A stretch of DNA of 64,000 nucleotides from Hoeflea prorocentri (GTDB lineage Bacteria; Pseudomonadota; Alphaproteobacteria; Rhizobiales; Rhizobiaceae): positions 1,798,001 to 1,862,000 of the forward strand of contig NZ_JAPJZI010000001.1 of the NCBI RefSeq assembly GCF_027944115.1. The letters run 5' to 3'. Both the position numbers and the translations under genes were made by a program. The notes under the pieces were generated by a model. That model had not been told where the DNA came from, did not search any database, and saw only the letters and a list, made by a program, of their open reading frames with translations. Positions 1 through 64,000 of the stretch are shown one piece after another. Positions within the stretch are counted from its first letter, which is position 1; each line of letters opens with the position of its first letter.

Positions 1-336
1 GTCATTCGTCTCATTTCTCCTGGGCTTTGATATGCTGTTCGCCGGGTGTTGTACTTTCCGTTTCGTGGAAGCGAAGCAAGCCTTGACGTCGATTCGCAGC
101 CATCCCGACCGAATTCCGCCTTGCCAATCGCGCACTCCGTGTACCTGAAATACGGCCATTGCAAGGCTTGAGAACCAAACTTTCCCCGTTCTGTAAGCGC
201 AAAGCGGCCCTGTGTCACCCCGTTTGCTTGTTCAATGGTTTATTTGCCCGGAAATAATAGGAAAAGCCGCAATTGGGCTGCTATTTCTAGGATTGTCGAA
301 TCAGATGAGCGGATTGCCGCCTCAAGGAATCAGCAA
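1..336. other. Left-edge noncoding stretch
   Basis: No gene can be supported here. The short open frames show no family-like sequence. A leftward gene may begin at the very edge: read on the minus strand, an AGGAG-like site at about 17-21 is followed by ATG codons at 14 and 5, but only a few codons lie inside the window. The rest is presumably the upstream region of the solute-binding protein that starts at 337. I see no convincing promoter or terminator. Confidence 0.3.
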
Positions 337-2166
337 ATGTTCTTAAAAAGCACTGCTTTTCTCATCCTGTTTGCAGCGTCGATTGGCTGTATATCCTCAG
401 CTCTGGCCACCGCTGAAGGCCCAATGCACGCCATCGCGTCTCACGGTGAACCGGCACTGCCGGCTGACTTTGAGCATTTACCCTATGCAAATCCTGATGC
501 ACCCAAGGGTGGCAGCATTTCCTACGGTGTGGTTGGTACATTCGACAATCTCAACCCTTTCATCCTGAAGAGCATGCGCACGACCGCGCGCGGCATGTGG
601 GACCCGGAATTCGGACATCTGACCTATGAAAGCCTGATGGTGCGGTCCAGGGACGAGGCTTTCACACTTTACGGCTTGCTCGCCGAAAGCGTCGAGTTTG
701 ACGATGACAGGACATTCATCCAGTTCAACATTAATCCGCTCGCCACATGGTCTGACGGAGAGCCCGTGACGGCTGACGATGTGGTCTTCACGTTTGAACT
801 TTTGGAGGAAAAGGGTCGCCCGCCCTTTTCAAGGCGCCTGAACCGCGTAGAAAAAATGGAAAAGACCGGTCCTCTGTCGGTCCGCTTCTGGCTGAAGGAA
901 GACGCCGGCAGAGAGTTTCCGCTCATCCTTGGGATCAGTCCTATCCTTCCGGCACACGCAACCGATGCCGAAACGTTCGATCGCTCGACGTTCGAGCCGC
1001 CGGTTACGTCAGGTCCCTACCGAATAAAAGCCATACAGCCCGGAGAAAAAATCACATTTGAACGGCGTGAGGATTATTGGGCACGGGATCTGCCCGTTAA
1101 ACGCGGACTCGACAACTATGATGAGATTTCGGTGGAGTATTTTCTGTCCGACAGTGCTCAGTTCGAGGCTTTCAAGAAGGGCGTCTATGATATCAATCCG
1201 GAGGGCAGTCCGATCAGTTGGGAACGCGCCTATGATTTTCCCGCAATAGAGCGAGGTGAAATCGTCAAGGCTGTCTTCGAGAACAAGCTGCCTGCAGGCA
1301 TGTTCGGCTTTGTCTTTAATACCCGCCGTGAGAAGTTCGAGGACAAAACGCTCCGCAAAGCCCTGGCCATGCTTTTTGATTTCGAATGGGTCAATCGCAG
1401 CCTGTTCAACAACGCCTACAAGCGCACGGAAAGCTATTTTCAACATTCCGACCTGTCCTCCATCGGACGACCGGCCAGCGATCTGGAGCGCGGCTTGCTT
1501 GCCCCCTTTCCCGATGCCGTGGACAAGGCCGTTATGGACGGTACCTATCATGCAACCCGGACCAACGGCAGCGGCCGGGACCGGAAAGTTCAAAGGGAGG
1601 CGCTCAGGCTTCTGAACGAGGCCGGTTACCGGATCGAACAGGGCAAGCTTTTGGATCAGGCGGACCAGCCACTTCTTTTTGAGGTGATGACCCAGAATGA
1701 GGGCCAGGAAAAAATCGCCCTGGCCTATCAACGCAATCTGGCGGCACTTGGTATCGATCTGAGTATACACACAGTCGATGACGCACAGTATCAGCGCCGA
1801 AGCCAGAACTACGATTACGACATGATCATCAAGGCCTACCCCGCGTCGCTGTCCCCCGGCACGGAGCAGGTGTGGCGCTGGGGAAGCCAGTCGCGCGATA
1901 TTGAAGGAACTTTCAATTATGCGGGTGCAGCCGAACCGGCCATCGACGCCATGATCGACGCCATGCTGGAGGCCCGTTCGCAGGAGGCATTTGTGGCTGC
2001 CGTGCGCGCGTTCGACCGCGTGCTTGTCTCAGGCTACTATGTGGTGCCGCTTTATTATCTGCCCGGACAGCGGGTCGCGTACCGGTCGAAACTTGAACAT
2101 CCTGCCGTCACGCCCATCTACGGATATGTTCTGCCGACCTGGTGGGACAAAACCGCGAGCCAATAG
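337..2166 (+). CDS. Family-5 extracellular solute-binding protein (YejA/OppA-like)
   Basis: Periplasmic binding component of a peptide-type ABC importer, 609 residues. The chosen ATG at 337 begins a clear signal peptide (MFLKSTAFLILFAASIG, cleavage probably near ALATA) and has an AAGGA site just upstream; a longer frame from 235 would put a charged tail before the signal. The mature part starts with a HGEPALPADFEHLPYANPDA stretch typical of YejA-like proteins. Family-5 features follow, such as TWSDGEPVTADDVVFTFE near residue 145. No permease or ATPase gene is adjacent in the window: a DsbA-type gene follows 28 bases later. It may serve a transporter encoded to the left or elsewhere. Substrate unknown; peptides, or microcin-C-like compounds as for Yej, are the family precedent. 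Confidence 0.85.
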   Translation: MFLKSTAFLILFAASIGCISSALATAEGPMHAIASHGEPALPADFEHLPYANPDAPKGGSISYGVVGTFDNLNPFILKSMRTTARGMWDPEFGHLTYESLMVRSRDEAFTLYGLLAESVEFDDDRTFIQFNINPLATWSDGEPVTADDVVFTFELLEEKGRPPFSRRLNRVEKMEKTGPLSVRFWLKEDAGREFPLILGISPILPAHATDAETFDRSTFEPPVTSGPYRIKAIQPGEKITFERREDYWARDLPVKRGLDNYDEISVEYFLSDSAQFEAFKKGVYDINPEGSPISWERAYDFPAIERGEIVKAVFENKLPAGMFGFVFNTRREKFEDKTLRKALAMLFDFEWVNRSLFNNAYKRTESYFQHSDLSSIGRPASDLERGLLAPFPDAVDKAVMDGTYHATRTNGSGRDRKVQREALRLLNEAGYRIEQGKLLDQADQPLLFEVMTQNEGQEKIALAYQRNLAALGIDLSIHTVDDAQYQRRSQNYDYDMIIKAYPASLSPGTEQVWRWGSQSRDIEGTFNYAGAAEPAIDAMIDAMLEARSQEAFVAAVRAFDRVLVSGYYVVPLYYLPGQRVAYRSKLEHPAVTPIYGYVLPTWWDKTASQ

Positions 2167-2194
2167 CAGGCAATGGAATGAAAAGGACAAGCAG

Positions 2195-2884
2195 ATGACC
2201 GCCGTTAACATCGATATTGTATCGGACGTCATGTGTCCGTGGTGCTATGTAGGCAAGAAAAGGCTCGAAGCGGCACTCAAGGAGCTGCCTCAGAATATTG
2301 AGGTCGATGTGCGCTGGAGGCCCTATCAGCTTGACGCAACGCTTCCAAAGGAAGGCAAGGACCGCAAAGAGTATCTTTCCGAAAAATTCGGCGGTTCCGA
2401 ACGGGCGAAACAGATCTACGATGCCATCCTGGATGCCGGCCGCGAGGAAAATATACCCTTTGATTTCGAGGCCATCGCGGTTTCCCCGAATACGTTAGAT
2501 GCGCATCGTATCATCCGCTGGGCGGCTTCAGAGGCGCCGGGAGTGCAGGACCGGCTCGTCGACATCCTGTTTCGTGCCTATTTCCTTGAGGGCAAGAATA
2601 TCGGCGACAATACGATCCTTCTGGAGGCTGCGGAAAAAGCCGGGATGGACCGGGCAATTACCGAAGGCCTGCTTTCCGGGACTGCCGACTGTCTTGAGGT
2701 GGAACAGGAGATCGAAGTTGCTCGCAAGATGGGCGTAACCGGCGTTCCCTGTTTTATCATTGATAATAAATATGCCGTCATGGGCGCCCAGACGGCCGAT
2801 GTGCTTTCAAATGCGATCGCAGAGGTCGCACGCCAGAAGGAAACGGAACTGGCGTCTGAAGAGCAGGTTGCTGAAGAAACCTAG
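2195..2884 (+). CDS. DsbA/FrnE-family thiol oxidoreductase
   Basis: Thioredoxin-fold protein of 229 residues with the active site CPWC at residues 14-17, within a start (VNIDIVSDVMCPWCYVGK) characteristic of the FrnE / 2-hydroxychromene-2-carboxylate isomerase branch of DsbA proteins. The cis-proline loop GVTGVPCFIID is present near the C-terminus. There is no signal peptide, so it should act in the cytoplasm, perhaps in polyketide-like isomerisation or oxidative-stress thiol chemistry; the exact reaction cannot be read from sequence. The ATG at 2195 follows an AAAGGACAAG site. The last codons are acidic. Its TAG stop overlaps the TAG stop of the convergent mfd in a shared CTAG at 2881-2884. 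Confidence 0.85.
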   Translation: MTAVNIDIVSDVMCPWCYVGKKRLEAALKELPQNIEVDVRWRPYQLDATLPKEGKDRKEYLSEKFGGSERAKQIYDAILDAGREENIPFDFEAIAVSPNTLDAHRIIRWAASEAPGVQDRLVDILFRAYFLEGKNIGDNTILLEAAEKAGMDRAITEGLLSGTADCLEVEQEIEVARKMGVTGVPCFIIDNKYAVMGAQTADVLSNAIAEVARQKETELASEEQVAEET

Positions 2885-5800
2885 TCCGCCTCGGCAATCT
2901 CTGCCAGTTGCGTCATGATGACAGCGGCGCCGTTCAGGCGGTTTTGAGCTGTTGGCAGGTCTCGTGCAAAGACCACGCTCTGGTCCGGACGAATTTTGGC
3001 CAGTGATCCTTGTTTGCCTAGGTGCGCCACCAGGCCGGCCGGGTTGGGGAACTCGGTGTTGCGAAAATGAACGACGACCCCCTTGGGGCCTGCATCGAGC
3101 TTTTCGACATTTGCACGCCGGCAAAGCGACTTCATGAAGACGATTTTGAGCAGATGCTGTACTTCGTCCGGCAACGGACCGAAGCGGTCAATCAGTTCGG
3201 CGCCGAAGCCGTCAATCTCATCGGGTGTGTTGAGATCGCCGAGCCTTCTGTAAAGACCAAGCCGCAAATGAAGGTCCGGCACATAGGCGTCCGGAATCAT
3301 GACGGACGTACCGACGGTGATCTGCGGAGACCAGCCGGTGTCGATGCGCTCTTCCTCGCCCTTCAGTTCTGCGACAGCTTCCTCCAGCATGTGCTGGTAG
3401 AGTTCAAAACCGACTTCCTTGATATGGCCGGACTGTTCTTCTCCCAGCAGATTGCCGGCACCGCGAATATCGAGGTCATGGCTGGCCAGCTGGAAGCCGG
3501 CGCCGAGCGTGTCGAGGGACTGCAGGACCTTCAGCCGGCGTTCCGCGGTTGCCGTCAGTATGCGGTTCACAGGCAGGGTGAACAATGAAAAGGCCCGCAC
3601 CTTGGAGCGTCCGACACGACCGCGAAGCTGATAAAGCTGGGCCAGTCCGAACATGTCGGCGCGATGGACAATCAGCGTGTTTGCCGTTGGCACATCAAGG
3701 CCGGACTCAACGATGGTCGTCGACAACAGCACATCATATTGGCCGTCATAAAACGCGTTCATGATGTCGTCGAGCTCACCGGCGGGCATCTGCCCATGGG
3801 CGACAGCGACCTTCAACTCGGGCACATCCGATTCGAGGAAAGCATGAACCTCGCCAAGGTCGGCAATGCGGGGGCAGACATAGAAACTCTGCCCGCCGCG
3901 ATAATGTTCGCGTAGCAGGGTTTCGCGAATGACAAGTGGATCAAAGGGCGAAATAAAGGTGCGCACGGCCATCCGGTCAACGGGAGGCGTGGTGATCAGA
4001 GACAGCTCCCGCACGCCGGTCATGGCGAGCTGCAGCGTACGCGGGATGGGCGTTGCGGAAAGCGTCAGCACGTGGACATCGGACTTCAGCTCTTTGAGCC
4101 TTTCCTTGTGCTTGACGCCGAAATGCTGCTCTTCATCGATAATCAGAAGGCCGAGATTGGCAAACCGGATCGATTTGCCAAGCAGCGCGTGCGTGCCGAT
4201 GACGATATCGGCCTTGCCTTCGGAAAGCGCCTGCTTGGTCTGCGTCAGTTCTTTTGTACCGACGAGCCTCGATGCTTGCCTGACATTGATAGGAAAACCG
4301 CGCAGGCGATCGCTGAACGTCTTGAAGTGCTGACGGGCGAGCAGCGTTGTCGGCACAACGATAGCCACCTGCACGCCATTCATCGCGGCAATAAAGGCTG
4401 CCCGCAGGGCCACCTCCGTCTTTCCGAAACCGACATCGCCGCAAACGAGGCGGTCCATGGGCACGCCGCCCGACAGGTCATCCAGAACGGCGTCAATGGC
4501 GACCGCCTGGTCTTCCGTTTCGTCATAGGGAAAACGGGCGGCAAACTCGTCGTAAAGTCCTTCCGGCATGTTGAGCTTGGGTGCATGGCGCATCTGCCGT
4601 TCGGCCGCGATCCTGATCAGGGCGTCCGCCATTTCGAGCAGCCGCTTTTTCAGCTTTGCCTTGCGCGATTGCCATGCGACCCCGCCGAGTTTGTCCAGAA
4701 CGGCATCCGAGGCGTCAGAGCCATAGCGCGACAGGAGTTCGATGTTTTCCACCGGAAGAAACAGCTTGGCCTGTTCCGCATATCGCAGTTCCAGGCAGGC
4801 ATGGGGCGCGCCTGCCGCCTCGATGGTGCGAAGTCCCATAAATTTACCGATACCGTGTTCGGCGTGGACCACGATATCGCCCACCTCGAGTCCGGACACT
4901 TCGGAGATATAGTCCGCGCCTTTCTTTCGTCGTCGCCCGCGCCGAACAAGGCGGTCTCCGAGGATATCCTGCTCACCGATGACAGCCAGCTCATTGATTT
5001 CGAAGCCGCTTTCCAGATTGAGAATGGCGGCGGCGGCTTCTCCGGGTGCCAGTTTGTCAAGGTCAGAGAGGGTTTTGACAGGCCGCACACGCTCAAGCCC
5101 GTGTTCGGCCAGAACCTGCAGCAAACGGTCGAGCGACCCTTCCGTCCAGGCCGTGATCAGGACCTTGGCCCCCTCACCGCGCTTTTGGCCGATATGTTTG
5201 ACAACATCGTCAAACAGGTTGACGCGCTGGCCCGCATCATCCCGTTTCTCCACGCTGGCAGCCCAGCGGGGACCGGCGTGGGCATCGATATTGACGACGC
5301 GTTGCGCGCCGCCTTCCTGCTCCATGAAAGGCGAGAGGGTTATCGCGTTTTTGTCGCCAAAGATTTTGGAAATCGCGTCAGGATCGAGATAAAGCTGTTC
5401 GACTGGCACGGCGTTGTAGGGCGTCGCTCCGGCGGAAGACGCCGCTTCTGCAAAGGTGCTGCGCGCCTCGTAGTGATCGACAATCTGCTTGTGGCGCTCC
5501 GCCGCCGCTTCCGGCACGTTCCGGTCGGTATAGATCGTGAAATCCGGCAGATAATCAAACACCGTCTCCAGTTTCTCATAAAAAAGCGGAAGCCAGTGTT
5601 CCATTCCGGCGAAGCGACGGCCTTCACTGATTGCCTGATAAAGCGCATCGTCACGGGTAGCAGCGCCAAATAGAGAAAGATAATTCTGGCGAAAGCGGCT
5701 GATCGTCTGTTTGTCGAGCGTCACTTCGCTCATCGGGTTCAACAGGAATTCGCGCACCTGCCCTGTGGTGCGTTGCGTCGCCGGATCGAATCCCCGGATG

Positions 5801-6384
5801 CTCTCAAGTGTGTCGCCAAAAAAATCGAGCCGGAGCGGCTCTTCGTTTCCAGGCAGGAATACATCAAGAATACCACCCCGTATCGCGTATTCGCCGACCT
5901 CCCGGACGGTTGGCACGCGTTCGAAACCATCGCTGGCGAGGCGGGCTGCGAGATCGTCCATCCGAAGCTGATTGCCGGCGCGGGCCTGGAATGCCACACG
6001 GTCCAACAGATTTTGCTCGGGAACCCTTTGCATCAGGGCGTTGATGGAGACCAGAACGATCGCGGCATGGGGGTTTTGACGATGTGCGCACAGGGCGCTG
6101 AGCGTTGAGAGGCGCTGCGCTGCCGCGTCGGCGCTCGGCGATACACGGTCATAGGGCAGACAATCCCAGCCGGGAAGCTGAAGGACGGGTATGTCCGGGG
6201 CTACGAAACCCAGGTTTTGCGCTAGGTCGGCCATGCGCTGGCCATCGGAGAGCACGTAGGCAACCGGTTTTCCCCGCCGTGCAGCCTCCGCAAGGATCAG
6301 CGCTTCCGATCCCGATGGAACATTGGCGACAATTGTGGGAACCGAAACGTCGAAGATTCCTTTCACCGACATGTCAGTCAGCAT
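2881..6384 (-). CDS. mfd: Transcription-repair coupling factor Mfd
   Basis: ATP-dependent translocase that removes RNA polymerase stalled at DNA lesions and recruits UvrA, here about 1167 residues, the usual full length. Visible parts in order are an N-terminal UvrB-like homology region, a CarD/RNA-polymerase-interacting segment (EVGDIVVHAEHGIGKFMGL), Walker A GDVGFGKTEVA near residue 650, the DEEQHFGV box, helicase motifs SATPIPRTL and QLRGRVGRS, and the C-terminal TRCF domain. The start ATG at 6384 overlaps the end of sdhE by 7 bases; ATG at 6372 is an alternative. The sdhE-mfd pair next to recG is a common rhizobial arrangement. It is probably co-transcribed with sdhE. Confidence 0.97.
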   Translation of the reverse strand: MLTDMSVKGIFDVSVPTIVANVPSGSEALILAEAARRGKPVAYVLSDGQRMADLAQNLGFVAPDIPVLQLPGWDCLPYDRVSPSADAAAQRLSTLSALCAHRQNPHAAIVLVSINALMQRVPEQNLLDRVAFQARAGNQLRMDDLAARLASDGFERVPTVREVGEYAIRGGILDVFLPGNEEPLRLDFFGDTLESIRGFDPATQRTTGQVREFLLNPMSEVTLDKQTISRFRQNYLSLFGAATRDDALYQAISEGRRFAGMEHWLPLFYEKLETVFDYLPDFTIYTDRNVPEAAAERHKQIVDHYEARSTFAEAASSAGATPYNAVPVEQLYLDPDAISKIFGDKNAITLSPFMEQEGGAQRVVNIDAHAGPRWAASVEKRDDAGQRVNLFDDVVKHIGQKRGEGAKVLITAWTEGSLDRLLQVLAEHGLERVRPVKTLSDLDKLAPGEAAAAILNLESGFEINELAVIGEQDILGDRLVRRGRRRKKGADYISEVSGLEVGDIVVHAEHGIGKFMGLRTIEAAGAPHACLELRYAEQAKLFLPVENIELLSRYGSDASDAVLDKLGGVAWQSRKAKLKKRLLEMADALIRIAAERQMRHAPKLNMPEGLYDEFAARFPYDETEDQAVAIDAVLDDLSGGVPMDRLVCGDVGFGKTEVALRAAFIAAMNGVQVAIVVPTTLLARQHFKTFSDRLRGFPINVRQASRLVGTKELTQTKQALSEGKADIVIGTHALLGKSIRFANLGLLIIDEEQHFGVKHKERLKELKSDVHVLTLSATPIPRTLQLAMTGVRELSLITTPPVDRMAVRTFISPFDPLVIRETLLREHYRGGQSFYVCPRIADLGEVHAFLESDVPELKVAVAHGQMPAGELDDIMNAFYDGQYDVLLSTTIVESGLDVPTANTLIVHRADMFGLAQLYQLRGRVGRSKVRAFSLFTLPVNRILTATAERRLKVLQSLDTLGAGFQLASHDLDIRGAGNLLGEEQSGHIKEVGFELYQHMLEEAVAELKGEEERIDTGWSPQITVGTSVMIPDAYVPDLHLRLGLYRRLGDLNTPDEIDGFGAELIDRFGPLPDEVQHLLKIVFMKSLCRRANVEKLDAGPKGVVVHFRNTEFPNPAGLVAHLGKQGSLAKIRPDQSVVFARDLPTAQNRLNGAAVIMTQLAEIAEAD

Positions 6385-6668
6385 GTCGGATCGTCCTGCT
6401 TGTAATCTCGGATACGTCGAAAAAGATCCGTGTCGTATTGCGCTGGCGTTGGCACTTCCCCGGTCACCCATTGAAGCAGGTTTCGGTCGTCAATCTCGAG
6501 AAGAGTTTCGTAAAAATCGAGTTCGTCGGTTGTCATCGTGTCGACATTGCTGTCTGCAAACTGCCCCAGAATCAGATCCATTTCACGGATGCCGCGATGC
6601 CAGGAACGAAACAGTATGCGCCTGCGTCTGGGATCCAGTTCAGCGCTCGTACGGGTGGTGCCGGTCAT
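6378..6668 (-). CDS. sdhE: SdhE/YgfY FAD assembly factor
   Basis: Small protein (96 residues) that helps attach FAD covalently to the flavoprotein subunit of succinate dehydrogenase. It has the family core: an arginine-rich start (DPRRRRILFRSWHRGIREMD) and the acidic DELDFYETLLEIDD segment, followed by LLQWVTGE. RGxxExD is the family signature, and here RGIREMD matches it. The ATG at 6668 puts the protein at the family length; an upstream ATG at 6740 would add a stretch with no resemblance. It is translationally coupled to mfd. A plausible sigma70-like promoter lies at 6700-6728. Confidence 0.9.
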   Translation of the reverse strand: MTGTTRTSAELDPRRRRILFRSWHRGIREMDLILGQFADSNVDTMTTDELDFYETLLEIDDRNLLQWVTGEVPTPAQYDTDLFRRIRDYKQDDPTC

Positions 6669-6699
6669 AATCGGATTTGATTCCAGATAAAGATGCGTC

Positions 6700-6728
6700 T
6701 CTATAGCGAAGGCCGATTGAAAAGTCAG
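6700..6728 (-). promoter_or_regulatory. Putative sigma70-type promoter for sdhE-mfd
   Basis: Read on the minus strand there is a -35-like CTGACT (6723-6728), a 17-base spacer and a -10-like TATAGA (6700-6705). This would start transcription about 25 bases before the sdhE ATG. Each hexamer matches the consensus at four of six positions. The call rests on inspection only. Confidence 0.4.
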
Positions 6729-6871
6729 CTTTACCGTCACAGTCGGCAGTGCCGGATGACGGTAATGCTAGTAAGATGGATCGAAGCTATTGTGGAATGA
6801 AAGTCAGGTGACAATCTGAAGATTGATGCCATTTTCCGTTATCGCGTTTGAGGGGTTGAATACACCAAGCC

Positions 6872-8977
6872 ATGCGTCCCACCCTGCTGGACCCGTTATT
6901 TGTCCCGGTGACCTCTTTTTCCGGCGTCGGCCCGAAGATCGCGGCACTTATTGCTCGCGCGATCGGGCGCGAAAGCGCCGATGATACCCGTGCCGTTGAT
7001 CTTGTTCTTCTGCCGCCAACTCGCCTTATCGACCGTCGCAACCAGCCAGGTATCGCATACGCGTCGGAACATGCCATTGTAACCTTGAAACTGTTTGTCG
7101 ACCGGCATCAGCCGGCGCCACGGGGCAAGCGGAATGTACCGTACCGTGTGTTTGCACATGACGACACGGGCGACATTGCCCTCACCTTCTTTCACGCTCG
7201 TCAGAACTGGCTCGAACATGCCCTTCCGGTAGGAGAGATGGTGCTTGTCAGCGGCAAGGTGGACTGGTTCAACGGCAAGGCGTCCATGGTGCATCCCGAC
7301 CGCATGGCGCGAGAGAAGGATGCCGAAAGCTTTCCGTTTGTCGAGCCGGTGTATCCCTTAACGGCCGGCCTTTCGCCGAAACATCTGTTGCGCGCCGTAG
7401 AGGGAGCCCTTGCCTCGCTTCCTGACCTGCCCGAGTGGCAAGATGCGGCTTTCATCGGCAAAAACGGATTCGCCGACTTTGGCGGCGCGGTGCGCGCGTT
7501 GCATACTCCGCGCGATGAACACGACATGGATGCAAATGCCCCGGCGCACCGGCGGCTTGCATATGATGAACTGCTTGCCGGCCAGCTCTCTCTTGCTCTT
7601 GTCCGTCAGCGTGTTCGTAAATTGCAAGGGCAACCGGTAAATGGCGACGGTACAATTCGTGAGAGTATTCTGTCCGCACTGCCGTTTGAACTCACCGCCA
7701 GCCAGAGAGTGTCCATCTCGGACATACTGTCGGATATGCAAAGCCCGGACCGCATGTTGCGACTGCTTCAGGGCGATGTTGGCTCCGGCAAGACGGTGGT
7801 TGCTCTGCTTGCCATGGCGGCCTGCGCCGAAGTTGGCGGTCAATCCGTCTTGATGGCGCCGACCGAGATACTGGCGCAACAGCATTACGCAACAATCGAG
7901 CCGCTCGCCCGCAAAGCAGGACTGGAGGTCGAACTGCTTACCGGGAAAATCAAGGGCAAGCAGCGCAAAGAGGTTCTTGAACGCATGGAAAATGGTCAAG
8001 CCCGGCTGATCGTCGGGACCCATGCGCTTTTTCAGGAGAGTGTTGCTTATGACAATCTGCTTTTGGCCGTTGTGGACGAGCAGCACCGTTTCGGTGTGCA
8101 TCAGCGGCTTCGCTTGACCGCAAAGGGCACCGCCCCGCATATGCTGGTGATGACCGCGACACCGATACCGCGGACACTCGTTCTGTCTGCGTTTGGAGAT
8201 ATGGACGTCTCGAAATTGAGCGAAAAGCCTGCGGGCCGCCTTCCGATCAAAACCGTTACCATCGACGGCGATCGTATTCAGGATGTCGTTGCGCGTCTGC
8301 GGGAAGCTGTATCGTCCGGACGAAAAGCCTACTGGATCTGCCCGCTCGTCGAGGACTCGGAGGTTTCAGACCTGATGTCTGCCGAGCAGCGCCACGGTTC
8401 GCTTGCCCGGGAGTTCGGCGATCTCGTCGGCGTCGTGCACGGTCGCATGAACAGCGATGAAAAGGACCGGGCCATGGCAGATTTCAAATCAGGCAGGACA
8501 CGGCTGCTGGTGGCGACAACGGTGATAGAAGTCGGGGTCGATGTTCCGGACGCATCGATCATGGTGATTGAACATGCCGAACGCTTCGGCCTTGCGCAGT
8601 TGCATCAGCTAAGGGGCCGTGTCGGACGGGGCTCGGAAGCATCAAGCTGTATTCTTCTCTACAAATCTCCACTCAGCGAGACCGCTCGTTCACGATTGAC
8701 CATCATGCGCGAGAGCGAGGATGGGTTTCGTATCGCGGAGGAGGATCTGAAGCTGCGTGGTGAAGGCGAATTGCTCGGAACCCGGCAATCCGGTGTGCCG
8801 GGTTTTCAGCTTGTCGATCTCGAAGCACACCGGGATCTTCTCGAAATCGCCCGCAATGATGCGCGCTACATTCTGGAAACCGATGCTGACCTTTCCTCAA
8901 AAAGAGGTCACGCGCTGCGCCTGTTGCTGTATATCTGGCGCCGGGACGAGGCCATCAGACTGTTGCGAGCAGGTTAG
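6872..8977 (+). CDS. recG: ATP-dependent DNA helicase RecG
   Basis: Branch-migrating helicase that remodels stalled replication forks and recombination junctions, 701 residues, normal length. The N-terminal wedge region starts with FSGVGPKIAALIARAIG (helix-hairpin-helix like) and continues into an OB fold (GDIALTFFHARQNWLE). The helicase core has Walker A GDVGSGKTVVAL near residue 301, DEQHRFGVHQRL near residue 401, TATPIPRTL and QLRGRVGRG. The gene is divergent from sdhE-mfd, with about 200 bases between. The DUF1801 gene follows after 12 bases and may be co-transcribed. Confidence 0.96.
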   Translation: MRPTLLDPLFVPVTSFSGVGPKIAALIARAIGRESADDTRAVDLVLLPPTRLIDRRNQPGIAYASEHAIVTLKLFVDRHQPAPRGKRNVPYRVFAHDDTGDIALTFFHARQNWLEHALPVGEMVLVSGKVDWFNGKASMVHPDRMAREKDAESFPFVEPVYPLTAGLSPKHLLRAVEGALASLPDLPEWQDAAFIGKNGFADFGGAVRALHTPRDEHDMDANAPAHRRLAYDELLAGQLSLALVRQRVRKLQGQPVNGDGTIRESILSALPFELTASQRVSISDILSDMQSPDRMLRLLQGDVGSGKTVVALLAMAACAEVGGQSVLMAPTEILAQQHYATIEPLARKAGLEVELLTGKIKGKQRKEVLERMENGQARLIVGTHALFQESVAYDNLLLAVVDEQHRFGVHQRLRLTAKGTAPHMLVMTATPIPRTLVLSAFGDMDVSKLSEKPAGRLPIKTVTIDGDRIQDVVARLREAVSSGRKAYWICPLVEDSEVSDLMSAEQRHGSLAREFGDLVGVVHGRMNSDEKDRAMADFKSGRTRLLVATTVIEVGVDVPDASIMVIEHAERFGLAQLHQLRGRVGRGSEASSCILLYKSPLSETARSRLTIMRESEDGFRIAEEDLKLRGEGELLGTRQSGVPGFQLVDLEAHRDLLEIARNDARYILETDADLSSKRGHALRLLLYIWRRDEAIRLLRAG

Positions 8978-8989
8978 GAGATATCTTTG

Positions 8990-9406
8990 ATGTCAGTTTT
9001 CCAGTCGGACGATGTTGAGGCGATCTTCACGGCCTATCCGGATCATGTACGTGACAGCCTGCTTTCCTTGCGGGAACTGGTGTTTGAGACCGCCGGCGAG
9101 ACGCAAGGCGTCGGCCAGATCGAAGAGACATTGAAATGGGGCGAACCGAGCTATCTGACAAGCCGGCCCAAGAGCGGGTCGACCATCAGGATCGGTTGGC
9201 ACGACGACAAGCCCGACCATTGCTCGGTGTTCTTCCACTGCCAGACGGATCTGATCGCCACCTGCCGGGAGCTTTATGGTCAGGATTTCGAGTTTGAGGG
9301 CAATCGCCGCCTTTCATACCGTGCTGATGGCCCACAGCCGACCGAGGCGCTGAAGCACTGTCTGGCTTTGGCCCTGACCTACCATTCGCGAAAGCGCAAA
9401 TCTTGA
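8990..9406 (+). CDS. DUF1801 domain protein
   Basis: Cytoplasmic protein of 138 residues. It has the DUF1801 (YdhG-like) pattern: an early segment about AIFTAYPDHVRDSLLSLREL, a central EETLKWGEPSYLT, then KPDHCSVFFHCQTDLI. The biochemical role of the family is not established; members resemble iron-chaperone-like YdhG folds. The ATG at 8990 has a GGAG site 9 bases upstream; a TTG immediately before it is a less likely start. It lies 12 bases after recG in the same direction, so read-through from recG is likely. Confidence 0.75.
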   Translation: MSVFQSDDVEAIFTAYPDHVRDSLLSLRELVFETAGETQGVGQIEETLKWGEPSYLTSRPKSGSTIRIGWHDDKPDHCSVFFHCQTDLIATCRELYGQDFEFEGNRRLSYRADGPQPTEALKHCLALALTYHSRKRKS

Positions 9407-9501
9407 CATCTGCCGCGTTTGCCGATGGCGACGAGAGTGCTTGCGGCGGCCGTCGGCGAATTGTAGAATCTCAATGAGATGCTCATAATGGCTGTTATTT
9501 C

Positions 9502-10344
9502 GTGACTGCAAAATTCAAGGTGGCTTTTGCTGGCTTGGCCCGCGACTGTGCCCACGCCCTTCCCGGAATTCTCGCACATATTGAAGATATCGCTTCTGAT
9601 CTTGACGATTGGGGCTATGTCTTTTTTGAGAACAATTCCGTCGATACCACCCTCAAATTACTTGGGAGCTTCGATGCCAAACATGGCCGGGGCCTGGTGG
9701 CTTCATACGGTGACCTGCAGTCCCGGATATCTTCCCGCACCGAGCGTCTCGCGCTTTTGCGCAACCGGTGCGTCGACGAGATTTTAACCTCGGAGCGTAT
9801 GCGTCACTTCGATTTCCTGATCATGATCGATCTTGATGCGGTGAACGAAACCATTGACAAGGCGAGACTACTGGAACTGATGCAAACGGACGATCCCCGG
9901 TGGGATGCGGTTTTTGCCAACCAGAGCGATCGCTACTACGACATCTGGGCCTTGCGGCACCCGACCTGGTCGCCGGATGATTGCTGGAAACGCGTGAGGG
10001 AACGACCGCCGCATATGACAAAAAAGGAAGCCGAGGCGGAGTTTGTCTTCAAGCGACAGGAACGAGTTGATCCGGCGCGCGGCTTTATCGAGGTGGAAAG
10101 CGCGTTCGGCGGGCTTGGCATGTATCGCCTTGATGCCTTGGACGGATGTCGTTATGTGGGCCTTGCGGCCGATGGTATTGAGGTTTGTGAGCATGTCGCC
10201 TTTCATCGCGACATGAGAAAAAACGGCAGCCGGCTCTATGTCGATGCGACGTTGATCAACGGAAGTGGCGGACAGCCTCACGATTCAGGAATGTCCCGGA
10301 AGACAAGGCTGCTTCGCAAACTCAATAAGAAGCTGGGACGATAG
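9502..10344 (+). CDS. Glycosyltransferase-like protein with DLD motif (GT69-like?)
   Basis: Protein of 280 residues starting at GTG 9502; no in-frame ATG is near and the ribosome site is weak. It begins FKVAFAGLARDCAHALPGIL, then FFENNSVDTTLKLL, then RLALLRNRCVDEIL. Next comes FDFLIMIDLDAV near residue 112, which looks like the metal-binding DxD of a GT-A glycosyltransferase. A later AFGGLGMYRLDAL and CEHVAFHRDM resemble acceptor-side loops of capsule mannosyltransferase-type (GT69-like) enzymes. No signal peptide or membrane segment is visible. It stands alone between recG/DUF1801 and the oppositely oriented DUF502 gene, with 11 bases between the stops. Substrate unknown; family assignment is an inference from motifs. 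Confidence 0.55.
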   Translation: MTAKFKVAFAGLARDCAHALPGILAHIEDIASDLDDWGYVFFENNSVDTTLKLLGSFDAKHGRGLVASYGDLQSRISSRTERLALLRNRCVDEILTSERMRHFDFLIMIDLDAVNETIDKARLLELMQTDDPRWDAVFANQSDRYYDIWALRHPTWSPDDCWKRVRERPPHMTKKEAEAEFVFKRQERVDPARGFIEVESAFGGLGMYRLDALDGCRYVGLAADGIEVCEHVAFHRDMRKNGSRLYVDATLINGSGGQPHDSGMSRKTRLLRKLNKKLGR

Positions 10345-10355
10345 AGCCGCACCTG

Positions 10356-11072
10356 TCACTGGGCGGCTGATTTGCTGTCTTCGACTTCCTGCTTTGCGAG
10401 CGCTTCCATGGCCAGTTTTTCGGTCTGCGTATGGTATTCCGGCGCGACAAGACCGGCCGAAATGACCATCTTGGCCGCTTCCTCGACGGTCATATCCAGA
10501 ATGATGACGTCTTTGCTTGGAACAAACAGCAGGAAGCCTGACGTCGGGTTCGGCGTTGTCGGCAGGAACACCGAAACCGTCTCGTGGCCGGCATCGTTCA
10601 GCCTGTGATCCACTTCGCCCTTGGTGGGGGTAGCTAGAAAAACCATCGACCATATGCCACGACGCGGATATTCAATGAGCCCGGCCTTGTTGAATGAGTT
10701 GTTCTGCTCTGCCAGCACGGTCTGAAATATCTGCTTAAGCCCCTTGTACAACCCGCGGATCAGGGGCATCCGGTTCAGGATCGACTCACCGTAGGCCACA
10801 ATTGTCCGGCCGATCAGGTTGGCCGTCAGGAAGCCCACGAGGGTGATGAACACCAGGGCAATGAGAAGTCCAAAACCGGGGATGGAGAACGGCAGATAAT
10901 TGTCGGGATTATAGACCGCCGGCAGGTAGGGTTTTACCCATCCGTCAACCCAGTTGATGAACGACCATGTCAGATAGGCGGTGATCGCAAGCGGCGCACA
11001 GATGATAAGGCCGGTCAGGAAATAGTTCCGTATCCGCGTCGATGCTGATAAGCGCGTTTGTTTTTCCGACAT
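10356..11072 (-). CDS. DUF502 integral membrane protein
   Basis: Membrane protein of 238 residues of the DUF502 (COG2928) family. Two hydrophobic segments are clear: NYFLTGLIICAPLAITAYLT near residue 20 and FGLLIALVFITLVGFLTANL near residue 75. The family-typical RMPLIRGLYKGLKQIFQT and FVPSKDVIILDMTVEEAAKMVISAG follow. The molecular role is not known. Its position next to glmS/glmU is common in rhizobia. It has its own plausible promoter at 11108-11136. Confidence 0.85.
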   Translation of the reverse strand: MSEKQTRLSASTRIRNYFLTGLIICAPLAITAYLTWSFINWVDGWVKPYLPAVYNPDNYLPFSIPGFGLLIALVFITLVGFLTANLIGRTIVAYGESILNRMPLIRGLYKGLKQIFQTVLAEQNNSFNKAGLIEYPRRGIWSMVFLATPTKGEVDHRLNDAGHETVSVFLPTTPNPTSGFLLFVPSKDVIILDMTVEEAAKMVISAGLVAPEYHTQTEKLAMEALAKQEVEDSKSAAQ

Positions 11073-11107
11073 TCACCGAGCCGCTTTGGAGGCAGTAATA
11101 TCCAATC

Positions 11108-11136
11108 AATATAGGGGGATCGGCATCCGGCAACAA
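11108..11136 (-). promoter_or_regulatory. Putative promoter of the DUF502 gene
   Basis: On the minus strand TTGTTG (11131-11136) and TATATT (11108-11113) are separated by 17 bases. The predicted start is about 30 bases before the ATG at 11072. Found by inspection. Confidence 0.45.
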
Positions 11137-11212
11137 GCGCCCCACTTGGCCATTTGCCAGTCAATCAGGCTGTTTGGTTAAAGGCTCTCGCCGCCCGAGC
11201 GATCCGCTGTCT

Positions 11213-13039
11213 CTATTCGACCGTAACGGACTTTGCCAGATTGCGCGGTTGGTCCACGTCGGTCCCCATGAAGACAGCCGTATAGTAGGCTATGAGCTGT
11301 ATCGGCAGGCTGAATATCAGCGGCATCAACAGCTCATCGACGTCCGGCAAAACAATCGTCGCCATGGTTTCCAGATCCGATGCCGCGGCGCCCTTTTCGT
11401 CGGTCACGAATATGATGCGACCGCCGCGCGCGGCCACTTCCTGCATGTTGGACACGGTCTTCTCAAAATGCCTGTCGGACGGCGCGATCACGATGACCGG
11501 CATGTTTTCATCGATCAACGCAATCGGGCCGTGCTTGAGTTCGCCGGCCGCATAACCTTCCGCATGAATATAGGATATTTCCTTCAGCTTCAGTGCGCCT
11601 TCCATGGCCAGGGTGTAATTTGTGCCGCGCCCCAAATATAGAACGTGATGATAACGCGCGAGGTCACGCGACAGCGTTTCCAGCGGCGGCTGAATCTGGT
11701 TCAGGACTGAGGATGCAATCCGCGGAACCTCTGACAGGGCCCTGACCATATTGGTCTCTTCATCGGCGATCAGCGTACCGCGAGCGCGTCCGGCCGCGAT
11801 GGTCAAAGCGGCAAAGGTTGCGAGCTGACAAGTAAACGCCTTTGTCGACGCGACGCCGATTTCGGGGCCGGCAAGGATAGGAAACACCACGTCGGATTCC
11901 CGGGCGATCGTGGATTCGGGGACATTGACGATGGAACCGATCTTAAGGCCGTGTTCCTTGCAATATCGCAACGAGGCGAGCGTGTCGGCGGTCTCTCCGG
12001 ACTGTGAAACGAAAAGGGCGGCCTGATTGCCCGGCAGAGGCATTTCACGGTAACGGAATTCCGACGCCACATCGATCTCAACCGGCAAGCGGGCATATCG
12101 CTCCAGCCAGTATTTTCCAATCTGTCCGGCATAATAGGCGGTGCCGCAGGCGGCTATCTTCAGCGCCTCAACAGAGGAAAAGTCTATCTCGCTTGCGATA
12201 CCGCGAACCTTGCCGGCGGTAAAATCAAGATAATGGGCGAGTGTATGGGACACCACCTCCGGCTGTTCATAGATTTCCTTTTCCATGAAGTGGCGGTGAT
12301 TGCCCTTGTCGACCTGTGCGTGAACACTGGACGCCTTGATCCGCGTGCGGTGAACGATATTGCCGTCGGTGTCATGGATTTCCACACCATCGCGATTGAC
12401 CACCGCCCAATCGCCGTCCTCAAGGTAGCTGATATCGTCGGTAAAGGGCGACAGCGCAATGGCGTCTGATCCCAGGAACATTTCTCCGTCGCCAAATCCG
12501 ACCGCCAGCGGCGGGCCATTGCGCGCACCGATGATCTCGCCATCCAATCCTTCAAACATGACTGCGAGCGCATAGGCGCCCCGGATCAGTTTAAGGGTTG
12601 CCGCCATCGCTTCTTTCGGTGCCTTACCGTTCCGGATGAGGCTTGCAAGGAGTTGCGCAATGACTTCCGTATCCGTCTCGGTTGAAATGACGGCTCCGCG
12701 CGCTTTCAGTTGATCGCGAATCTCGGAAAAATTCTCGATTATGCCATTGTGGACCACGGCGACGCCTTCGCAAAAATGCGGATGGGCGTTGTTTTGCGTC
12801 GGCGCCCCGTGGGTCGCCCAGCGCGTGTGCCCTATCCCCACATTTCCATCCAGCGGGTGGTGGGAGAGTTCTGTTTCAAGGTTTGAGAGTTTGCCCTCGG
12901 CACGGCGGCGGTCGAGTTTGCCGTCCATCAAGGTCGCGACACCGGCCGAATCATAACCGCGATATTCCAGACGCTTCAGCGCATCCACCAGGAGCGGCGC
13001 TACCGGCTTATTGCCGATGATTCCAACGATGCCACACAT
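11213..13039 (-). CDS. glmS: Glutamine-fructose-6-phosphate aminotransferase (isomerizing)
   Basis: Makes glucosamine-6-phosphate from fructose-6-phosphate and glutamine, the first step to UDP-GlcNAc for peptidoglycan and LPS. 608 residues, normal length. Cys2 of MCGIVGIIGN is the N-terminal glutaminase nucleophile. Family markers GHTRWATHG and the two SIS sugar-isomerase domains (SQSGETADTLASLRY and LYLGRGTNYTLAMEGALKLKE) are present, and the protein ends in the conserved DQPRNLAKSVTVE. It lies 120 bases downstream of glmU in the same direction, the usual pairing of the two pathway genes. I see no sign of a glmS ribozyme, as expected outside Gram-positive bacteria. Confidence 0.97.
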   Translation of the reverse strand: MCGIVGIIGNKPVAPLLVDALKRLEYRGYDSAGVATLMDGKLDRRRAEGKLSNLETELSHHPLDGNVGIGHTRWATHGAPTQNNAHPHFCEGVAVVHNGIIENFSEIRDQLKARGAVISTETDTEVIAQLLASLIRNGKAPKEAMAATLKLIRGAYALAVMFEGLDGEIIGARNGPPLAVGFGDGEMFLGSDAIALSPFTDDISYLEDGDWAVVNRDGVEIHDTDGNIVHRTRIKASSVHAQVDKGNHRHFMEKEIYEQPEVVSHTLAHYLDFTAGKVRGIASEIDFSSVEALKIAACGTAYYAGQIGKYWLERYARLPVEIDVASEFRYREMPLPGNQAALFVSQSGETADTLASLRYCKEHGLKIGSIVNVPESTIARESDVVFPILAGPEIGVASTKAFTCQLATFAALTIAAGRARGTLIADEETNMVRALSEVPRIASSVLNQIQPPLETLSRDLARYHHVLYLGRGTNYTLAMEGALKLKEISYIHAEGYAAGELKHGPIALIDENMPVIVIAPSDRHFEKTVSNMQEVAARGGRIIFVTDEKGAAASDLETMATIVLPDVDELLMPLIFSLPIQLIAYYTAVFMGTDVDQPRNLAKSVTVE

Positions 13040-13159
13040 AAAAATCCCCTCAGATTAAAATCTTGATAGCCAATTGCCGGAATCGTGCAAACGTTGGCCA
13101 CGTCACATTCAATTACACGGTAAAATCTGCGTTTACACTGCCGCAAATGGCATAAGGAA

Positions 13160-14521
13160 CTATGTTTCGTCCTTTTGACGTCGTTGCTTGTCAGCCTGCA
13201 AGCGTTCCCGGAGCTTCCTCCCAAGACCCTGCTTGTTGACCTGCTGCGCGCGACCGAACGCAAGAGAATCACCTTCAACGTTCCCAGTGATGACGCTTCC
13301 GGAAGCGACATAGGCCTGTGAACCGATCTCTACCGGCGCAACAAGTGAGCTGTTGGAGCCGATAAAGGCGCCTTCGCCTATGATCGTTCGGTGTTTGTTA
13401 AACCCGTCGTAATTGCAGGTAACCGTTCCGGCTCCGATGTTGGAGCCGGCGCCGATATCCGCATCGCCGACATAGGTCAGGTGATTGACCTTTGCCCCTG
13501 TGCCGAGCACTGCGTTCTTTACTTCGCAAAAATTGCCGACCTTGGCCTTGTCCTGAAGATCCGCGCCAGGCCGCAGCCTTGCAAACGGTCCAACTGTGCA
13601 GCCCTTCGCAACGGTTGCGCCTTCAAGATGGCTGAATGACTTGATAATCGCGCCGCTTGCTATCGTAACGCCCGGACCGAACACGACATTCGGTTCAATC
13701 ATCGCATCGGCCTCGATCAGCGTGTCGTGGCTGAGAAAAACGGTTTCGGGAGCCGTCATGGAAACGCCGGCCGTCATCAGGTCATGTCGTTTTGCGGCCT
13801 GCCAAAGCGCCTCGACACGGGCAAGGCCCACCCGCGTGTCGACACCGAGGACCTCTTCTGCGCTGGCTTCAATCGCGATGACCCTGCCGCCCCGTGACCG
13901 GGCAATTCCGACGATATCGGTGAGATAGTATTCACCCTTTGCATTGTCGTTTTCGACCGCATCGAGCAGCTCGAGTGCCAGGCGTCCCGAAACCGCCATC
14001 ATGCCGCCGTTGCAAAAGGTGATTTTACGCTCCTCTTCGGAGGCATCGCGATGCTCCCGAATGGCTAAAAGCTCTCCGTGTTCTTCAATCAGCCGGCCGT
14101 AACCGTGTGGGTTGTCGGGCCTGAAGCCGATTACCACGACATCGGCGCCGTCCGCGAGCGATGCGCGCGCCTGTTTCAGCGTTTGCGGGGATACGAGAGG
14201 CGTATCGCCAAACAGTACAAGCAAGTCGTCGTATCCCTTGGCGATGTCATCACGGGCCGCAAGCACTGCATGGGCTGTGCCCAAGCGCTCCTTTTGCATA
14301 TGCGTACTCACCGGGACAGCAGAGTTGGCCGCCTCAGCGACGGCATCCGAATCGCGGCCGACTACAACCGCGAGCGCATCCACAGCGGCAGCCTGGGCGG
14401 CCCCAACCACATGAGCGATCATCGGCAGGTTACCGACAGGGTGAAGCACCTTCGATTTGGATGACTTCATCCTTGTGCCGTCACCGGCTGCAAGCACCAC
14501 TGCCAGACAGCTGCGCGTCAT
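13160..14521 (-). CDS. glmU: Bifunctional GlmU (GlcN-1-P acetyltransferase / GlcNAc-1-P uridyltransferase)
   Basis: Performs the last two steps of UDP-GlcNAc synthesis. The N-terminal uridyltransferase domain has [11 protein letters not shown] just after the start, then LFGDTPL and the GYGRLI region. The C-terminal half is a left-handed beta-helix with repeated hexapeptides ([40 protein letters not shown]) for acetyl transfer. With the ATG at 14521, which has a GGAG site six bases upstream, the protein has 453 residues; an ATG at 14533 is possible and would add four. Forms a functional pair with glmS just downstream. Confidence 0.96.
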
Positions 14522-14615
14522 TGCATTCTCCATTTTTTCCGCCGTACATCATACAGGGGACGTCTAAAGAAATTGTTCTGATTGGAAAAGCCCGTACTGC
14601 GGGTAGGTTCGCCGG

Positions 14616-15359
14616 TCAGCCGATGGTTGCGAAGACCGGGAAAGTCTCGAGCAGCCAGAAGGCCATGCGTTGCATGCCACCCGTCAGGAACAGGATGCCG
14701 GTAAGGACAAGCAATCCACCCATTATCTTTTCCACCAGTCCGAGGTGCCGGCGGAAGCGCATGAGAAAGCGCATGAACATGCCTGAAAAACCGGCGGCGA
14801 TCCAGAAAGGCACTGCAAGCCCAAGCGAATAGGCCGCCAGCAGAACGGCACCGTCGCCGACTGTATCGCGTGAACCGGCAACGCCCAATATAGCGCCGAG
14901 AACCGGACCGATGCATGGCGTCCAACCGAAGGCGAAGGCAAGGCCCATGATATAGGCGCCGGTCACCGTGGCGGGTGTTCCGCCGCCCTGAAAACGGGCC
15001 TCGCGTGCAAGCAGACCAATGCGGAAAACGCCCAGGAAATGCAGACCCATAATGATGATCACAACGCCGGCGATCTGAGCAAGAACATCCATATGCGCGC
15101 GCAACAGTCCGCCAATGCTGGAAGCCCCTGCGCCAAGCGCGACAAATACGGTCGAAAAGCCGAGTGTGAAGAAGAAGGAGGCAAGCAGGATCGAGCGCCG
15201 TGCGATCACATCGCTTTTTCTCTCCGCCTGAAAATCCTCAACGCTGACACCGGCCATGTAACAAAGATATGGCGGCACCAGCGGCAGAACGCAGGGGGAA
15301 AGGAATGACAACGCGCCGGCGAATATCGCGGCAAGAAGTGAGATATCGGCAATGCTCAA
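14616..15359 (-). CDS. ccdA: CcdA/DsbD-type thiol-electron transporter
   Basis: Membrane protein of 247 residues with about six hydrophobic segments. It would pass reducing equivalents across the inner membrane to periplasmic thioredoxin-like partners for cytochrome c maturation or thiol reduction. The two key cysteines are visible in FLSPCVLPLVPPYLCY (Cys23) and GWTPCIGPVLGA (near residue 145), each in the family context. No separate thioredoxin partner is encoded beside it. It is 94 bases downstream of the glmU start, same strand, and probably has its own promoter. Confidence 0.88.
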   Translation of the reverse strand: MSIADISLLAAIFAGALSFLSPCVLPLVPPYLCYMAGVSVEDFQAERKSDVIARRSILLASFFFTLGFSTVFVALGAGASSIGGLLRAHMDVLAQIAGVVIIIMGLHFLGVFRIGLLAREARFQGGGTPATVTGAYIMGLAFAFGWTPCIGPVLGAILGVAGSRDTVGDGAVLLAAYSLGLAVPFWIAAGFSGMFMRFLMRFRRHLGLVEKIMGGLLVLTGILFLTGGMQRMAFWLLETFPVFATIG

Positions 15360-15478
15360 GGGTCATATCCGCTTTGTGTCCGGCACCTTAATAGGACGGG
15401 TGACGATCACGCGCCAGTCACCTTTTCGCGCGGCGTGATGAAATGCCGCAAAGGACAAATTTTCATGCATTTTTTCTG

Positions 15479-15507
15479 TTGACCCGGTCAGGTCACATGC
15501 ATATGTT
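15479..15507 (+). promoter_or_regulatory. Putative tRNA-Lys promoter
   Basis: TTGACC (15479-15484), a 17-base spacer and TATGTT (15502-15507). This predicts a transcript start about 30 bases before the mature tRNA 5' end. The -35 hexamer is close to consensus and the spacing is ideal. Confidence 0.55.
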
Positions 15508-15543
15508 CCGCGCAATTCTTGAGCCCGGTTTCCGGGACATCGG

Positions 15544-15619
15544 GAGCCGATAGCTCAGCTGGTAGAGCAACTGACTTTTAATCAGTAGGTCCAGGGTTCG
15601 AATCCCTGTCGGCTCACCA
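15544..15619 (+). tRNA. tRNA-Lys (anticodon TTT)
   Basis: A 76-base cloverleaf can be drawn. The acceptor stem GAGCCGA (15544-15550) pairs with TCGGCTC (15609-15615). It has a D arm TAGCTCAGCTGGTAGAGCA, an anticodon stem CTGAC/ATCAG region around loop CTTTTAA with anticodon TTT, and a T arm GGTTCGAATCC. The discriminator is A and the CCA end (15617-15619) is encoded. I see no duplicated 3' fragment downstream that would mark an integrated element. Confidence 0.97.
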
Positions 15620-15671
15620 ATTGCCCAAATAGGCAGACATTGTAACCGTTCGGACTACTAACCGGCTCCGG

Positions 15672-16061
15672 CTATTTGACCCTTGTCCAATCCTGTGAAC
15701 GGCAGATGGGTCCCTTGCAGCCCGAAACCTCCAGTTTTTCGCCATCAAGTTCCAGTTTACCATCCGCCGTCACGTCATTTTCCGGTGACCATATTTTACC
15801 GCCATCCCATTTGCCTGGCCCGTTCGGCTTCATATCCCAGATCATCTGTTTGCCGATATCCTTGTAGCCGGAAACGGACTTATGATCGGATGTGAATGCA
15901 CCGCTGATAATGCCGCACAGGTTTGCCGCGCACGGCTCTATCGTCACTTGAAGATAGTTGCCGTCCTTGGCGGGCTGCGTTTGCCATACCCCATTGATAT
16001 CGGCAGCACTGGCGGCTGATGCAAACACAAGAATCAGGACCGTCGACACAAAACGTTTCAT
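15672..16061 (-). CDS. DUF2147 secreted protein
   Basis: Predicted periplasmic protein of 129 residues. It has a clear signal peptide (MKRFVSTVLILVFASAASAA) followed by the DUF2147 pattern: INGVWQTQPAKDGNYLQVTI, a cysteine pair CAANLCGII, WDMKPNGPGKWDGGKIWSPEN near residue 75 and a second pair GCKGPIC near the end. The four cysteines probably form disulfides. The family is a small beta-barrel of unknown role, common in proteobacteria. Transcribed away from the GntR gene. Confidence 0.85.
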   Translation of the reverse strand: MKRFVSTVLILVFASAASAADINGVWQTQPAKDGNYLQVTIEPCAANLCGIISGAFTSDHKSVSGYKDIGKQMIWDMKPNGPGKWDGGKIWSPENDVTADGKLELDGEKLEVSGCKGPICRSQDWTRVK

Positions 16062-16263
16062 GATGCGCGTTCTCCTCGCTACGCAAATGCGAATTCCTCA
16101 AGCTATGCGCTGGTACTATGCAATGGGACCCTTTTCATGGCATTTTTGCGGGGAAAATTCCGCCGCGGACCCATTTAACCCGTAGACAATTGCCAAATGC
16201 TAGCCATGGTTGATTTTTTAAGAAGATACTCGCCAATTAGATTGCCAGACTGAGAGGAACAAG

Positions 16264-16992
16264 ATGGGGCCCAACCCAAAACAAGCTGGGTCCAGCGGAT
16301 TGCCAAAAGTTTTTCACACACGTGATGACCGCAGTCCGTGGCGGCAGCGCTTCGAGCATATTCATCACATACTCAGGAAGCGCATAACTTCACTTGAATA
16401 CGAACCCGGAATGCGCCTGGATGTAGACGAACTCAGCGAGGAGTTCGGCGTCAGCAGGACGCCCGTTCGCAATGTTCTCAAGCACATGGACCATGAAGGC
16501 TTGGTCAAAACACGCCACGGTGTCGGAACCATCGTTGCGCCGCTCGAGCTTGAATACATGCGCCAAGCTGTCCAGTTTCGCATCGAAATTGTTCCGCTCA
16601 TCGGGACATTGGAACCTAAACCCATCAATGCCCGCACGATAGAGGCGATGCAGGATACTCTTGAAAGCTATCGCAGCCTGTTGGGACAATCCGACCCCGG
16701 ATTGTTCGCCGAAGCCGATTTACAGTGCCACGCCTCAGTCTGCATGATGATCGGCAACAGTCTGTTGCTGAAGACTTACGATGAGCTTTACTTCCGGACG
16801 GCACGGCTTTGGTTCTACCGATTGCCCGATCAGAACTGGGATGAGGAAGTTGCAATTTTCATCAAGGATATCGAATTGATGCAGCTTCAGATGGAGCGCA
16901 ACGACCCCAGGGGCGTCAGCTTTGTGTTGCGAAACGCCATAGGGAACGCGTTCGCCCGAAGTAGCCTGTCACTTGCGCCCGAGGGCCGCTAG
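16264..16992 (+). CDS. GntR-family transcriptional regulator (FadR/FCD type)
   Basis: DNA-binding regulator of 242 residues. The winged helix spans about residues 30-95: LRKRITSLEYEPGMRLDVDELSEEFGVSRTPVRNVLKHM, then GLVKTRHGVGTIVAPL. The all-helical C-terminal ligand domain contains DLQCHASVCMMIGNSLL near residue 155, as in FCD domains, and would bind a small carboxylate. The ATG at 16264 follows GAGAGGAACAAG. Its TAG stop shares CTAG at 16989-16992 with the convergent XRE gene. It may control the adjacent accessory genes at 18.0-21.0 kb, but no operator is proven. Confidence 0.88.
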   Translation: MGPNPKQAGSSGLPKVFHTRDDRSPWRQRFEHIHHILRKRITSLEYEPGMRLDVDELSEEFGVSRTPVRNVLKHMDHEGLVKTRHGVGTIVAPLELEYMRQAVQFRIEIVPLIGTLEPKPINARTIEAMQDTLESYRSLLGQSDPGLFAEADLQCHASVCMMIGNSLLLKTYDELYFRTARLWFYRLPDQNWDEEVAIFIKDIELMQLQMERNDPRGVSFVLRNAIGNAFARSSLSLAPEGR

Positions 16993-17885
16993 GCGTCGGG
17001 CGTTACGGCGGCCGAAAGGCCGACAATAAATTCAGACACCCTGTCCGGGCCGTAGCGGGCGATCCGTATAAGCTGATCGAAATGACCGGCGAGCGCCCGT
17101 ATGTGGTCGACCGAGTTGACGACCAGGTACATGTTGCCCAAGTAAACAGCCGCACGCAGCGGCCCGAACAACGTGTATGGCGCAGCGTAGGCTTCTCGCC
17201 CGTCGTAAAGAAAAAGACGGAAGGTGGGATAAAGCTCGGTAATCAGAGCGACCATGTGATCAAGTTGTTCGCGGCGTATGTCGGCAGGAACACCGCGCCA
17301 GACGCCCTGGCCTTTTGCAAATTGTTCGAGCCTTTGCAGCGGCATGCACACTTCCATATCGGTTTCGGGGCGGCGCGAATATATCAACTGGTCCTTTGCC
17401 AATTGATCTCTCACCTCTCTGTCGTCTCGGCCATCGGTGTTGAACTCGAAACTGCGAACTGCTTCCGTACGCAGCAGATCAGGCAGGTCGCTGGGGACAT
17501 AACGGATTTTGTATCCCATCGCCTCGCGATGCCATTCCGCGATCATCCGACTGCCGGTGTCGTCGGTTACGCGCTCAATCTCGAGCATCGGGGCCGTCTC
17601 TTCGCCGAAGGTGTCGACTGCAATCAGACCCATGAGCCAATCAAGGGAAACTCCGCATGTTCTGGCGATGGCGCAAAGCGTTTCGGCCCGAGGTAACCGT
17701 GTGGACCCTGGAGCGAGAAACTGGCTCAAAGCTGACCGGTCAATGCCGATACTCTTGGAGAACCGGCTCAGATTGAAACCTTTTTGAGCAATGAGCAGCG
17801 CCATACGGTCACGAAAAACTTCCGCCACATCCCGCTTATCTGTGCGTTCTGTCTCCATATGTGGTGTAATATCTCGATTTTTCAT
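16989..17885 (-). CDS. XRE-family regulator with C-terminal sensor-like domain
   Basis: About 298 residues. After a charged start, the helix-turn-helix (residues about 25-80) reads FNLSRFSKSIGIDRSALSQF, then LPRAETLCAIARTCGVSLDWLMGL. The remaining 200 residues are not a domain I can name; they include YKIRYVPSDLPDLLRTEAV and YPTFRLFLYDGREAYAAPYT and may bind a ligand. ATG 17885 is chosen; ATG 17858 is an alternative. Both have weak ribosome sites, and a longer frame to 18047 would run into the promoter region of the divergent desaturase gene. The head-to-head layout with 18001-18903 suggests it controls that operon. Confidence 0.8.
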   Translation of the reverse strand: MKNRDITPHMETERTDKRDVAEVFRDRMALLIAQKGFNLSRFSKSIGIDRSALSQFLAPGSTRLPRAETLCAIARTCGVSLDWLMGLIAVDTFGEETAPMLEIERVTDDTGSRMIAEWHREAMGYKIRYVPSDLPDLLRTEAVRSFEFNTDGRDDREVRDQLAKDQLIYSRRPETDMEVCMPLQRLEQFAKGQGVWRGVPADIRREQLDHMVALITELYPTFRLFLYDGREAYAAPYTLFGPLRAAVYLGNMYLVVNSVDHIRALAGHFDQLIRIARYGPDRVSEFIVGLSAAVTPDA

Positions 17886-18000
17886 AAAATTCCATAATTC
17901 ACATAATCTAATACGTATTCTCTTTTTATTTCGCACATTGCCATATTGTCCACCTTTGACCAACTGCGACATAGTCCAGGGGCAATCTGGGGACAAAGGA
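17886..18000. promoter_or_regulatory. Divergent control region with AATACGTATT palindrome
   Basis: This AT-rich 115-base gap separates the XRE regulator from the desaturase operon. It contains a perfect 10-base palindrome AATACGTATT at 17910-17919, a candidate operator. A possible rightward promoter is TTGTCC near 17946, an 18-base spacer and CATAGT, ahead of the AAAGGA ribosome site. Inspection only. Confidence 0.35.
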
Positions 18001-18903
18001 ATGATTCTGAAAGACAAAACAGAGTGGCGTACCGCCGCTCTGATCATATTGTGCTACCTGATTTGGATCACGCTGCTTTTTGGTGTGTCCGCATATTCAA
18101 TAATCGTCGCGGCCGTTTTTCTGATTCCGACAATCACACTTCACTCTTCGCTGCAGCATGAGTGCCTGCACGGCCACCCCACTCGGTTCCAGTGGTTCAA
18201 CGACTCTATCATGGTTTTGCCGGTCGGCCTCTACATTCCCTATATGCGCTTCAAGGATCTCCACCTTGAGCACCACCTGAACGCAAGGATCTGCGATCCC
18301 TATGATGATCCAGAGAGCTGGTACGTGTCGCAATCCTTCTGGCAACGACTGCCGTCCCCGCTGAAAGCCATCTTTCAGCTGAACAACACGCTCACAGGGC
18401 GCGTGCTGCTCGGTCCTGTCATCAGCCTGGTGCGGATGGCGATCTCCGATGCCCGCGCCGTGTTGTCAGGCGATCGTCGCGTGCTTATTGCCTGGATCAT
18501 TCACCTTGCGCTGATTGTGCCGGTCCTGGCCGCCGTCACATACTGGTCGGCTCTGCCGCTCTGGACATATGCCGTTTGCGCCTATGGCGGCTTCTCGCTG
18601 CTCATGGTGCGCACCTATCTGGAGCATCAGGCAGAGGAGAGCCTGCGCGCACGCTCCGTCATTATTGAGGATAAAGGCCCTCTCAGCCTACTGTTTCTGA
18701 ACAACAACCTGCATGCGGTGCATCACGCATATCCGGCCGTGGCCTGGCATCACCTGCCATCGCTTTACCGGCGAAACCGAACGCGGTTCCTCGACATGAA
18801 CAAGGGTTACCGGTTTAACAGCTATCTGGAAATAGTCAGGCGATTTGCGTTCAGGCGCAAGGAGAAGGTGGTTTACCCGCTAGAAAGCGGATCTTCTCGA
18901 TGA
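18001..18903 (+). CDS. Membrane fatty-acid-desaturase-family (di-iron) enzyme
   Basis: Integral membrane protein of 300 residues with the three histidine clusters of the desaturase/hydroxylase superfamily: HECLH at 53-57, HLEHH at 88-92 and HAVHH at 238-242. Hydrophobic hairpins lie before the first box (ALIILCYLIWITLLFGV) and between the second and third. These ligate a non-haem di-iron centre that inserts oxygen or a double bond. The substrate need not be a lipid, because this superfamily also contains hydroxylases of small molecules. ATG 18001 has AAAGGA upstream. The stop overlaps the next start by 4 bases (ATGA, 18900-18903), so translation is coupled. Divergent from the XRE regulator. 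Confidence 0.85.
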   Translation: MILKDKTEWRTAALIILCYLIWITLLFGVSAYSIIVAAVFLIPTITLHSSLQHECLHGHPTRFQWFNDSIMVLPVGLYIPYMRFKDLHLEHHLNARICDPYDDPESWYVSQSFWQRLPSPLKAIFQLNNTLTGRVLLGPVISLVRMAISDARAVLSGDRRVLIAWIIHLALIVPVLAAVTYWSALPLWTYAVCAYGGFSLLMVRTYLEHQAEESLRARSVIIEDKGPLSLLFLNNNLHAVHHAYPAVAWHHLPSLYRRNRTRFLDMNKGYRFNSYLEIVRRFAFRRKEKVVYPLESGSSR

Positions 18904-19697
18904 CTTCCGGCAATGACGCCGTCGCCAGCCTGCCCATGTATGATTGGCCGGAGATACGAGGAGCGCATGATTCTCTTTGGGCTTGCTTGCGAAGCAGTCT
19001 GCGTGACGCTGGGTTCCCCGCTCCTGACTCGCTGAGCCGCGATACAGGGAAGGTCAGTGCCACCTGGCAAAACCCCGCTCTTGTCATAGGGCAGACCTGC
19101 GGTATGCCGCTTGTCAGCAAACTCCGTTCACAGGTCAGGATCGTTGGAACCCCGGCTTATGACATCAATTGCGGCGCAGGGTGCTATTACAGCATGATCA
19201 TCGCACGGCAGGACAATGACGCCGTCGGATTGGCGGATCTTCGCGGCAAGAGGTTTGCATATAACAGCGAGGATTCGTTCTCCGGATATGCGGCGCCTGC
19301 CCATCATCTCCGACAAATGTCGATGAAGGGTCCGTTTTTCGGAGAAAAGCTGCGCACGGGTTCGCATCGCGCTTCAATTCGTGCTGTCACGGAAGGCAAG
19401 GCAGACGTGGCCGCTATCGATGCGGTTTCCTGGCGTTTGGCGCTGCGGCATGAGAAATCGGCTGAAAGCGCTCGCATCCTTGCAATAACAGACGCGCTGC
19501 CCGGCCTGCCGTTCATAACGGCGGCGCGTCCGCAATGGCGCGTTGAACGTCTGCATCTTGCCGTTGTCGAGGCGATGGCATCACTTGACAGTGAAAGCGC
19601 CGATGCTCTGTTGTTGACAGGATTTGCCCAGACGGATGAAGCGGATTACGCCTCACTTGGGGAGCGCGTCCGGCTGGCGATGGCATACCCGATTTGA
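18900..19697 (+). CDS. PhnD-like periplasmic-binding-fold protein without signal peptide
   Basis: Protein of 265 residues related to phosphate/phosphonate-type ABC binding proteins (PhnD/NMT1 class). Recognisable segments are VASLPMYDWPEIRGAHDSLW at the start, NPALVIGQTCGMPLV near residue 58, VGTPAYDI and DLRGKRFAYNSEDSFSGYAA near residue 112. The last resembles the loop that cradles the ligand in PhnD-type folds. The N-terminus has no hydrophobic stretch, so it should be cytoplasmic. No permease or ATPase is nearby. It is translationally coupled to the desaturase-family gene and lies 35 bases before the flavoprotein. It may be a sensor or an enzyme built on a binding-protein fold, as THI5 and MqnA are; that is inference. 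Confidence 0.7.
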   Translation: MTSGNDAVASLPMYDWPEIRGAHDSLWACLRSSLRDAGFPAPDSLSRDTGKVSATWQNPALVIGQTCGMPLVSKLRSQVRIVGTPAYDINCGAGCYYSMIIARQDNDAVGLADLRGKRFAYNSEDSFSGYAAPAHHLRQMSMKGPFFGEKLRTGSHRASIRAVTEGKADVAAIDAVSWRLALRHEKSAESARILAITDALPGLPFITAARPQWRVERLHLAVVEAMASLDSESADALLLTGFAQTDEADYASLGERVRLAMAYPI

Positions 19698-19732
19698 ATG
19701 CTCCATGAAACAGCCGCAAGCCGGAGTTCAAA

Positions 19733-21046
19733 ATGCCCGAACATTCCTCATATGACGCCATAATCATCGGCGCCGGCGTTATCGGCGCATGTACAGCCTA
19801 TGAACTCGCGCGGCGGGGATGGAAAACCCTGTCGATCGATAAACTGCCGCAAGCCGGCTATGGGTCCACATCGGGCTCCTGCGCCATCATTCGGACCTAT
19901 TATTCAACGCTTGAAGCCTGTGCCCTTGCTTATGAGGGATGGCATCACTGGAGCAATTGGGCGCAGTACCTTGGCTCTGGAGAGGATGAGGACCTGATCA
20001 GCTACCGTAATATTGGCTGTCTCGTGGTCAAAACAGAACAGAATCACCGTCTCGAACGTGTCTGCGCAATCATGGACCGGATCGGCTGTCCCTATGAGCA
20101 TGTCGAGCCCGGCGATATACAGCGCTATATGCCCAACCCGGATCTGTATCAGTTCCACCCCGCCAAACTCCAGGATGATGACGGTTTCGGGTTGCCGACA
20201 GGTCCTCAAATTGACGGGGCTGTGTTTTTTCCCAAAGGCGGCTACGTCAACGACCCTAAATTGGCTGCCTTCAATGCCCAGCGCGCAGCAGAACGCCAAG
20301 GCGCGGAGTTTGCCTTTAACCGGTCGGTAACAGATATCCTTAAAACCGCAGGCCAGGTTCGGGGCGTGGTTGTAGACGGAGATCTGAGGATCGAAGCACC
20401 GGTCGTCATCAACGTCGCGGGCCCCCATTCTTCGGCAATCAACAGGCTGTGCGGCGTGGACGCCGGAATGAACATTTCAACACGCGCCCTACGCCACGAG
20501 GTCGCCCATGTTAAGGCGCCGGAAGGTGTGGATTTCGAGAAACACGGTGTTGTCTATTCCGACAGCGATATCGCAGCCTATTGCCGCCCGGAAGTCGGAA
20601 ACAATGTGCTCATCGGTTCGGAAGATCCCGATTGTGACGAACAGGTCTGGGTCGATGATCCCGACCATTATGACGACAGTTTTTCAGACCAATGGAACGT
20701 CCTTGTCATGCGCATGGCACAGCGGCTTCCGGATCTGCCGATCCCTTCCAGGGCGCGCGGGACCGTGGCTTTATATGACGTGACTGAAGACTGGATGCCC
20801 ATCTATGACCGGAGCGACCTTGACGGCTTTTACATGGCGGTCGGAACCAGCGGAAATCAATTCAAGAATGCTCCGGTTGCCGGGAAGATGATGGCCAGGC
20901 TGATAGAAGCTTGTGAGAATGGCCATAGCCATGACACCGACCCGGTTCAGTTTCATCTCGATCATGTCGGTCTTGATATTTCGATGGCCAGCTTCTCCCG
21001 TAACCGCGAGATTAATCAGGATTCGAGTTTTTCCGTCATCGGGTGA
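19733..21046 (+). CDS. FAD-dependent oxidoreductase of the DAO family
   Basis: Soluble flavoprotein of 437 residues. The N-terminal dinucleotide site is DAIIIGAGVIGACTAYELAR (residues about 8-27), followed by GSTSGSCAIIRTYYS and a C-terminal FYMAVGTSGNQFKNAPVAGKM. This pattern matches sarcosine oxidase beta / dimethylglycine-dehydrogenase-like members of the DAO family, which oxidise secondary or tertiary amines and imino acids. The exact substrate is unknown. It is third in the set after the desaturase-family and PhnD-like genes, so a two-step oxidation of an N-substituted compound is conceivable. Its last ten codons overlap the end of the convergent FkbM gene (21016-21046). Confidence 0.8.
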   Translation: MPEHSSYDAIIIGAGVIGACTAYELARRGWKTLSIDKLPQAGYGSTSGSCAIIRTYYSTLEACALAYEGWHHWSNWAQYLGSGEDEDLISYRNIGCLVVKTEQNHRLERVCAIMDRIGCPYEHVEPGDIQRYMPNPDLYQFHPAKLQDDDGFGLPTGPQIDGAVFFPKGGYVNDPKLAAFNAQRAAERQGAEFAFNRSVTDILKTAGQVRGVVVDGDLRIEAPVVINVAGPHSSAINRLCGVDAGMNISTRALRHEVAHVKAPEGVDFEKHGVVYSDSDIAAYCRPEVGNNVLIGSEDPDCDEQVWVDDPDHYDDSFSDQWNVLVMRMAQRLPDLPIPSRARGTVALYDVTEDWMPIYDRSDLDGFYMAVGTSGNQFKNAPVAGKMMARLIEACENGHSHDTDPVQFHLDHVGLDISMASFSRNREINQDSSFSVIG

Positions 21047-21876
21047 AGCAGCAGGAGGTTTTCGCCCGTATCGCCGGCGATCCTATAGCCGAGACTCTCG
21101 AGTTCGCTGATGCAATCCGACTGCCAGTGCTGTTTCAACACCGTCTCAATCAACACCGCGCCCGGCCAGTGGGGTCTGTTTTCCTCGGACATCAGCGGTA
21201 GGAGCGCGCGATCCTCAAAGCCTTCGATGTCGATCTTCAGGAGATCGATACGCTCGATGAGCCGGTTCTTTAAAGTGGCCGCAAGCGGTGCGATCCTGAC
21301 TTCGACAAATTCATGGTCCGTTGCCGCTTCGGGCAATATCGACGCTGTACCAATATTGGTGCCGCCGCTGGAATAGAGCCTTAGCCGTTCATTCTTGACG
21401 CCAACCCCCTGGTTCACGGCCTCAATGCACCTGCCGCCATTGGCTTTAATGTTGAATGACAGCTTGGCGAAGGTTCGCGGATGCGGCTCGAAAGCAAGGA
21501 TACGAGCATCTCCGCCGCACCGTTCGGCAACAAAGAGGCTGTAGGTGCCGATATTGGCGCCGATATCCACAAAGACCATTCCTGGCTTCAGATATGGACC
21601 GATCAACTGCCTTTCGGGAATTTCCGGCAGGCGGCCCCTGCCGACCGCGATCCGATCGCAATAGTTTTCCATCGGATAGGCACGGAGATGAACGCCCTCT
21701 GCCTCGACATCATATGGACCGGGGAAACCGCGAGCGAAGTTCTTGCGGATGTATTTGCGCGTCTTGCGGTTGATATTGCGGTGTGTCGCCAGCTTCCAGA
21801 TCAGCCGAGGCGCAATGCCGGGCCGGCGAGCGCCGAATTCTGAAATCAGATCAAGCTCCCGCACCTTCATCCGCAA
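21016..21876 (-). CDS. FkbM-family methyltransferase
   Basis: SAM-dependent O-methyltransferase-like protein of 286 residues. The SAM motif VFVDIGANIGTYSLFVAE is near residue 100, followed by ILAFEPHPRTFAKLSFNI and the conserved IDLLKIDIEGFEDRAL near residue 212. The family often methylates sugars of surface glycans. No obvious partner is adjacent, although glycosyltransferases begin 2.8 kb to the right. The ATG at 21876 or 21870 could be used. The 3' end overlaps the flavoprotein gene by 31 bases, tail to tail. Confidence 0.82.
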   Translation of the reverse strand: MRMKVRELDLISEFGARRPGIAPRLIWKLATHRNINRKTRKYIRKNFARGFPGPYDVEAEGVHLRAYPMENYCDRIAVGRGRLPEIPERQLIGPYLKPGMVFVDIGANIGTYSLFVAERCGGDARILAFEPHPRTFAKLSFNIKANGGRCIEAVNQGVGVKNERLRLYSSGGTNIGTASILPEAATDHEFVEVRIAPLAATLKNRLIERIDLLKIDIEGFEDRALLPLMSEENRPHWPGAVLIETVLKQHWQSDCISELESLGYRIAGDTGENLLLLHPMTEKLES

Positions 21877-21953
21877 TCCGCCCCGCTTACTTTTGACTAG
21901 GCCGACTGTTGCCGAAAGCGTGGCGAATTACAACAAAAACGTGGGCAGATCGC

Positions 21954-24383
21954 CTACTGCGCCGGCTTCGCCGCCGCTGCCTGACGTTGCGCTTCTTCCT
22001 CGTCGATCAGGCTGCGAACGGAGCCGGTGATGGCTTCCTTCTGCTGCGGCGTCAGGTTGTTCGCCTGGCTTTCTTCGGCCAGACGGACCGTGACCTCACG
22101 ATGCGCAAAGGTGATACCCTCCTTCTCAAAAAGATCGCGAATGGCCCCATAGATAACTTTGCGGGTCACGAACTGGTCGCCCGGCCTTGTCATGAATTTG
22201 ACCCGGATGATCATCGCTGAATCCTCCATGGCATAAACGCCCTGCGATTTCAGCGGCTGCAAAAACAGGTGACCGATCTGATCGTGTTCAAGCAATTGCT
22301 GCCCAAGCTTCTTTATCAACTTGCGCACACGTTCGACATCGGTGCCGTAGGTCAGCCTTAAAGGCAGTTTCATCATCACCCAATCACGAGAATAGTTCGT
22401 CAGCTGTTTGATTTCGCCAAAAGGGATCGTGTGAACGGCACCAAGGTGATGGCGCAGCTGGAAGGAGCGCATGGAGATCTTTTCAATGACACCCTTTACG
22501 GTGCCGACCTCGATATACTCACCCTTTCGAAAGGCATCGTCGACCAGGAAGAAAACGCCCGAGAAGATGTCGCGTATGAGCGTTTGGGCTCCAAAGCCGA
22601 TGGCAAGGCCTACGACACCGGCGCCGGCAAAGAGCGGCGCAATGTTGACACCCCAGTCGGATAAAATGAATGCGACCGAGACCATGACCAGCAATACGAC
22701 GAAGACGCTGCGAAAAATCGGCAGGAGCGTCGCCATACGCGATTCACCGACACCGCCCTCGCTGTCGCCTTCCCCGGGATTGGCCGGCGTGTCGTCAAGA
22801 GAGCCGCCTTCCTCGATGATCTTCTGATCGATAAAGAGATTGACGGCCTGGTAGGCCAGATAGGTATAGACGACGATCAGCACACTATCGAGAACCGTCG
22901 CCAGCGGATGGCCGCCGATCCGGTCGTAGTCAACGCCCCAAAGGCGTCCGAGCTCTCCGACGGCAAAGACAAAAATAAGTGTGACGATTGCATTTTCAAT
23001 CACGCGTTTGAAAAGCGGTTTGTATTCAAGTGTGATGTGCTCGTCCGCTGGTGGCTCGACGTGGTGAACGATCATCTCTTCACCCTCGCCCACCATGGCT
23101 TCTTCGTCTGTTTCGGCCTCTGCGGCCATGCGCTCGGCAGCTTCACGGCGCCGGGCCTCCGCGCGCGCCTGGCGCAGCTTTATGATCTGCAGCCGGCGGA
23201 AGTTCTTGGCCCGCCTTTCATAGATGCGGTCAAGCACCACAATCGCGATAGCATAAACAAGCGCACCACCGATGAAGACGATCATTGGCGCCATGATGAT
23301 GATGTAACCGCCGGGAAGGCCGAGGGCGAGCCTGAAGGAGCTGGCGACCCATGAAATCGCGATATACAGAAGCATCAGTGGCGTGGTTGCCTGGGCTGCA
23401 AACTTGCGCCACCGGCTATGCTCGCCATCCTTTCCGACGCCGAGGACAATGTCATATGTGTCTTTGCGATGCCGGATCGTCAGGAGGGCGATGAGGATAC
23501 AGACCAGCCCGACGCCGCCGATTGCCAATAGACGGTAGCTGTTGTCTTCGATCCCCAAACCTCGGACCCAGGCGACAATGCCGAGTATGAAACTCGCCGA
23601 TACTGCGACCAATATCCAGTCATTGTAGAGCTTGCGGGCGCGCTGATCGTCGAGATTGACCATACGATGGGTCGGAATGTCCGGTGCAAAGAAATTCAGC
23701 ATGATCACATAACGGAAAATCCGATAGCAGGCATAGGTCGCAACAATCGTGAAGATCGTCATCCGGGAGGGTTCATGCTCGTAATCAAGAACCACCGCAA
23801 CAAGGATGGTGATGGTGAACATGATGGCCGTTGAAAACAGGATCAGACCACCGCGCATCATGAGATAGGTCAACTTGTCCGCGCGCGTGAGGTTTTCGTC
23901 CTTGTAGTAGGACCGGAAATGATCCCGCATCCAGCGGGATACAAATTTGTATATCCCAAGGCCGAGCGCCATGCCGAACAAGGCGGTCCCCACCGCCCAG
24001 GCAAGCCACCAGGGCGTGCCGTCATAACTCGATTTCTCAAGCGCTTCGACGAGTTTTTCCCTGAAACTTCCAATACCCTGGATCATGCCGCGAATATTGT
24101 TTCGCGCCATCAACAGCATTTCGCTGTTCATAGCCATTTGGTCGGCGTTATCGGTTTTCTCGTCTCCAGTGGAAGGAGGTGCTATGACGATCACCGTGGA
24201 GCCGTCTGCCCTGGCGTCCTCGATCAAGGTGTTGAGAGCCTCGGAACTGGTTTTCTCAGTCTCCCGGGATCCACCGCCGAGCGAATCAAGAACTGCGGTT
24301 TGGCTCAAAGAGTCCTGCGGGAAAACCAGCAGAATCAGAAACAGCGCCGACATTTTGATGAATTCAGACAATGTCGATTTCAT
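21954..24383 (-). CDS. Large MscS-type mechanosensitive channel
   Basis: Membrane protein of 809 residues. A signal-like start (SALFLILLVFPQDSLSQ) leads to a periplasmic stretch of about 130 residues and then many transmembrane helices. The C-terminal quarter is the MscS core: APLFAGAGVVGLAIGFGAQT (glycine/alanine-rich pore helix), the beta domain with KGEYIEVGTVKGVIEKISMR, and LTYGTDVERVRKLI. A charged cytoplasmic insert rich in Ala/Arg/Glu (near residues 420-470) lies midway. It opens under membrane tension to release solutes on osmotic downshock. ATG 24383, after a GGGGGAG site, is preferred over an upstream frame start at 24443. Confidence 0.88.
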   Translation of the reverse strand: MKSTLSEFIKMSALFLILLVFPQDSLSQTAVLDSLGGGSRETEKTSSEALNTLIEDARADGSTVIVIAPPSTGDEKTDNADQMAMNSEMLLMARNNIRGMIQGIGSFREKLVEALEKSSYDGTPWWLAWAVGTALFGMALGLGIYKFVSRWMRDHFRSYYKDENLTRADKLTYLMMRGGLILFSTAIMFTITILVAVVLDYEHEPSRMTIFTIVATYACYRIFRYVIMLNFFAPDIPTHRMVNLDDQRARKLYNDWILVAVSASFILGIVAWVRGLGIEDNSYRLLAIGGVGLVCILIALLTIRHRKDTYDIVLGVGKDGEHSRWRKFAAQATTPLMLLYIAISWVASSFRLALGLPGGYIIIMAPMIVFIGGALVYAIAIVVLDRIYERRAKNFRRLQIIKLRQARAEARRREAAERMAAEAETDEEAMVGEGEEMIVHHVEPPADEHITLEYKPLFKRVIENAIVTLIFVFAVGELGRLWGVDYDRIGGHPLATVLDSVLIVVYTYLAYQAVNLFIDQKIIEEGGSLDDTPANPGEGDSEGGVGESRMATLLPIFRSVFVVLLVMVSVAFILSDWGVNIAPLFAGAGVVGLAIGFGAQTLIRDIFSGVFFLVDDAFRKGEYIEVGTVKGVIEKISMRSFQLRHHLGAVHTIPFGEIKQLTNYSRDWVMMKLPLRLTYGTDVERVRKLIKKLGQQLLEHDQIGHLFLQPLKSQGVYAMEDSAMIIRVKFMTRPGDQFVTRKVIYGAIRDLFEKEGITFAHREVTVRLAEESQANNLTPQQKEAITGSVRSLIDEEEAQRQAAAAKPAQ

Positions 24384-24642
24384 CACTCCCCCTTTTGCTG
24401 CTGCGCAGCTTATTATTGTCTTCAATGAACAATCGGGAGGCACACTATCAGCTTATCCCTGAGAGAAACCAGAATTAATGACCTTCCGTGCCCGCTCAAC
24501 TTGTTTCACAATCGCGCAAATCTTCAGTGACATTCAAACAGCGAATACTTATCTACAATCGCGTGAATTCCGGTAATTTATCTGCTAAAGCCTTGTCAGG
24601 GCATGTTTGTTAAGCTGGAAACCGGATTGACTGTACGAGGCT

Positions 24643-25878
24643 TTGAACCGCAACCATGGCAAGTCGGGAACTTTCAGCATAACCACTCATCTCATCCTAT
24701 ATAGCCACGACACGTTCGGTCTTGGGCATATCCGGCGAAATCGCAAGATCGCGAGATCGCTCGTGGAGCGATTCCCGTCCCTTACAGCCACGATTATCAC
24801 CGGATCGGGTTTGTCCGGCGAATATGCCGCCCATCCTCGTATCCGATACTTCGAAATCGATCAGGTGGAAAAGCTTCCCGACGGAAATTACCGGTCGGTG
24901 GACACAAGCCAGAGTTTTGAACAGGCAATCGCTTCCCGCAAACGCGCCATAAATGAGTTTTTGCAGCACCAGCCAGCCGATATTTTCATTGCTGACAAGG
25001 AGCCTCTCGGGCTGAGCGGCGAGCTGTCGGATGCGTTGAAGATCCTCAAGGCAAAGGGCACGACGCTCGTGCTGGGTCTGCGTGACGTGCTGGACGAAGC
25101 GGTCAAACTGGACCTTGAGTGGAAAGAGAAGGGCATTACTGACGCTATTGAAGCGTTTTACGACCATATCTGGATCTATGGATCGCCCGATTTTTATGAC
25201 CCGTTGCAGGGATTGGAGCTGCCCTCCAGCGTTGTTTCCCGCTGTAGCTATACGGGTTATCTCTATCAGCCGCACCCTGAGTTTGAGCAGCTCGCGCCAG
25301 AGGGCCTGCCCGACGACTATCTGCTGGTTACGGCAGGCGGCGGCGGGGACGGCGATTTCCTGATGAATGCCGTGCTGAGCGCTTATGAAGCCGATCCGTC
25401 AATTTCCTGTCCGGCGGTTCTTTTGCTGGGGCCGTTTTCCGACAGTGCTCATGAACGGGAGATCAGGTCACGGGCCCAGCGGATTATGGGCACGGCCGTG
25501 ATTGGATTCAATTCCGAACCGGAAACACTCATCCTTCATGCGCGCGCCATCATCGGTATGTGCGGTTACAATACCTTCTGCGAAGTTATTGCGCGCAACA
25601 AGGAGGTTCTGTTCGTCCCGCGGCAGACGCCACGCCTGGAACAGTCGATCCGGGCCGAGCGCGCCAAGGAACTCGGTCTTTGCGAGGTGGTAAAGGGTGA
25701 GCAGGCCGATGACCCGGCCAGCTTCGCAGATGATATCCGCTCACTTATCCAAAGCACTGAAAGACCGAAGCCTGGTCACAATCTCGATATGTCCGGCCTG
25801 CAGCGGATCGGAGAAAAGGTCGAGGCTATTCTTGCGGCGCGTAATCACCCGTCGCTGGAGGTGGAGCACGTAGGCTGA
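24643..25878 (+). CDS. MurG-like glycosyltransferase (first of four)
   Basis: Predicted cytoplasmic GT-B glycosyltransferase of 411 residues in the COG4671-like group. The N-terminal glycine loop is LYSHDTFGLGHIRRNRKIAR. The C-terminal nucleotide-sugar site includes MCGYNTFCEVIARNKEVLFV near residue 306. The start is probably TTG at 24643: an in-frame stop precedes it at 24628, no ATG or GTG occurs before the conserved region, and the nearby ATG at 24656 is out of frame. Its last base is the first base of the next gene. Related to the third gene of the set, which carries the matching GHVFR and GYNT elements. Acceptor and sugar are unknown. Confidence 0.75.
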   Translation: MNRNHGKSGTFSITTHLILYSHDTFGLGHIRRNRKIARSLVERFPSLTATIITGSGLSGEYAAHPRIRYFEIDQVEKLPDGNYRSVDTSQSFEQAIASRKRAINEFLQHQPADIFIADKEPLGLSGELSDALKILKAKGTTLVLGLRDVLDEAVKLDLEWKEKGITDAIEAFYDHIWIYGSPDFYDPLQGLELPSSVVSRCSYTGYLYQPHPEFEQLAPEGLPDDYLLVTAGGGGDGDFLMNAVLSAYEADPSISCPAVLLLGPFSDSAHEREIRSRAQRIMGTAVIGFNSEPETLILHARAIIGMCGYNTFCEVIARNKEVLFVPRQTPRLEQSIRAERAKELGLCEVVKGEQADDPASFADDIRSLIQSTERPKPGHNLDMSGLQRIGEKVEAILAARNHPSLEVEHVG

Positions 25879-27137
25879 TGGGCGGAACGATCGTTGTCGT
25901 CCTGAAAGGGTACCCGCGATTGTCGGAGACCTTTATCGCGCAGGAAATCCTTGAACTGCAACGTGCCGGGTTTTCACTACACCTGTTTTCCCTTCGCCAT
26001 CCGACGGATAAGCAACGTCATCCAATCCATTCGGAAATCACCGCACCGGTGACATATCTGCCGGAATATCTGCATGAAGAACCGATGCGTGTACTTCGTG
26101 GATGGCTCGCGAGCAGAAAATTGCCTGGATACGGCGCTGCCCTCAGGCAGTTTCTCAAGGATCTTGTTCGCGACCGCACCCGCAATCGTATCAGGCGGTT
26201 CGGTCAGGCGCTCGTCATGGCGAATGAATTGCCGGCGGATACTGCGTGGCTTTATGTCCACTTCATCCATACTCCGGGTTCCGTTACGCGGTACACGCAT
26301 CTGATAACCGGCAAGGGTTGGAGTTGTTCGGCCCATGCGAAGGACATATGGACATCTCCGGACTGGGAACTGTCGGAAAAACTTGATGACGCCACGTGGA
26401 CCGTGACCTGCACAAAGGGCGGGCATGAGCACCTGCAGGCGCTGTGCCACGATCCCAGATCGGTTCATCTTGTCCATCACGGAATTGACCTGAAACGTTT
26501 TCCGCCGGCAAAACACGCGCCATCCGAACGCGATGGCGGCAACGCGGACAAGCCCGTGCGGATTGTGACGGTGGGCCGTGCCGTCAAAAAGAAGGGACTT
26601 GATACGTTGATCAGTGCCCTCGCCATGCTTCCAGCAAACCTGCACTGGCAATGGACCCATATCGGCGGCGGCGTACTATCCGATGAGCTGAAAAGGCAGG
26701 TCGCCGATCTGGGCCTTTCGGACCAGGTGCATATGCTCGGCTCCAGGTCGCAGGAGTTCATTTTGAACACCTATCGCGAAAGCGACCTGTTCGTGCTGCC
26801 GAGCCGAATAGCGCCTGATGGTGACCGCGACGGGTTGCCCAATGTGCTGGTGGAGGCCCAAAGCCAGGCCCTGGCCTGCATCTCCTCGCCCATCTCCGGC
26901 ATTGTCGAACTGATCGAAGATGGCGAGAACGGGCTATTGGTCGGTCCGGATGACGACAAGGCACTGGCCGCAGCCATCGAGAAACTTGCCAAAGACCCGA
27001 CGGAAAGGCGGCGTATGGGAAAAAACGGCGCTGAACGGGTGGTTTCATTGTTCGACCACCGCACCGAGATACAGCAGCTCATAAAGCTTTTTGGTGACCT
27101 GGGGCTGCAACCGACGCTCGAAGACGCGGCCCAATGA
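25878..27137 (+). CDS. GT4 glycosyltransferase (second of four)
   Basis: GT-B retaining glycosyltransferase of 419 residues. It starts with VVVLKGYPRLSETFIAQEIL, the start typical of WcaL/colanic-acid-type GT4 enzymes. Mid-protein VHHGIDLKRFPP and VTVGRAVKKKGLDTLISAL mark the domain junction. The C-terminal nucleotide-sugar region is PDGDRDGLPNVLVEAQSQAL, containing the EX7E-like glutamate, followed by NGLLVGPDD. It overlaps its left neighbour by one base and its right neighbour by four, so all four genes are almost certainly one mRNA. Confidence 0.85.
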   Translation: MGGTIVVVLKGYPRLSETFIAQEILELQRAGFSLHLFSLRHPTDKQRHPIHSEITAPVTYLPEYLHEEPMRVLRGWLASRKLPGYGAALRQFLKDLVRDRTRNRIRRFGQALVMANELPADTAWLYVHFIHTPGSVTRYTHLITGKGWSCSAHAKDIWTSPDWELSEKLDDATWTVTCTKGGHEHLQALCHDPRSVHLVHHGIDLKRFPPAKHAPSERDGGNADKPVRIVTVGRAVKKKGLDTLISALAMLPANLHWQWTHIGGGVLSDELKRQVADLGLSDQVHMLGSRSQEFILNTYRESDLFVLPSRIAPDGDRDGLPNVLVEAQSQALACISSPISGIVELIEDGENGLLVGPDDDKALAAAIEKLAKDPTERRRMGKNGAERVVSLFDHRTEIQQLIKLFGDLGLQPTLEDAAQ

Positions 27138-28300
27138 ACCGAAAGGTGAAAGTACTTTATTACGTCCAGCATCTGCTGGGCGTCGGACACGTCTTTCGCA
27201 CGATGCGGATTATCGACGCCTTGACGCGCAGCGGTTTTGCCGTCGAACTGATCTATGGCGGTGAGAGACTGCCGAACTTCAAGGCCGATGGTGCGAAGGT
27301 TCATTTTCTGCCGTCCCTGACATCCGACAAGGGCGATTTCTCAAACCTCATCGATGAGAACGGCTCAACCGCAAGCGACGCCTACAAGGCGGACCGGCGC
27401 GATCGTATATTGCGCGTTTTGGGAGACTGCGATCCGGAAATCCTGATCACCGAGGCTTTCCCGTTCGGCCGCAGGCAGATGCACTTTGAACTACTGCCAC
27501 TCATGGAAGCGGTGTCCGAACGGCGCGAACGCACTAAGGTATTTTGCTCCGTGCGCGATATTCTTCAGGAAGGCAACAAGGTCTCCAAGGACCGGCAGAC
27601 CGTTGATCTGCTGACGCGCTATTTCGATGGTGTTCTCGTCCATGGCGATCCTGATTTGATCGACCTGTCAGCGACCTTTCCGTTTGCTGCCGAAATTGCA
27701 CACATGACCTACTACACGGGCATTGTCACACCACACGCGACAGGCGAATCTTTGATGGACAAAGATCGCTTCGACGTCGTGGTATCCGTTGGCGGAGGTA
27801 TGCTGGGACGAGATTTGGTACGTGCTGCTGCTCAAGCAAAGGCAATGACATCTCTTTCTTCTGACCGCTGGTGCATCCTGACCGGCCCTTTCATGGAGGA
27901 TGCCGACCGTGCGGGGCTTGACGCGCTCGGCGTAGAGGTCAGGCGTTTCGTGCCCGATCTTTGCGCGACTTTGAAATCAGCTCAACTGTCCATATCGCTG
28001 GCCGGATATAACACGGTCGCCGACATCATGGCGGCGGGATGCCGTGCTGTCATAGCGCCTCAGTGGAACGACAAGGAGACCGAGCAATTGAAGCGTGCCG
28101 AGCTTCTGGCGAGTCGTGGGCTTGCCGTGATGTTGACACATAAAGACAAGACACCGGGACGCATCAGCGAAGCGGTCAACCGGGCGATGTCCATGCCGCC
28201 GCCCGACTGGAGCCAAATTCGGCAAAACGGAGCCGATGATACAGCGCAATTCCTCACACGTGCTGTCGAGCAGCCATCCTCGTCGAACAAGCTGCCATGA
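27134..28300 (+). CDS. MurG-like glycosyltransferase (third of four)
   Basis: 388 residues, paralogous in layout to the first gene of the set. The start is YYVQHLLGVGHVFRTMRIID, and the C-terminal donor site is LAGYNTVADIMAAGCRAVIA, with PQWNDKETEQLKRAELLASR after it. A serine/glycine-rich VVVSVGGGMLGRDLV lies at the inter-domain hinge. Four-base overlaps on both sides (27134-27137 and 28297-28300) show translational coupling. Substrates unknown. Most likely a sugar transferase acting on a lipid- or glycan-linked acceptor in the cytoplasm. Confidence 0.75.
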   Translation: MNRKVKVLYYVQHLLGVGHVFRTMRIIDALTRSGFAVELIYGGERLPNFKADGAKVHFLPSLTSDKGDFSNLIDENGSTASDAYKADRRDRILRVLGDCDPEILITEAFPFGRRQMHFELLPLMEAVSERRERTKVFCSVRDILQEGNKVSKDRQTVDLLTRYFDGVLVHGDPDLIDLSATFPFAAEIAHMTYYTGIVTPHATGESLMDKDRFDVVVSVGGGMLGRDLVRAAAQAKAMTSLSSDRWCILTGPFMEDADRAGLDALGVEVRRFVPDLCATLKSAQLSISLAGYNTVADIMAAGCRAVIAPQWNDKETEQLKRAELLASRGLAVMLTHKDKTPGRISEAVNRAMSMPPPDWSQIRQNGADDTAQFLTRAVEQPSSSNKLP

Positions 28301-29424
28301 CCGGAAAGATTGCCTTTTACGCGCCGCTGAAATCGCCTGATCACCCTATCCCGTCGGGAGATCGGGAAATCGCAAGGCTGATGATGCAGGCCCTGCGGCT
28401 CGCCGGTTATTCCGTGACGCTTGTTTCCGATGTCATCAGCTACCAGAAAAGACCGTCGCGGGACCTTTACGACAAGCGCAGGTCAGACGTAGCAAAAGAA
28501 GAAGAACGCATTACGCGCCTTTGGAAGGCCGACCCTGACGCTGTTCCGGACCTGTGGTTCACTTATCATCCCTATTGCAAATCTCCTGACTGGCTCGGAC
28601 CGGTTCTTTCTGAGCGATTTGGTCTTCCCTACATCACGGCCGAGGCGTGTCGCACCAACCAGGGGGCAACGGATGACTGGCTTGAAGGCCGTGCTGCGGT
28701 TCAGGATGCTGTCAGACAGGCGGATGCAAATTTTGTCTTGAAGGAAAGCGATTGGCGCTACCTTGCTACGTTTTTACCGGACATGGAAACGGCAATACGG
28801 GTTCCGCCATTCATCGACCTGGGACGACAGCCACAGCCAGACATCTCGGATTTGAAACAGGATGAGCCGCCGGTCATCCTTGCTGCCGGAATGATGCGAC
28901 CAGGCGCGAAGGCGCAGAGTTATCAATGGATCGCGCGCTGTCTGGAACCTTTGATGGATCTACCGTGGAGACTGGTCATTGCCGGAGATGGCCCTGAGCG
29001 CGAGGCGATCGGTGAGCAACTGAATTTTGCCGGAGACAAACGGGTCACCTTTTGCGGCAGCGTTGCTCATGAAGATATGTTCGCTCTCATGGATCGCAGC
29101 GACCTTTTCCTCTGGCCAGGCGTCGGCGAAGCCATCGGCTTGGTCTATCTGGAAGCACAATCTCGTGGCTTGCCGGTCACGGCCTTCGAGACCGCTGGCG
29201 TTCCTTTGGTTGTGAAGCATGGGGTCGGCGGGCTGTTGAGCGATGTTGATGATGCCGTAGCACTTTCAGGATCGGTTCGCAGATTGCTGACCGACGAGGC
29301 CCTGCGCTTAGAACTTGGCAGGAACGGCCGCGCCTATGTAAGAGACCGGCACGATGTTTCGGCGGCCGCACGAACATTCAAATCGGTCATCGACGAGATC
29401 TTAAGCAAGCCGGCGACCGGCTGA
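28297..29424 (+). CDS. GT4 glycosyltransferase (fourth of four)
   Basis: GT-B enzyme of 375 residues. The N-terminal part (KIAFYAPLKSPDHPIPSGDR, then FTYHPYCKSPDWLGP) suits the acceptor domain. The C-terminal GT4 donor site has WPGVGEAIGLVYLEAQSRGL near residue 270, containing the two spaced glutamates, then GVPLVVKHGVGGLL. It ends the operon; the stop lies inside a hairpin-rich stretch followed by a short T run. The overlap with the preceding gene is 4 bases. Confidence 0.83.
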   Translation: MTGKIAFYAPLKSPDHPIPSGDREIARLMMQALRLAGYSVTLVSDVISYQKRPSRDLYDKRRSDVAKEEERITRLWKADPDAVPDLWFTYHPYCKSPDWLGPVLSERFGLPYITAEACRTNQGATDDWLEGRAAVQDAVRQADANFVLKESDWRYLATFLPDMETAIRVPPFIDLGRQPQPDISDLKQDEPPVILAAGMMRPGAKAQSYQWIARCLEPLMDLPWRLVIAGDGPEREAIGEQLNFAGDKRVTFCGSVAHEDMFALMDRSDLFLWPGVGEAIGLVYLEAQSRGLPVTAFETAGVPLVVKHGVGGLLSDVDDAVALSGSVRRLLTDEALRLELGRNGRAYVRDRHDVSAAARTFKSVIDEILSKPATG

Positions 29425-29445
29425 GGCCGTCCAGCCTCCTCTTTT
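29423..29445 (+). terminator. Possible terminator of the glycosyltransferase operon
   Basis: A small hairpin GAGGC (29423-29427) / GCCTC (29434-29438) is followed by CTCTTTT. Immediately upstream, AGCCGG / CCGGCT (29408-29422) forms another hairpin over the stop codon. The structure sits between convergent operons. The stems are short, so the call is tentative. Confidence 0.35.
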
Positions 29446-29452
29446 GGCCCGT

Positions 29453-30631
29453 CTAGTTGTATGGATCAGCTGCGTCCCTGAGACCGTCACCCATGAAATT
29501 GAATGCCAGGATCACCAGAATTACCGGCACAACCGGCAGAATGAGCCATGGGTAAAGTACAACGACATTGATGTTCTGGGCCTCGTTGAGAAGCACGCCC
29601 CAACTTGTCACCGGGGGTCGAAGTCCAAGGCCAAGGAAGCTCAGCGATGTCTCGCCGAGGATCATTGCCGGAATGGTAATCGTTGCCGAGGCGATCAGAT
29701 GGCTCATGAAACCGGGTATCAGGTGACGCAGGATAATACGCCGCGGTTTGGCACCCATCAGCTGCGAGGCCAGCACGTAGTCTTCCTCTCGCAGGGATAG
29801 GAGTTTCGATCGCACCGCTCGCGCAAGGCCCGTCCAGTCCAGCAAACCCAAAATGATCGTGATGCCGAAATAGATCAGTATCGGGCTCCAGGTGACCGGC
29901 AAGATTGCCGCCAAGGCCATCCAGAGTGGAATACTGGGTATCGATTGCAACACTTCGATTATGCGCTGTACAACCACGTCGACCCAGCCGCCGTAGTAGC
30001 CGGCAAGGCCACCAATGGTGATGCCAAGGATAAAGCTGACCGCAATGCCGAGCAGGCCGATGGTGATCGATATGCGCGCGCCGTAGATGATGCGCGAGAA
30101 CATGTCCCGCCCGAGCCTGTCGGTTCCCAGCAAAAACAACGATCCGCCGTCTTCTACGCAGAAGAGATGTCTGTCCCCGTCGAACAATCCCCAGAGCTTG
30201 TAGGGGTCGCCCTTGCAAAAGAAATTGATCGCGTAGCTTTTGTCGTAATTGACGGAGTATTCGCGTTTCATCACCTCCAGGTTCAACGTGCGAACACGCT
30301 GGTAAACCCTCGGCCCCACGAACTCGCCATCTTCAAAAAGGTGAATACCCTGCGGTGGCGCATAGATGTGATTGACGTGACGGTGCGCCAGATCATAGGG
30401 CGCGAAGAATTCCGCGAATGTAATGACGAAGTAGCAGAAGAGCAGGAATGCCGCCGAATAGACCGCGAGCTTATGTCGCTTGAATTTCCACCAGATCAGT
30501 TGCCGCTGCGAGGCGAAATAGAATTTCTCCTGTTCCGGCGTCAGCTTTTCTGCGGCCAGGGGATCAAACGGCTCGGAGGATACGTAATGGTTGATCTGCT
30601 CTCCGGGCTCCGGCAGGGAAGACTTGGTCAT
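29453..30631 (-). CDS. Peptide-type ABC transporter permease (YejE/OppC-like)
   Basis: Inner-membrane permease of 392 residues. A long N-terminal extension contains one transmembrane segment (LAVYSAAFLLFCYFVITFAE) and a periplasmic region. The BPD_transp_1 domain has the EAA-like loop ASQLMGAKPRRIILRHLIPG near residue 300 and the family-typical LGTDRLGRDMFSRIIYGARI. It ends FNFMGDGLRDAADPYN, standard for OppC/DppC/YejE. Last gene of the four-gene operon; it overlaps the upstream permease gene by 4 bases. Confidence 0.92.
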   Translation of the reverse strand: MTKSSLPEPGEQINHYVSSEPFDPLAAEKLTPEQEKFYFASQRQLIWWKFKRHKLAVYSAAFLLFCYFVITFAEFFAPYDLAHRHVNHIYAPPQGIHLFEDGEFVGPRVYQRVRTLNLEVMKREYSVNYDKSYAINFFCKGDPYKLWGLFDGDRHLFCVEDGGSLFLLGTDRLGRDMFSRIIYGARISITIGLLGIAVSFILGITIGGLAGYYGGWVDVVVQRIIEVLQSIPSIPLWMALAAILPVTWSPILIYFGITIILGLLDWTGLARAVRSKLLSLREEDYVLASQLMGAKPRRIILRHLIPGFMSHLIASATITIPAMILGETSLSFLGLGLRPPVTSWGVLLNEAQNINVVVLYPWLILPVVPVILVILAFNFMGDGLRDAADPYN

Positions 30632-31626
30632 TTATGCGCCTTCCCCTGCAAACGGATACGCGGATCGAGGATCGCCAGCGCGATATCGGAAATCAACACG
30701 CCAATAACGGTCAAAACGGCCAGGAACATCAGGAATGTACCGGCCAGATACATATCCTGACTCTGCAGGGCGGAGATGAGCAGCGGACCGGTGGTTTCCA
30801 GTGAAAGGACGATAGCGACGACCTCAGCACCGGATACAATTGCCGGAAGAATGCTGCCGATATCGGCAATGAAGAAGTTCAGCGACATGCGGAACGGGTA
30901 TTTTAAAACAGCCTTGACCGGCGGCACGCCCTTGGCTCGAGCGGTGATCACATATTGCTTTTTCAATTCGTCGAGCAGGTTGGCGCGGATGCGTCTGATC
31001 ATTGCCGCGGTGCCTGCGGTTCCGATCACGATGACAGGAATCACCATGTGTTCCATAATGGAGCCGAATTTCGCAAGGCTCATCGGTTCGTTGATGTATT
31101 TCGGATCCATCAGACCGCCGATTGACGTCCCGAACCAGACCTTGGCGAAATACATCATGATCAGCGCCAGAAGAAAATTGGGTGTTGCCAGGCCGAGAAG
31201 ACCCAGGAACGTAAAGCCGTAGTCACCCATGGAATACTTGTGGGTCGCCGAATAGATACCGATGGGAAATGCAATCACCCAGGTGAATATGATTGTCACG
31301 AAAGACAACAGCATCGTCAGGAACAACCGGCTGCCGATCAGTTCCGATACGGGACGCTCATATTCGAACGAGTAACCAAAATCACCGTGGAACATACCCC
31401 ACACCCAAGTGAAGTATCGCTGCCAAACCGGTTTATCGAAACCATATTCGACCCTGAGATATTCAATCTTCTTCGGATCAATCGTCTCGCCAGAGGCCTC
31501 AAGTTCAGCGACATAACTTTCAAAGAAGTCACCCGGCGGAAGTTCGACAATCGTGTAGATCAGCACGCTGGCGATTGCCAGCGTGGGGATCATCGCGAGA
31601 AAACGAAGAAAGATGTATTTCAGCAT
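30628..31626 (-). CDS. Peptide-type ABC transporter permease (YejB/OppB-like)
   Basis: Permease of 332 residues, normal for OppB/YejB. It begins LKYIFLRFLAMIPTLAIASV, with the next segment ELPPGDFFESYVAEL, and carries the EAA-like loop ITARAKGVPPVKAVLKYPFR near residue 225. Six membrane segments are likely. It pairs with the OppC-type permease encoded next. The gap to the upstream binding-protein gene is 7 bases. Confidence 0.92.
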   Translation of the reverse strand: MLKYIFLRFLAMIPTLAIASVLIYTIVELPPGDFFESYVAELEASGETIDPKKIEYLRVEYGFDKPVWQRYFTWVWGMFHGDFGYSFEYERPVSELIGSRLFLTMLLSFVTIIFTWVIAFPIGIYSATHKYSMGDYGFTFLGLLGLATPNFLLALIMMYFAKVWFGTSIGGLMDPKYINEPMSLAKFGSIMEHMVIPVIVIGTAGTAAMIRRIRANLLDELKKQYVITARAKGVPPVKAVLKYPFRMSLNFFIADIGSILPAIVSGAEVVAIVLSLETTGPLLISALQSQDMYLAGTFLMFLAVLTVIGVLISDIALAILDPRIRLQGKAHK

Positions 31627-31633
31627 CTACCTT

Positions 31634-33547
31634 CTATTCCGCAAACCAGAATGTGTCCGGCCGGTATACGCCGAAAAACGATGACGGAGCCCAGGAATAG
31701 ATACCCGTCTCCGGCACATTTTGCAGCTTGCTGTTGATCACGACAGGCTGGATGACTTCCCTGGTCGTGCCGATCGAGAACACTTCCTCGGAATAAATCT
31801 CCAGCATCTCCGACCAAATGGCTTCACGTTGCGCGTCATTGGTTGATGCACGCCAGGCGTTATAGAGCTCAAGCAGGCGTTTGACGGATGGTAGGCTTGG
31901 CGGTTCGCCGGCCTTTCCACCTGTCTGGGTGTACTGGCCCCAGACCGGCCAGTTTGGTTGAGCGGGTGAAACAGGCGCCAGCTCTTCCGGGTTGAGGTCT
32001 GGTGTTGCGAGGCCGATATTGAGCCCCTTGGAGACAGTCATCATCGTCTCGCCGGTCAAAAAGCGGCGTCGGTGAATGTCACGCTGCAACGATCGGGTGA
32101 AGATGCGTATGCCCAGTTCGTCCCAGTGATAACGGATTAATTCCAGCGCGTCGGTCTGTTCCGTGCTCTCGCCGGCGCTTTCAATGATGATTTCCATCGG
32201 GCGTCCGTCCGGCAGCAGGCGCGTGCCCTCGGCATTCTTTTTGTTCAGACCAAGGTCATCCAGCATCCTGTTCGCAAGTTCGGTGTCATGCTGAACCCAG
32301 CTCGTACCAAGCGATTCCTTGTAAAGCGGCGATGCTTCAAGGACGGTGTCGGCACCCGGCTTTGCCATGCCGAAGAACAATTGTTCGTTCAGCTCGTTGC
32401 GGTTTACTCCGATCGAAAGCGCGCGGCGGAAATCGCGGTTCTGAAAAAGATCGCGCCAGGCCTCATCCTTGTAGTTCAGGTTGGGATAAAGCGAAATCTG
32501 CGAGGCAATGCCGGCACGCCAGGGAAGAACGCGATAGCCCTGCTTGCCTTCGCCCTCCTTGAGGAAGGTAAAGTTGTCGAACCGCAGATAACGTGCTTGC
32601 AGGTCGCTTTCGCCGGCGCCGGTCTTTGCCGGCACAATATCGGTTGATCCCATCAGCAGTACGACTTCGTCGATATAGGGAAGCTGCTGCCCGTCCGGGT
32701 CAACGCGGTGATAATAAGGGTTGCGCTGGAACACCATGCGCTTTGAAGGGCCGGCGGTGGTGTTGTGCCAGGGCTGCAGCGTCGGCATTTCCGGGTTTTC
32801 CGGACGGTACTGCCGCCCAAGGCCCGTATGCATTGCGGCCCAGTTCCGATAGCCGAGTTCTTCGGCTTTCTTTTCCACTTCTCCCCTGTCCGAGTAGGTG
32901 GGGTGAAACTGCTTCATGAAATGCGCGGGCTTGTAAATATATGTGGCGCGCGGATAGGCAAGACCGAGCGGAAAAGCCGGATTTGGCTCCTCCCACGTAT
33001 AGCGGATCGTGTGGTCGTCAATAACCTCGAATGTCGGCGGTTTGCCGTTGGAAAGCAGTACCTGCGGCAGGCCGGCGCGTGTCAATTCCTCATTGTTGAC
33101 GACATCATCCCAGTAGTAGCGGAAGTCTTCTGCAGTAAAGGGATGCCCGTCGGACCATTTATGCCCCTTACGCAGGCGAAGGGTGAATATACGCCCCTCC
33201 TCCACCTCAAAGCTTTCGAGGATATCCGGCTTGAGAGCAAATTTTTCGTCGAAACCAACCAGCCGCGCGTAACCGTAGACGGTCATCATGCGGATGTCCT
33301 TGGCTTTGCCCATCAGCATTTCCATGCTGCAGCAATATCTGCCGATGCTTCGGCCATTGGCCTCAAAATTCACCACCAGCGGCTGTTCCGGCAGACGCTC
33401 GCTCATCGGCGGCAGATCCCCGGACTGGACCATTGGTTCAAGTATGGGCGGCTCTTTTAGCGCTGCGGCCGCCGCAGCTCCCGTAAGAACCGCTGTACAG
33501 AGTACAGCCAGGAATTTGCTTACAAGTGAAATGTGCTTCAACATCAT
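31634..33547 (-). CDS. Family-5 solute-binding protein of the operon
   Basis: Periplasmic binding protein of 637 residues. The signal peptide is ISLVSKFLAVLCTAVLTGAA with probable cleavage after the alanine run. Family-5 pattern: LRLRKGHKWSDGHPFTAEDF near residue 130, NPYYHRVDPDGQQLPYIDEV, NRDFRRALSIGVNRNEL near residue 385. At over 600 residues it belongs to the long branch that includes sugar-oligomer binders such as AgpA as well as peptide binders, so the ligand is open. It overlaps the ATPase gene by 4 bases (ATGA); either of two adjacent ATGs (33547, 33544) may start it. Confidence 0.9.
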   Translation of the reverse strand: MMLKHISLVSKFLAVLCTAVLTGAAAAAALKEPPILEPMVQSGDLPPMSERLPEQPLVVNFEANGRSIGRYCCSMEMLMGKAKDIRMMTVYGYARLVGFDEKFALKPDILESFEVEEGRIFTLRLRKGHKWSDGHPFTAEDFRYYWDDVVNNEELTRAGLPQVLLSNGKPPTFEVIDDHTIRYTWEEPNPAFPLGLAYPRATYIYKPAHFMKQFHPTYSDRGEVEKKAEELGYRNWAAMHTGLGRQYRPENPEMPTLQPWHNTTAGPSKRMVFQRNPYYHRVDPDGQQLPYIDEVVLLMGSTDIVPAKTGAGESDLQARYLRFDNFTFLKEGEGKQGYRVLPWRAGIASQISLYPNLNYKDEAWRDLFQNRDFRRALSIGVNRNELNEQLFFGMAKPGADTVLEASPLYKESLGTSWVQHDTELANRMLDDLGLNKKNAEGTRLLPDGRPMEIIIESAGESTEQTDALELIRYHWDELGIRIFTRSLQRDIHRRRFLTGETMMTVSKGLNIGLATPDLNPEELAPVSPAQPNWPVWGQYTQTGGKAGEPPSLPSVKRLLELYNAWRASTNDAQREAIWSEMLEIYSEEVFSIGTTREVIQPVVINSKLQNVPETGIYSWAPSSFFGVYRPDTFWFAE

Positions 33548-35445
33548 GCTACCAGCCTTGTCGTATCACAGTTTGGGCGCACAAGAACGTAATGGTCCTC
33601 GCCGACCTCAAGCATTTGCATTTCCGCCCCGGGTCCTTCCGGGATGAACCGTTCATCCCACTTCTCCGATGCGCTGGATGAGAGGATATCGGCGTGTCCC
33701 AGCGCCAGCGGGCAAGCCAAATCCGTTGTGGGAATGGATTGCAATAGACTTAGAGTATAGGGGTGTACGGGGTTTTGGAACAATACCCGGCCAGGAGCGA
33801 TCTCTACGATTCGTCCTCGACGCATGACCGCGACGCGATCAGCCACGTAGTTAACAACTGCTAGGTTATGGGAAATGAAGATACTCGTCAGATTCAGCTC
33901 TTTTTGAAGACGGATCAGGAGGTTGAGGATTTGGGCCTGAACCGATACGTCGAGAGCAGAAACCGGTTCGTCGCAGATCAGAAGATCAGGATCGAGCGCA
34001 AGTGCCCGGGCAATACCGATACGCTGGCGTTGGCCGCCGGAGAAACTGTGGGGATAGCGGTTCAGGAATGTCGGCGACAATCCAACCATGCTCATCAGTT
34101 CCCGCGCCCGCTCTGCTCGCCACTGACGGTTGCCTTCGCCGTGAATTTCCAGCGGCTCCGAAAGGATATTCAATACAGTGGAACGCGGACTGAGCGATGA
34201 AAACGGATCCTGAAAGACCATCTGGATCTTCCGGCGAACATCAAAGAGTTGTCTGGCGTGGAGCGCAGCGAGATCGATTTCACCCTTGCCGTCGTTAAAC
34301 AAGATTGAACCACCAGACGGCGTAATCGCACGCATGATCAGCTTGCTGATCGAGGTTTTGCCGCAACCGCTTTCGCCCACAAGCCCGAAACACTCCCCGT
34401 AGCGGACTTTGAAGCTCACATTGTCGACCGCAATGACGCGGTCGGCTTCTGAACTGACCAGCATGCTGCCCTTTTTCGACTCGAAACTTTTGGACAGGTT
34501 TCTGACCGTCAGGATGTTGTCGTCCTTGGAGTAAGATCTCTGCTGGGCCTTTTCCTTGAACGATTCAGGTAAGGGCTGGGTCACTTCACGCAATGCCACC
34601 AGTTTTTCGCCGGGTTCCATGTCCAGCTTCGGAACCGCGGCCAGGAGCGCCTTGAGATAAGGGTGCGTGGGGTTGTGAAAAATATCCTCCAGAGTTCCGG
34701 CTTCCATGATGGCGCCGTGATAAAGCACCAGGATTTCGTCAGCCATGTTGGCGACAACGCCGAGATCATGGGTGATCAAAAGCAGGGACATATCGAGCTT
34801 ACGCTGTACATCCTTCAAAACGGCAAGAACCTGCGCCTGCACGGTCACGTCCAGCGCCGTTGTCGGTTCATCGGCAATCAGCAGTGCGGGATTGCAAACC
34901 AGTGCCATGGCGATCATGGCGCGCTGGCGCAAGCCGCCTGACAATTCCATCGAATACATGTCGTAGGCACGGGACGGGTCGGGAAACCCGACAAGTTCGA
35001 GCATCTGTTCCGTCAATTCACGACATTCGCCCTTGGTGACGTCCCGGTGAAGGTACAGCGCCTCGTCTATCTGATTGCCGACAGTGTGCACCGGCGACAG
35101 TGACGTCATCGGCTCCTGGAAGATGATAGAGATGCGCCCTCCCCGCAATTGCCGCATCTGCCGGCCATCGCGCGGCAGGCTGACAATGTCGACCGGCTCG
35201 TCGCCATTCAGAGGGTCGTAGAATTTAATCGACCCGCCGGTCACCTCGGCAACATCAGGAAGAATGCCCATGATAGTCTGGGCTATGATGGATTTGCCGG
35301 AGCCTGACTCTCCCACAAGCGCAACTGTCTTACCCTTTGGGATCCGAAAGCTGACACCGTTGACGACGTCTACCCTCGTCCCCTGTGATCCGATCCCAAC
35401 GCGCAGATCCTCCACGCGCAGCAAATCGGAAACTCCCTCATTCAT
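33544..35445 (-). CDS. Fused double ABC ATPase (YejF/OppDF-like)
   Basis: ATP-binding subunit of 633 residues that carries two nucleotide-binding domains in one chain. The first has Walker A GESGSGKSIIAQ near residue 45, signature LSGGLRQRAMIAMAL and Walker B LLIADEPTTALD. The second, from about residue 315, has GESGCGKTSISK, signature FSGGQRQRIGIARAL and LLICDEPVSALDV. Each ends in an oligopeptide-type C-terminal extension (HNPTHPYLKALL and QNPVHPYTLSLL). First gene of the ATPase / binding protein / permease / permease operon. The fused form is the YejF arrangement. Confidence 0.94.
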   Translation of the reverse strand: MNEGVSDLLRVEDLRVGIGSQGTRVDVVNGVSFRIPKGKTVALVGESGSGKSIIAQTIMGILPDVAEVTGGSIKFYDPLNGDEPVDIVSLPRDGRQMRQLRGGRISIIFQEPMTSLSPVHTVGNQIDEALYLHRDVTKGECRELTEQMLELVGFPDPSRAYDMYSMELSGGLRQRAMIAMALVCNPALLIADEPTTALDVTVQAQVLAVLKDVQRKLDMSLLLITHDLGVVANMADEILVLYHGAIMEAGTLEDIFHNPTHPYLKALLAAVPKLDMEPGEKLVALREVTQPLPESFKEKAQQRSYSKDDNILTVRNLSKSFESKKGSMLVSSEADRVIAVDNVSFKVRYGECFGLVGESGCGKTSISKLIMRAITPSGGSILFNDGKGEIDLAALHARQLFDVRRKIQMVFQDPFSSLSPRSTVLNILSEPLEIHGEGNRQWRAERARELMSMVGLSPTFLNRYPHSFSGGQRQRIGIARALALDPDLLICDEPVSALDVSVQAQILNLLIRLQKELNLTSIFISHNLAVVNYVADRVAVMRRGRIVEIAPGRVLFQNPVHPYTLSLLQSIPTTDLACPLALGHADILSSSASEKWDERFIPEGPGAEMQMLEVGEDHYVLVRPNCDTTRLVA

Positions 35446-35529
35446 TAAGCGCCTATTCCCCTGTGAACCGGTCGAGCGTTTTTTTCTTGCCGCTTCGTCA
35501 CCGTTGTTTAGGCCATATTTGCAGCATTT

Positions 35530-36141
35530 TTATATCAGTGCCAATGACCCTTTTGAAAACAGATAGATCTTATCCTGAGAAATCGGCTCAACAAGAGCGT
35601 TTTCAGCGTCCGTGACACCAAGAATAAACAGGCAGATCCGCAGGACTCCGGCATGGGAGACAATAACCGATGGGCGGTCGAAACCATCGAGCAGTGTTCT
35701 CAAACTGGCAAGGCGTGACGCGTGACTTTCTCCGCCGGGCGGGACGAACCGCCACCGGTCGGCTTTGCGTGCCCGGCGCAACTTGGGGAAAGACGCCTTG
35801 ACCTCAAGTGTTGTCATACCCTCCCAATCGCCATACGAAATTTCGCGCAGTTCCGGAAGTTCAAGCAGATTGGCCGGTTGTGTCTGCAGGCGCCGTGCCA
35901 CAATCCTCGCGGTCTGTCTTGCCCGGCGAAGCGGCGAGCTGAGGATAGGAATGCCGTCCGCATCGGGGCCGTGCGTATTCAGATATTCCAAAAGACGCTG
36001 TGCAATATGCTCGGCTTGGGCCAGGCCAACGTCATCAAGGGCAATGTCACTGGACCCCTGAAACCGGCCCAGCCGGTTCCATTCGGTCTGGCCGTGCCGT
36101 ATCAGAATAATATCCGGATGATCGCCGATCTTACTTGCCAC
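35530..36141 (-). CDS. Histidine phosphatase family protein
   Basis: Phosphoglycerate-mutase-like phosphatase of about 203 residues. The phosphohistidine motif is ILIRHGQTEWNRLG near the start, with ILSSPLRRARQTARIV, the acid ELREISYGDWEGMT and the second histidine in VIVSHAGVLRICLF. The start is inferred as GTG at 36141, which overlaps the preceding epimerase gene by 11 bases; a longer frame exists but its extra residues do not resemble the family. Substrate unknown. Coupling to the epimerase suggests a sugar-phosphate, but that is a guess. Confidence 0.78.
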   Translation of the reverse strand: MASKIGDHPDIILIRHGQTEWNRLGRFQGSSDIALDDVGLAQAEHIAQRLLEYLNTHGPDADGIPILSSPLRRARQTARIVARRLQTQPANLLELPELREISYGDWEGMTTLEVKASFPKLRRARKADRWRFVPPGGESHASRLASLRTLLDGFDRPSVIVSHAGVLRICLFILGVTDAENALVEPISQDKIYLFSKGSLALI

Positions 36142-37162
36142 CGGTCTCGGAATGGTAGCGGTCGTACCAATCCACAAAAGCGGTAAGGCCTTCTTCCAGC
36201 GGCGTATGGACCTTGAAACCAAAGTCACGTTCCAGGTCCGACGTATCCGCATAGGTCTCGTAAACGTCTCCCGGCTGCATCGGCAGAAACTCCTTGACCG
36301 CCTTCTGCCCGGTTACCTTCTCAAGGGTTTTGATCATCGTAAGAAGTTCGACAGGCTCGCTGTTGCCGATATTATAAAGCCGGTAAAGTGGTGCGACCTC
36401 GCCATCGGACGCTTCCGAAGTCTCTGTGGCACCTTGCGGTGGAGATAGAAGGACCTTTACGACACCGTTCGCAATATCATCCACATAGGTAAAGTCGCGG
36501 CGCAAATCTCCGTTGTTGAATACTTTGATGGGATCGCCGTTACGGATCGCCTTGGTGAAGAGGTAGGCCGCCATGTCAGGCCGGCCCCAGGGTCCGTAAA
36601 CGGTAAAAAACCTTAACCCCGTGACAGGAATATTCCAAAGGTGACTGTAGACATGCGCCATCAGTTCGTTTGATTTTTTGGTGGCTGCATAGAGACTTAT
36701 GGGATTGTCCACATTCTGGTGGGTGCTGTAAGGCACGTCGTTGCTGTTGCCGTAAACAGAGCTTGAGCTGGCATAGGCCAGATGCGTAACGCCGCTGTCC
36801 CTGCAACCCTCGAGAATATTGAGGAAGCCGGTAATATTGCTGTCCACGTAGGCATGCGGGTTTTCAAGCGAATAACGAACGCCCGGCTGTGCGGCAAGGT
36901 GGGCGACATGTGATGGCCGAACGTTTTTGAAGATCGTGGCCACCGGATCCTTTTGTGCAAGGTCCACACGTTCGAAGCCGAAACCATTGCGACTCTGGAG
37001 TTGGGCAAGCCGTGCTTCCTTCAGGCCGACATCGTAGTAGCTGTTCATATTGTCGATGCCGACGACGCGGTAGCCGGCATCCAGTAGAAGCCTTGTGACA
37101 TGAAAGCCGATGAAGCCTGCTGCCCCGGTTACAATGATCGGGGCTGATATCTGGTCTGCCAT
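36131..37162 (-). CDS. lpsL: UDP-glucuronate 4-epimerase (LpsL-like)
   Basis: NAD-dependent extended SDR of 343 residues that would interconvert UDP-GlcA and UDP-GalA, a precursor of rhizobial LPS and exopolysaccharide. Motifs: VTGAAGFIGFHVTRLLLDAG, the family-typical GIDNMNSYYDVGLKEARL, LAAQPGVRYSLENPHAYVDS, catalytic SSSSVYG and YAATKKSNE, and FFTVYGPWGRPDMA. ATG 37162 gives the usual length; a GTG at 37177 would add five residues. It is divergent from the UDP-glucose dehydrogenase gene that makes its substrate. Confidence 0.88.
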   Translation of the reverse strand: MADQISAPIIVTGAAGFIGFHVTRLLLDAGYRVVGIDNMNSYYDVGLKEARLAQLQSRNGFGFERVDLAQKDPVATIFKNVRPSHVAHLAAQPGVRYSLENPHAYVDSNITGFLNILEGCRDSGVTHLAYASSSSVYGNSNDVPYSTHQNVDNPISLYAATKKSNELMAHVYSHLWNIPVTGLRFFTVYGPWGRPDMAAYLFTKAIRNGDPIKVFNNGDLRRDFTYVDDIANGVVKVLLSPPQGATETSEASDGEVAPLYRLYNIGNSEPVELLTMIKTLEKVTGQKAVKEFLPMQPGDVYETYADTSDLERDFGFKVHTPLEEGLTAFVDWYDRYHSETGGK

Positions 37163-37209
37163 AGATGAAGTTTCCACAGTGCTGGACGGTCGAAGTGTCT
37201 TTATATGGT

Positions 37210-37238
37210 TTGGAATTGTTCTGCGAATTGTTTATACC
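37210..37238 (+). promoter_or_regulatory. Possible promoter of the UDP-glucose dehydrogenase gene
   Basis: TTGGAA (37210-37215) and TATACC (37233-37238) with a 17-base spacer lie in the 147-base gap between the divergent epimerase and dehydrogenase genes. This leaves a leader of about 80 bases. Weak hexamers. Confidence 0.3.
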
Positions 37239-37324
37239 GCCACACACTGGCAAAGAAAACGCCATGACCCAAGGTTCAATGCAACAGGTCGACACCCTAC
37301 CGAAATTTAGCGCATGAGGCTGTT

Positions 37325-38644
37325 TTGATCATAACGATTATCGGAACCGGTTATGTCGGTCTCGTCACGGGCGTGTGCCTGTCCGAGTTCGGCTTCCACG
37401 TTACCTGCGTCGACAACAATCCGGACAAAGTGGCGTTGTTGAAAGATAATATCAGTCCGATCTACGAACCCGGACTGGAGCAGATGATGCGCCTGAATGC
37501 CGAGGCAGATCGGCTCAAGTTTGAAGGTGACGTATCGCAATGTGTCCCGGATTGCGATGTCGTCTTTCTTGCAGTTGGCACACCGTCCATTGCCGGCGGG
37601 GAAGACATAGACCTGAGCTACGTGTTCTCTGCCGTTGACGATATCGCTCCTCACCTGACAGACGGAACCGTTGTAATTGTAAAATGTACCGTCGTACCGG
37701 GCACATGCGAGCGCGTCAGGCAACAGATTGCAAAACTGCGCCCGGACCTTGATTTTTCCGTCGTCAGCAATCCGGAATTCCTGCGCGAGGGGTCAGCCAT
37801 TCAGGATTTCATGAGGCCGGACCGGGTTGTCATCGGTGTTCACGACGAACGTGGCCGCGAAGTCGCCGAAGCGCTCTATCGGCCGCTGAAGCTTCAGGAT
37901 ACGCCGATCTCCACGACGTCACTCGCCGGAGCGGAACTGAGCAAATACGCCTCGAATGCGTTTCTCGCGATGAAGGTCAGCTTCATCAACAGCATTGCCG
38001 ATCTGTGTGAGAAAGTGGAAGCAAACATTATCGAAGTTTCGGAAATCATTGGTCTGGACCAGCGGATCGGAGACAAGTTCCTGCGTGCAGGACCCGGCTT
38101 TGGCGGATCATGTTTTCCAAAGGATACGCGTGCCCTGGCCGCCTTTGGCAGATCCGTTGGCACCGACCAGCCGCTCGTCGAGGCAACGATCTCTTTCAAT
38201 GAAGATCGAAAAAACAAGATGGCTGAACGGGTGCTCGAAACCATTGGTGACCCCGAAGGCAAAACTGTCGCGGTACTCGGCATCGCCTTCAAGCCGGATA
38301 CGGATGACATCCGTGAGTCACCGGCTCTTCCGCTTGTGGAACTGCTCATCAAGAACGGTGTGGAGGTTCGCGCCTTTGATCCCAAAGCCATGGAACCGGC
38401 GGCAAAGCTTTATCCGCAGGTGGTCTGGGCCGATGATCCCTATGAAGCAGCCATCGGCGCGCATGCCGTCGTCATCATGACTGAATGGAACGTGTTGCGT
38501 GCGCTGGAACTGGAACGGTTGCGGGACGGGATGGCGGAGCCGCTGATGATCGATCTGCGGAACATTCATCGGCGGAAGGAGCCGGCGCGCTACGGCTTTA
38601 CCTATGTAAGCATCGGGCGCGACCCTGCCTCACCTGCACAATAA
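37325..38644 (+). CDS. ugd: UDP-glucose 6-dehydrogenase
   Basis: Oxidises UDP-glucose to UDP-glucuronate with two NAD+, supplying the epimerase and decarboxylase encoded on either side. 439 residues. NAD site ITIIGTGYVGLVTGVCLSEF at the start, NPEFLREGSAIQDF, the substrate loop with lysine in KYASNAFLAMKVSFINSIAD, and the catalytic cysteine Cys263 in GPGFGGSCFPKDTRAL. The C-terminal domain has VLGIAFKPDTDDIRESPAL. The start is TTG at 37325, with GAGG five bases upstream; no in-frame ATG precedes it and it falls exactly at the conserved N-terminus. Confidence 0.95.
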   Translation: MIITIIGTGYVGLVTGVCLSEFGFHVTCVDNNPDKVALLKDNISPIYEPGLEQMMRLNAEADRLKFEGDVSQCVPDCDVVFLAVGTPSIAGGEDIDLSYVFSAVDDIAPHLTDGTVVIVKCTVVPGTCERVRQQIAKLRPDLDFSVVSNPEFLREGSAIQDFMRPDRVVIGVHDERGREVAEALYRPLKLQDTPISTTSLAGAELSKYASNAFLAMKVSFINSIADLCEKVEANIIEVSEIIGLDQRIGDKFLRAGPGFGGSCFPKDTRALAAFGRSVGTDQPLVEATISFNEDRKNKMAERVLETIGDPEGKTVAVLGIAFKPDTDDIRESPALPLVELLIKNGVEVRAFDPKAMEPAAKLYPQVVWADDPYEAAIGAHAVVIMTEWNVLRALELERLRDGMAEPLMIDLRNIHRRKEPARYGFTYVSIGRDPASPAQ

Positions 38645-38674
38645 GCGAAAGCATAATAGCCACCACGGTGAGCG

Positions 38675-39355
38675 CTAGCTTGCCCAGCCGCCGGCAAAGG
38701 GAATTGCCTGTCCAACGAAGAAATCGCTTTGGTCACTCGCCAGGAAGAGAGCCAGAGCGACGTCTTCTTCCGGTTTTGCGAGCCGGCCGATGGGTACTTG
38801 TTCTTTCAAATTTTTCTGAAACTTCGGATTGGCCTGCAAATCGGGGGGATAGTAAGCCGGGTTTTCCACCCAGTTCTGGGCAATCAGGTTCACCTGTACG
38901 TTATGCCGCGCGACTTCGACGCCTACTGATTTGACATATGATATCTGGGCGCCACGGGCGGCGCTGTAGGCGGCAAGTCTTCCCATGGGGCGCAGCGGCG
39001 TCGCGCTTCCGAATACAATGATTTTGCCCTTTCGGCGGGCGATCATTTCAGGCAGAGTATGCCGTACCAGCCCGTGCAGAGGATGCACCAGTAGCGAGAA
39101 CGTTTCCTGCCAGGCCGGTTCATCGAGTTCGGTGACAAGCGTGCCGTAAAGGTTGGGCGCTGCCAGGTTGACAATCAACACGTCAATCAGTCCTGCGCCC
39201 TCTATCAGTCTTTGGCAATCCTCATCGCTTTTCAAATCACTGGCGTCGGCGAGTATTTCGGCGCCGTTTTTGGAAAACTCCTCTGCACATGCCGGTCCCA
39301 TAAACCGGTCGGCATGTGTCACCAGCACCCGTTTGCCGTTCATATCATAGGTCAT
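38675..39355 (-). CDS. Halohydrin-dehalogenase-type short-chain dehydrogenase relative
   Basis: SDR-fold protein of 226 residues that lacks the features of a working dehydrogenase. The nucleotide motif TGxxxGxG is replaced by THADRFMG (Thr13, Phe18, Gly20), which fits T-x4-F/Y-x-G. The catalytic YxxxK is replaced by Ser117-x12-Tyr130-x3-Arg134 (SATPLRPMGRLAAYSAAR). These two patterns are the ones used to define halohydrin dehalogenases (HheA-HheG families), which release halide from vicinal halohydrins to give epoxides and need no cofactor. The later NPAYYPPDL and FFVGQAIPFAGGW also recall HheC. ATG 39355 is chosen; a longer frame would add unrelated residues. Downstream of the exostosin-like gene by 44 bases. 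A non-dehalogenating divergent SDR remains possible. Confidence 0.65.
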   Translation of the reverse strand: MTYDMNGKRVLVTHADRFMGPACAEEFSKNGAEILADASDLKSDEDCQRLIEGAGLIDVLIVNLAAPNLYGTLVTELDEPAWQETFSLLVHPLHGLVRHTLPEMIARRKGKIIVFGSATPLRPMGRLAAYSAARGAQISYVKSVGVEVARHNVQVNLIAQNWVENPAYYPPDLQANPKFQKNLKEQVPIGRLAKPEEDVALALFLASDQSDFFVGQAIPFAGGWAS

Positions 39356-39399
39356 ATGACTCTGCCCTTTCACGCTGACTGGCTGCCCCTGTGCGAGGA

Positions 39400-40434
39400 T
39401 CACGGCCCCTGATGCGCCATGTCGACGAAGTCCTGAAACGATTGCCGCTTTGCATTGCGACGTGCCCGCCCCCGGAACCGGTCCAACCATGTCTCAAGAT
39501 AGAGTGACGAGAAGTCGAACTGAGAACCAAGAATCCGCTCCCTCTGCTGCTGCATAAAGTTCACCGTCACCTCACTCCAGTCATCAACGACACAAACCGG
39601 CAGGTCGTCGAACAGACTGCTGATCCCTGAGCGGGGAACAATCGGCACGGACCCCAGCAGTAACGCCTCCCAGGTCCTATGGCAGTCCAATCCGGCGCCA
39701 AGCGGGCTGAGCGTGAAGAAATGGGTCGCATTGTTCTTCCAACTTGTGGAACGCTCGACGGAAAGCCTTTCCAGCGCCAACGTATCAAAGTCCACAGCGT
39801 TAATGCATCTTAACCGGTCGCCACGATCCAACGCATGATGCCAGTTGCAGTAGCCGGCAAGTTTTTTCTCTTTAAGGCGCGGTGCCGCAATCCTGATCGT
39901 ATCAAGCGTCTTTTCCTGTTCTACGGGGGTATCGAAATAGCCCCAAGGATCAAAGCGCATCTGGAACGTCAGTGTGTGGTAGTCGAGACCGATCGGCAGG
40001 GGTCTCAGTTTCGGGTGATTGTCGTTGCAGTTCTGGGCGTACCAGGACACAAGATTCGGGTTGTCCAGCAGACGGGAACGCAGTTCCTGCTCAAGGTCTC
40101 TCGGTCCTGCTTCGACGTCACAGCAACCGGTTACCAGAACAAACGGCATGTCGAGACTTTCGAGAGAATTCTCGCTGAACTTGTGAAGAAATTCGGTCTT
40201 GACGTAGATGACGGGCGGCGGCGTGTCTGAACGGCTACCCTGCCCGTTTGCCGGAATAGCTTGGTGCGGGCTACCGTCCACCGTCCAGAAATCACATGTC
40301 TTCTTGATTCCATGGCTGCCGACGTAACGGCAAGCCGCCTCGGTTTTTCCGGATGCGTGAAGCCGGTACGACAACAGGGAGCCATAGGCCCCGAGATGAT
40401 TTGAAATCCGACGTACCCGCCTTTTCAGTCCCAT
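39400..40434 (-). CDS. Exostosin-like (GT47-type) protein
   Basis: Soluble protein of 344 residues. The C-terminal half resembles the exostosin/GT47 donor domain: FFTLSPLGAGLDCHRTWEAL near residue 245, LLGSVPIVPRSGISSLFDDL, then VCVVDDWSEV. The N-terminal half (FVLVTGCCDVEAG, NLVSWYAQNCNDNHPKLRPL) would form the other lobe. No signal peptide or membrane anchor. It lies between UDP-sugar genes, so a glycosyltransferase using one of their products is plausible. Promoter not identified in the 207-base gap to the divergent decarboxylase gene. Confidence 0.6.
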   Translation of the reverse strand: MGLKRRVRRISNHLGAYGSLLSYRLHASGKTEAACRYVGSHGIKKTCDFWTVDGSPHQAIPANGQGSRSDTPPPVIYVKTEFLHKFSENSLESLDMPFVLVTGCCDVEAGPRDLEQELRSRLLDNPNLVSWYAQNCNDNHPKLRPLPIGLDYHTLTFQMRFDPWGYFDTPVEQEKTLDTIRIAAPRLKEKKLAGYCNWHHALDRGDRLRCINAVDFDTLALERLSVERSTSWKNNATHFFTLSPLGAGLDCHRTWEALLLGSVPIVPRSGISSLFDDLPVCVVDDWSEVTVNFMQQQRERILGSQFDFSSLYLETWLDRFRGRARRNAKRQSFQDFVDMAHQGP

Positions 40435-40641
40435 CGGCTTATCCCCAAACCTTGTCAGAAAGGTTCACTGTGCCCCCACCCATTTGCAGGCTGCTGCCGC
40501 GTTGTAATGCGCAGGTTGAGACTTGCCAAGAATGCGGTTGTATCCCATGTGATGATTCAATAAACCATTGGCAAAAAAGCGCAAACGTTCCGGCTGGTTT
40601 AGGTTGGACTTGCGATACTTTACATCTTTTTAGGAGAGATT

Positions 40642-41580
40642 ATGCGCGAGATTCTCGTAACCGGCGGGTCAGGGTTTTTGGGTTCGCATCTGTGCGATGC
40701 CCTTCTGGAACGCGGCGGCAGCGTCTTGTGTGTGGACAATTTCTTCACTGGCCAGCGCAACAACATCAAGCACCTGCTTGGACGCACTGACTTCGAGTTG
40801 ATGCGCCATGATGTGGTGGACCCGTTGAATGTTGAAGTGGAGCAGATTTTCAACCTCGCCTGCCCGGCCTCGCCGGTCCATTATCAGTTCGATCCGGTTC
40901 AGACCACCAAGACAAGCGTGCTCGGTGCTATCAATATGCTTGATCTTGCCAGGCGGCTGGACGTTCCGGTGCTTCAGGCGTCGACCTCGGAAGTCTATGG
41001 AGATCCGCGTGTGCATCCCCAAAGTGAGGACTACTGGGGACGTGTCAATCCGATCGGTCCGCGCAGTTGCTACGATGAAGGAAAACGCTGCGCTGAAACC
41101 TTGTTCTTCGACTATCACCGCGAGCACAGCGTCAAGATCAAAGTTATGCGTATTTTCAATACGTATGGCCCGCGCATGCATCCGAATGACGGACGGGTGG
41201 TGAGCAACTTCGTTGTTCAGGCTCTCCAGGGCGACCCCATCACAATCTATGGCGACGGAAATCAGACGCGCAGTTTCTGCTATGTCGACGACCTGATTGG
41301 CGGAATGCTGGCATTGATGGACAGCGCCGATGGCACAACCGGTCCGGTTAATTTCGGTAACCCCAATGAATGTTCAATGCTCGAACTGGCAGAACGGGTC
41401 TTGTCCCTTGTCGACAGTAAGTCCGAGATTGTGTTCAAACCATTGCCTCAGGACGATCCGATTCAACGTTGTCCCGATATAACTATTGCCAAACGCGACC
41501 TCGACTGGGCGCCCAAGGTCAACCTTGAAGACGGGCTTGGTGAAACCGTTTCCTGGTTCAGACACACACTCGACATCTGA
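40642..41580 (+). CDS. uxs: UDP-glucuronate decarboxylase (UDP-xylose synthase)
   Basis: Extended SDR of 312 residues that converts UDP-GlcA to UDP-xylose. NAD site [20 protein letters not shown] at the start, the family start [37 protein letters not shown] near residue 75, STSEVYGDP, and catalytic Tyr144/Lys148 in [11 protein letters not shown]. This SCYDEGKR context is diagnostic for UXS against dTDP-glucose dehydratases. A GGAGAG site precedes the ATG. Together with ugd and the 4-epimerase it forms a UDP-GlcA branch point giving UDP-GalA and UDP-Xyl. Confidence 0.9.
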
Positions 41581-41626
41581 TGCAGAAGGTCGCAGCCGTT
41601 CTGATTTCTCTGAATGGCTGATTGAC

Positions 41627-41646
41627 AACATACCCGGTAGTATGTT
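41627..41646. promoter_or_regulatory. Inverted repeat, likely TetR-family operator
   Basis: AACATAC (41627-41633) and GTATGTT (41640-41646) are perfect inverted arms around CCGGTA. A TTGACA (41622-41627) adjoins the left arm. The site lies 84 bases upstream of the TetR-family gene at 41730, as expected for autoregulation of that gene and the operon that follows. I did not find a second copy by eye. Confidence 0.6.
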
Positions 41647-41729
41647 CCTCTCCTGTTAAAGAATACAGGGGTGTGAGGCCGTCATTGGCCGGTGCAATCC
41701 CGAAAGGGTTGAGGAGGAAAACACCGCCT

Positions 41730-42380
41730 ATGTCCGCATCGGCGACACAGAGCCCGGTACGCCCGGTTCAGGAAGACATTCTCAACGCAGCCGCAAAATG
41801 TTTCATGGCGCGTGGATACGCGGCAACCAGCATAGACGACGTCGCACGCAGTCTCGGCGCAACCAAGGGACGCATATATCATCACTATCGCTCAAAGGCG
41901 GATCTTTTTTTTGATGTGTTTCGCCACGGTATGCAGATGAATTTCGATGCGATCACGCCGATTGCATCGCAATCCATGCCAACTGCCGAGAAGCTGCGGA
42001 GGATGACCAAAACCCATTGCCTGGCCATGATCCACACGCAGCCCTTCCAGCGTTGCGTGTGGGAGGGTGTCGAACTGCTGCAACGCGGCGCGACGACGCC
42101 TGAGCAGCGTGAAATTCTGATCGAACTGCAGTCTATGCGGGATAATTATGCGGAGATTTTCCGTACTGTTCTCGACAAAGCAAAACAGGAAGGAATTGCC
42201 CACTTCGAAAGCTCAAGCATTGCCTTACAACTTATGTTTATTTCACTGAATTCACCTCTTTTCTGGTTTCAGGAGCGTGAAGGTCAGGATGAGAGTACGA
42301 TTGAGCACATTGCGAGCCAGTGCGCCCTGTTTGCGCTGCGTGGTCTCGGGTTGACGGAGGAACTTGCTGAAAATGTCTGA
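41730..42380 (+). CDS. TetR-family transcriptional regulator
   Basis: Repressor-type protein of 216 residues heading the long catabolic operon. The helix-turn-helix is ILNAAAKCFMARGYAATSID, DVARSLGATKGRIYHHYRSK, residues about 15-60. The C-terminal ligand domain contains LFWFQEREGQDESTIEHI, and would probably sense an acyl-CoA or the free acid. ATG 41730 follows a GAGGAGG site; a longer frame from 41622 would start inside the presumed operator and is rejected. The stop overlaps the start of the acyl-CoA dehydrogenase by 8 bases. Confidence 0.88.
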   Translation: MSASATQSPVRPVQEDILNAAAKCFMARGYAATSIDDVARSLGATKGRIYHHYRSKADLFFDVFRHGMQMNFDAITPIASQSMPTAEKLRRMTKTHCLAMIHTQPFQRCVWEGVELLQRGATTPEQREILIELQSMRDNYAEIFRTVLDKAKQEGIAHFESSSIALQLMFISLNSPLFWFQEREGQDESTIEHIASQCALFALRGLGLTEELAENV

Positions 42381-43611
42381 CATGAATTTGGGTATTACCG
42401 ACAAGGTCGCACCGCTGCTTGAAGAGGTTCGCACGATGGTGCGGGATGAGATTCTTCCGCTTGAGGAAGAATTTCTGGGCGAAGTGGACAAGGATGACCG
42501 GTGGACTTACACACCCCGACAGACCGAGATTCTCGAGGGCTTGAAGACGAAGGCCAGGGAAAGAGGCCTCTGGAACTTCTGGCTTACCGACTCAGATCGC
42601 GGTTACGGACTGACAACCGTAGAATATGCATATCTCGCGGAGGAAATGGGCAAGGCCAGCATAGGGGCGGAAGTCTTCAACTGTTCGGCTCCGGATACCG
42701 GAAATATGGAGGTGCTCGAGCGCTACTGCAGCGACAGCCAAAAAGACAGATGGCTGGCACCGCTGCTGGAAGGGAAAATCAGATCAGCCTACCTGATGAC
42801 CGAGCCGGACGTTGCCTCTTCCGACGCTACGAATATCGCCATGCGTTGCGAGCGCGACGGTGACGACTACGTTCTCAACGGAGAAAAGTGGTGGTCATCC
42901 GGCGCGGGCGATCCGCGCTGTGAAATCTACATCGTTATGGTCAAGACCGGTGGCGACGATCAGCCCAAGCATCAGCGTCATTCTATGGTACTGGTCCCGG
43001 CCGATACGCCCGGCATCGAAAAACTGCGCGCAATGCAGGTTTATGGTCACGATGATGCACCGCATGGCCACCTGCATATACGCTTCACCGATGTGCGCGT
43101 ACCGGCGGACAGCCTCATTCTTGGTGAGGGACGCGGTTTTGAAATCGCGCAAGGACGCCTGGGTCCAGGCCGCATTCACCATTGCATGCGAGCCATCGGA
43201 CAGGCCGAGCGTGCCCTGGAAATGATGTGTCAGCGTTCGCTTCGACGCGAGGCTTTCGGAAAACCACTTGCCAAACTTGGCGCCAACTATGACATCATTG
43301 CCGAATGCCGCATGGATATCGAGATGGCGCGTCTGCTTTGCCTGAAGGCAGCCTGGATGATGGATCAGGGCGACGCGCGTGCTGCAGCGCCGTGGATCAG
43401 CCAGATCAAGGTGGTGGCTCCGAGGGTTGCACTCAAGGTAACGGATGAAGCGGTTCAGATGTATGGCGGTGAAGGCGTTTCGCAGGATACTCCCCTCGCC
43501 CGCGCATGGACAGGATTGCGGACGTTGCGGCTTGCCGACGGGCCGGATGCTGTCCATCGCATGCAGGTCGCCCGCAAGGAACTGAAGCAATACACCCAGG
43601 AGCGTGTCTGA
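42373..43611 (+). CDS. Acyl-CoA dehydrogenase, ACAD10/11-like
   Basis: FAD enzyme of 412 residues. Landmarks: LMTEPDVASSDATNIAMRCE near residue 140, then ALNGEKWW-type VLNGEKWWSSGAGDPRCEIY, GPGRIHHCMRAIGQAERALE near residue 265, and the C-terminal LRLADGPDAVHRMQVARKEL. In the last segment the catalytic position usually filled by glutamate before Gly is an aspartate (ADGPD), as in the ACAD10/11 group, whose members include enzymes acting on 4-hydroxyacyl-CoAs. ATG 42373 overlaps the regulator gene by 8 bases. Two reductase-like genes follow at 2-base gaps, showing one operon. Confidence 0.88.
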   Translation: MSDMNLGITDKVAPLLEEVRTMVRDEILPLEEEFLGEVDKDDRWTYTPRQTEILEGLKTKARERGLWNFWLTDSDRGYGLTTVEYAYLAEEMGKASIGAEVFNCSAPDTGNMEVLERYCSDSQKDRWLAPLLEGKIRSAYLMTEPDVASSDATNIAMRCERDGDDYVLNGEKWWSSGAGDPRCEIYIVMVKTGGDDQPKHQRHSMVLVPADTPGIEKLRAMQVYGHDDAPHGHLHIRFTDVRVPADSLILGEGRGFEIAQGRLGPGRIHHCMRAIGQAERALEMMCQRSLRREAFGKPLAKLGANYDIIAECRMDIEMARLLCLKAAWMMDQGDARAAAPWISQIKVVAPRVALKVTDEAVQMYGGEGVSQDTPLARAWTGLRTLRLADGPDAVHRMQVARKELKQYTQERV

Positions 43612-43613
43612 CC

Positions 43614-44591
43614 ATGAAGGCAGTCGTTTGCGAGGCATATGGTCCGCTGGAAAACCTTGAATACAAGGATATCGATGATCCGCACGTCAAGGACCATACG
43701 GTGGTGGTCAGATCCGAGGCCATCGGTGTGAATTATCCTGATGGCCTTTTGGTCAAGGGTTTATACCAGATGAAGCCGCCAACGCCCTTTGTTCCGGGAA
43801 TGGAAGTTGCCGGCATCGTTGAATCAGTCGGATCGGCGGTGGAGAAATTCAAACCGGGAGACCGTGTCGCAGCGCTCGGACAACTGGGCGGCTATGCCGA
43901 GCTGGTTGCTGTGCCCCAGGCCGCTGTCTTTCCGCTCCCACCGGACATGGATGCGGCCAATGCATGCGCCTTGCTATGTGCCTATGGAACGTCTCATCAC
44001 GCGCTTAAGCAGCGGGCCGAACTCAAGCCAGGCGAGACCATTGCAATATTGGGCGCCGCCGGCTCGACCGGTATCGCCGCGATCCAGATCGCCAAGGTCA
44101 TGGGGGCAAGGGTGATTGCCGTGGCATCTTCCCCGGAAAAGCAGTCCGCGGCGCGCGCTGCCGGCGCTGATGACGTCATTGGCTACGACAACCTCAAGGA
44201 CGATCTGAAAGGCCTGACCGGCGGCAAGGGTGTCGATGTGCTCTTTGATCCCGTCGGCGGGGATGCATTTGATGCGGCATGCCGCGCCATGGCCCGCAAG
44301 GGGCGGCTTCTTGTGGTTGGATTTGCCTCGGGCCGCATACCGGAACTGCCTGCCAATCTGACGTTGGTGAAAGAATTCTCATTGGTTGGTGTCTTCTGGG
44401 GCTCGTTCACACAACACGAACCGCAGACCTATGCAGACAATATGAAGGAGCTGATCGGCTGGTACCTTGAAGGCAAGGTCAAACCTCATATTGAAGGTCG
44501 GTATCCGCTGCAGCAGGCTGCCGACGTGCTGACAAGGGTGCTTGACCGCGGCGCTGTCGGCAAGCTCGTTCTTGTACCTGAAGGAGCTTGA
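43614..44591 (+). CDS. NADPH:quinone oxidoreductase-type medium-chain reductase
   Basis: Zinc-free MDR protein of 325 residues. The N-terminal GroES-like domain has GVNYPDGLLVKGLYQMKPPT and FVPGMEVAGIVESVG. The Rossmann domain has AILGAAGSTGIAAIQIAKVM near residue 145, the AxxGxxG pattern for NADP. No zinc-ligand cysteines or histidines are in place. Family members reduce quinones or alpha,beta-unsaturated carbonyls; here it could act on an enoyl intermediate. It lies 2 bases after the acyl-CoA dehydrogenase and 2 bases before the next reductase-like gene. Confidence 0.85.
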   Translation: MKAVVCEAYGPLENLEYKDIDDPHVKDHTVVVRSEAIGVNYPDGLLVKGLYQMKPPTPFVPGMEVAGIVESVGSAVEKFKPGDRVAALGQLGGYAELVAVPQAAVFPLPPDMDAANACALLCAYGTSHHALKQRAELKPGETIAILGAAGSTGIAAIQIAKVMGARVIAVASSPEKQSAARAAGADDVIGYDNLKDDLKGLTGGKGVDVLFDPVGGDAFDAACRAMARKGRLLVVGFASGRIPELPANLTLVKEFSLVGVFWGSFTQHEPQTYADNMKELIGWYLEGKVKPHIEGRYPLQQAADVLTRVLDRGAVGKLVLVPEGA

Positions 44592-44593
44592 CG

Positions 44594-45631
44594 ATGACAT
44601 TACCCAAAGAGACGTTCGCATTGGTGCAAAAGCATGACGGCTACTCGGGAACGTCCGAAGGTCCGCACATTGAAAGCCTGGACCTTTATCTGGAACCTGC
44701 AACCATAGCGTTGCCCGAACTTGCGGACGGTCAGGTGCTCATCCGCATGGCCATGGCATCGATCAATCCGTCCGATCTTCATTATATCAAGGGCGAGTAC
44801 GGACACCCCCGGGTGAAGGGCGCTGCGGCGGGCTTTGAAGGCGTTGGCGAAGTGGTTGCCGGGAACGGTGACTATGCGACCTCACTGGTGGGCAAGCGTG
44901 TTGCGTTTACGGTCGATCCGGCAGGATCCGGAACATGGGCCGATTATGCAATCACCTCTGCCAAAGTCTGCATTCCGGTGCGTGACGACATGCGCGATGA
45001 GGATGCGGCGGGCCATGTCGTCAATCCGCTTACGGCGATGGCTATGTTCGACATTGTCCGCGCATCGCAAACCGGCAGTTTTATACTGACCGCCGCCAAC
45101 AGCCAGCTGTGCAAACTGCTTACCGCGCTCGGACGCGATCATGATATTGCGCCGATCGCGATCGTGCGCAAGCAGGAGCAGGAAGAGCATTTGCGGGAAC
45201 TTGGCGCGAAACATGTGCTCAACAGTTCCAGCGACGGTTTTGCAGAAGAGCTCAAGAACATCATAAGGTCCGAAAAACCAAGGGTGATGCTGGATGCGGT
45301 CGCCAATCAGACGTCTTCCGACATCTTCACCGCCATGCCGAACCGGGCACGCTGGGTGGTCTACGGCAAGCTCGACCCGACGCCGCCGGTGTTGAATGAG
45401 ATGGGACAGTTCATCTTCATGGAAAAGCGTGTGGAGGGGTTCTGGCTGACGCGGTGGTTCATGAACACCCCGCTCGACGAGCAAATCCGGATTATCGGCG
45501 AAGTACAGGAACGTTTTGTGTCAGGTAAGTGGCAAACGGAAGTCGGCGCCAAGATAGGTCTCAAGGACGCCATGTCCGATCTGGCCGGCGCACTACAAAA
45601 TGCCAATGGAAAGGTCATGCTGGTTCCGTAG
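44594..45631 (+). CDS. Zinc-free medium-chain dehydrogenase/reductase (enoyl-reductase-like)
   Basis: 345 residues. N-terminal MDR domain with MASINPSDLHYIKGEYGHPR and AAAGFEGVGEVVAG, similar in layout to mitochondrial-type 2-enoyl thioester reductases. The cofactor domain is degenerate: FILTAANSQLCKLLTALGRD replaces the usual glycine-rich loop, and IAIVRKQEQEEHLRELGA follows. No zinc ligands are seen. The ATG at 44594 has AAGGAG eight bases upstream. Role likely in the same acyl pathway, for example saturating a branched or conjugated enoyl-CoA; unproven. Confidence 0.75.
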   Translation: MTLPKETFALVQKHDGYSGTSEGPHIESLDLYLEPATIALPELADGQVLIRMAMASINPSDLHYIKGEYGHPRVKGAAAGFEGVGEVVAGNGDYATSLVGKRVAFTVDPAGSGTWADYAITSAKVCIPVRDDMRDEDAAGHVVNPLTAMAMFDIVRASQTGSFILTAANSQLCKLLTALGRDHDIAPIAIVRKQEQEEHLRELGAKHVLNSSSDGFAEELKNIIRSEKPRVMLDAVANQTSSDIFTAMPNRARWVVYGKLDPTPPVLNEMGQFIFMEKRVEGFWLTRWFMNTPLDEQIRIIGEVQERFVSGKWQTEVGAKIGLKDAMSDLAGALQNANGKVMLVP

Positions 45632-45652
45632 ATTTACAGTGGAAACGCAGGC

Positions 45653-45668
45653 ATGCGCAGCAGCGCAT
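45653..45668 (+). repeat. Intra-operon hairpin before livH-type gene
   Basis: ATGCGC (45653-45658) and GCGCAT (45663-45668) are perfect inverted arms with loop AGCA, in the 78-base gap between the reductase and permease genes. No T run follows, so it is more likely an mRNA stabiliser or processing site than a terminator. Confidence 0.35.
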
Positions 45669-45709
45669 AACGGATCGAGCGTCAACTCGGGCTTTGGGAG
45701 GGCCATTGA

Positions 45710-46585
45710 GTGGATATATTGCAACTGATTGTTAGCGGGTTGGCCAATGGGTGCGTTTATGGCCTGATCGCTCTTGGGTTCGTGTTGATCTACAAGGCGA
45801 CAGAGTCAGTGAATTTCGCGCAGGGCGACTTCATGATGCTGGGCGCCTTTATCACACTCGGCTTTACCAACGCCCATTATATGGACCTGCCCTTCTGGCT
45901 GTCGGTTCTCCTGGCCATTTCGATCATGGGCGTGCTCGGCTATCTGCTGGACTTTGTCATATTGCGCAGAATGTTCGGCCAGTCGCAGGTTGCCGTCGTG
46001 ATCCTGACCATCGCGCTGGGTTTTGTCATCCGCTTTATCGCCGGCGCCATCTGGGGCCACGAACCGCAATCGCTGGAATCGCCTATTGCCGGCAGTGAAT
46101 TGCGATTTGGCGGTCTTGTACTGGGCCTCGATGAGGTATGGGTGATCATCATCACACTCCTGCTGACGGGCGTGCTCTACCTGTTCTTTGCCCGGACCAA
46201 GCTTGGCGTTGCCATGCAGGCCTCGTCGCAAAACCAGCTTGCCGCCTACTACATGGGTATTCCGGTCAAGCGCATACATTCGCTGATCTGGGGCCTTTCC
46301 GGCATTGTCGCGACAATTGCCGGCATCCTCTTTGCGTCCAAGGGATCGATTGATCCGGCTGCCGGCCTTCTGGGCATCAAAGCGTTTGCGGCCGCAGTGA
46401 TTGGCGGCTTCGGCAGCCTGCCCGGTGCGCTTCTTGGAGGCATTATTATCGGTCTGGTTGAACCGTTTGCCGCCAGATACATGCCTGCCGGCTATTCGCA
46501 GATTTTCCCTTATCTGATCCTGATTGTGATGCTGGTGGTAAGGCCGCATGGCATCCTCTCCCAGATCCAGACAAAAAAAGTGTGA
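45710..46585 (+). CDS. LivH-type ABC transporter permease
   Basis: Inner-membrane permease of 291 residues of the branched-chain-amino-acid (HAAT) class. It starts ILQLIVSGLANGCVYGLIAL, followed by GFVLIYKATESVNFAQGDFM, the family hallmark. The late segment is AFAAAVIGGFGSLPGALLGG near residue 225. GTG at 45710 with GGGAGG nine bases upstream is the start. Within this operon the cargo is more likely a carboxylic acid than an amino acid. Confidence 0.92.
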   Translation: MDILQLIVSGLANGCVYGLIALGFVLIYKATESVNFAQGDFMMLGAFITLGFTNAHYMDLPFWLSVLLAISIMGVLGYLLDFVILRRMFGQSQVAVVILTIALGFVIRFIAGAIWGHEPQSLESPIAGSELRFGGLVLGLDEVWVIIITLLLTGVLYLFFARTKLGVAMQASSQNQLAAYYMGIPVKRIHSLIWGLSGIVATIAGILFASKGSIDPAAGLLGIKAFAAAVIGGFGSLPGALLGGIIIGLVEPFAARYMPAGYSQIFPYLILIVMLVVRPHGILSQIQTKKV

Positions 46586-46594
46586 GGGCTGGCG

Positions 46595-47695
46595 ATGCGC
46601 ACCGTTTTCAAGACCTCATACGACGCCGATATCCGGCTGTTCAAACACAATGCCCAAGCCTTCTGGTATCTGTTGCTGTTTGCGATTGCGATAGGCCTGC
46701 CGTTCCTCGTGAATGATTTCTTGATCGGGGAAGCCACACTTGTCCTGATCTGGGCGATCTGTGGCATGGGGCTTATGATCCTCGTGGGACAGACAGGACA
46801 GGCAAGCCTCGGCCATGCCGCATTTATGGCCATTGGCGCCTATTCCAACGTGCTCTATCAGGAGCATTTTTCGATGCCGTTCCTGTTGTCGTTTCCCCTC
46901 TCGGGGCTGACAGCGGGCGTGGCTGGAGCCCTGATCGCACTGCCCACGACACGCCTGCACGGTATCTATCTGGCCATTGCAACACTCGCCATCTCGGTTC
47001 TGGCCGAGGATTTGATCGTCATTCTGGAACCCATTACCGGTGGTGTGGCAGGTCTTTTTGCTCCGGATATTCAGATCTTCGGTTTCACCTTCAACCGCTA
47101 TGGCAATCCGGTGGAGCTCTATTGGCTTGTGCTGGCGATCACATTTGTCATCGTCTATCTCTACCGCAACCTGTTACGGTCACCGCTCGGCCGGTCTTTC
47201 GCCGCCGTGCGTGATTCGGAGGTTTCGGCAAAGGCCATGGGCGTAAACGTCGCCCGCACAAAAATGCTGGCATTTGCGGTTTCCTGCACGATCACCGGGC
47301 TCGGCGGCGCGCTCATGGGGCATTTTGCAACGGTGTTCACCCATGAGACCTTCAACCTGATCATGTCGATCACCTTGCTGCTGATCATTGTCGTCGGCGG
47401 GCTTGGCACCATTCACGGTGCATTCTTCGGGGCAATCGTGTTTGTGCTGCTACCGCTTTTGATCTCTTTCACAAGGGACGGGATCGCTTCGTTGACAGGA
47501 GCCAGCTCAATTACAATTCCCGGCCTGGAACAGGGAATCTTCGGCGCTATCCTCATCGGCTTCATTCTGTTTGAGCCGATGGGCATCTACGGCCGCTGGT
47601 TCAAGATCCGCACCTATTTCGAGCTGTTTCCCTTCTATCGGAAGGACATGTTCCGCCGCCAGAAGAGTTACCTGAAGACGGAGCGCACACGATGA
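46595..47695 (+). CDS. LivM-type ABC transporter permease
   Basis: Second permease, 366 residues. Family marks: LIWAICGMGLMILVGQTGQA, SLGHAAFMAIGAYSNVL near residue 72, LPTTRLHGIYLAIATLAISV, and RDSEVSAKAMGVNVARTKML, the loop that meets the ATPase. It ends with a basic tail (FRRQKSYLKTERTR). Nine bases after livH; it overlaps the ATPase gene by 4 bases. Confidence 0.92.
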   Translation: MRTVFKTSYDADIRLFKHNAQAFWYLLLFAIAIGLPFLVNDFLIGEATLVLIWAICGMGLMILVGQTGQASLGHAAFMAIGAYSNVLYQEHFSMPFLLSFPLSGLTAGVAGALIALPTTRLHGIYLAIATLAISVLAEDLIVILEPITGGVAGLFAPDIQIFGFTFNRYGNPVELYWLVLAITFVIVYLYRNLLRSPLGRSFAAVRDSEVSAKAMGVNVARTKMLAFAVSCTITGLGGALMGHFATVFTHETFNLIMSITLLLIIVVGGLGTIHGAFFGAIVFVLLPLLISFTRDGIASLTGASSITIPGLEQGIFGAILIGFILFEPMGIYGRWFKIRTYFELFPFYRKDMFRRQKSYLKTERTR

Positions 47696-48477
47696 GCCTA
47701 TTGGAACTCACCAATGTCACGCTGCGTTTCGGCGGCCTTGTCGCGGTTAATGACGTATCCTTCAATGTCGAAGAAGGCGAAGTCTTTGCTCTGGTCGGAC
47801 CCAATGGGGCCGGCAAGTCGACGATCTTCAACATGATCTCACGGTTCTATACACCGGCGGAAGGCGATATCTTCTATCAGGGCAAGAGTATCCTGGACCG
47901 CGAAGCGCACGAGATTCCGCAACTTGGCATCGCGCGCACCTTCCAGAATATCGAGCTGTTCGAACAGGCTTCGGTTCTGCAAAACCTTCTGGTCGGCCGC
48001 CACACGCATCGCCGGTCCAACTTTCTCACCGACATGATTTTCACACCCTTCGTGCGCGAGGAAGAACGCAGACACCGCGAAGCGGTCGAGCATGTCATCG
48101 AGTTTCTCGACCTTCAGGCCTATCGCGAAAAGATGATTTCCGGGCTGCCTTACGGCGTGCGCAAGGTTGTGGAGATGGGCCGTGCGCTGGCCATCAAACC
48201 CAAGCTGCTGCTGCTGGATGAACCTGCTTCCGGGCTGTCCGTTGAAGAAACGCAGGACGTTGCCTTCTGGATCGAGGACATCAAGAAGGTGATGGGCATT
48301 ACCGTACTCATGGTTGAGCATGACATGCATCTGGTCGGTGCGGTGTCCGACCGGGTCATGGCGCTGGCGGACGGACGCATGCTCGCCATCGGAACGCCGC
48401 AGGAAGTTCAAAACGATCCGGCTGTCATTGAGGCATATCTTGGTTCCGATGACACAGACAGTGGAGAAGCCGCATGA
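47692..48477 (+). CDS. LivG-type ABC ATPase
   Basis: ATP-binding subunit of 261 residues. Walker A GPNGAGKSTIFNMI near residue 42, Q-loop region GIARTFQNIELFEQASVLQN, the degenerate family signature SGLPYGVRKVVEMGRALAIK, Walker B LLLLDEPASGLS and switch histidine VEHDMHLV. It ends in the LivG-type IGTPQEVQNDPAVIEAYLG. Overlaps both neighbours by 4 bases. Confidence 0.93.
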   Translation: MSLLELTNVTLRFGGLVAVNDVSFNVEEGEVFALVGPNGAGKSTIFNMISRFYTPAEGDIFYQGKSILDREAHEIPQLGIARTFQNIELFEQASVLQNLLVGRHTHRRSNFLTDMIFTPFVREEERRHREAVEHVIEFLDLQAYREKMISGLPYGVRKVVEMGRALAIKPKLLLLDEPASGLSVEETQDVAFWIEDIKKVMGITVLMVEHDMHLVGAVSDRVMALADGRMLAIGTPQEVQNDPAVIEAYLGSDDTDSGEAA

Positions 48478-49259
48478 GTGACAACACAAATGCTCCGCTG
48501 CTCCGGGTCGACAATCTTGAGAGTTTCTATGGCCCGATCATGGCTATTCGGGGTGTGAGCCTGGAGGTCAAGGAGGGGCAGATCGTCACCGTTCTCGGAG
48601 CCAATGGTGCGGGCAAGACCACATTGCTAAAGACCATATCCGGCGTTATGGACCCGGAAAAGGGCACCGTCGCCCTGCAAGGGGACGAGATCCAGGGCAG
48701 CGCGCCGGATGCCGTGGTCCATCGGGGTGTCGTTCATGTGCCGGAAGGCCGTGAAATCTTCCCCATCCTGACCGTCGAAGAAAATCTGAAAATGGGTGCC
48801 TATACGCGTTCCGATCATGAAGCGATCGCCTCTGATATGGAACTGGTCTACACTTATTTTCCGATCCTGAGGGAGCGCCGGTTGCAAGAGGCAGGCACGC
48901 TTTCGGGCGGCCAACAGCAGATGCTCGCCATCGGCCGCGGCCTGATGGCCAAACCGCGCATCATGCTTCTGGACGAGCCGAGCCTCGGCCTCAGTCCTCT
49001 GCTCGTGAAAGAGATCTTCACCATCATTAGCAGGCTCAACCGGGAGCAGAATGTGACAATGATGCTGGTAGAACAGAATGCAAAGGTGGCGCTTGATGTG
49101 GCACACTATGGCTATGTGATGGAACTCGGACGTATCGTGATGAGCGGCGAGGCTGAAAAACTTCAACAATCGAAGGATATTCAAGAGTTCTATCTGGGTG
49201 CACAACAGGACACGCAGCGCGGACAGCGACGCTGGAAGCAACGCAAAACCTGGCGCTGA
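48474..49259 (+). CDS. LivF-type ABC ATPase
   Basis: Second ATPase, 261 residues. Walker A GANGAGKTTLLKTI near residue 43, VPEGREIFPILTVEENLKMG, signature LSGGQQQMLAIGRGL, Walker B IMLLDEPSLGLSP and the histidine-loop equivalent MLVEQNAKVAL. It has an unusual basic tail after the normal LivF end (DTQRGQRRWKQRKTWR), possibly a few codons gained by loss of an earlier stop. It is 20 bases before the ligase gene. Confidence 0.92.
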   Translation: MSDNTNAPLLRVDNLESFYGPIMAIRGVSLEVKEGQIVTVLGANGAGKTTLLKTISGVMDPEKGTVALQGDEIQGSAPDAVVHRGVVHVPEGREIFPILTVEENLKMGAYTRSDHEAIASDMELVYTYFPILRERRLQEAGTLSGGQQQMLAIGRGLMAKPRIMLLDEPSLGLSPLLVKEIFTIISRLNREQNVTMMLVEQNAKVALDVAHYGYVMELGRIVMSGEAEKLQQSKDIQEFYLGAQQDTQRGQRRWKQRKTWR

Positions 49260-49279
49260 CATGAAGGGAGGAGGATCAC

Positions 49280-51169
49280 ATGGGCAATATGGAAACCATT
49301 CCACCGCAGACGCGGGTCAATGGCATCAGCGTCAACAGCGACCTCCACCAAGGTCCCTATTTTATCGACGGCTGCGACACGATGGCCAAGCTCTTCCTGC
49401 AGCGGTGCAAGGCGCTGGGCGAACGCATATCGCATCGTGAGAAGGAATACGGCATCTGGCTTTCCTATTCGTGGAACGATTACCTCGAACATGCCCGTCT
49501 GATCGGACTTGGCCTGATTGCTCTGGGGCTGAAACGAGGTGAAGCGGTCTCCATTCTTTCGGAAGACAACAAGGAGTGGGTCTATACGGACCTCGCCGTA
49601 CAGTGCGTCGGTGGCATCTCATCGGGCGTTTACACCACGGATTCATCCAGTCAGCTTGCCTATCTGGTCAATGATTCCGACAGTCGCTTCCTGTTCGTCG
49701 AAAATGACGAACAGCTCGACAAGTTTCTGTCGGTGCGCGACGAGATGCCGGGTCTGACCAAGGTAATCGTCTTCGACCGGGAAGGATTGCACGACTATCA
49801 CGATGAGAGGGTCATCTTTATCGAGGAACTCTACGATATCGGGCGGGTGCATCTAAAGAAACACCCTGAACTGTTTGAAGAGGAAATCGCCAGATCGAAG
49901 CCGGAGGATATCTCGATCCTGGTTTACACGTCCGGTACAACCGGACCGCCCAAAGGCGCGATGATATCAAACAGCAACATCATGTACTCGCTTTCGGTCG
50001 GCGCTTATACCCTGCCCGCCCTGGAGACGGATGAACAGGTATGCTTTTTGCCACTTTGTCATATTCTTGAACGCTTTATCTCGGTTCTCTCACCTATTGC
50101 TTCGAAATCGACCGTCAATTTTGCGGAGAGCCCGGAAACGGTGTTCGACAATGTCAGGGAGGTCAGTCCGCACATCTTCACGGCCGTTCCCCGTGTCTGG
50201 GAGAAGATCTATTCCAGAATATCGATCATGGTTGGCGATGCGACGCCGCTTGGCCGTTGGGCCTATTCGCAGGCGCTTGCGGCGGGCATTGCCCGAGCCG
50301 AATGCCTTGAGGACGAAAAACCTGTTTCGCCACTGCTTCAGGCCCGTTACCGCTTCTGGGATGCTGTGGTGCTCAGAAATATCCGGCGCATGATCGGTCT
50401 TGATCGCCTGCGTCGCGGCACCACCGGTGCGGCCCCGATTTCGCCCGACCTATTACGCTGGTTCAAGGCCATCGGCGTCGACCTCTTCGAAGGCTATGGC
50501 ATGAGTGAGACCGCCGGCATTATTTCGCTCAATATGTACGGCAAGAACAAGATCGGCAGCGTCGGGCTCGTGGTGCCTGGTGGCCAGGTGCAGATCGGCG
50601 AAGGCGGGGAAATCCAGTACAAGGCCGGCAATGTGTTTGAAGGCTACTGGAAGAAGCCGGAGAAGACACAAGAGGCGATTTCCGAGGATGGATGGCTGAA
50701 GACCGGCGATGTCGGTCACGTCGACAATTCAGGTTACGTGCATATCACCGGGCGACTGAAAGACATCATCATCACCGCCGGCGGCAAGAACATCACGCCC
50801 GCGGAAATCGAGAACAAACTGAAGTTCTCGCCTTACATTTCCGACGCCGTGATCATTGGCGACAAGAGAAAGTTCCTGTCCTGTCTGATCATGATCGATC
50901 AGGAAAATGTCGAAAAATACGCGCAGGACAAACGTGTGCCGTTTGGCGATTTTGCCTCGCTATGCGCAACGGAAGAAGTCCAGGAACTCATCGGCAACGT
51001 CGTGCGGGAAGTCAATGACGAATTCGCCCGCGTTGAGCAGATCAAGGCATTCAGGCTTATCGATGTTTTGCTGACAGCCGAGGATGACGAGTTAACCGCC
51101 ACCATGAAACTCAAGCGCAGTTTCGTGGAGAAAAAACATAAAGCGCTGATAGAAGAAATGTACGCCTGA
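49280..51169 (+). CDS. AMP-forming acyl-CoA ligase (long-chain, COG1022 type)
   Basis: Activates a carboxylic acid to its CoA thioester through an acyl-adenylate, 629 residues. P-loop LVYTSGTTGPPKGAMISNSN near residue 214, FLPLCHILERFIS, GYGMSETAGIISLN near residue 405, adenylate motif WLKTGDVGHVD near residue 472 and GRLKDIIITAGGKNITPAEI near residue 490. The length and the YTSGTTGPPKGA / GGKNI context suit the eukaryote-like long-chain ligase group (FAA1-like). Its position inside the transporter genes, between the ATPase and the binding protein, implies activation of the imported acid. Confidence 0.92.
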   Translation: MGNMETIPPQTRVNGISVNSDLHQGPYFIDGCDTMAKLFLQRCKALGERISHREKEYGIWLSYSWNDYLEHARLIGLGLIALGLKRGEAVSILSEDNKEWVYTDLAVQCVGGISSGVYTTDSSSQLAYLVNDSDSRFLFVENDEQLDKFLSVRDEMPGLTKVIVFDREGLHDYHDERVIFIEELYDIGRVHLKKHPELFEEEIARSKPEDISILVYTSGTTGPPKGAMISNSNIMYSLSVGAYTLPALETDEQVCFLPLCHILERFISVLSPIASKSTVNFAESPETVFDNVREVSPHIFTAVPRVWEKIYSRISIMVGDATPLGRWAYSQALAAGIARAECLEDEKPVSPLLQARYRFWDAVVLRNIRRMIGLDRLRRGTTGAAPISPDLLRWFKAIGVDLFEGYGMSETAGIISLNMYGKNKIGSVGLVVPGGQVQIGEGGEIQYKAGNVFEGYWKKPEKTQEAISEDGWLKTGDVGHVDNSGYVHITGRLKDIIITAGGKNITPAEIENKLKFSPYISDAVIIGDKRKFLSCLIMIDQENVEKYAQDKRVPFGDFASLCATEEVQELIGNVVREVNDEFARVEQIKAFRLIDVLLTAEDDELTATMKLKRSFVEKKHKALIEEMYA

Positions 51170-51192
51170 ACCAGCTCTAGGAGGAGTAAGTT

Positions 51193-52353
51193 ATGAAAAA
51201 TCTGGTCAAATCCATGGCCTTTGCCCTGGCCATGTCTGTGGCTCTGCCACAGGCATTTGCCGAAACACAGGGTGTAACCGATACGGAAATCCTGATCGGT
51301 TCGAACAATGACCTGTCGGGAATTTTCGCTGCATTCGGCGCACCGGCAATCGCCGCGGCAAAACAGTATTTCGACCAGGTGAATGCCGCTGGGGGCGTGC
51401 ATGGAAGGCAGTTGCGGCTGATTGCCGAAGATCATGCCTACCAGATGCCCAAGGCCATGCAGAACATCAACAAGCTGATCAACTCCGACCAGGTGTTCGT
51501 CATGCTGCTTTCGCTTGGCACGCCGATGAATATCGCCAGTTTCCCGCTTCTGGAGCGCAAGGGCATTGCCAATATCGGACCGCTGAGCGCCGCAAGGCAG
51601 ATGGTCGAGCCTTTGGAGCCCTACAAGTTCGCCGGTTTCTCCTCGTATTACGATCAGATGAAAGCCGGTGTGAACTACCTGAAGGAAAACAACGACGCGA
51701 AAGTCGTTTGTGCCATGTATATTCCTTCGGACTTCGGCAAGGAGATTCAAGAGGGTGCCAAGGATGCCGCAGCAGACCTTGGACTTGAGTACAAGTCCGA
51801 GACAACCCATAAGCCTGATGAGCAGGATTTCGTGGGATCGCTGACCAAGCTGAAGGATGAAGGTTGCGACACGATCGCAACGGCCTTGGGTATCCGTCAA
51901 ACGATTACGGCACTTGCGACCGCCAAGAAAATCGGTTGGGACGATGTTGATTTCATCGGCTCTTCAGCCGCTTTTCACACGGCAGTGGCGAAAGTGCCGG
52001 GTGGGGTGACCGAGGGCTTTTATGCCGCGGCCGGTTGGCCTGACCTTGGCACACGGATGGATGATCCGCATGTCAAGAAATTTGTCGAGGATTATCAGGC
52101 CGAATTCGGTGAGTTCCCGGGTACGGGCGCGCTACTGGGACGCTCATCGGCCGAGGGCCTCGTCATGGCGCTTGAGGCGGCCGGCCCCGATCTGACATCT
52201 GAAAGCTTCCTGAAGGCCCAGGAAAGCCTTGATTACATCGACCCGATTACCGGCGTTCGAATCGACTACGGCCCGACCGACCACCAGGGCGGTGACGCGA
52301 TCATCATATCGCGTATTGACGGCGGCGACTGGAAGGTTGTCGGCGAACAGTAA
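51193..52353 (+). CDS. LivJ-type substrate-binding protein
   Basis: Periplasmic binding protein of 386 residues (Peripla_BP_6). Signal peptide MKNLVKSMAFALAMSVALPQ with cleavage near QAFA, then GVTDTEILIGSNNDLSGIFA, AAKQYFDQVNAAGGVHGRQL and YIPSDFGKEIQEGAKDAAAD. Longer family members of this type bind aromatic, aliphatic or dicarboxylic acids as well as amino acids. An AGGAGG-like site precedes the ATG. A strong hairpin follows the gene. Confidence 0.92.
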   Translation: MKNLVKSMAFALAMSVALPQAFAETQGVTDTEILIGSNNDLSGIFAAFGAPAIAAAKQYFDQVNAAGGVHGRQLRLIAEDHAYQMPKAMQNINKLINSDQVFVMLLSLGTPMNIASFPLLERKGIANIGPLSAARQMVEPLEPYKFAGFSSYYDQMKAGVNYLKENNDAKVVCAMYIPSDFGKEIQEGAKDAAADLGLEYKSETTHKPDEQDFVGSLTKLKDEGCDTIATALGIRQTITALATAKKIGWDDVDFIGSSAAFHTAVAKVPGGVTEGFYAAAGWPDLGTRMDDPHVKKFVEDYQAEFGEFPGTGALLGRSSAEGLVMALEAAGPDLTSESFLKAQESLDYIDPITGVRIDYGPTDHQGGDAIIISRIDGGDWKVVGEQ

Positions 52354-52373
52354 GGGCCTCAACAAACGAGCTC

Positions 52374-52397
52374 GCCCGGCGCCAATCCGCGCCGGGC
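52374..52397 (+). terminator. GC-rich hairpin after the binding-protein gene
   Basis: GCCCGGCGC (52374-52382) and GCGCCGGGC (52389-52397) are perfect 9-base arms with loop CAATCC. A moderately T-rich stretch (CACCTTTGTTCTTCTC) follows. It may be a partial terminator or a 3' stabiliser that lets the binding protein be made in excess over downstream enzymes. Confidence 0.6.
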
Positions 52398-52458
52398 GGC
52401 AACACCTTTGTTCTTCTCATTCATTGTCCTCACGAAAACCCACATCTGGTGAAAGTAC

Positions 52459-54585
52459 ATGTCAGAAGCCGTTTCCTATGAAGTTGTGTCCGATGAAGCC
52501 GGTGCGATCGCAGTTATCGCCATCGACAATCCACCGGTAAATGCTGCAAGTCACGCTGTTCGCGAGGGGCTGGCGGCCGCCGCGGCACGGTTTGCCGCCG
52601 ATACGGCGCAGGTCGCGGTCATTTACGGCAAAGGCCGCACCTTCATAGCAGGCGCCGACATTCGCGAGTTTGGCAAGCCGATGCAGCAGCCCGGACTAAC
52701 GGAGGTCATAGACGGGATCGAGAAGCTCGACAAACCGGTTGTTTGCGCAATTCATGGGACAGCTTTAGGCGGCGGGCTCGAAACCGCCCTCTCCTGCCAT
52801 TACCGCGTAGCCATCAAATCGGCGCGTGTCGGATTGCCGGAAGTCAATCTCGGTCTTTGTCCGGGCGCGGGCGGCACACAACGCCTGCCCCGCCTGACCG
52901 GCGTTGAGGCTGCTGCAGATATTGTTACGTCCGGACGGCATGTCCCGGCCGCTGAAGCCTTGAAAATAGGCATCCTCGATGCTGTTGAAGACGGAGACGA
53001 TCCACTTGAGGCGGGGATTGCCTTTGCACGGCGCGTACTGGCTGAGAAGCTGCCCGCGCGCAGGACATGCGATGAAAACGACAAGGTGGAAGCATCACGC
53101 GGCAACGAAGAGCTCTTCGGTGCGCTTCGCGAAAGGGTCAAGAAGAAGGCCAAGGGGCAGCTTTCCCCGCAATTGTGCCTTGAGGCGGTCATCGCGTCGG
53201 CTGAACTGCCCTTTACAGAAGGCATGGCGCGCGAGCGTGAGATATTCATGGAACTGATGAAATCGCCGCAGCGCGAAGCCCTGATCCATGCTTTTTTTGC
53301 TGAGCGTGCGGTCAGAAAGGTTCCCGAACTTGAAACCGGCAAGGCCCGCCCACTTAATTCCGCTGCCGTCATCGGCGGCGGGACCATGGGATCCGGGATC
53401 ACCGTTTCGATGTTGTTTGCCGGATTGCCGGTTACGATGATCGAGCGCGACGAGGAAAGCGCTGCGCGAGGCCGGCAGAATGTCGAGAAAATCCTGGATG
53501 ACGGTGTAAGGCGCGGAAAATTCGATAAAGCGCACCGCGACCACCTGGCGAACGACCTTTATTCGGTAAGCTCCGATATCGATTCCCTCAAGGATGCAGA
53601 TATCGTCATCGAGGCGGCTTTTGAGAATATGGGCGTCAAGAAGGATCTTTTCCGCCAGATCGATAAGCACGCGAAGCAAGGTGCGGTTCTGGCGAGCAAT
53701 ACATCCTATCTCAACATCAATGAAATTGCCGCGGCCACCGACCGTCCGCAAGATGTTCTTGGCCTGCACTTTTTCTCACCTGCGCACGTGATGCGGCTGC
53801 TGGAAATCGTTGTGGCGGACAAAACCGATGTCGACGTCGCCACAACCGGATTTGCGCTGGCGGCGAAGCTGAAGAAGGTCGGCGTGCGGGCCGGCGTCTG
53901 TGACGGCTTTATCGGCAACAGGATCCTGGAACGGTATCTGTCAATCGCTTCCTACATGGTCGAAGACGGCACCAGCCCCTACGACATAGACCGCGCGGTT
54001 CTCAACTTTGGCTATCCGATGGGGCCGAACCAGATGGGCGACCTCGCAGGCCTTGATATCGGTTACGCAAACCGCACCCGCAAGCGCGAGGAAGGTTGGA
54101 AGGGCCGCTACGCGGCGGATTACATGGACCGTATCGCCGAGCTTGGACGTTACGGTCAGAAGACAGGCCGGGGTTTCTACATCTATGAAGATGGGAGCCG
54201 GGTCGGAAAGCAGGACCCCGAGGTGCTTGAGATTATCGACCAGGTGCGTTCCGAAAAGGGAATTGACCCCCGGCCACTGGACGAAGAGGCGATCATGCGT
54301 CGCTACATGGCTGCCATTATCAATGAAGGCGCGCGTGTCGTTGAGGAAGGGATCGCGTTACGCCCGCTTGATGTCGATGTCACCATGCTTTTTGGCTACG
54401 GCTTCCCGCGCTGGCGCGGCGGCCCCCTGAAATATGCCGACATGATCGGTCTCGACAAGGTTCTCGCCGATATCCGTGAATTCGAGAACGAGGACGCGGA
54501 TTTCTGGAAGCCCGCCAAATTGCTCGTCGATCTCGTTGGACGCGGTGAAAATTTCGATAGCCTGAACAAAGCCACGAACGCTTAA
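52459..54585 (+). CDS. fadJ: Bifunctional enoyl-CoA hydratase / 3-hydroxyacyl-CoA dehydrogenase (FadJ/PimF-like)
   Basis: 708 residues. The N-terminal crotonase domain has FIAGADIREFGKPM, ALGGGLETALSCHYR and LPEVNLGLCPGAGGTQRLPR, which carry the two catalytic glutamates. The 3-hydroxyacyl-CoA dehydrogenase NAD site AVIGGGTMGSGITVSMLFAG starts near residue 302, followed by SNTSYLNINEIA and the catalytic histidine in LGLHFFSPAHVMRLLE. The C-terminal domain has GFIGNRILERY and FGYGFPRWRGGPL. It catalyses hydration and oxidation in beta-oxidation. It heads the enzyme part of the operon; its order with thiolase and two acyl-CoA dehydrogenases parallels pimF-B-C-D of dicarboxylate degradation. Confidence 0.94.
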   Translation: MSEAVSYEVVSDEAGAIAVIAIDNPPVNAASHAVREGLAAAAARFAADTAQVAVIYGKGRTFIAGADIREFGKPMQQPGLTEVIDGIEKLDKPVVCAIHGTALGGGLETALSCHYRVAIKSARVGLPEVNLGLCPGAGGTQRLPRLTGVEAAADIVTSGRHVPAAEALKIGILDAVEDGDDPLEAGIAFARRVLAEKLPARRTCDENDKVEASRGNEELFGALRERVKKKAKGQLSPQLCLEAVIASAELPFTEGMAREREIFMELMKSPQREALIHAFFAERAVRKVPELETGKARPLNSAAVIGGGTMGSGITVSMLFAGLPVTMIERDEESAARGRQNVEKILDDGVRRGKFDKAHRDHLANDLYSVSSDIDSLKDADIVIEAAFENMGVKKDLFRQIDKHAKQGAVLASNTSYLNINEIAAATDRPQDVLGLHFFSPAHVMRLLEIVVADKTDVDVATTGFALAAKLKKVGVRAGVCDGFIGNRILERYLSIASYMVEDGTSPYDIDRAVLNFGYPMGPNQMGDLAGLDIGYANRTRKREEGWKGRYAADYMDRIAELGRYGQKTGRGFYIYEDGSRVGKQDPEVLEIIDQVRSEKGIDPRPLDEEAIMRRYMAAIINEGARVVEEGIALRPLDVDVTMLFGYGFPRWRGGPLKYADMIGLDKVLADIREFENEDADFWKPAKLLVDLVGRGENFDSLNKATNA

Positions 54586-54595
54586 GGAACAACAA

Positions 54596-55777
54596 ATGCG
54601 CGAAGCAGTAATCGTATCGACCGCCCGTACCGGCATCACCAAGGCATTTCGGGGCGGCCTCAACATGACCCATGGCGCGGAGTTCGGCGGCGCTGCCGCC
54701 AGTGCCGCAGTCGAGCGTTCCGGTGTTGATCCGGAGCTTATCGAGGATGCCGTTATCGGATGCGGCCTGCCCGAGGGCGCCACCGGCGGCAATATCGCCC
54801 GCCAGATCGCCATCAGGGCCGGCCTGCCGGTCACGACAGCCGGCATGACCGTCAATCGTTTCTGTTCATCCGGCTTGCAGGCCGTTGCTCTGGCCTCTCA
54901 TGCGATCACCCAGCAGGGATCGCCGGCAATGCTCGCCGGAGGGATCGAATCCATCACCCTCGCCCAGGGAAATGCCAATACCCACATGGCGCGTAGCCCG
55001 TGGATCCTTGAGAACAAGCAGGCGATCTATCTGCCGATGATCGACACGGCCGATATCGTGGCAGAGCGTTATAGTATCTCGCGCGAAGCGCAGGATGCTT
55101 ACGCCTTGTCTTCACAGCAGCGCACCGCTGACGCGCAGGAAGCCGGTCGCTACGATGACGAGATTATCCCGTTTTCAACAACGATGGCCGTCAAGGACAA
55201 GGAAACCGGGGAGATTTCCCAACACGAGGTGACGATCAGCCGGGACGAGTGCAACCGGCCCGGCACGACGTTGGAAGGCCTGCAGTCGCTTGAGCCGGTA
55301 CGCGGTCCGGATCAGTACATCACGGCGGGCAATGCCTCACAGCTTTCCGATGGCGCATCCGCCTGCGTACTCATGGAGGCAAAGGAAGCGGAAAAGCGGA
55401 ATATCGAGCCCATGGGCGCTTTCCGCGGCTTTGTCGTCGCGGGGTGCGAGCCTGATGAAATGGGGATTGGTCCGGTCTTCGCGGTGCCACGGCTGCTTGA
55501 GCGCGCTGGTCTGACAATGGATGATATCGGCCTTTGGGAACTCAATGAAGCGTTTGCGAGCCAGGTTCTTTATTGCCGCGACAAGCTCGGCATTCCGCAG
55601 GATATTCTCAACGTCAATGGCGGTTCGATATCCATCGGCCATCCTTATGGCATGACGGGCGCGCGGCAGGTGGGCCATGTAATGTATGAAGGCAAGCGCC
55701 GTGGCGTAAAGCATGTCGTGGTGACCATGTGCATCGGCGGCGGTCAGGGCGCTGCCGGCCTGTTTGAAATCTACTGA
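54596..55777 (+). CDS. fadA: Acetyl-CoA acyltransferase (thiolase)
   Basis: Thiolytic enzyme of 393 residues releasing acetyl-CoA from 3-ketoacyl-CoA. The nucleophile is Cys90 in VNRFCSSGLQAVALAS, followed by LAGGIESI. Then NEAFASQVLYCRD, the active-site histidine in NGGSISIGHPYGMTGARQ near residue 349 and the general-base cysteine in TMCIGGGQGAAGLFE near residue 383. It begins 10 bases after the hydratase/dehydrogenase gene, its partner enzyme. Corresponds in position to PimB. Confidence 0.94.
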   Translation: MREAVIVSTARTGITKAFRGGLNMTHGAEFGGAAASAAVERSGVDPELIEDAVIGCGLPEGATGGNIARQIAIRAGLPVTTAGMTVNRFCSSGLQAVALASHAITQQGSPAMLAGGIESITLAQGNANTHMARSPWILENKQAIYLPMIDTADIVAERYSISREAQDAYALSSQQRTADAQEAGRYDDEIIPFSTTMAVKDKETGEISQHEVTISRDECNRPGTTLEGLQSLEPVRGPDQYITAGNASQLSDGASACVLMEAKEAEKRNIEPMGAFRGFVVAGCEPDEMGIGPVFAVPRLLERAGLTMDDIGLWELNEAFASQVLYCRDKLGIPQDILNVNGGSISIGHPYGMTGARQVGHVMYEGKRRGVKHVVVTMCIGGGQGAAGLFEIY

Positions 55778-55791
55778 GGAAAGTCGGGATC

Positions 55792-56988
55792 ATGGATTTG
55801 AACTACACGGACGAGGAAATCGCTTTCAGGGACGATGTCCGTGCCTTCCTGAAGGCCGAATTGCCGGCTTCCGTCTCTGACAAGGTCAAGGGCGGCAAGC
55901 GCCTTACCAAGGAGGACATGGACAGCTGGCATGCAATCCTGAACAAACGCGGATGGCTGGCCGAAAACTGGCCGGTGGAATATGGCGGGACCGGTTGGAA
56001 TGCCGTCCAGCAGCAGATTTTCGATGACGAAACCTGCGCCGCCGGCGCCCCGCGTATTGTGCCCTTCGGTCTGAAGATGCTGGCACCGGTGCTTATCAAA
56101 TATGGTTCCGAGGAACAGAAGAAGCATTATCTGCCGCGTATCCTCGATGGGTCTGACTGGTGGTGCCAGGGTTACTCCGAACCGGGAGCCGGCTCGGATC
56201 TGGCATCGTTGAAAACACGCGCGGTGCGAGACGGCGACCATTTTATCGTCAACGGCCAGAAGACCTGGACGACACTTGGCCAATACGCCAACAAGATTTT
56301 CTGTCTGGTGCGTACATCAACCGAGGGCAAGCCGCAGGAAGGTATCTCCTTCCTCCTCATCGATATGGATACGCCCGGCATCACGGTGCGTCCGATCATC
56401 CTGCTTGAAGGCACCCACGAGGTGAATGAGGTCTTTTTTGACGATGTGCGGGTGCCGGTCGAAAACCTCGTTGGCGAAGAGAACAAGGGTTGGACCTATG
56501 CCAAGTATCTTCTGACCCACGAACGTACCAATATCGCCAATGTCGGCGCCAACAAGGTTTCGCTTGAACATCTCAAACATATCGGTCGGACGCAGAAGGT
56601 GCGCGGCCGGCCGTTGATTGAGGATCCGCTTTTTGCTGCGCGTCTTGCACAAATCGAGATGGAACTCGATGCCATGGCGACCACCAATCTGCGCCTGCTG
56701 TCTTCGCCGGACAGCGTTGCCAATGCCGGTCCGATGAGCTCCATGCTCAAGATCAAGGGAACGGAAATCCGTCAGGCGCTGAATGACCTGACACGCCGGG
56801 CCCTCGGCCCCTATGCGATGCCTTTCGTTTCAGAAGCGTTGGAGACCGGGTATAATGAAGAACCGATCGGGCCGGACTACGCGGCTCCGGTTTCCAAAGA
56901 CTATTTCAACAACCGCAAAATCACGATCTATGGCGGATCGAACGAGATCCAGCGCGGTATCATCACAAAAATGATGATGGGGCTGTAA
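55792..56988 (+). CDS. pimC: Acyl-CoA dehydrogenase, PimC-like large subunit
   Basis: FAD enzyme of 398 residues. Landmarks: GWLAENWPVEYGGTGWNAVQ near residue 50, CQGYSEPGAGSDLASLKTRA near residue 123, NGQKTWTTLGQYANKIFCLV, LLTHERTNIANVGANKVSLE near residue 240, and the end IYGGSNEIQRGIITKMMMG. The residue before Gly in the last motif is glycine, not the usual glutamate. However, the glutamate in THERTN stands where isovaleryl-type dehydrogenases keep their base, so this subunit is probably catalytic. It is followed after 6 bases by a second dehydrogenase-like gene, likely its partner. Same order as pimC-pimD. Confidence 0.88.
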   Translation: MDLNYTDEEIAFRDDVRAFLKAELPASVSDKVKGGKRLTKEDMDSWHAILNKRGWLAENWPVEYGGTGWNAVQQQIFDDETCAAGAPRIVPFGLKMLAPVLIKYGSEEQKKHYLPRILDGSDWWCQGYSEPGAGSDLASLKTRAVRDGDHFIVNGQKTWTTLGQYANKIFCLVRTSTEGKPQEGISFLLIDMDTPGITVRPIILLEGTHEVNEVFFDDVRVPVENLVGEENKGWTYAKYLLTHERTNIANVGANKVSLEHLKHIGRTQKVRGRPLIEDPLFAARLAQIEMELDAMATTNLRLLSSPDSVANAGPMSSMLKIKGTEIRQALNDLTRRALGPYAMPFVSEALETGYNEEPIGPDYAAPVSKDYFNNRKITIYGGSNEIQRGIITKMMMGL

Positions 56989-56994
56989 GGACAA

Positions 56995-58134
56995 ATGGAC
57001 TTTAACCACACTGAAGACAGAGCCATGCTGAAAGACATGGTCACACGCTTTCTTGCTGACAATTACGCGTTGGAGAAGCGAAATGAAGCAGCAGAAAGCA
57101 GCGAAGGGTTTTCCCGCGAGCAGTGGAGCCGGTTTGCCGAGCTCGGCCTGATTGGCGCCCTCTTTTCAGAAGAAGTCGGCGGCTTCGGCGGCGCGGGCTT
57201 TGATATCAGCGTCCTGTTCGAAGAGCTCGGGCGCGGCCTTGTTGTCGAACCGTTCCTTGCAAGCGCCGTCCTGGGCGGCACCATGCTGGCTGAACTCGGC
57301 AGCGACGATCAGAAGGCGATGATCGGTGATGTCATCAGCGGCGAAAAGCTCCTTGCTTTTGCCCACGGCGAACCTCAAAGCCATTATGACCTCAGTCATG
57401 TAGAGACCATGGCGCGCAAAGACACCGGCAAATGGGTGCTGAACGGCAAGAAGGCTGTGGTTTTGAACGGTGACAGCGCCGATGCGCTTATCGTCACCGC
57501 GCGAACCGCGGGCAGCAGCTGGGATGAAGACGGCCTGTCGGCATTCATCGTTCCGGCAAATACCGATGGACTCACCGTCAGGGGATATCCGACTATAGAT
57601 GGCCAGCATGCCTGTGAGATTGATCTCAACGATGTTCGGCTCGAAGAAAGTGCATTACTGGGCAAGGACGGTGATGCCTATCCGGCAATTGAGCTTTCGG
57701 TTGCACGGGCTAATGTTGCACTGACGTCCGAGGCCATCGGCCTGATGGAGGTCTGCCGCGACATGACCCTGGACTATCTGCGCACGCGCAAGCAGTTCGG
57801 CGTTCCAATTGGCAAGTTTCAGGCTCTGCAGCACCGGATGGCAACGGTACTGACCGAAATCGAACAGGCGCGTTCTGCGGCGATCAACGCGGCGGGTCGC
57901 CTTGACCTGAGCCGCCGGGAACGGGAAATGGCCGTCTCATCCGCCAAGGCACTGGCCGGGCGTATCGGTCGCCTCGTTGCCGAGGAGGCAATCCAGATGC
58001 ATGGCGGGATCGCCATGACCTGGGAATACGGGCTTGGACATTTCGCCAAGCGGCTGATTATGCTCGATCACCAGTTTGGCGATGTCGACTATCATACGGT
58101 CCGCTTCGCAGAGTTTTCCCGCAAGGCGACCTGA
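56995..58134 (+). CDS. pimD: Acyl-CoA dehydrogenase-like protein, PimD-like small subunit
   Basis: 379 residues. Acyl-CoA dehydrogenase fold with FSEEVGGFGGAGFDISVLFE near residue 58 and ALIVTARTAGSSWDEDGLSA mid-protein. LDYLRTRKQFGVPIGKFQAL follows near residue 260, then AIQMHGGIAMTWEYGLGHFA. Both places where this family keeps its catalytic glutamate look empty: the motif corresponding to THERTN reads SVARAN, and the C-terminal one reads MHGG. It probably forms a heteromer with the preceding subunit and helps bind FAD or substrate, as in two-subunit acyl-CoA dehydrogenases of steroid catabolism. Inference from aligned motifs by eye. Confidence 0.85.
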   Translation: MDFNHTEDRAMLKDMVTRFLADNYALEKRNEAAESSEGFSREQWSRFAELGLIGALFSEEVGGFGGAGFDISVLFEELGRGLVVEPFLASAVLGGTMLAELGSDDQKAMIGDVISGEKLLAFAHGEPQSHYDLSHVETMARKDTGKWVLNGKKAVVLNGDSADALIVTARTAGSSWDEDGLSAFIVPANTDGLTVRGYPTIDGQHACEIDLNDVRLEESALLGKDGDAYPAIELSVARANVALTSEAIGLMEVCRDMTLDYLRTRKQFGVPIGKFQALQHRMATVLTEIEQARSAAINAAGRLDLSRREREMAVSSAKALAGRIGRLVAEEAIQMHGGIAMTWEYGLGHFAKRLIMLDHQFGDVDYHTVRFAEFSRKAT

Positions 58135-58153
58135 TGCGTGGCGTTCGAATACG

Positions 58154-58555
58154 ATGAAAGTCATTCGCGATCAGACCGGCACGCAGAGGACGTTGGGCTA
58201 TGTGGTCGAAATCGATGCGGGCGCCGCGCGTATCTATCTCGATATAGATGAGCGGCACATCAATCGTGGCGACACACTACATGGCGGTGTTATGGCGACG
58301 ATGCTCGATGCCGTCGCGGGTTATGCGGTGAGCCTGTCGGTGGATGGTGAGTCGCTTTATTACACATCGACTGTATCCCTTACCGTGAACTACCTGTCAC
58401 GTGTCAGCGAAGGCCGCGTCGTGGCAACGGCAAAGGTTACAGGCGGTGGCAAGAAGATCGTTTTTGTCGACGCACTGTTGTCTACGGATGCCGGTATCCC
58501 GGTGGCGTCGGCGACGGGAACCTTCAAGCTTTACAGGGAGAATGTGCGCGACTAG
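58154..58555 (+). CDS. PaaI-family hotdog thioesterase
   Basis: Acyl-CoA thioesterase of 133 residues with one hotdog domain. The hallmark is GDTLHGGVMATMLDAVAGYA (residues about 41-60), with the HGG helix start and the catalytic-type aspartate. It is followed by VSLTVNYLSRV and ending GTFKLYREN. It would hydrolyse stalled CoA esters to free CoA. ATG 58154 is the only start that keeps the normal length. Last gene of the operon, 19 bases after the PimD-like gene; a 158-base gap follows. Confidence 0.88.
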   Translation: MKVIRDQTGTQRTLGYVVEIDAGAARIYLDIDERHINRGDTLHGGVMATMLDAVAGYAVSLSVDGESLYYTSTVSLTVNYLSRVSEGRVVATAKVTGGGKKIVFVDALLSTDAGIPVASATGTFKLYRENVRD

Positions 58556-58671
58556 TGCAACTTGATCTCCGTTGACTTGCGATGCAGCCGCTTTCCTGCC
58601 TGACATCGCCCTTCCGATCAATTCGACAAAAATTCTCGTTGGAATGCTTCATTCGACCGCATCTGACGCTA

Positions 58672-58691
58672 TGTTGCAATGCAGCACAACA
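58672..58691. promoter_or_regulatory. TGC-rich inverted repeat, possible PhaR-type site
   Basis: TGTTG (58672-58676) and CAACA (58687-58691) flank a TGC/GCA-rich core (CAATGCAGCA). Alphaproteobacterial PhaR regulators of polyhydroxybutyrate genes bind TGC-rich repeats. The location 23 bases before the 3-hydroxybutyrate dehydrogenase ATG fits, but assignment is tentative. Confidence 0.35.
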
Positions 58692-58713
58692 GATCGATCG
58701 ACGGAGGCTATTC

Positions 58714-59496
58714 ATGTCAGAAGTTAAAACCGCCATTGTCACCGGCTCTTCAAGCGGTATCGGTCTCGGTATCGCGGAAGGCTTCGCCGCAAAGGGCATG
58801 AACATCGTTATGAACGGTATCGAGCCTTCGGAGCAGATAGAGCCGTTGCGGAAAAATTTGCAAGACACCCACGGTGTCGATGCGATTTATATCGAGGCCA
58901 ACATCATGAAGCCGGATGGCGTACGATTGCTCATGTCGACGGCGGAGGATGCATTCGGGCGGATTGACGTGCTGGTCAACAATGCGGGGATCCAGTATGT
59001 CGCGCCAGTGGAAGAGTTTCCCGAGGATAAATGGGAGGCGATCATCGCCCTCAATCTTTCAGCCGCCTTTCATACTACGCGTGCGGTTGTGCCCGGCATG
59101 AAGGCCCGGGGCTGGGGCCGTATCATCAACATCGCGTCGGCTCACGGGCTTGTCGCCTCACCTTTCAAATCAGCCTATGTCTCGGCCAAGCACGGCCTTG
59201 TGGGTTTGACGAAAACCGTGGCACTGGAAGTCGCCGAACACGGTATCACCGTCAATGCCATTTGTCCGGGATATGTCTGGACACCGTTGGTTGAAAAGCA
59301 GATCCCGGACACCGCCGCCGCACGCGGAATTACCGAGGAGGAGGTCAAGCGCGACGTGCTGCTGGCTGCACAGCCGACGAAGGAGTTCGTCAGCGTCGAA
59401 CATATGGCGGCTCTGGCCAATTTCCTTTGTTCCAGCGAAGCATCGTCAATTACCGGCGCATCGCTTCCGGTTGATGGCGGATGGGTGGCGCAATGA
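58714..59496 (+). CDS. hbdH: 3-Hydroxybutyrate dehydrogenase (SDR)
   Basis: Classical SDR of 260 residues that oxidises D-3-hydroxybutyrate to acetoacetate in polyhydroxybutyrate breakdown. NAD site VTGSSSGIGLGIAEGFAAKG near residue 8, VLVNNAGIQYVAPVEEFPED, catalytic serine in INIASAHGLVASPFKSAYVS, and YVSAKHG for Tyr/Lys. The end LPVDGGWVAQ and the insert QIPDTAAARGITEEEVKRDV are typical of HbdH. ATG 58714 has GGAGG upstream; a longer frame is rejected because it would translate the promoter region. A patatin-like gene follows after 34 bases. Confidence 0.9.
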   Translation: MSEVKTAIVTGSSSGIGLGIAEGFAAKGMNIVMNGIEPSEQIEPLRKNLQDTHGVDAIYIEANIMKPDGVRLLMSTAEDAFGRIDVLVNNAGIQYVAPVEEFPEDKWEAIIALNLSAAFHTTRAVVPGMKARGWGRIINIASAHGLVASPFKSAYVSAKHGLVGLTKTVALEVAEHGITVNAICPGYVWTPLVEKQIPDTAAARGITEEEVKRDVLLAAQPTKEFVSVEHMAALANFLCSSEASSITGASLPVDGGWVAQ

Positions 59497-59530
59497 CCAT
59501 TGTGAGGCAAACCGGCAGGACTGACGCGGT

Positions 59531-60574
59531 ATGAGCGAAGGTCAAAAATCAGTCAATATTGCGCTACAGGGCGGAGGCGCTCACGGCGCCTTCACGTGGG
59601 GTGTGCTCGACAAATTGCTCGAGGACGGACGCCTCGACGTCGAAGCCATATCCGGGACATCGGCCGGTGCCATGAATGCCGTTGCCGTTGCTGACGGGCT
59701 GATGAGCGATGGCGCGGACGGTGCGCGGGCAGCGCTTGAGCATTTTTGGCGATCGATCAGCGAGCGGTCGGCTTTCAGTCCGATCCAGCGCCTGCCCTTT
59801 GACGTGTTCATGGGCAATTGGAGCCTGGATCATACGCCGAGCTACCATTTTTTCGATGCGATGACCCGTATGACGTCGCCCTATCAGTTCAACCCGCTCG
59901 ATATCAATCCGCTGCTTCAGCTTCTGGAAGAATGCATCGATTTCGATCGTGTGCGCAGTTGCGATCAGTTGAAGCTCTTCATTTCCGCTACGGATGTGGA
60001 AACGGGCCGTGTCAAAATCTTCAACCGCAGCGAATTGACGGCGGAGATGGTGATGGCATCCGCCTGCCTTCCTTTCCTGTTTCAGGCAGTCGAGATTGAC
60101 GGTGTCCCCTATTGGGATGGCGGCTATATGGGCAATCCGGCACTGTTTCCGTTTCATACGCAAACGGACTCCGACGATATCATTGTTGTGCAGATCAACC
60201 CGATTGAGCGTCGGGGCGCACCGCGCACGGCTCAGGAGATTCTCAATCGCATCAACGAAATCAGTTTCAACGGAAGCCTGTTGCGGGAATTTCGCGCCAT
60301 CGACTTCGTTCGCCGCCTGATTGAAGAAGGCAAGCTGTCGCAGGAACACTATCGCAAAACACGGGTGCACGTGATCGAGAATCAGAACGAACTCAAGCCG
60401 CTTGGCGCTTCTTCAAAGGTCAATGCGGAGTGGCGCTTTCTCGTTCATTTGCGCGATATCGGGCGCGAGACGGCCGAACGATGGCTGGCTGCGCATGTGG
60501 ATCACGTCGGCAATCAATCCACGGTCGATCTTCGGGCCATGTTTCAGGGTCTTGGGGTGGAGCATCACGGCTAG
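59531..60574 (+). CDS. Patatin-like phospholipase
   Basis: Serine hydrolase of 347 residues. Oxyanion loop ALQGGGAHGAFTWGVLDKLL near the start, nucleophile serine in GTSAGAMNA (GxSxG, residue about 44), and the dyad aspartate in WDGGYMGNPALFPF near residue 195. No signal peptide. Proteins of this group often sit beside hbdH in rhizobia and have been linked to polymer granules or lipids; it may hydrolyse membrane lipids or polyester. Probably co-transcribed with hbdH. Confidence 0.88.
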   Translation: MSEGQKSVNIALQGGGAHGAFTWGVLDKLLEDGRLDVEAISGTSAGAMNAVAVADGLMSDGADGARAALEHFWRSISERSAFSPIQRLPFDVFMGNWSLDHTPSYHFFDAMTRMTSPYQFNPLDINPLLQLLEECIDFDRVRSCDQLKLFISATDVETGRVKIFNRSELTAEMVMASACLPFLFQAVEIDGVPYWDGGYMGNPALFPFHTQTDSDDIIVVQINPIERRGAPRTAQEILNRINEISFNGSLLREFRAIDFVRRLIEEGKLSQEHYRKTRVHVIENQNELKPLGASSKVNAEWRFLVHLRDIGRETAERWLAAHVDHVGNQSTVDLRAMFQGLGVEHHG

Positions 60575-60744
60575 CGCAGGCTGCTTGCAACGGCTGTAAT
60601 GCTTGCCCCGGCGTCGCTCACCTACAAACTGTTCAATATTAGTGATAAGCTGCAACGAATCTGTTCAGTAAAAGTATAGCGCGTAAGAGCTTCTCATCCT
60701 GAATGTGGCGCCCTAGTTAAGGGTTAAGGAAGGAGGATGAAACC

Positions 60745-61167
60745 ATGCGTATACTCGGTTTATCCATTATTGCCGGCTTACTGATGGTCACGTCTTCCAT
60801 CGCGAATGACGAAATGGACGTGGCATCGGCAAGGGGCATTGTCGAACAGCAGATCACCGCATTTCTAAGCGACGATATCGACACCGCCTATTCGTTTGCG
60901 GCACCGGCCATCAAGAGACTTTATCCGGAGCCCCAGCGCTTCCTGGAAATGGTCAAACGCAATTATCAACCGGTCTACAGGCCGGGCAACTACGCGTTCG
61001 GCCGCGCACTCTCCGACACCGACGGTGATACCATTGCACTTGAGTTGCTGATCACAGGGCCAAAGGGCAAGGACTGGCGTGCGATCTATGTGCTCAATCG
61101 GCAGGATAACGGCAAATTCCAGATTTCCGGTGTCCAGCTTACGAAGCTCAAAAGCCCGGCGATCTGA
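60745..61167 (+). CDS. DUF4864 secreted protein
   Basis: Predicted exported protein of 140 residues with a short signal peptide (ILGLSIIAGLLMVTSSIA). The DUF4864 pattern follows: IVEQQITAFLSDDIDTAYSF, then PAIKRLYPEPQRFLEMVKRN and WRAIYVLNRQDNGKFQISG. Fold resembles NTF2-like small domains; role unknown. Preceded by an AAGGAGG ribosome site and a 170-base gap in which I see no definite promoter. Convergent with the ATP12 gene, 20 bases between stops. Confidence 0.82.
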   Translation: MRILGLSIIAGLLMVTSSIANDEMDVASARGIVEQQITAFLSDDIDTAYSFAAPAIKRLYPEPQRFLEMVKRNYQPVYRPGNYAFGRALSDTDGDTIALELLITGPKGKDWRAIYVLNRQDNGKFQISGVQLTKLKSPAI

Positions 61168-61187
61168 TCAGGAACGCACATTTAGGC

Positions 61188-61970
61188 TCAGTCCAGTGCT
61201 TTGAGCGCGCGGTCTGCCGCGAGCATCTCTTTCCACCTGTAGGCCCTGCGTTGTTCCGCTTGTGCGTCTGCGCCCCATTGCTCAGCATTCCAGTCTTCAT
61301 CGACATGGGCGGCTGCCCAGGCCTCTTCGACGGTGACTTCTTCCTTTGCGATGGCGAGGGCCAGGAGGCCCGATCCGGTCAGCGTGGTGAAGGTGTGCAG
61401 GCTGGCGAGAGCAATCGGGCATTTGAAGCCGACAAGGTGAATGCCGACGGCATTGATCGCTTCTCGGGGTTGTTCCACATGCATGACGCCTTCGGCGAGC
61501 ATGAAACGTGCACCGAGCGCCGTGTGTGCCCAATCGATTACCGGATCCCAGATTTCATTTTGCCGGGCGACCAGTCTTTCTGGCCCGTCGGCCCGATAGC
61601 AAAGAAGGTCCGTTCCGGCAAAACGCAGGACATCTTCCATCACTGCCTGAGGGTCGGTTGCGATCCCGTCAATCGCCGTATTGACCAGCCTCGTCACCGG
61701 CATTGACACCGGGTCTATTTCATCTTGCTGCGCGTCCCACTCCGTTCGGATGAGCTCGGCCAGGTCTTTTGTCGGAGCCGCCAGAATGTTCTTGGCGGGT
61801 GTGCGAATTTTCTTCCCGTCCAGCAGGATAGAGAACTCTACTCCGTCTTCACCAATGCCCGTCTTGTCATAGAAACGTTTTGGCAAAGGTCTTTTCGACA
61901 GGATCTGCGCCCGCTTGACGGGGTCGGCGTCGCTCATCATGTCATTGAGATCGTCCAGAATATCTCTCAT
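61188..61970 (-). CDS. ATP12-family F1-ATPase assembly chaperone
   Basis: Protein of 260 residues homologous to mitochondrial Atp12, which escorts the F1 alpha subunit during ATP synthase assembly. Recognisable segments: KRFYDKTGIGEDGVEFSILL near residue 32, LDGKKIRTPAKNILAAPTKD, LIRTEWDAQQDEIDPVSMPV near residue 73 and DLLCYRADGPERLVARQNEI. Its start overlaps the HAD phosphatase gene by 4 bases. The order RluC / HAD / ATP12 is a recurrent group in Hyphomicrobiales. Confidence 0.9.
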   Translation of the reverse strand: MRDILDDLNDMMSDADPVKRAQILSKRPLPKRFYDKTGIGEDGVEFSILLDGKKIRTPAKNILAAPTKDLAELIRTEWDAQQDEIDPVSMPVTRLVNTAIDGIATDPQAVMEDVLRFAGTDLLCYRADGPERLVARQNEIWDPVIDWAHTALGARFMLAEGVMHVEQPREAINAVGIHLVGFKCPIALASLHTFTTLTGSGLLALAIAKEEVTVEEAWAAAHVDEDWNAEQWGADAQAEQRRAYRWKEMLAADRALKALD

Positions 61971-62632
61971 CGTACCTGCTCCAGCCCGACGATTGGCGCG
62001 AGTTCATCGGGCCTTTCAATAATATGATGTGCGCCAGCCTGGTGAAGGTGATCCACCGCGGCATAGCCCCAGGATACACCGACCGCGCGAGCGCCGGCAT
62101 TCACTGCCATTTGCATATCGTAGATAGCGTCACCCACGACGATTGTCTGCTCCGGAGCCATGCCGGTGTCGGCGCAACACTCAAGCACCATCGCCGGATG
62201 AGGTTTGGATGGGCACTCATCCGCAGTGCGTGTCGTGACAAAACGTTTAATCAGATTGTTTCGCTCCAGCAATTTGTCCAGGTTGCGTCGTGATTTGCCT
62301 GTGACCACGCCAACCAGAACCTCGTCCCTCACGAGCAAAGCCTCCAGCAGGTCCAAAATACCATCGTAAAATGGTTCGTCGATTTCTGATGCTTCGCGCA
62401 GCGTACGGCTGTGATGCCTGTAGCGATCCGCCAGATGCCGGATTTCGTCGTCGACCGGGCGCTGCAAGAGTTTTGCAATGGCCAGATCAAGAGACAGTCC
62501 TATGACTGATTTTGTCTGGTTGAACTGTGGAAGTGGCTGCCCGCCTTCGGCAAAAGCTCTTTCCATGCCGGCATGAATAAAGGCTGCGCTGTCAATGAGC
62601 GTGCCGTCGCAGTCGAAAAGGACAAGCTTCAT
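61967..62632 (-). CDS. HAD-superfamily phosphatase (phosphoglycolate-phosphatase-like)
   Basis: Hydrolase of 221 residues. Motif I LVLFDCDGTLIDS carries the nucleophilic aspartate. Motif II-like VGVVTGKSRRNLDKLLE, then the lysine region ECPSKPHPAMVLE and motif III/IV VVGDAIYDMQMAVNAGARAV. The cap helix region is short, as in the Gph/PGP group. Substrate not certain; phosphoglycolate or nucleotides are possible. ATG 62632 overlaps the RluC stop by 4 bases. Confidence 0.88.
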   Translation of the reverse strand: MKLVLFDCDGTLIDSAAFIHAGMERAFAEGGQPLPQFNQTKSVIGLSLDLAIAKLLQRPVDDEIRHLADRYRHHSRTLREASEIDEPFYDGILDLLEALLVRDEVLVGVVTGKSRRNLDKLLERNNLIKRFVTTRTADECPSKPHPAMVLECCADTGMAPEQTIVVGDAIYDMQMAVNAGARAVGVSWGYAAVDHLHQAGAHHIIERPDELAPIVGLEQVR

Positions 62633-63612
62633 CCCTCGTAGTCCTTGTCGAAGCCAAGAAGGTTCCAGCTCTGGACCATGTGAGGCGGAAGCTGCGCGGT
62701 GACATTGATCCTTTTGCCACCATCGGGATGCGGAATGGAGATGTGACGGGCATGAAGATGCAGGCGCTTTTGCATCCCGCCGGGGAACTCCCAATTGTGA
62801 TCAGCCTCAAAATATTTCGGATCACCAATGATGGGGCATCCGATATGCGCTGCATGGACCCTGAGCTGATGCGTGCGCCCGGTATAGGGCTCCATCTGCA
62901 GCCACGACAATTGCTGGCCGGCCTGCTCGATGATGCTGTAGTGGGAAATCGCGTGGTCCGCATCCGGCTCCCCATGATGGCACACGCGGATGCGATCGCC
63001 GTCCGGCGTCTGTTCTTTTACCAGCCAGGTCGATATGCGGCCTTCCCGTTTACGCGGAACACCCTTGACCAACGTCCAGTAGGTCTTTTGCGTATCGCGC
63101 TCCCGGAAAGCGGCCGTCAGACGCTGCGCTGCGCCACGTGTACGGGCGACGACCAGAACGCCGGACGTATCGCGGTCAAGGCGATGGACCAGCCGCGGCT
63201 TCTCTCCCTTGCGGCTGCGCCAGGCTTCCAGCATCTTGTCGATATGGCGGGAAATGCCCGATCCGCCCTGCACGGCCAACCCAGCCGGTTTATTGAAAAC
63301 ATAGACCTTTGGATCTTCGTAGATCAGCATGCCGGAAAGCAGGTCAGAATCTGCACCTGCGGACGCCGGTCTCTTCTGCCCGGCCTCAACACCGCCCTTT
63401 TCATCGGTGCCAAGCGGAGGGATACGGATCATCTGTCCCGGTTGAAGGCGTGTGTCGTGTTTTGCCCGGCCGCCATCAATGCGGATCTGTCCAGACCGTA
63501 AGAGTTTCTGCAGCTTGCCAAAACCCAATCCGGGAAAATGCGTCTTGAACCACCGGTCCAGGCGCATGCCTGTTTCATCCGTATCCACTTTTCGCTGCTC
63601 GACGCCGGCCAT
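62629..63612 (-). CDS. rluC: RluC/RluD-family pseudouridine synthase
   Basis: Modifies 23S rRNA uridines, 327 residues. An N-terminal S4 RNA-binding domain (TGMRLDRWFKTHFPGLGFGK, then LLRSGQIRIDGGRA) precedes the catalytic domain with aspartate in LVHRLDRDTSGVLVVARTRG near residue 145. The C-terminal YTGRTHQLRVHAAHIGCPII is family-typical. Which rRNA position it modifies cannot be told from sequence; RluC is the usual name in this neighbourhood. Gap to the CrcB gene is 12 bases. Confidence 0.9.
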   Translation of the reverse strand: MAGVEQRKVDTDETGMRLDRWFKTHFPGLGFGKLQKLLRSGQIRIDGGRAKHDTRLQPGQMIRIPPLGTDEKGGVEAGQKRPASAGADSDLLSGMLIYEDPKVYVFNKPAGLAVQGGSGISRHIDKMLEAWRSRKGEKPRLVHRLDRDTSGVLVVARTRGAAQRLTAAFRERDTQKTYWTLVKGVPRKREGRISTWLVKEQTPDGDRIRVCHHGEPDADHAISHYSIIEQAGQQLSWLQMEPYTGRTHQLRVHAAHIGCPIIGDPKYFEADHNWEFPGGMQKRLHLHARHISIPHPDGGKRINVTAQLPPHMVQSWNLLGFDKDYEG

Positions 63613-63624
63613 GACTTAAGCCTC

Positions 63625-64000
63625 CTATGCCATTGCCCGGGCGAGCGCCAGCCCGGCGAAGAGTGCTGCAATGGAAAGCAGGACACTTGCCGCGACATAG
63701 AGGGACGCAGTCATGGCGGCGCCGCGCTCCCAGAGCATCGCAACATCAAGAGAGAAGGCCGAAAAGGTCGTAAAGCCGCCTAGTAGGCCCGTTGCGACCA
63801 GTAGCCGTACTTCATTCGACACACCGCTACGCCGCACAAGCCACTCCACAAAGATGCCCATGATGAAGGACCCGACAATATTGACCGTCAATGTTCCCCA
63901 CGGAAAACCGGGACCGAAAGCCCGCAAGCTTGCCACATTTACAAGATGTCTGAGCGAGGCGCCGACAGCGCCGCCGAGCGCAACAATGAGTAAGTTTGCC
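63625..64000 (-). CDS. crcB: CrcB/Fluc fluoride channel, truncated by window edge
   Basis: Small membrane protein that exports fluoride. The frame is open from the stop at 63625 to the right edge, so the true start lies beyond 64000. The visible N-terminal part (LLIVALGGAVGASLRHLVNV) matches the CrcB start. The core follows: PWGTLTVNIVGSFIMGIFVE with the conserved asparagine, then LLVATGLLGGFTTFSAFSLD. The GTG at 63936 is an internal valine rather than the start. First gene of the crcB-rluC-HAD-ATP12 group. Confidence 0.88.
   Translation of the reverse strand, partial: ANLLIVALGGAVGASLRHLVNVASLRAFGPGFPWGTLTVNIVGSFIMGIFVEWLVRRSGVSNEVRLLVATGLLGGFTTFSAFSLDVAMLWERGAAMTASLYVAASVLLSIAALFAGLALARAMA

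Follow-up and report, generated by a model that had tools for sequence, protein, structure and literature searches.

The window analysed here (the whole stretch of Hoeflea prorocentri DNA, 64,000 nucleotides long) contains an SDR-like gene among genes for sugar-nucleotide enzymes, which raises the question of what reaction its product catalyses and what its neighbours say about its natural role. The first-pass annotation had proposed a halohydrin dehalogenase (HHDH). HHDHs convert halogenated alcohols to epoxides without a cofactor and are in use for biocatalysis. We conclude that the gene very probably encodes a cofactor-free HHDH of the HheB/HheD superclade. This assignment draws on motifs, homology, a tree, a predicted fold and replaced NAD residues, and the activity is a prediction.

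Motifs, relatives and fold of the enzyme

38675–39355, minus strand: HHDH gene (226 aa, stop included in the coordinates; ATG at 39355)
39296–39319, minus strand: motif 1, T13-x4-F18-x-G20 (T13-H-A-D-R-F18-M-G20), replacing the glycine-rich NAD motif
38954–39007, minus strand: motif 2, catalytic S117-x12-Y130-x3-R134 (Y130-SAA-R134)
38843–38884, minus strand: residues 158–171, IAQNWVENPAYYPP, aligned by way of 6a41 with the HheC stretch GPNYL..PYFYP

We take the region of residues 158–171, like the corresponding stretch of HheC, to line the halide pocket. Translation of 39355–38675 places T13, F18 and G20, and S117, Y130 and R134, at the positions and with the spacing that the first-pass annotation had given, with the glycine-rich NAD motif replaced; the NPAYYPP stretch (residues 165–171) and the terminal PFAGGWAS that it had singled out are likewise present. 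In the mechanical list of open reading frames the HHDH frame begins upstream at 39490, within the preceding gene, and translation might instead start at M5, an ATG four codons further in, where the aligned part of the copy in a related genome (G001) begins. A scan for promoters and terminators near the gene returned no more than were found in shuffled sequences.

HHDHs are defined by two fingerprints, T-x4-F/Y-x-G and S-x12-Y-x3-R (PMC11976700, section 3, and PMC4989007, sections 4 and 5), the first of which stands where SDRs have T-G-x3-G-x-G (PMC11976700, section 3). Both were found in 76 of the 77 rows of an alignment of the window protein with 76 relatives (75 of the relatives), the one other row having an unread residue in motif 1. 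S117, Y130 and R134 are identical in all 77 rows, and Q160, Y168 and P170 are invariant. The relatives had been found by sequence patterns around residues 150–170 or by whole-protein search rather than by the motifs, and the motif check covers these aligned proteins, not all of the at least 494 relatives from which the best 80 loci were taken. The alignment used 72 of those 80 loci: L017, L018, L019 and L021 are the same records as L009–L012, and in L030, L046, L051 and L088 the gene pick gave no clean HHDH frame.

The window's own genome yields 46 non-self SDR-type matches to the HHDH, 20 of which, trimmed to a guessed start, were taken as a control. Neither HHDH motif occurs in any of the 20, and all 20 have the ordinary second motif of SDRs, S-x10-14-Y-x3-K, so that the motifs separate HHDHs from ordinary SDRs in the way first proposed (76 of 77 rows versus 0 of 20). 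The glycine-rich motif and the catalytic Lys are features of the control proteins and not of the window HHDH. In the same alignment the NAD-contacting residues of SDRs are replaced: position 14 is His (Gly in 18 and Ala in 2 of the 20), position 18 is Phe (Gly in all 20), position 134 is Arg (Lys in all 20), position 160 is Gln (Pro in 18) and position 161 is Asn (Gly in 16). Past the second strand, most of the control proteins have a segment about 20 residues longer than that of the window HHDH. The replacements and the shortened segment are consistent with a putative loss of the cofactor.

The nearest solved relatives are HheD2, HheD8 and HheB. A phmmer search of the PDB returned 7b73, 8xxb, 4zd6 and 5b12 at E-values of 3e-67 to 2e-64, with the next chain at 7e-29; by their PDB titles these are HheD2, an HheD8 mutant with chloride, HheB and an HheB mutant, respectively. 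HheD2 (7b73) and HheD8 (8xxb, a triple mutant) are like the window enzyme in both motifs, in fold and in their similar length, and all three have Q160-N161 instead of the P-G of SDRs, although identity is 51% and 49%, respectively, and the clades are separate. HheB of Corynebacterium sp. N-1074 (4zd6) also has both motifs in a chain of 227 residues, and differs in its 48% identity, its own clade and a Tyr in motif 1 where the window protein has Phe.

A maximum-likelihood tree was built from 102 rows (82 HHDH rows and the 20 own-genome SDRs), with nearly full-length HheB, HheD2 and HheD8, fragments of HheC and 6a41, and no HheA, HheE, HheF or HheG. It sets the HHDHs, including the window protein, apart from the own-genome SDRs with support of 100/99; the program flags long branches among the SDRs. 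The B/D superclade (80 rows) is separated from HheC and 6a41 (100/96), and within it the window protein joins Rhizobiaceae, Kordiimonas-type and Rhodospirillaceae rows in a 14-member clade (98/95), whereas HheD2 and HheD8 belong to another clade (100/100) and HheB to a third (100/97). On sequence grounds, it belongs to a subclade with other alphaproteobacterial proteins. The 48–51% identity to solved HHDHs, which on the D side was measured against HheD2 and HheD8, lies below the 57–95% given between HheD19–HheD38 and the verified D-type enzymes (HheD–HheD6) in PMC4989007 (section 5).

An AlphaFold2 model made from the 77 aligned sequences has a mean pLDDT of 93.9. All of the nine top-ranked PDB matches to this predicted fold are HHDH chains, namely HheD2, HheB (wild type and mutant) and the HheD8 mutant with chloride, with TM-scores on the query of 0.93–0.94; rank 10 is 6a41, titled 'Dehalogenation enzyme'. 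From rank 11 on, among the 50 rows listed, NAD-dependent SDRs are mixed with the distant HheG and HheC at 21–30% identity. The classical SDRs in this range, such as L-2-keto-3-deoxyfuconate 4-dehydrogenase (8xwk, 8y11) and FabG, resemble the window HHDH in their Rossmann-type fold and in the positions of the catalytic Ser and Tyr. Pfam names the window protein as an SDR only, and none of the 25 listed NCBIfam models (171 matched) is over its cut-off, as would suit an ordinary NAD(P)-dependent SDR that had acquired HHDH-like motifs by chance. That explanation is contradicted by the tree, the motif control, the fold ranking and the replaced NAD residues, and we consider it extremely improbable; the same four lines of evidence uphold the original identification as an HHDH.

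A special likeness to HheC, which had also been claimed, is not borne out. HheC (1pwx, 3zn2, 5kwe) has the motifs and catalytic triad of the window enzyme, as in the published definition (PMC11976700, section 3, and PMC4989007, section 4), and its PYFYP aligns with the window NPAYYPP by way of 6a41; however, it is 24% identical in the Foldseek alignment, as against 48–51% for HheD2, HheD8 and HheB. In HheC a C-terminal extension projects a Trp into the adjacent monomer (PMC4989007, section 4), whereas the window HHDH ends two residues past GGW (...GGWAS) and has no such extension, a feature that speaks against the HheC subtype.

In HheC, the Ser binds the hydroxyl, the Tyr takes the proton aided by the Arg, and the alkoxide displaces the vicinal halide to give epoxide and halide; in the reverse reaction epoxides are opened by anions (PMC4989007, section 4). 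If the window enzyme follows its family, S117 would hold the hydroxyl of a vicinal halohydrin, Y130, with its pKa lowered by R134, would take the hydroxyl proton, and the alkoxide would displace the adjacent halide to form the epoxide. The halide would then exit into a pocket formed by F18 and the loop of residues 160–170, where other SDRs bind NAD, and the reaction would be reversible with other anions.

Sugar genes in a variable slot

36131–37177, minus strand: NAD-dependent sugar epimerase of the epimerase/dehydratase family, which we take to be a UDP-glucuronate 4-epimerase
37325–38644, plus strand: nucleotide-sugar (UDP-glucose type) dehydrogenase (UGD), TIGR03026 over cut-off; converges on the HHDH gene; variable-slot gene
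39400–40434, minus strand: glycosyltransferase candidate, exostosin/RXYLT1-like, with a sub-threshold Pfam match to RXYLT1_C only
40642–41580, plus strand: NAD-dependent epimerase/dehydratase, presumably UDP-xylose synthase-like (UXS); NCBIfam matches below cut-off
41622–42380, plus strand: TetR-type regulator; head-to-head with the HHDH gene in G026 and G001

The neighbours are those described in the first pass (a nucleotide-sugar dehydrogenase, two NAD-dependent epimerase/dehydratases and an exostosin-like protein), and they invite the explanation that the HHDH is a sugar-nucleotide or glycan enzyme cotranscribed with the exostosin-like glycosyltransferase. The glycosyltransferase candidate does share the strand of the HHDH gene, 44 bp upstream of it, and two relatives (G006 and G007) keep this order. 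We compared the slot that is bounded by a phosphoglycerate-mutase-like gene on one side and the TetR gene on the other across the window's genome (G000), G001–G007 and G026. The complete arrangement of epimerase, UGD, HHDH, glycosyltransferase and UXS is found in G000, G006 and G007, while G002 and G005 have epimerase and UGD without the HHDH, and G003 and G004 have UGD and UXS, again without the HHDH. Conversely, the slot in G026 contains a carbamoyltransferase-like gene and the HHDH with no glycosyltransferase, UGD or UXS. In G001 the HHDH gene lies beside the TetR gene near a contig end; UGD is on another contig, and glycosyltransferase, UGD and UXS were not found on the 18.7 kb read of the 22.7-kb contig that carries the HHDH. 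The glycosyltransferase candidate is thus present in three of the five HHDH-bearing genomes (G000, G001, G006, G007 and G026) among the window's own genome and 80 relatives, a set of 81 in which G026 is the single HHDH-bearing genome outside the genus.

Among the best 80 of at least 494 relatives, these sugar genes were detected (E 1e-20, 60% coverage) only in L017 and L018, which are the records of G006 and G007, with the exception of a 33% UGD match in L044. The HHDH and the sugar genes thus occupy this one variable slot independently of each other. Since they come and go separately, the sugar-nucleotide reading is not supported: an HHDH role in sugar-nucleotide metabolism is unlikely, and a glycan enzyme cotranscribed with the glycosyltransferase has, in our estimate, very little chance of being correct.

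Across window 36131–41622, L013–L016 and L141–L149, the slot holds differing sugar-gene sets, a carbamoyltransferase-like gene or the HHDH. Within window 36131–41580, UGD, the UXS-like gene and the glycosyltransferase candidate, whose sub-threshold match is to the ribitol xylosyltransferase RXYLT1, could form a small UDP-xylose-using set in their own right. A distant SDR-type match, 22% identical to the HHDH, stands head-to-head with a TetR gene in another genus (L146 4222–4977, in G039), as the HHDH gene does in G026 and G001.

Importer, ligase and epoxide-handling neighbours

42364–43611, plus strand: acyl-CoA dehydrogenase; 54–57% identical genes in five gammaproteobacterial HHDH loci
43506–44591 and 44588–45631, plus strand: two zinc-type/quinone-reductase-type dehydrogenases
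45710–49259, plus strand: LIV-type ABC importer, two permeases and two ATPases
49280–51169, plus strand: AMP-dependent acyl-CoA ligase
51193–52353, plus strand: periplasmic substrate-binding protein of the importer

As called mechanically, the frame at 43506–44591 starts about 100 bases before the end of the acyl-CoA dehydrogenase gene, and its true start probably lies downstream.

Gene context was surveyed in 81 loci, the window and the best 80 of at least 494 relatives, in which gene calls are open-reading-frame picks (1,152 genes) rather than annotations, and the neighbour profiles were built from the loci's own clusters, one to four members of each being named by Pfam. Some contigs end near the HHDH gene (more than 4 kb is available upstream in 65 of the 81 loci and more than 1.5 kb downstream in 73), and the loci are not independent, since many come from metagenome bins and close relatives. 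With these bounds, a LivM-profile match was found in 21 loci, all divergent upstream of the HHDH gene and all in Rhizobiaceae or Gammaproteobacteria, and a strong ligase match, likewise divergent upstream, was found in 17 of these. Orthology was tested with one gammaproteobacterial locus, L042, and in each case the best match in the window's own genome is the window cluster: 48% versus 33% for the next match for the ligase (a 380 aa part as query; 28 matches), 48% versus 39% for LivM (32 matches), and 41% versus 25% for the binding protein (12 matches).

How firmly the two modules are tied was examined in two sets of relatives. The first comprises 58 genomes assembled by kinship around G081, the genome of L042, a centre that was itself picked because it is linked. 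A close HHDH homologue occurs in 33 of these genomes, and in 33 of the first 37 rows; the ligase occurs in 12 and both occur in 10, on one contig and about 4 kb apart in eight of the 10. The ligase is present in 10 of the 33 genomes with the HHDH versus 2 of the 25 without, which is not significant (two-sided Fisher P 0.052, kinship ignored). The second set is the window's family of 81 genomes, where the ligase is found at 64% identity or more in 21 genomes, 16 without and 5 with the HHDH, and where the HHDH lies about 8–10 kb from the ligase in all five genomes that have it. The steady part is thus the ligase in the window's family and, the reverse, the HHDH around G081. A further check of 25 HHDH genomes, whose loci were picked knowing which were linked, gave 10 without a ligase match at E 1e-120 and four (G092, G093, G099 and G101) whose close ligase lies beyond the 10 kb of sequence surveyed at the HHDH gene. 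Tight dependence of the HHDH on the LIV/ligase module was therefore dropped, given the many ligase-bearing relatives that have no HHDH, the HHDH genomes with no ligase match or an unlinked one, and the P value around G081. What these data do suggest is that the HHDH and the importer/ligase module have been repeatedly juxtaposed.

Enzymes that could handle epoxides also recur among the 81 loci. The EHN-type epoxide hydrolase profile matches 13, and in five, all of one tree clade, the hydrolase gene is 150 bp or less downstream on the HHDH strand. Glutathione transferase (GST) matches are found in 31, seven of them 150 bp or less upstream on the same strand and spread over three parts of the tree (the L063–L086 group, L077 and L087). 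Six loci have an HpaB-type monooxygenase 150 bp or less downstream on the same strand, a TauD-type dioxygenase is present in 19, and a glyoxalase-fold protein in 21. Neighbours of these kinds would fit epoxide chemistry in the cell. Importer, GST, epoxide hydrolase and HpaB are all absent from the stretch read in 32 loci, some on short contigs, and these include the clade mates of the window HHDH, L022–L028. There and in other lineages the immediate neighbours that were named are varied (an RTX-repeat protein, formyltransferase, flavoprotein, molybdopterin oxidoreductase, sodium symporter and others). For the genome that contains the window, a partner epoxide hydrolase of the PF06441 family was considered and rejected, a search limited to PF06441 giving no match there.

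At L065 (8551–12009) a class-III aminotransferase gene is directly upstream of the HHDH gene, and a nitrile hydratase alpha chain is encoded downstream past one small open reading frame. HHDHs can use cyanide as a nucleophile, so a nitrile link at this locus is possible.

Natural role

PMC11536340 gives the natural function of HHDHs as presumably haloalcohol detoxification and degradation. The first-pass annotation had called the family small, which the presence of both motifs in nearly all aligned relatives and of a close homologue in more than half of the genomes around G081 argues against; the latter frequency also makes a steady natural role likely. We tentatively propose that this role is to make or clear epoxides that stem from a naturally occurring halogenated metabolite, in some lineages beside a LIV-type importer and acyl-CoA ligase or beside epoxide-consuming enzymes. 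A more specific and somewhat more speculative version is that the B/D-superclade HHDHs belong to a common and mainly marine bacterial metabolism, in which halohydrins derived from natural carboxylates, imported by the LIV-type system and activated by the ligase, are converted to epoxides that a neighbouring epoxide hydrolase or GST opens, and that they do not serve mainly for industrial haloalcohols. As part of this version, the window's lineage and the gammaproteobacteria would have joined the two modules separately, because the importer cluster is steady in the former and the HHDH in the latter.

The same prevalence around G081 would also suit an enzyme with an HHDH fold and active site and a different natural reaction, in which an epoxide or related strained ring is opened or formed and the nucleophile or leaving group is something other than a halide; a breakdown pathway encoded nearby might, for example, supply the intermediate acted upon. 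Among 49 neighbour proteins scanned with Pfam, most neighbours being outside the scan, none is named as a halogenase or haloalkane dehalogenase, and GST, epoxide hydrolase, HpaB-type monooxygenase and TauD-type dioxygenase are all among the neighbours. On the other hand, every catalytic and motif residue is as in the HHDH family, a mutant of HheD8, a close solved relative, was crystallised with chloride, and the alpha/beta hydrolase encoded directly upstream of the HHDH gene on the same strand in L064 (2826–3704) could be a haloalkane dehalogenase or an epoxide hydrolase. On balance a non-dehalogenating reaction seems improbable, and we retain dehalogenation as the preferred reading.

HheD12 of Pseudomonas pelagia is listed in PMC6922532 together with similar proteins from the same lineage of marine bacteria, and the occurrence of HHDHs in marine gammaproteobacteria was thus already known. 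On the gene context described here we found no literature among open-licence papers, a body outside which most subscription journals fall. The window enzyme is one more member of the HHDH family, and its context is a clue to the natural role that is unproven. It offers an additional scaffold from a subclade that has no solved structure among the references used. The importer, ligase, epoxide hydrolase, GST and monooxygenase that recur beside the HHDH in part of the family are concrete partner proteins for a hunt for the natural substrate, and the association of the importer/ligase and epoxide enzymes with that part of the family is worth pursuing.

Two further observations concern the labels of the relatives. 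The 6.1-kb HHDH contig of L094, from a metagenome bin, is titled Klebsiella pneumoniae; its HHDH pairs with that of L065, from a gammaproteobacterial bin, and either contig or label is perhaps misplaced. HHDH relatives of 54–56% identity are also found in bins labelled Acidimicrobiaceae, Acidimicrobiales and Rhodothermaeota (L056, L057 and L079), outside the Pseudomonadota.
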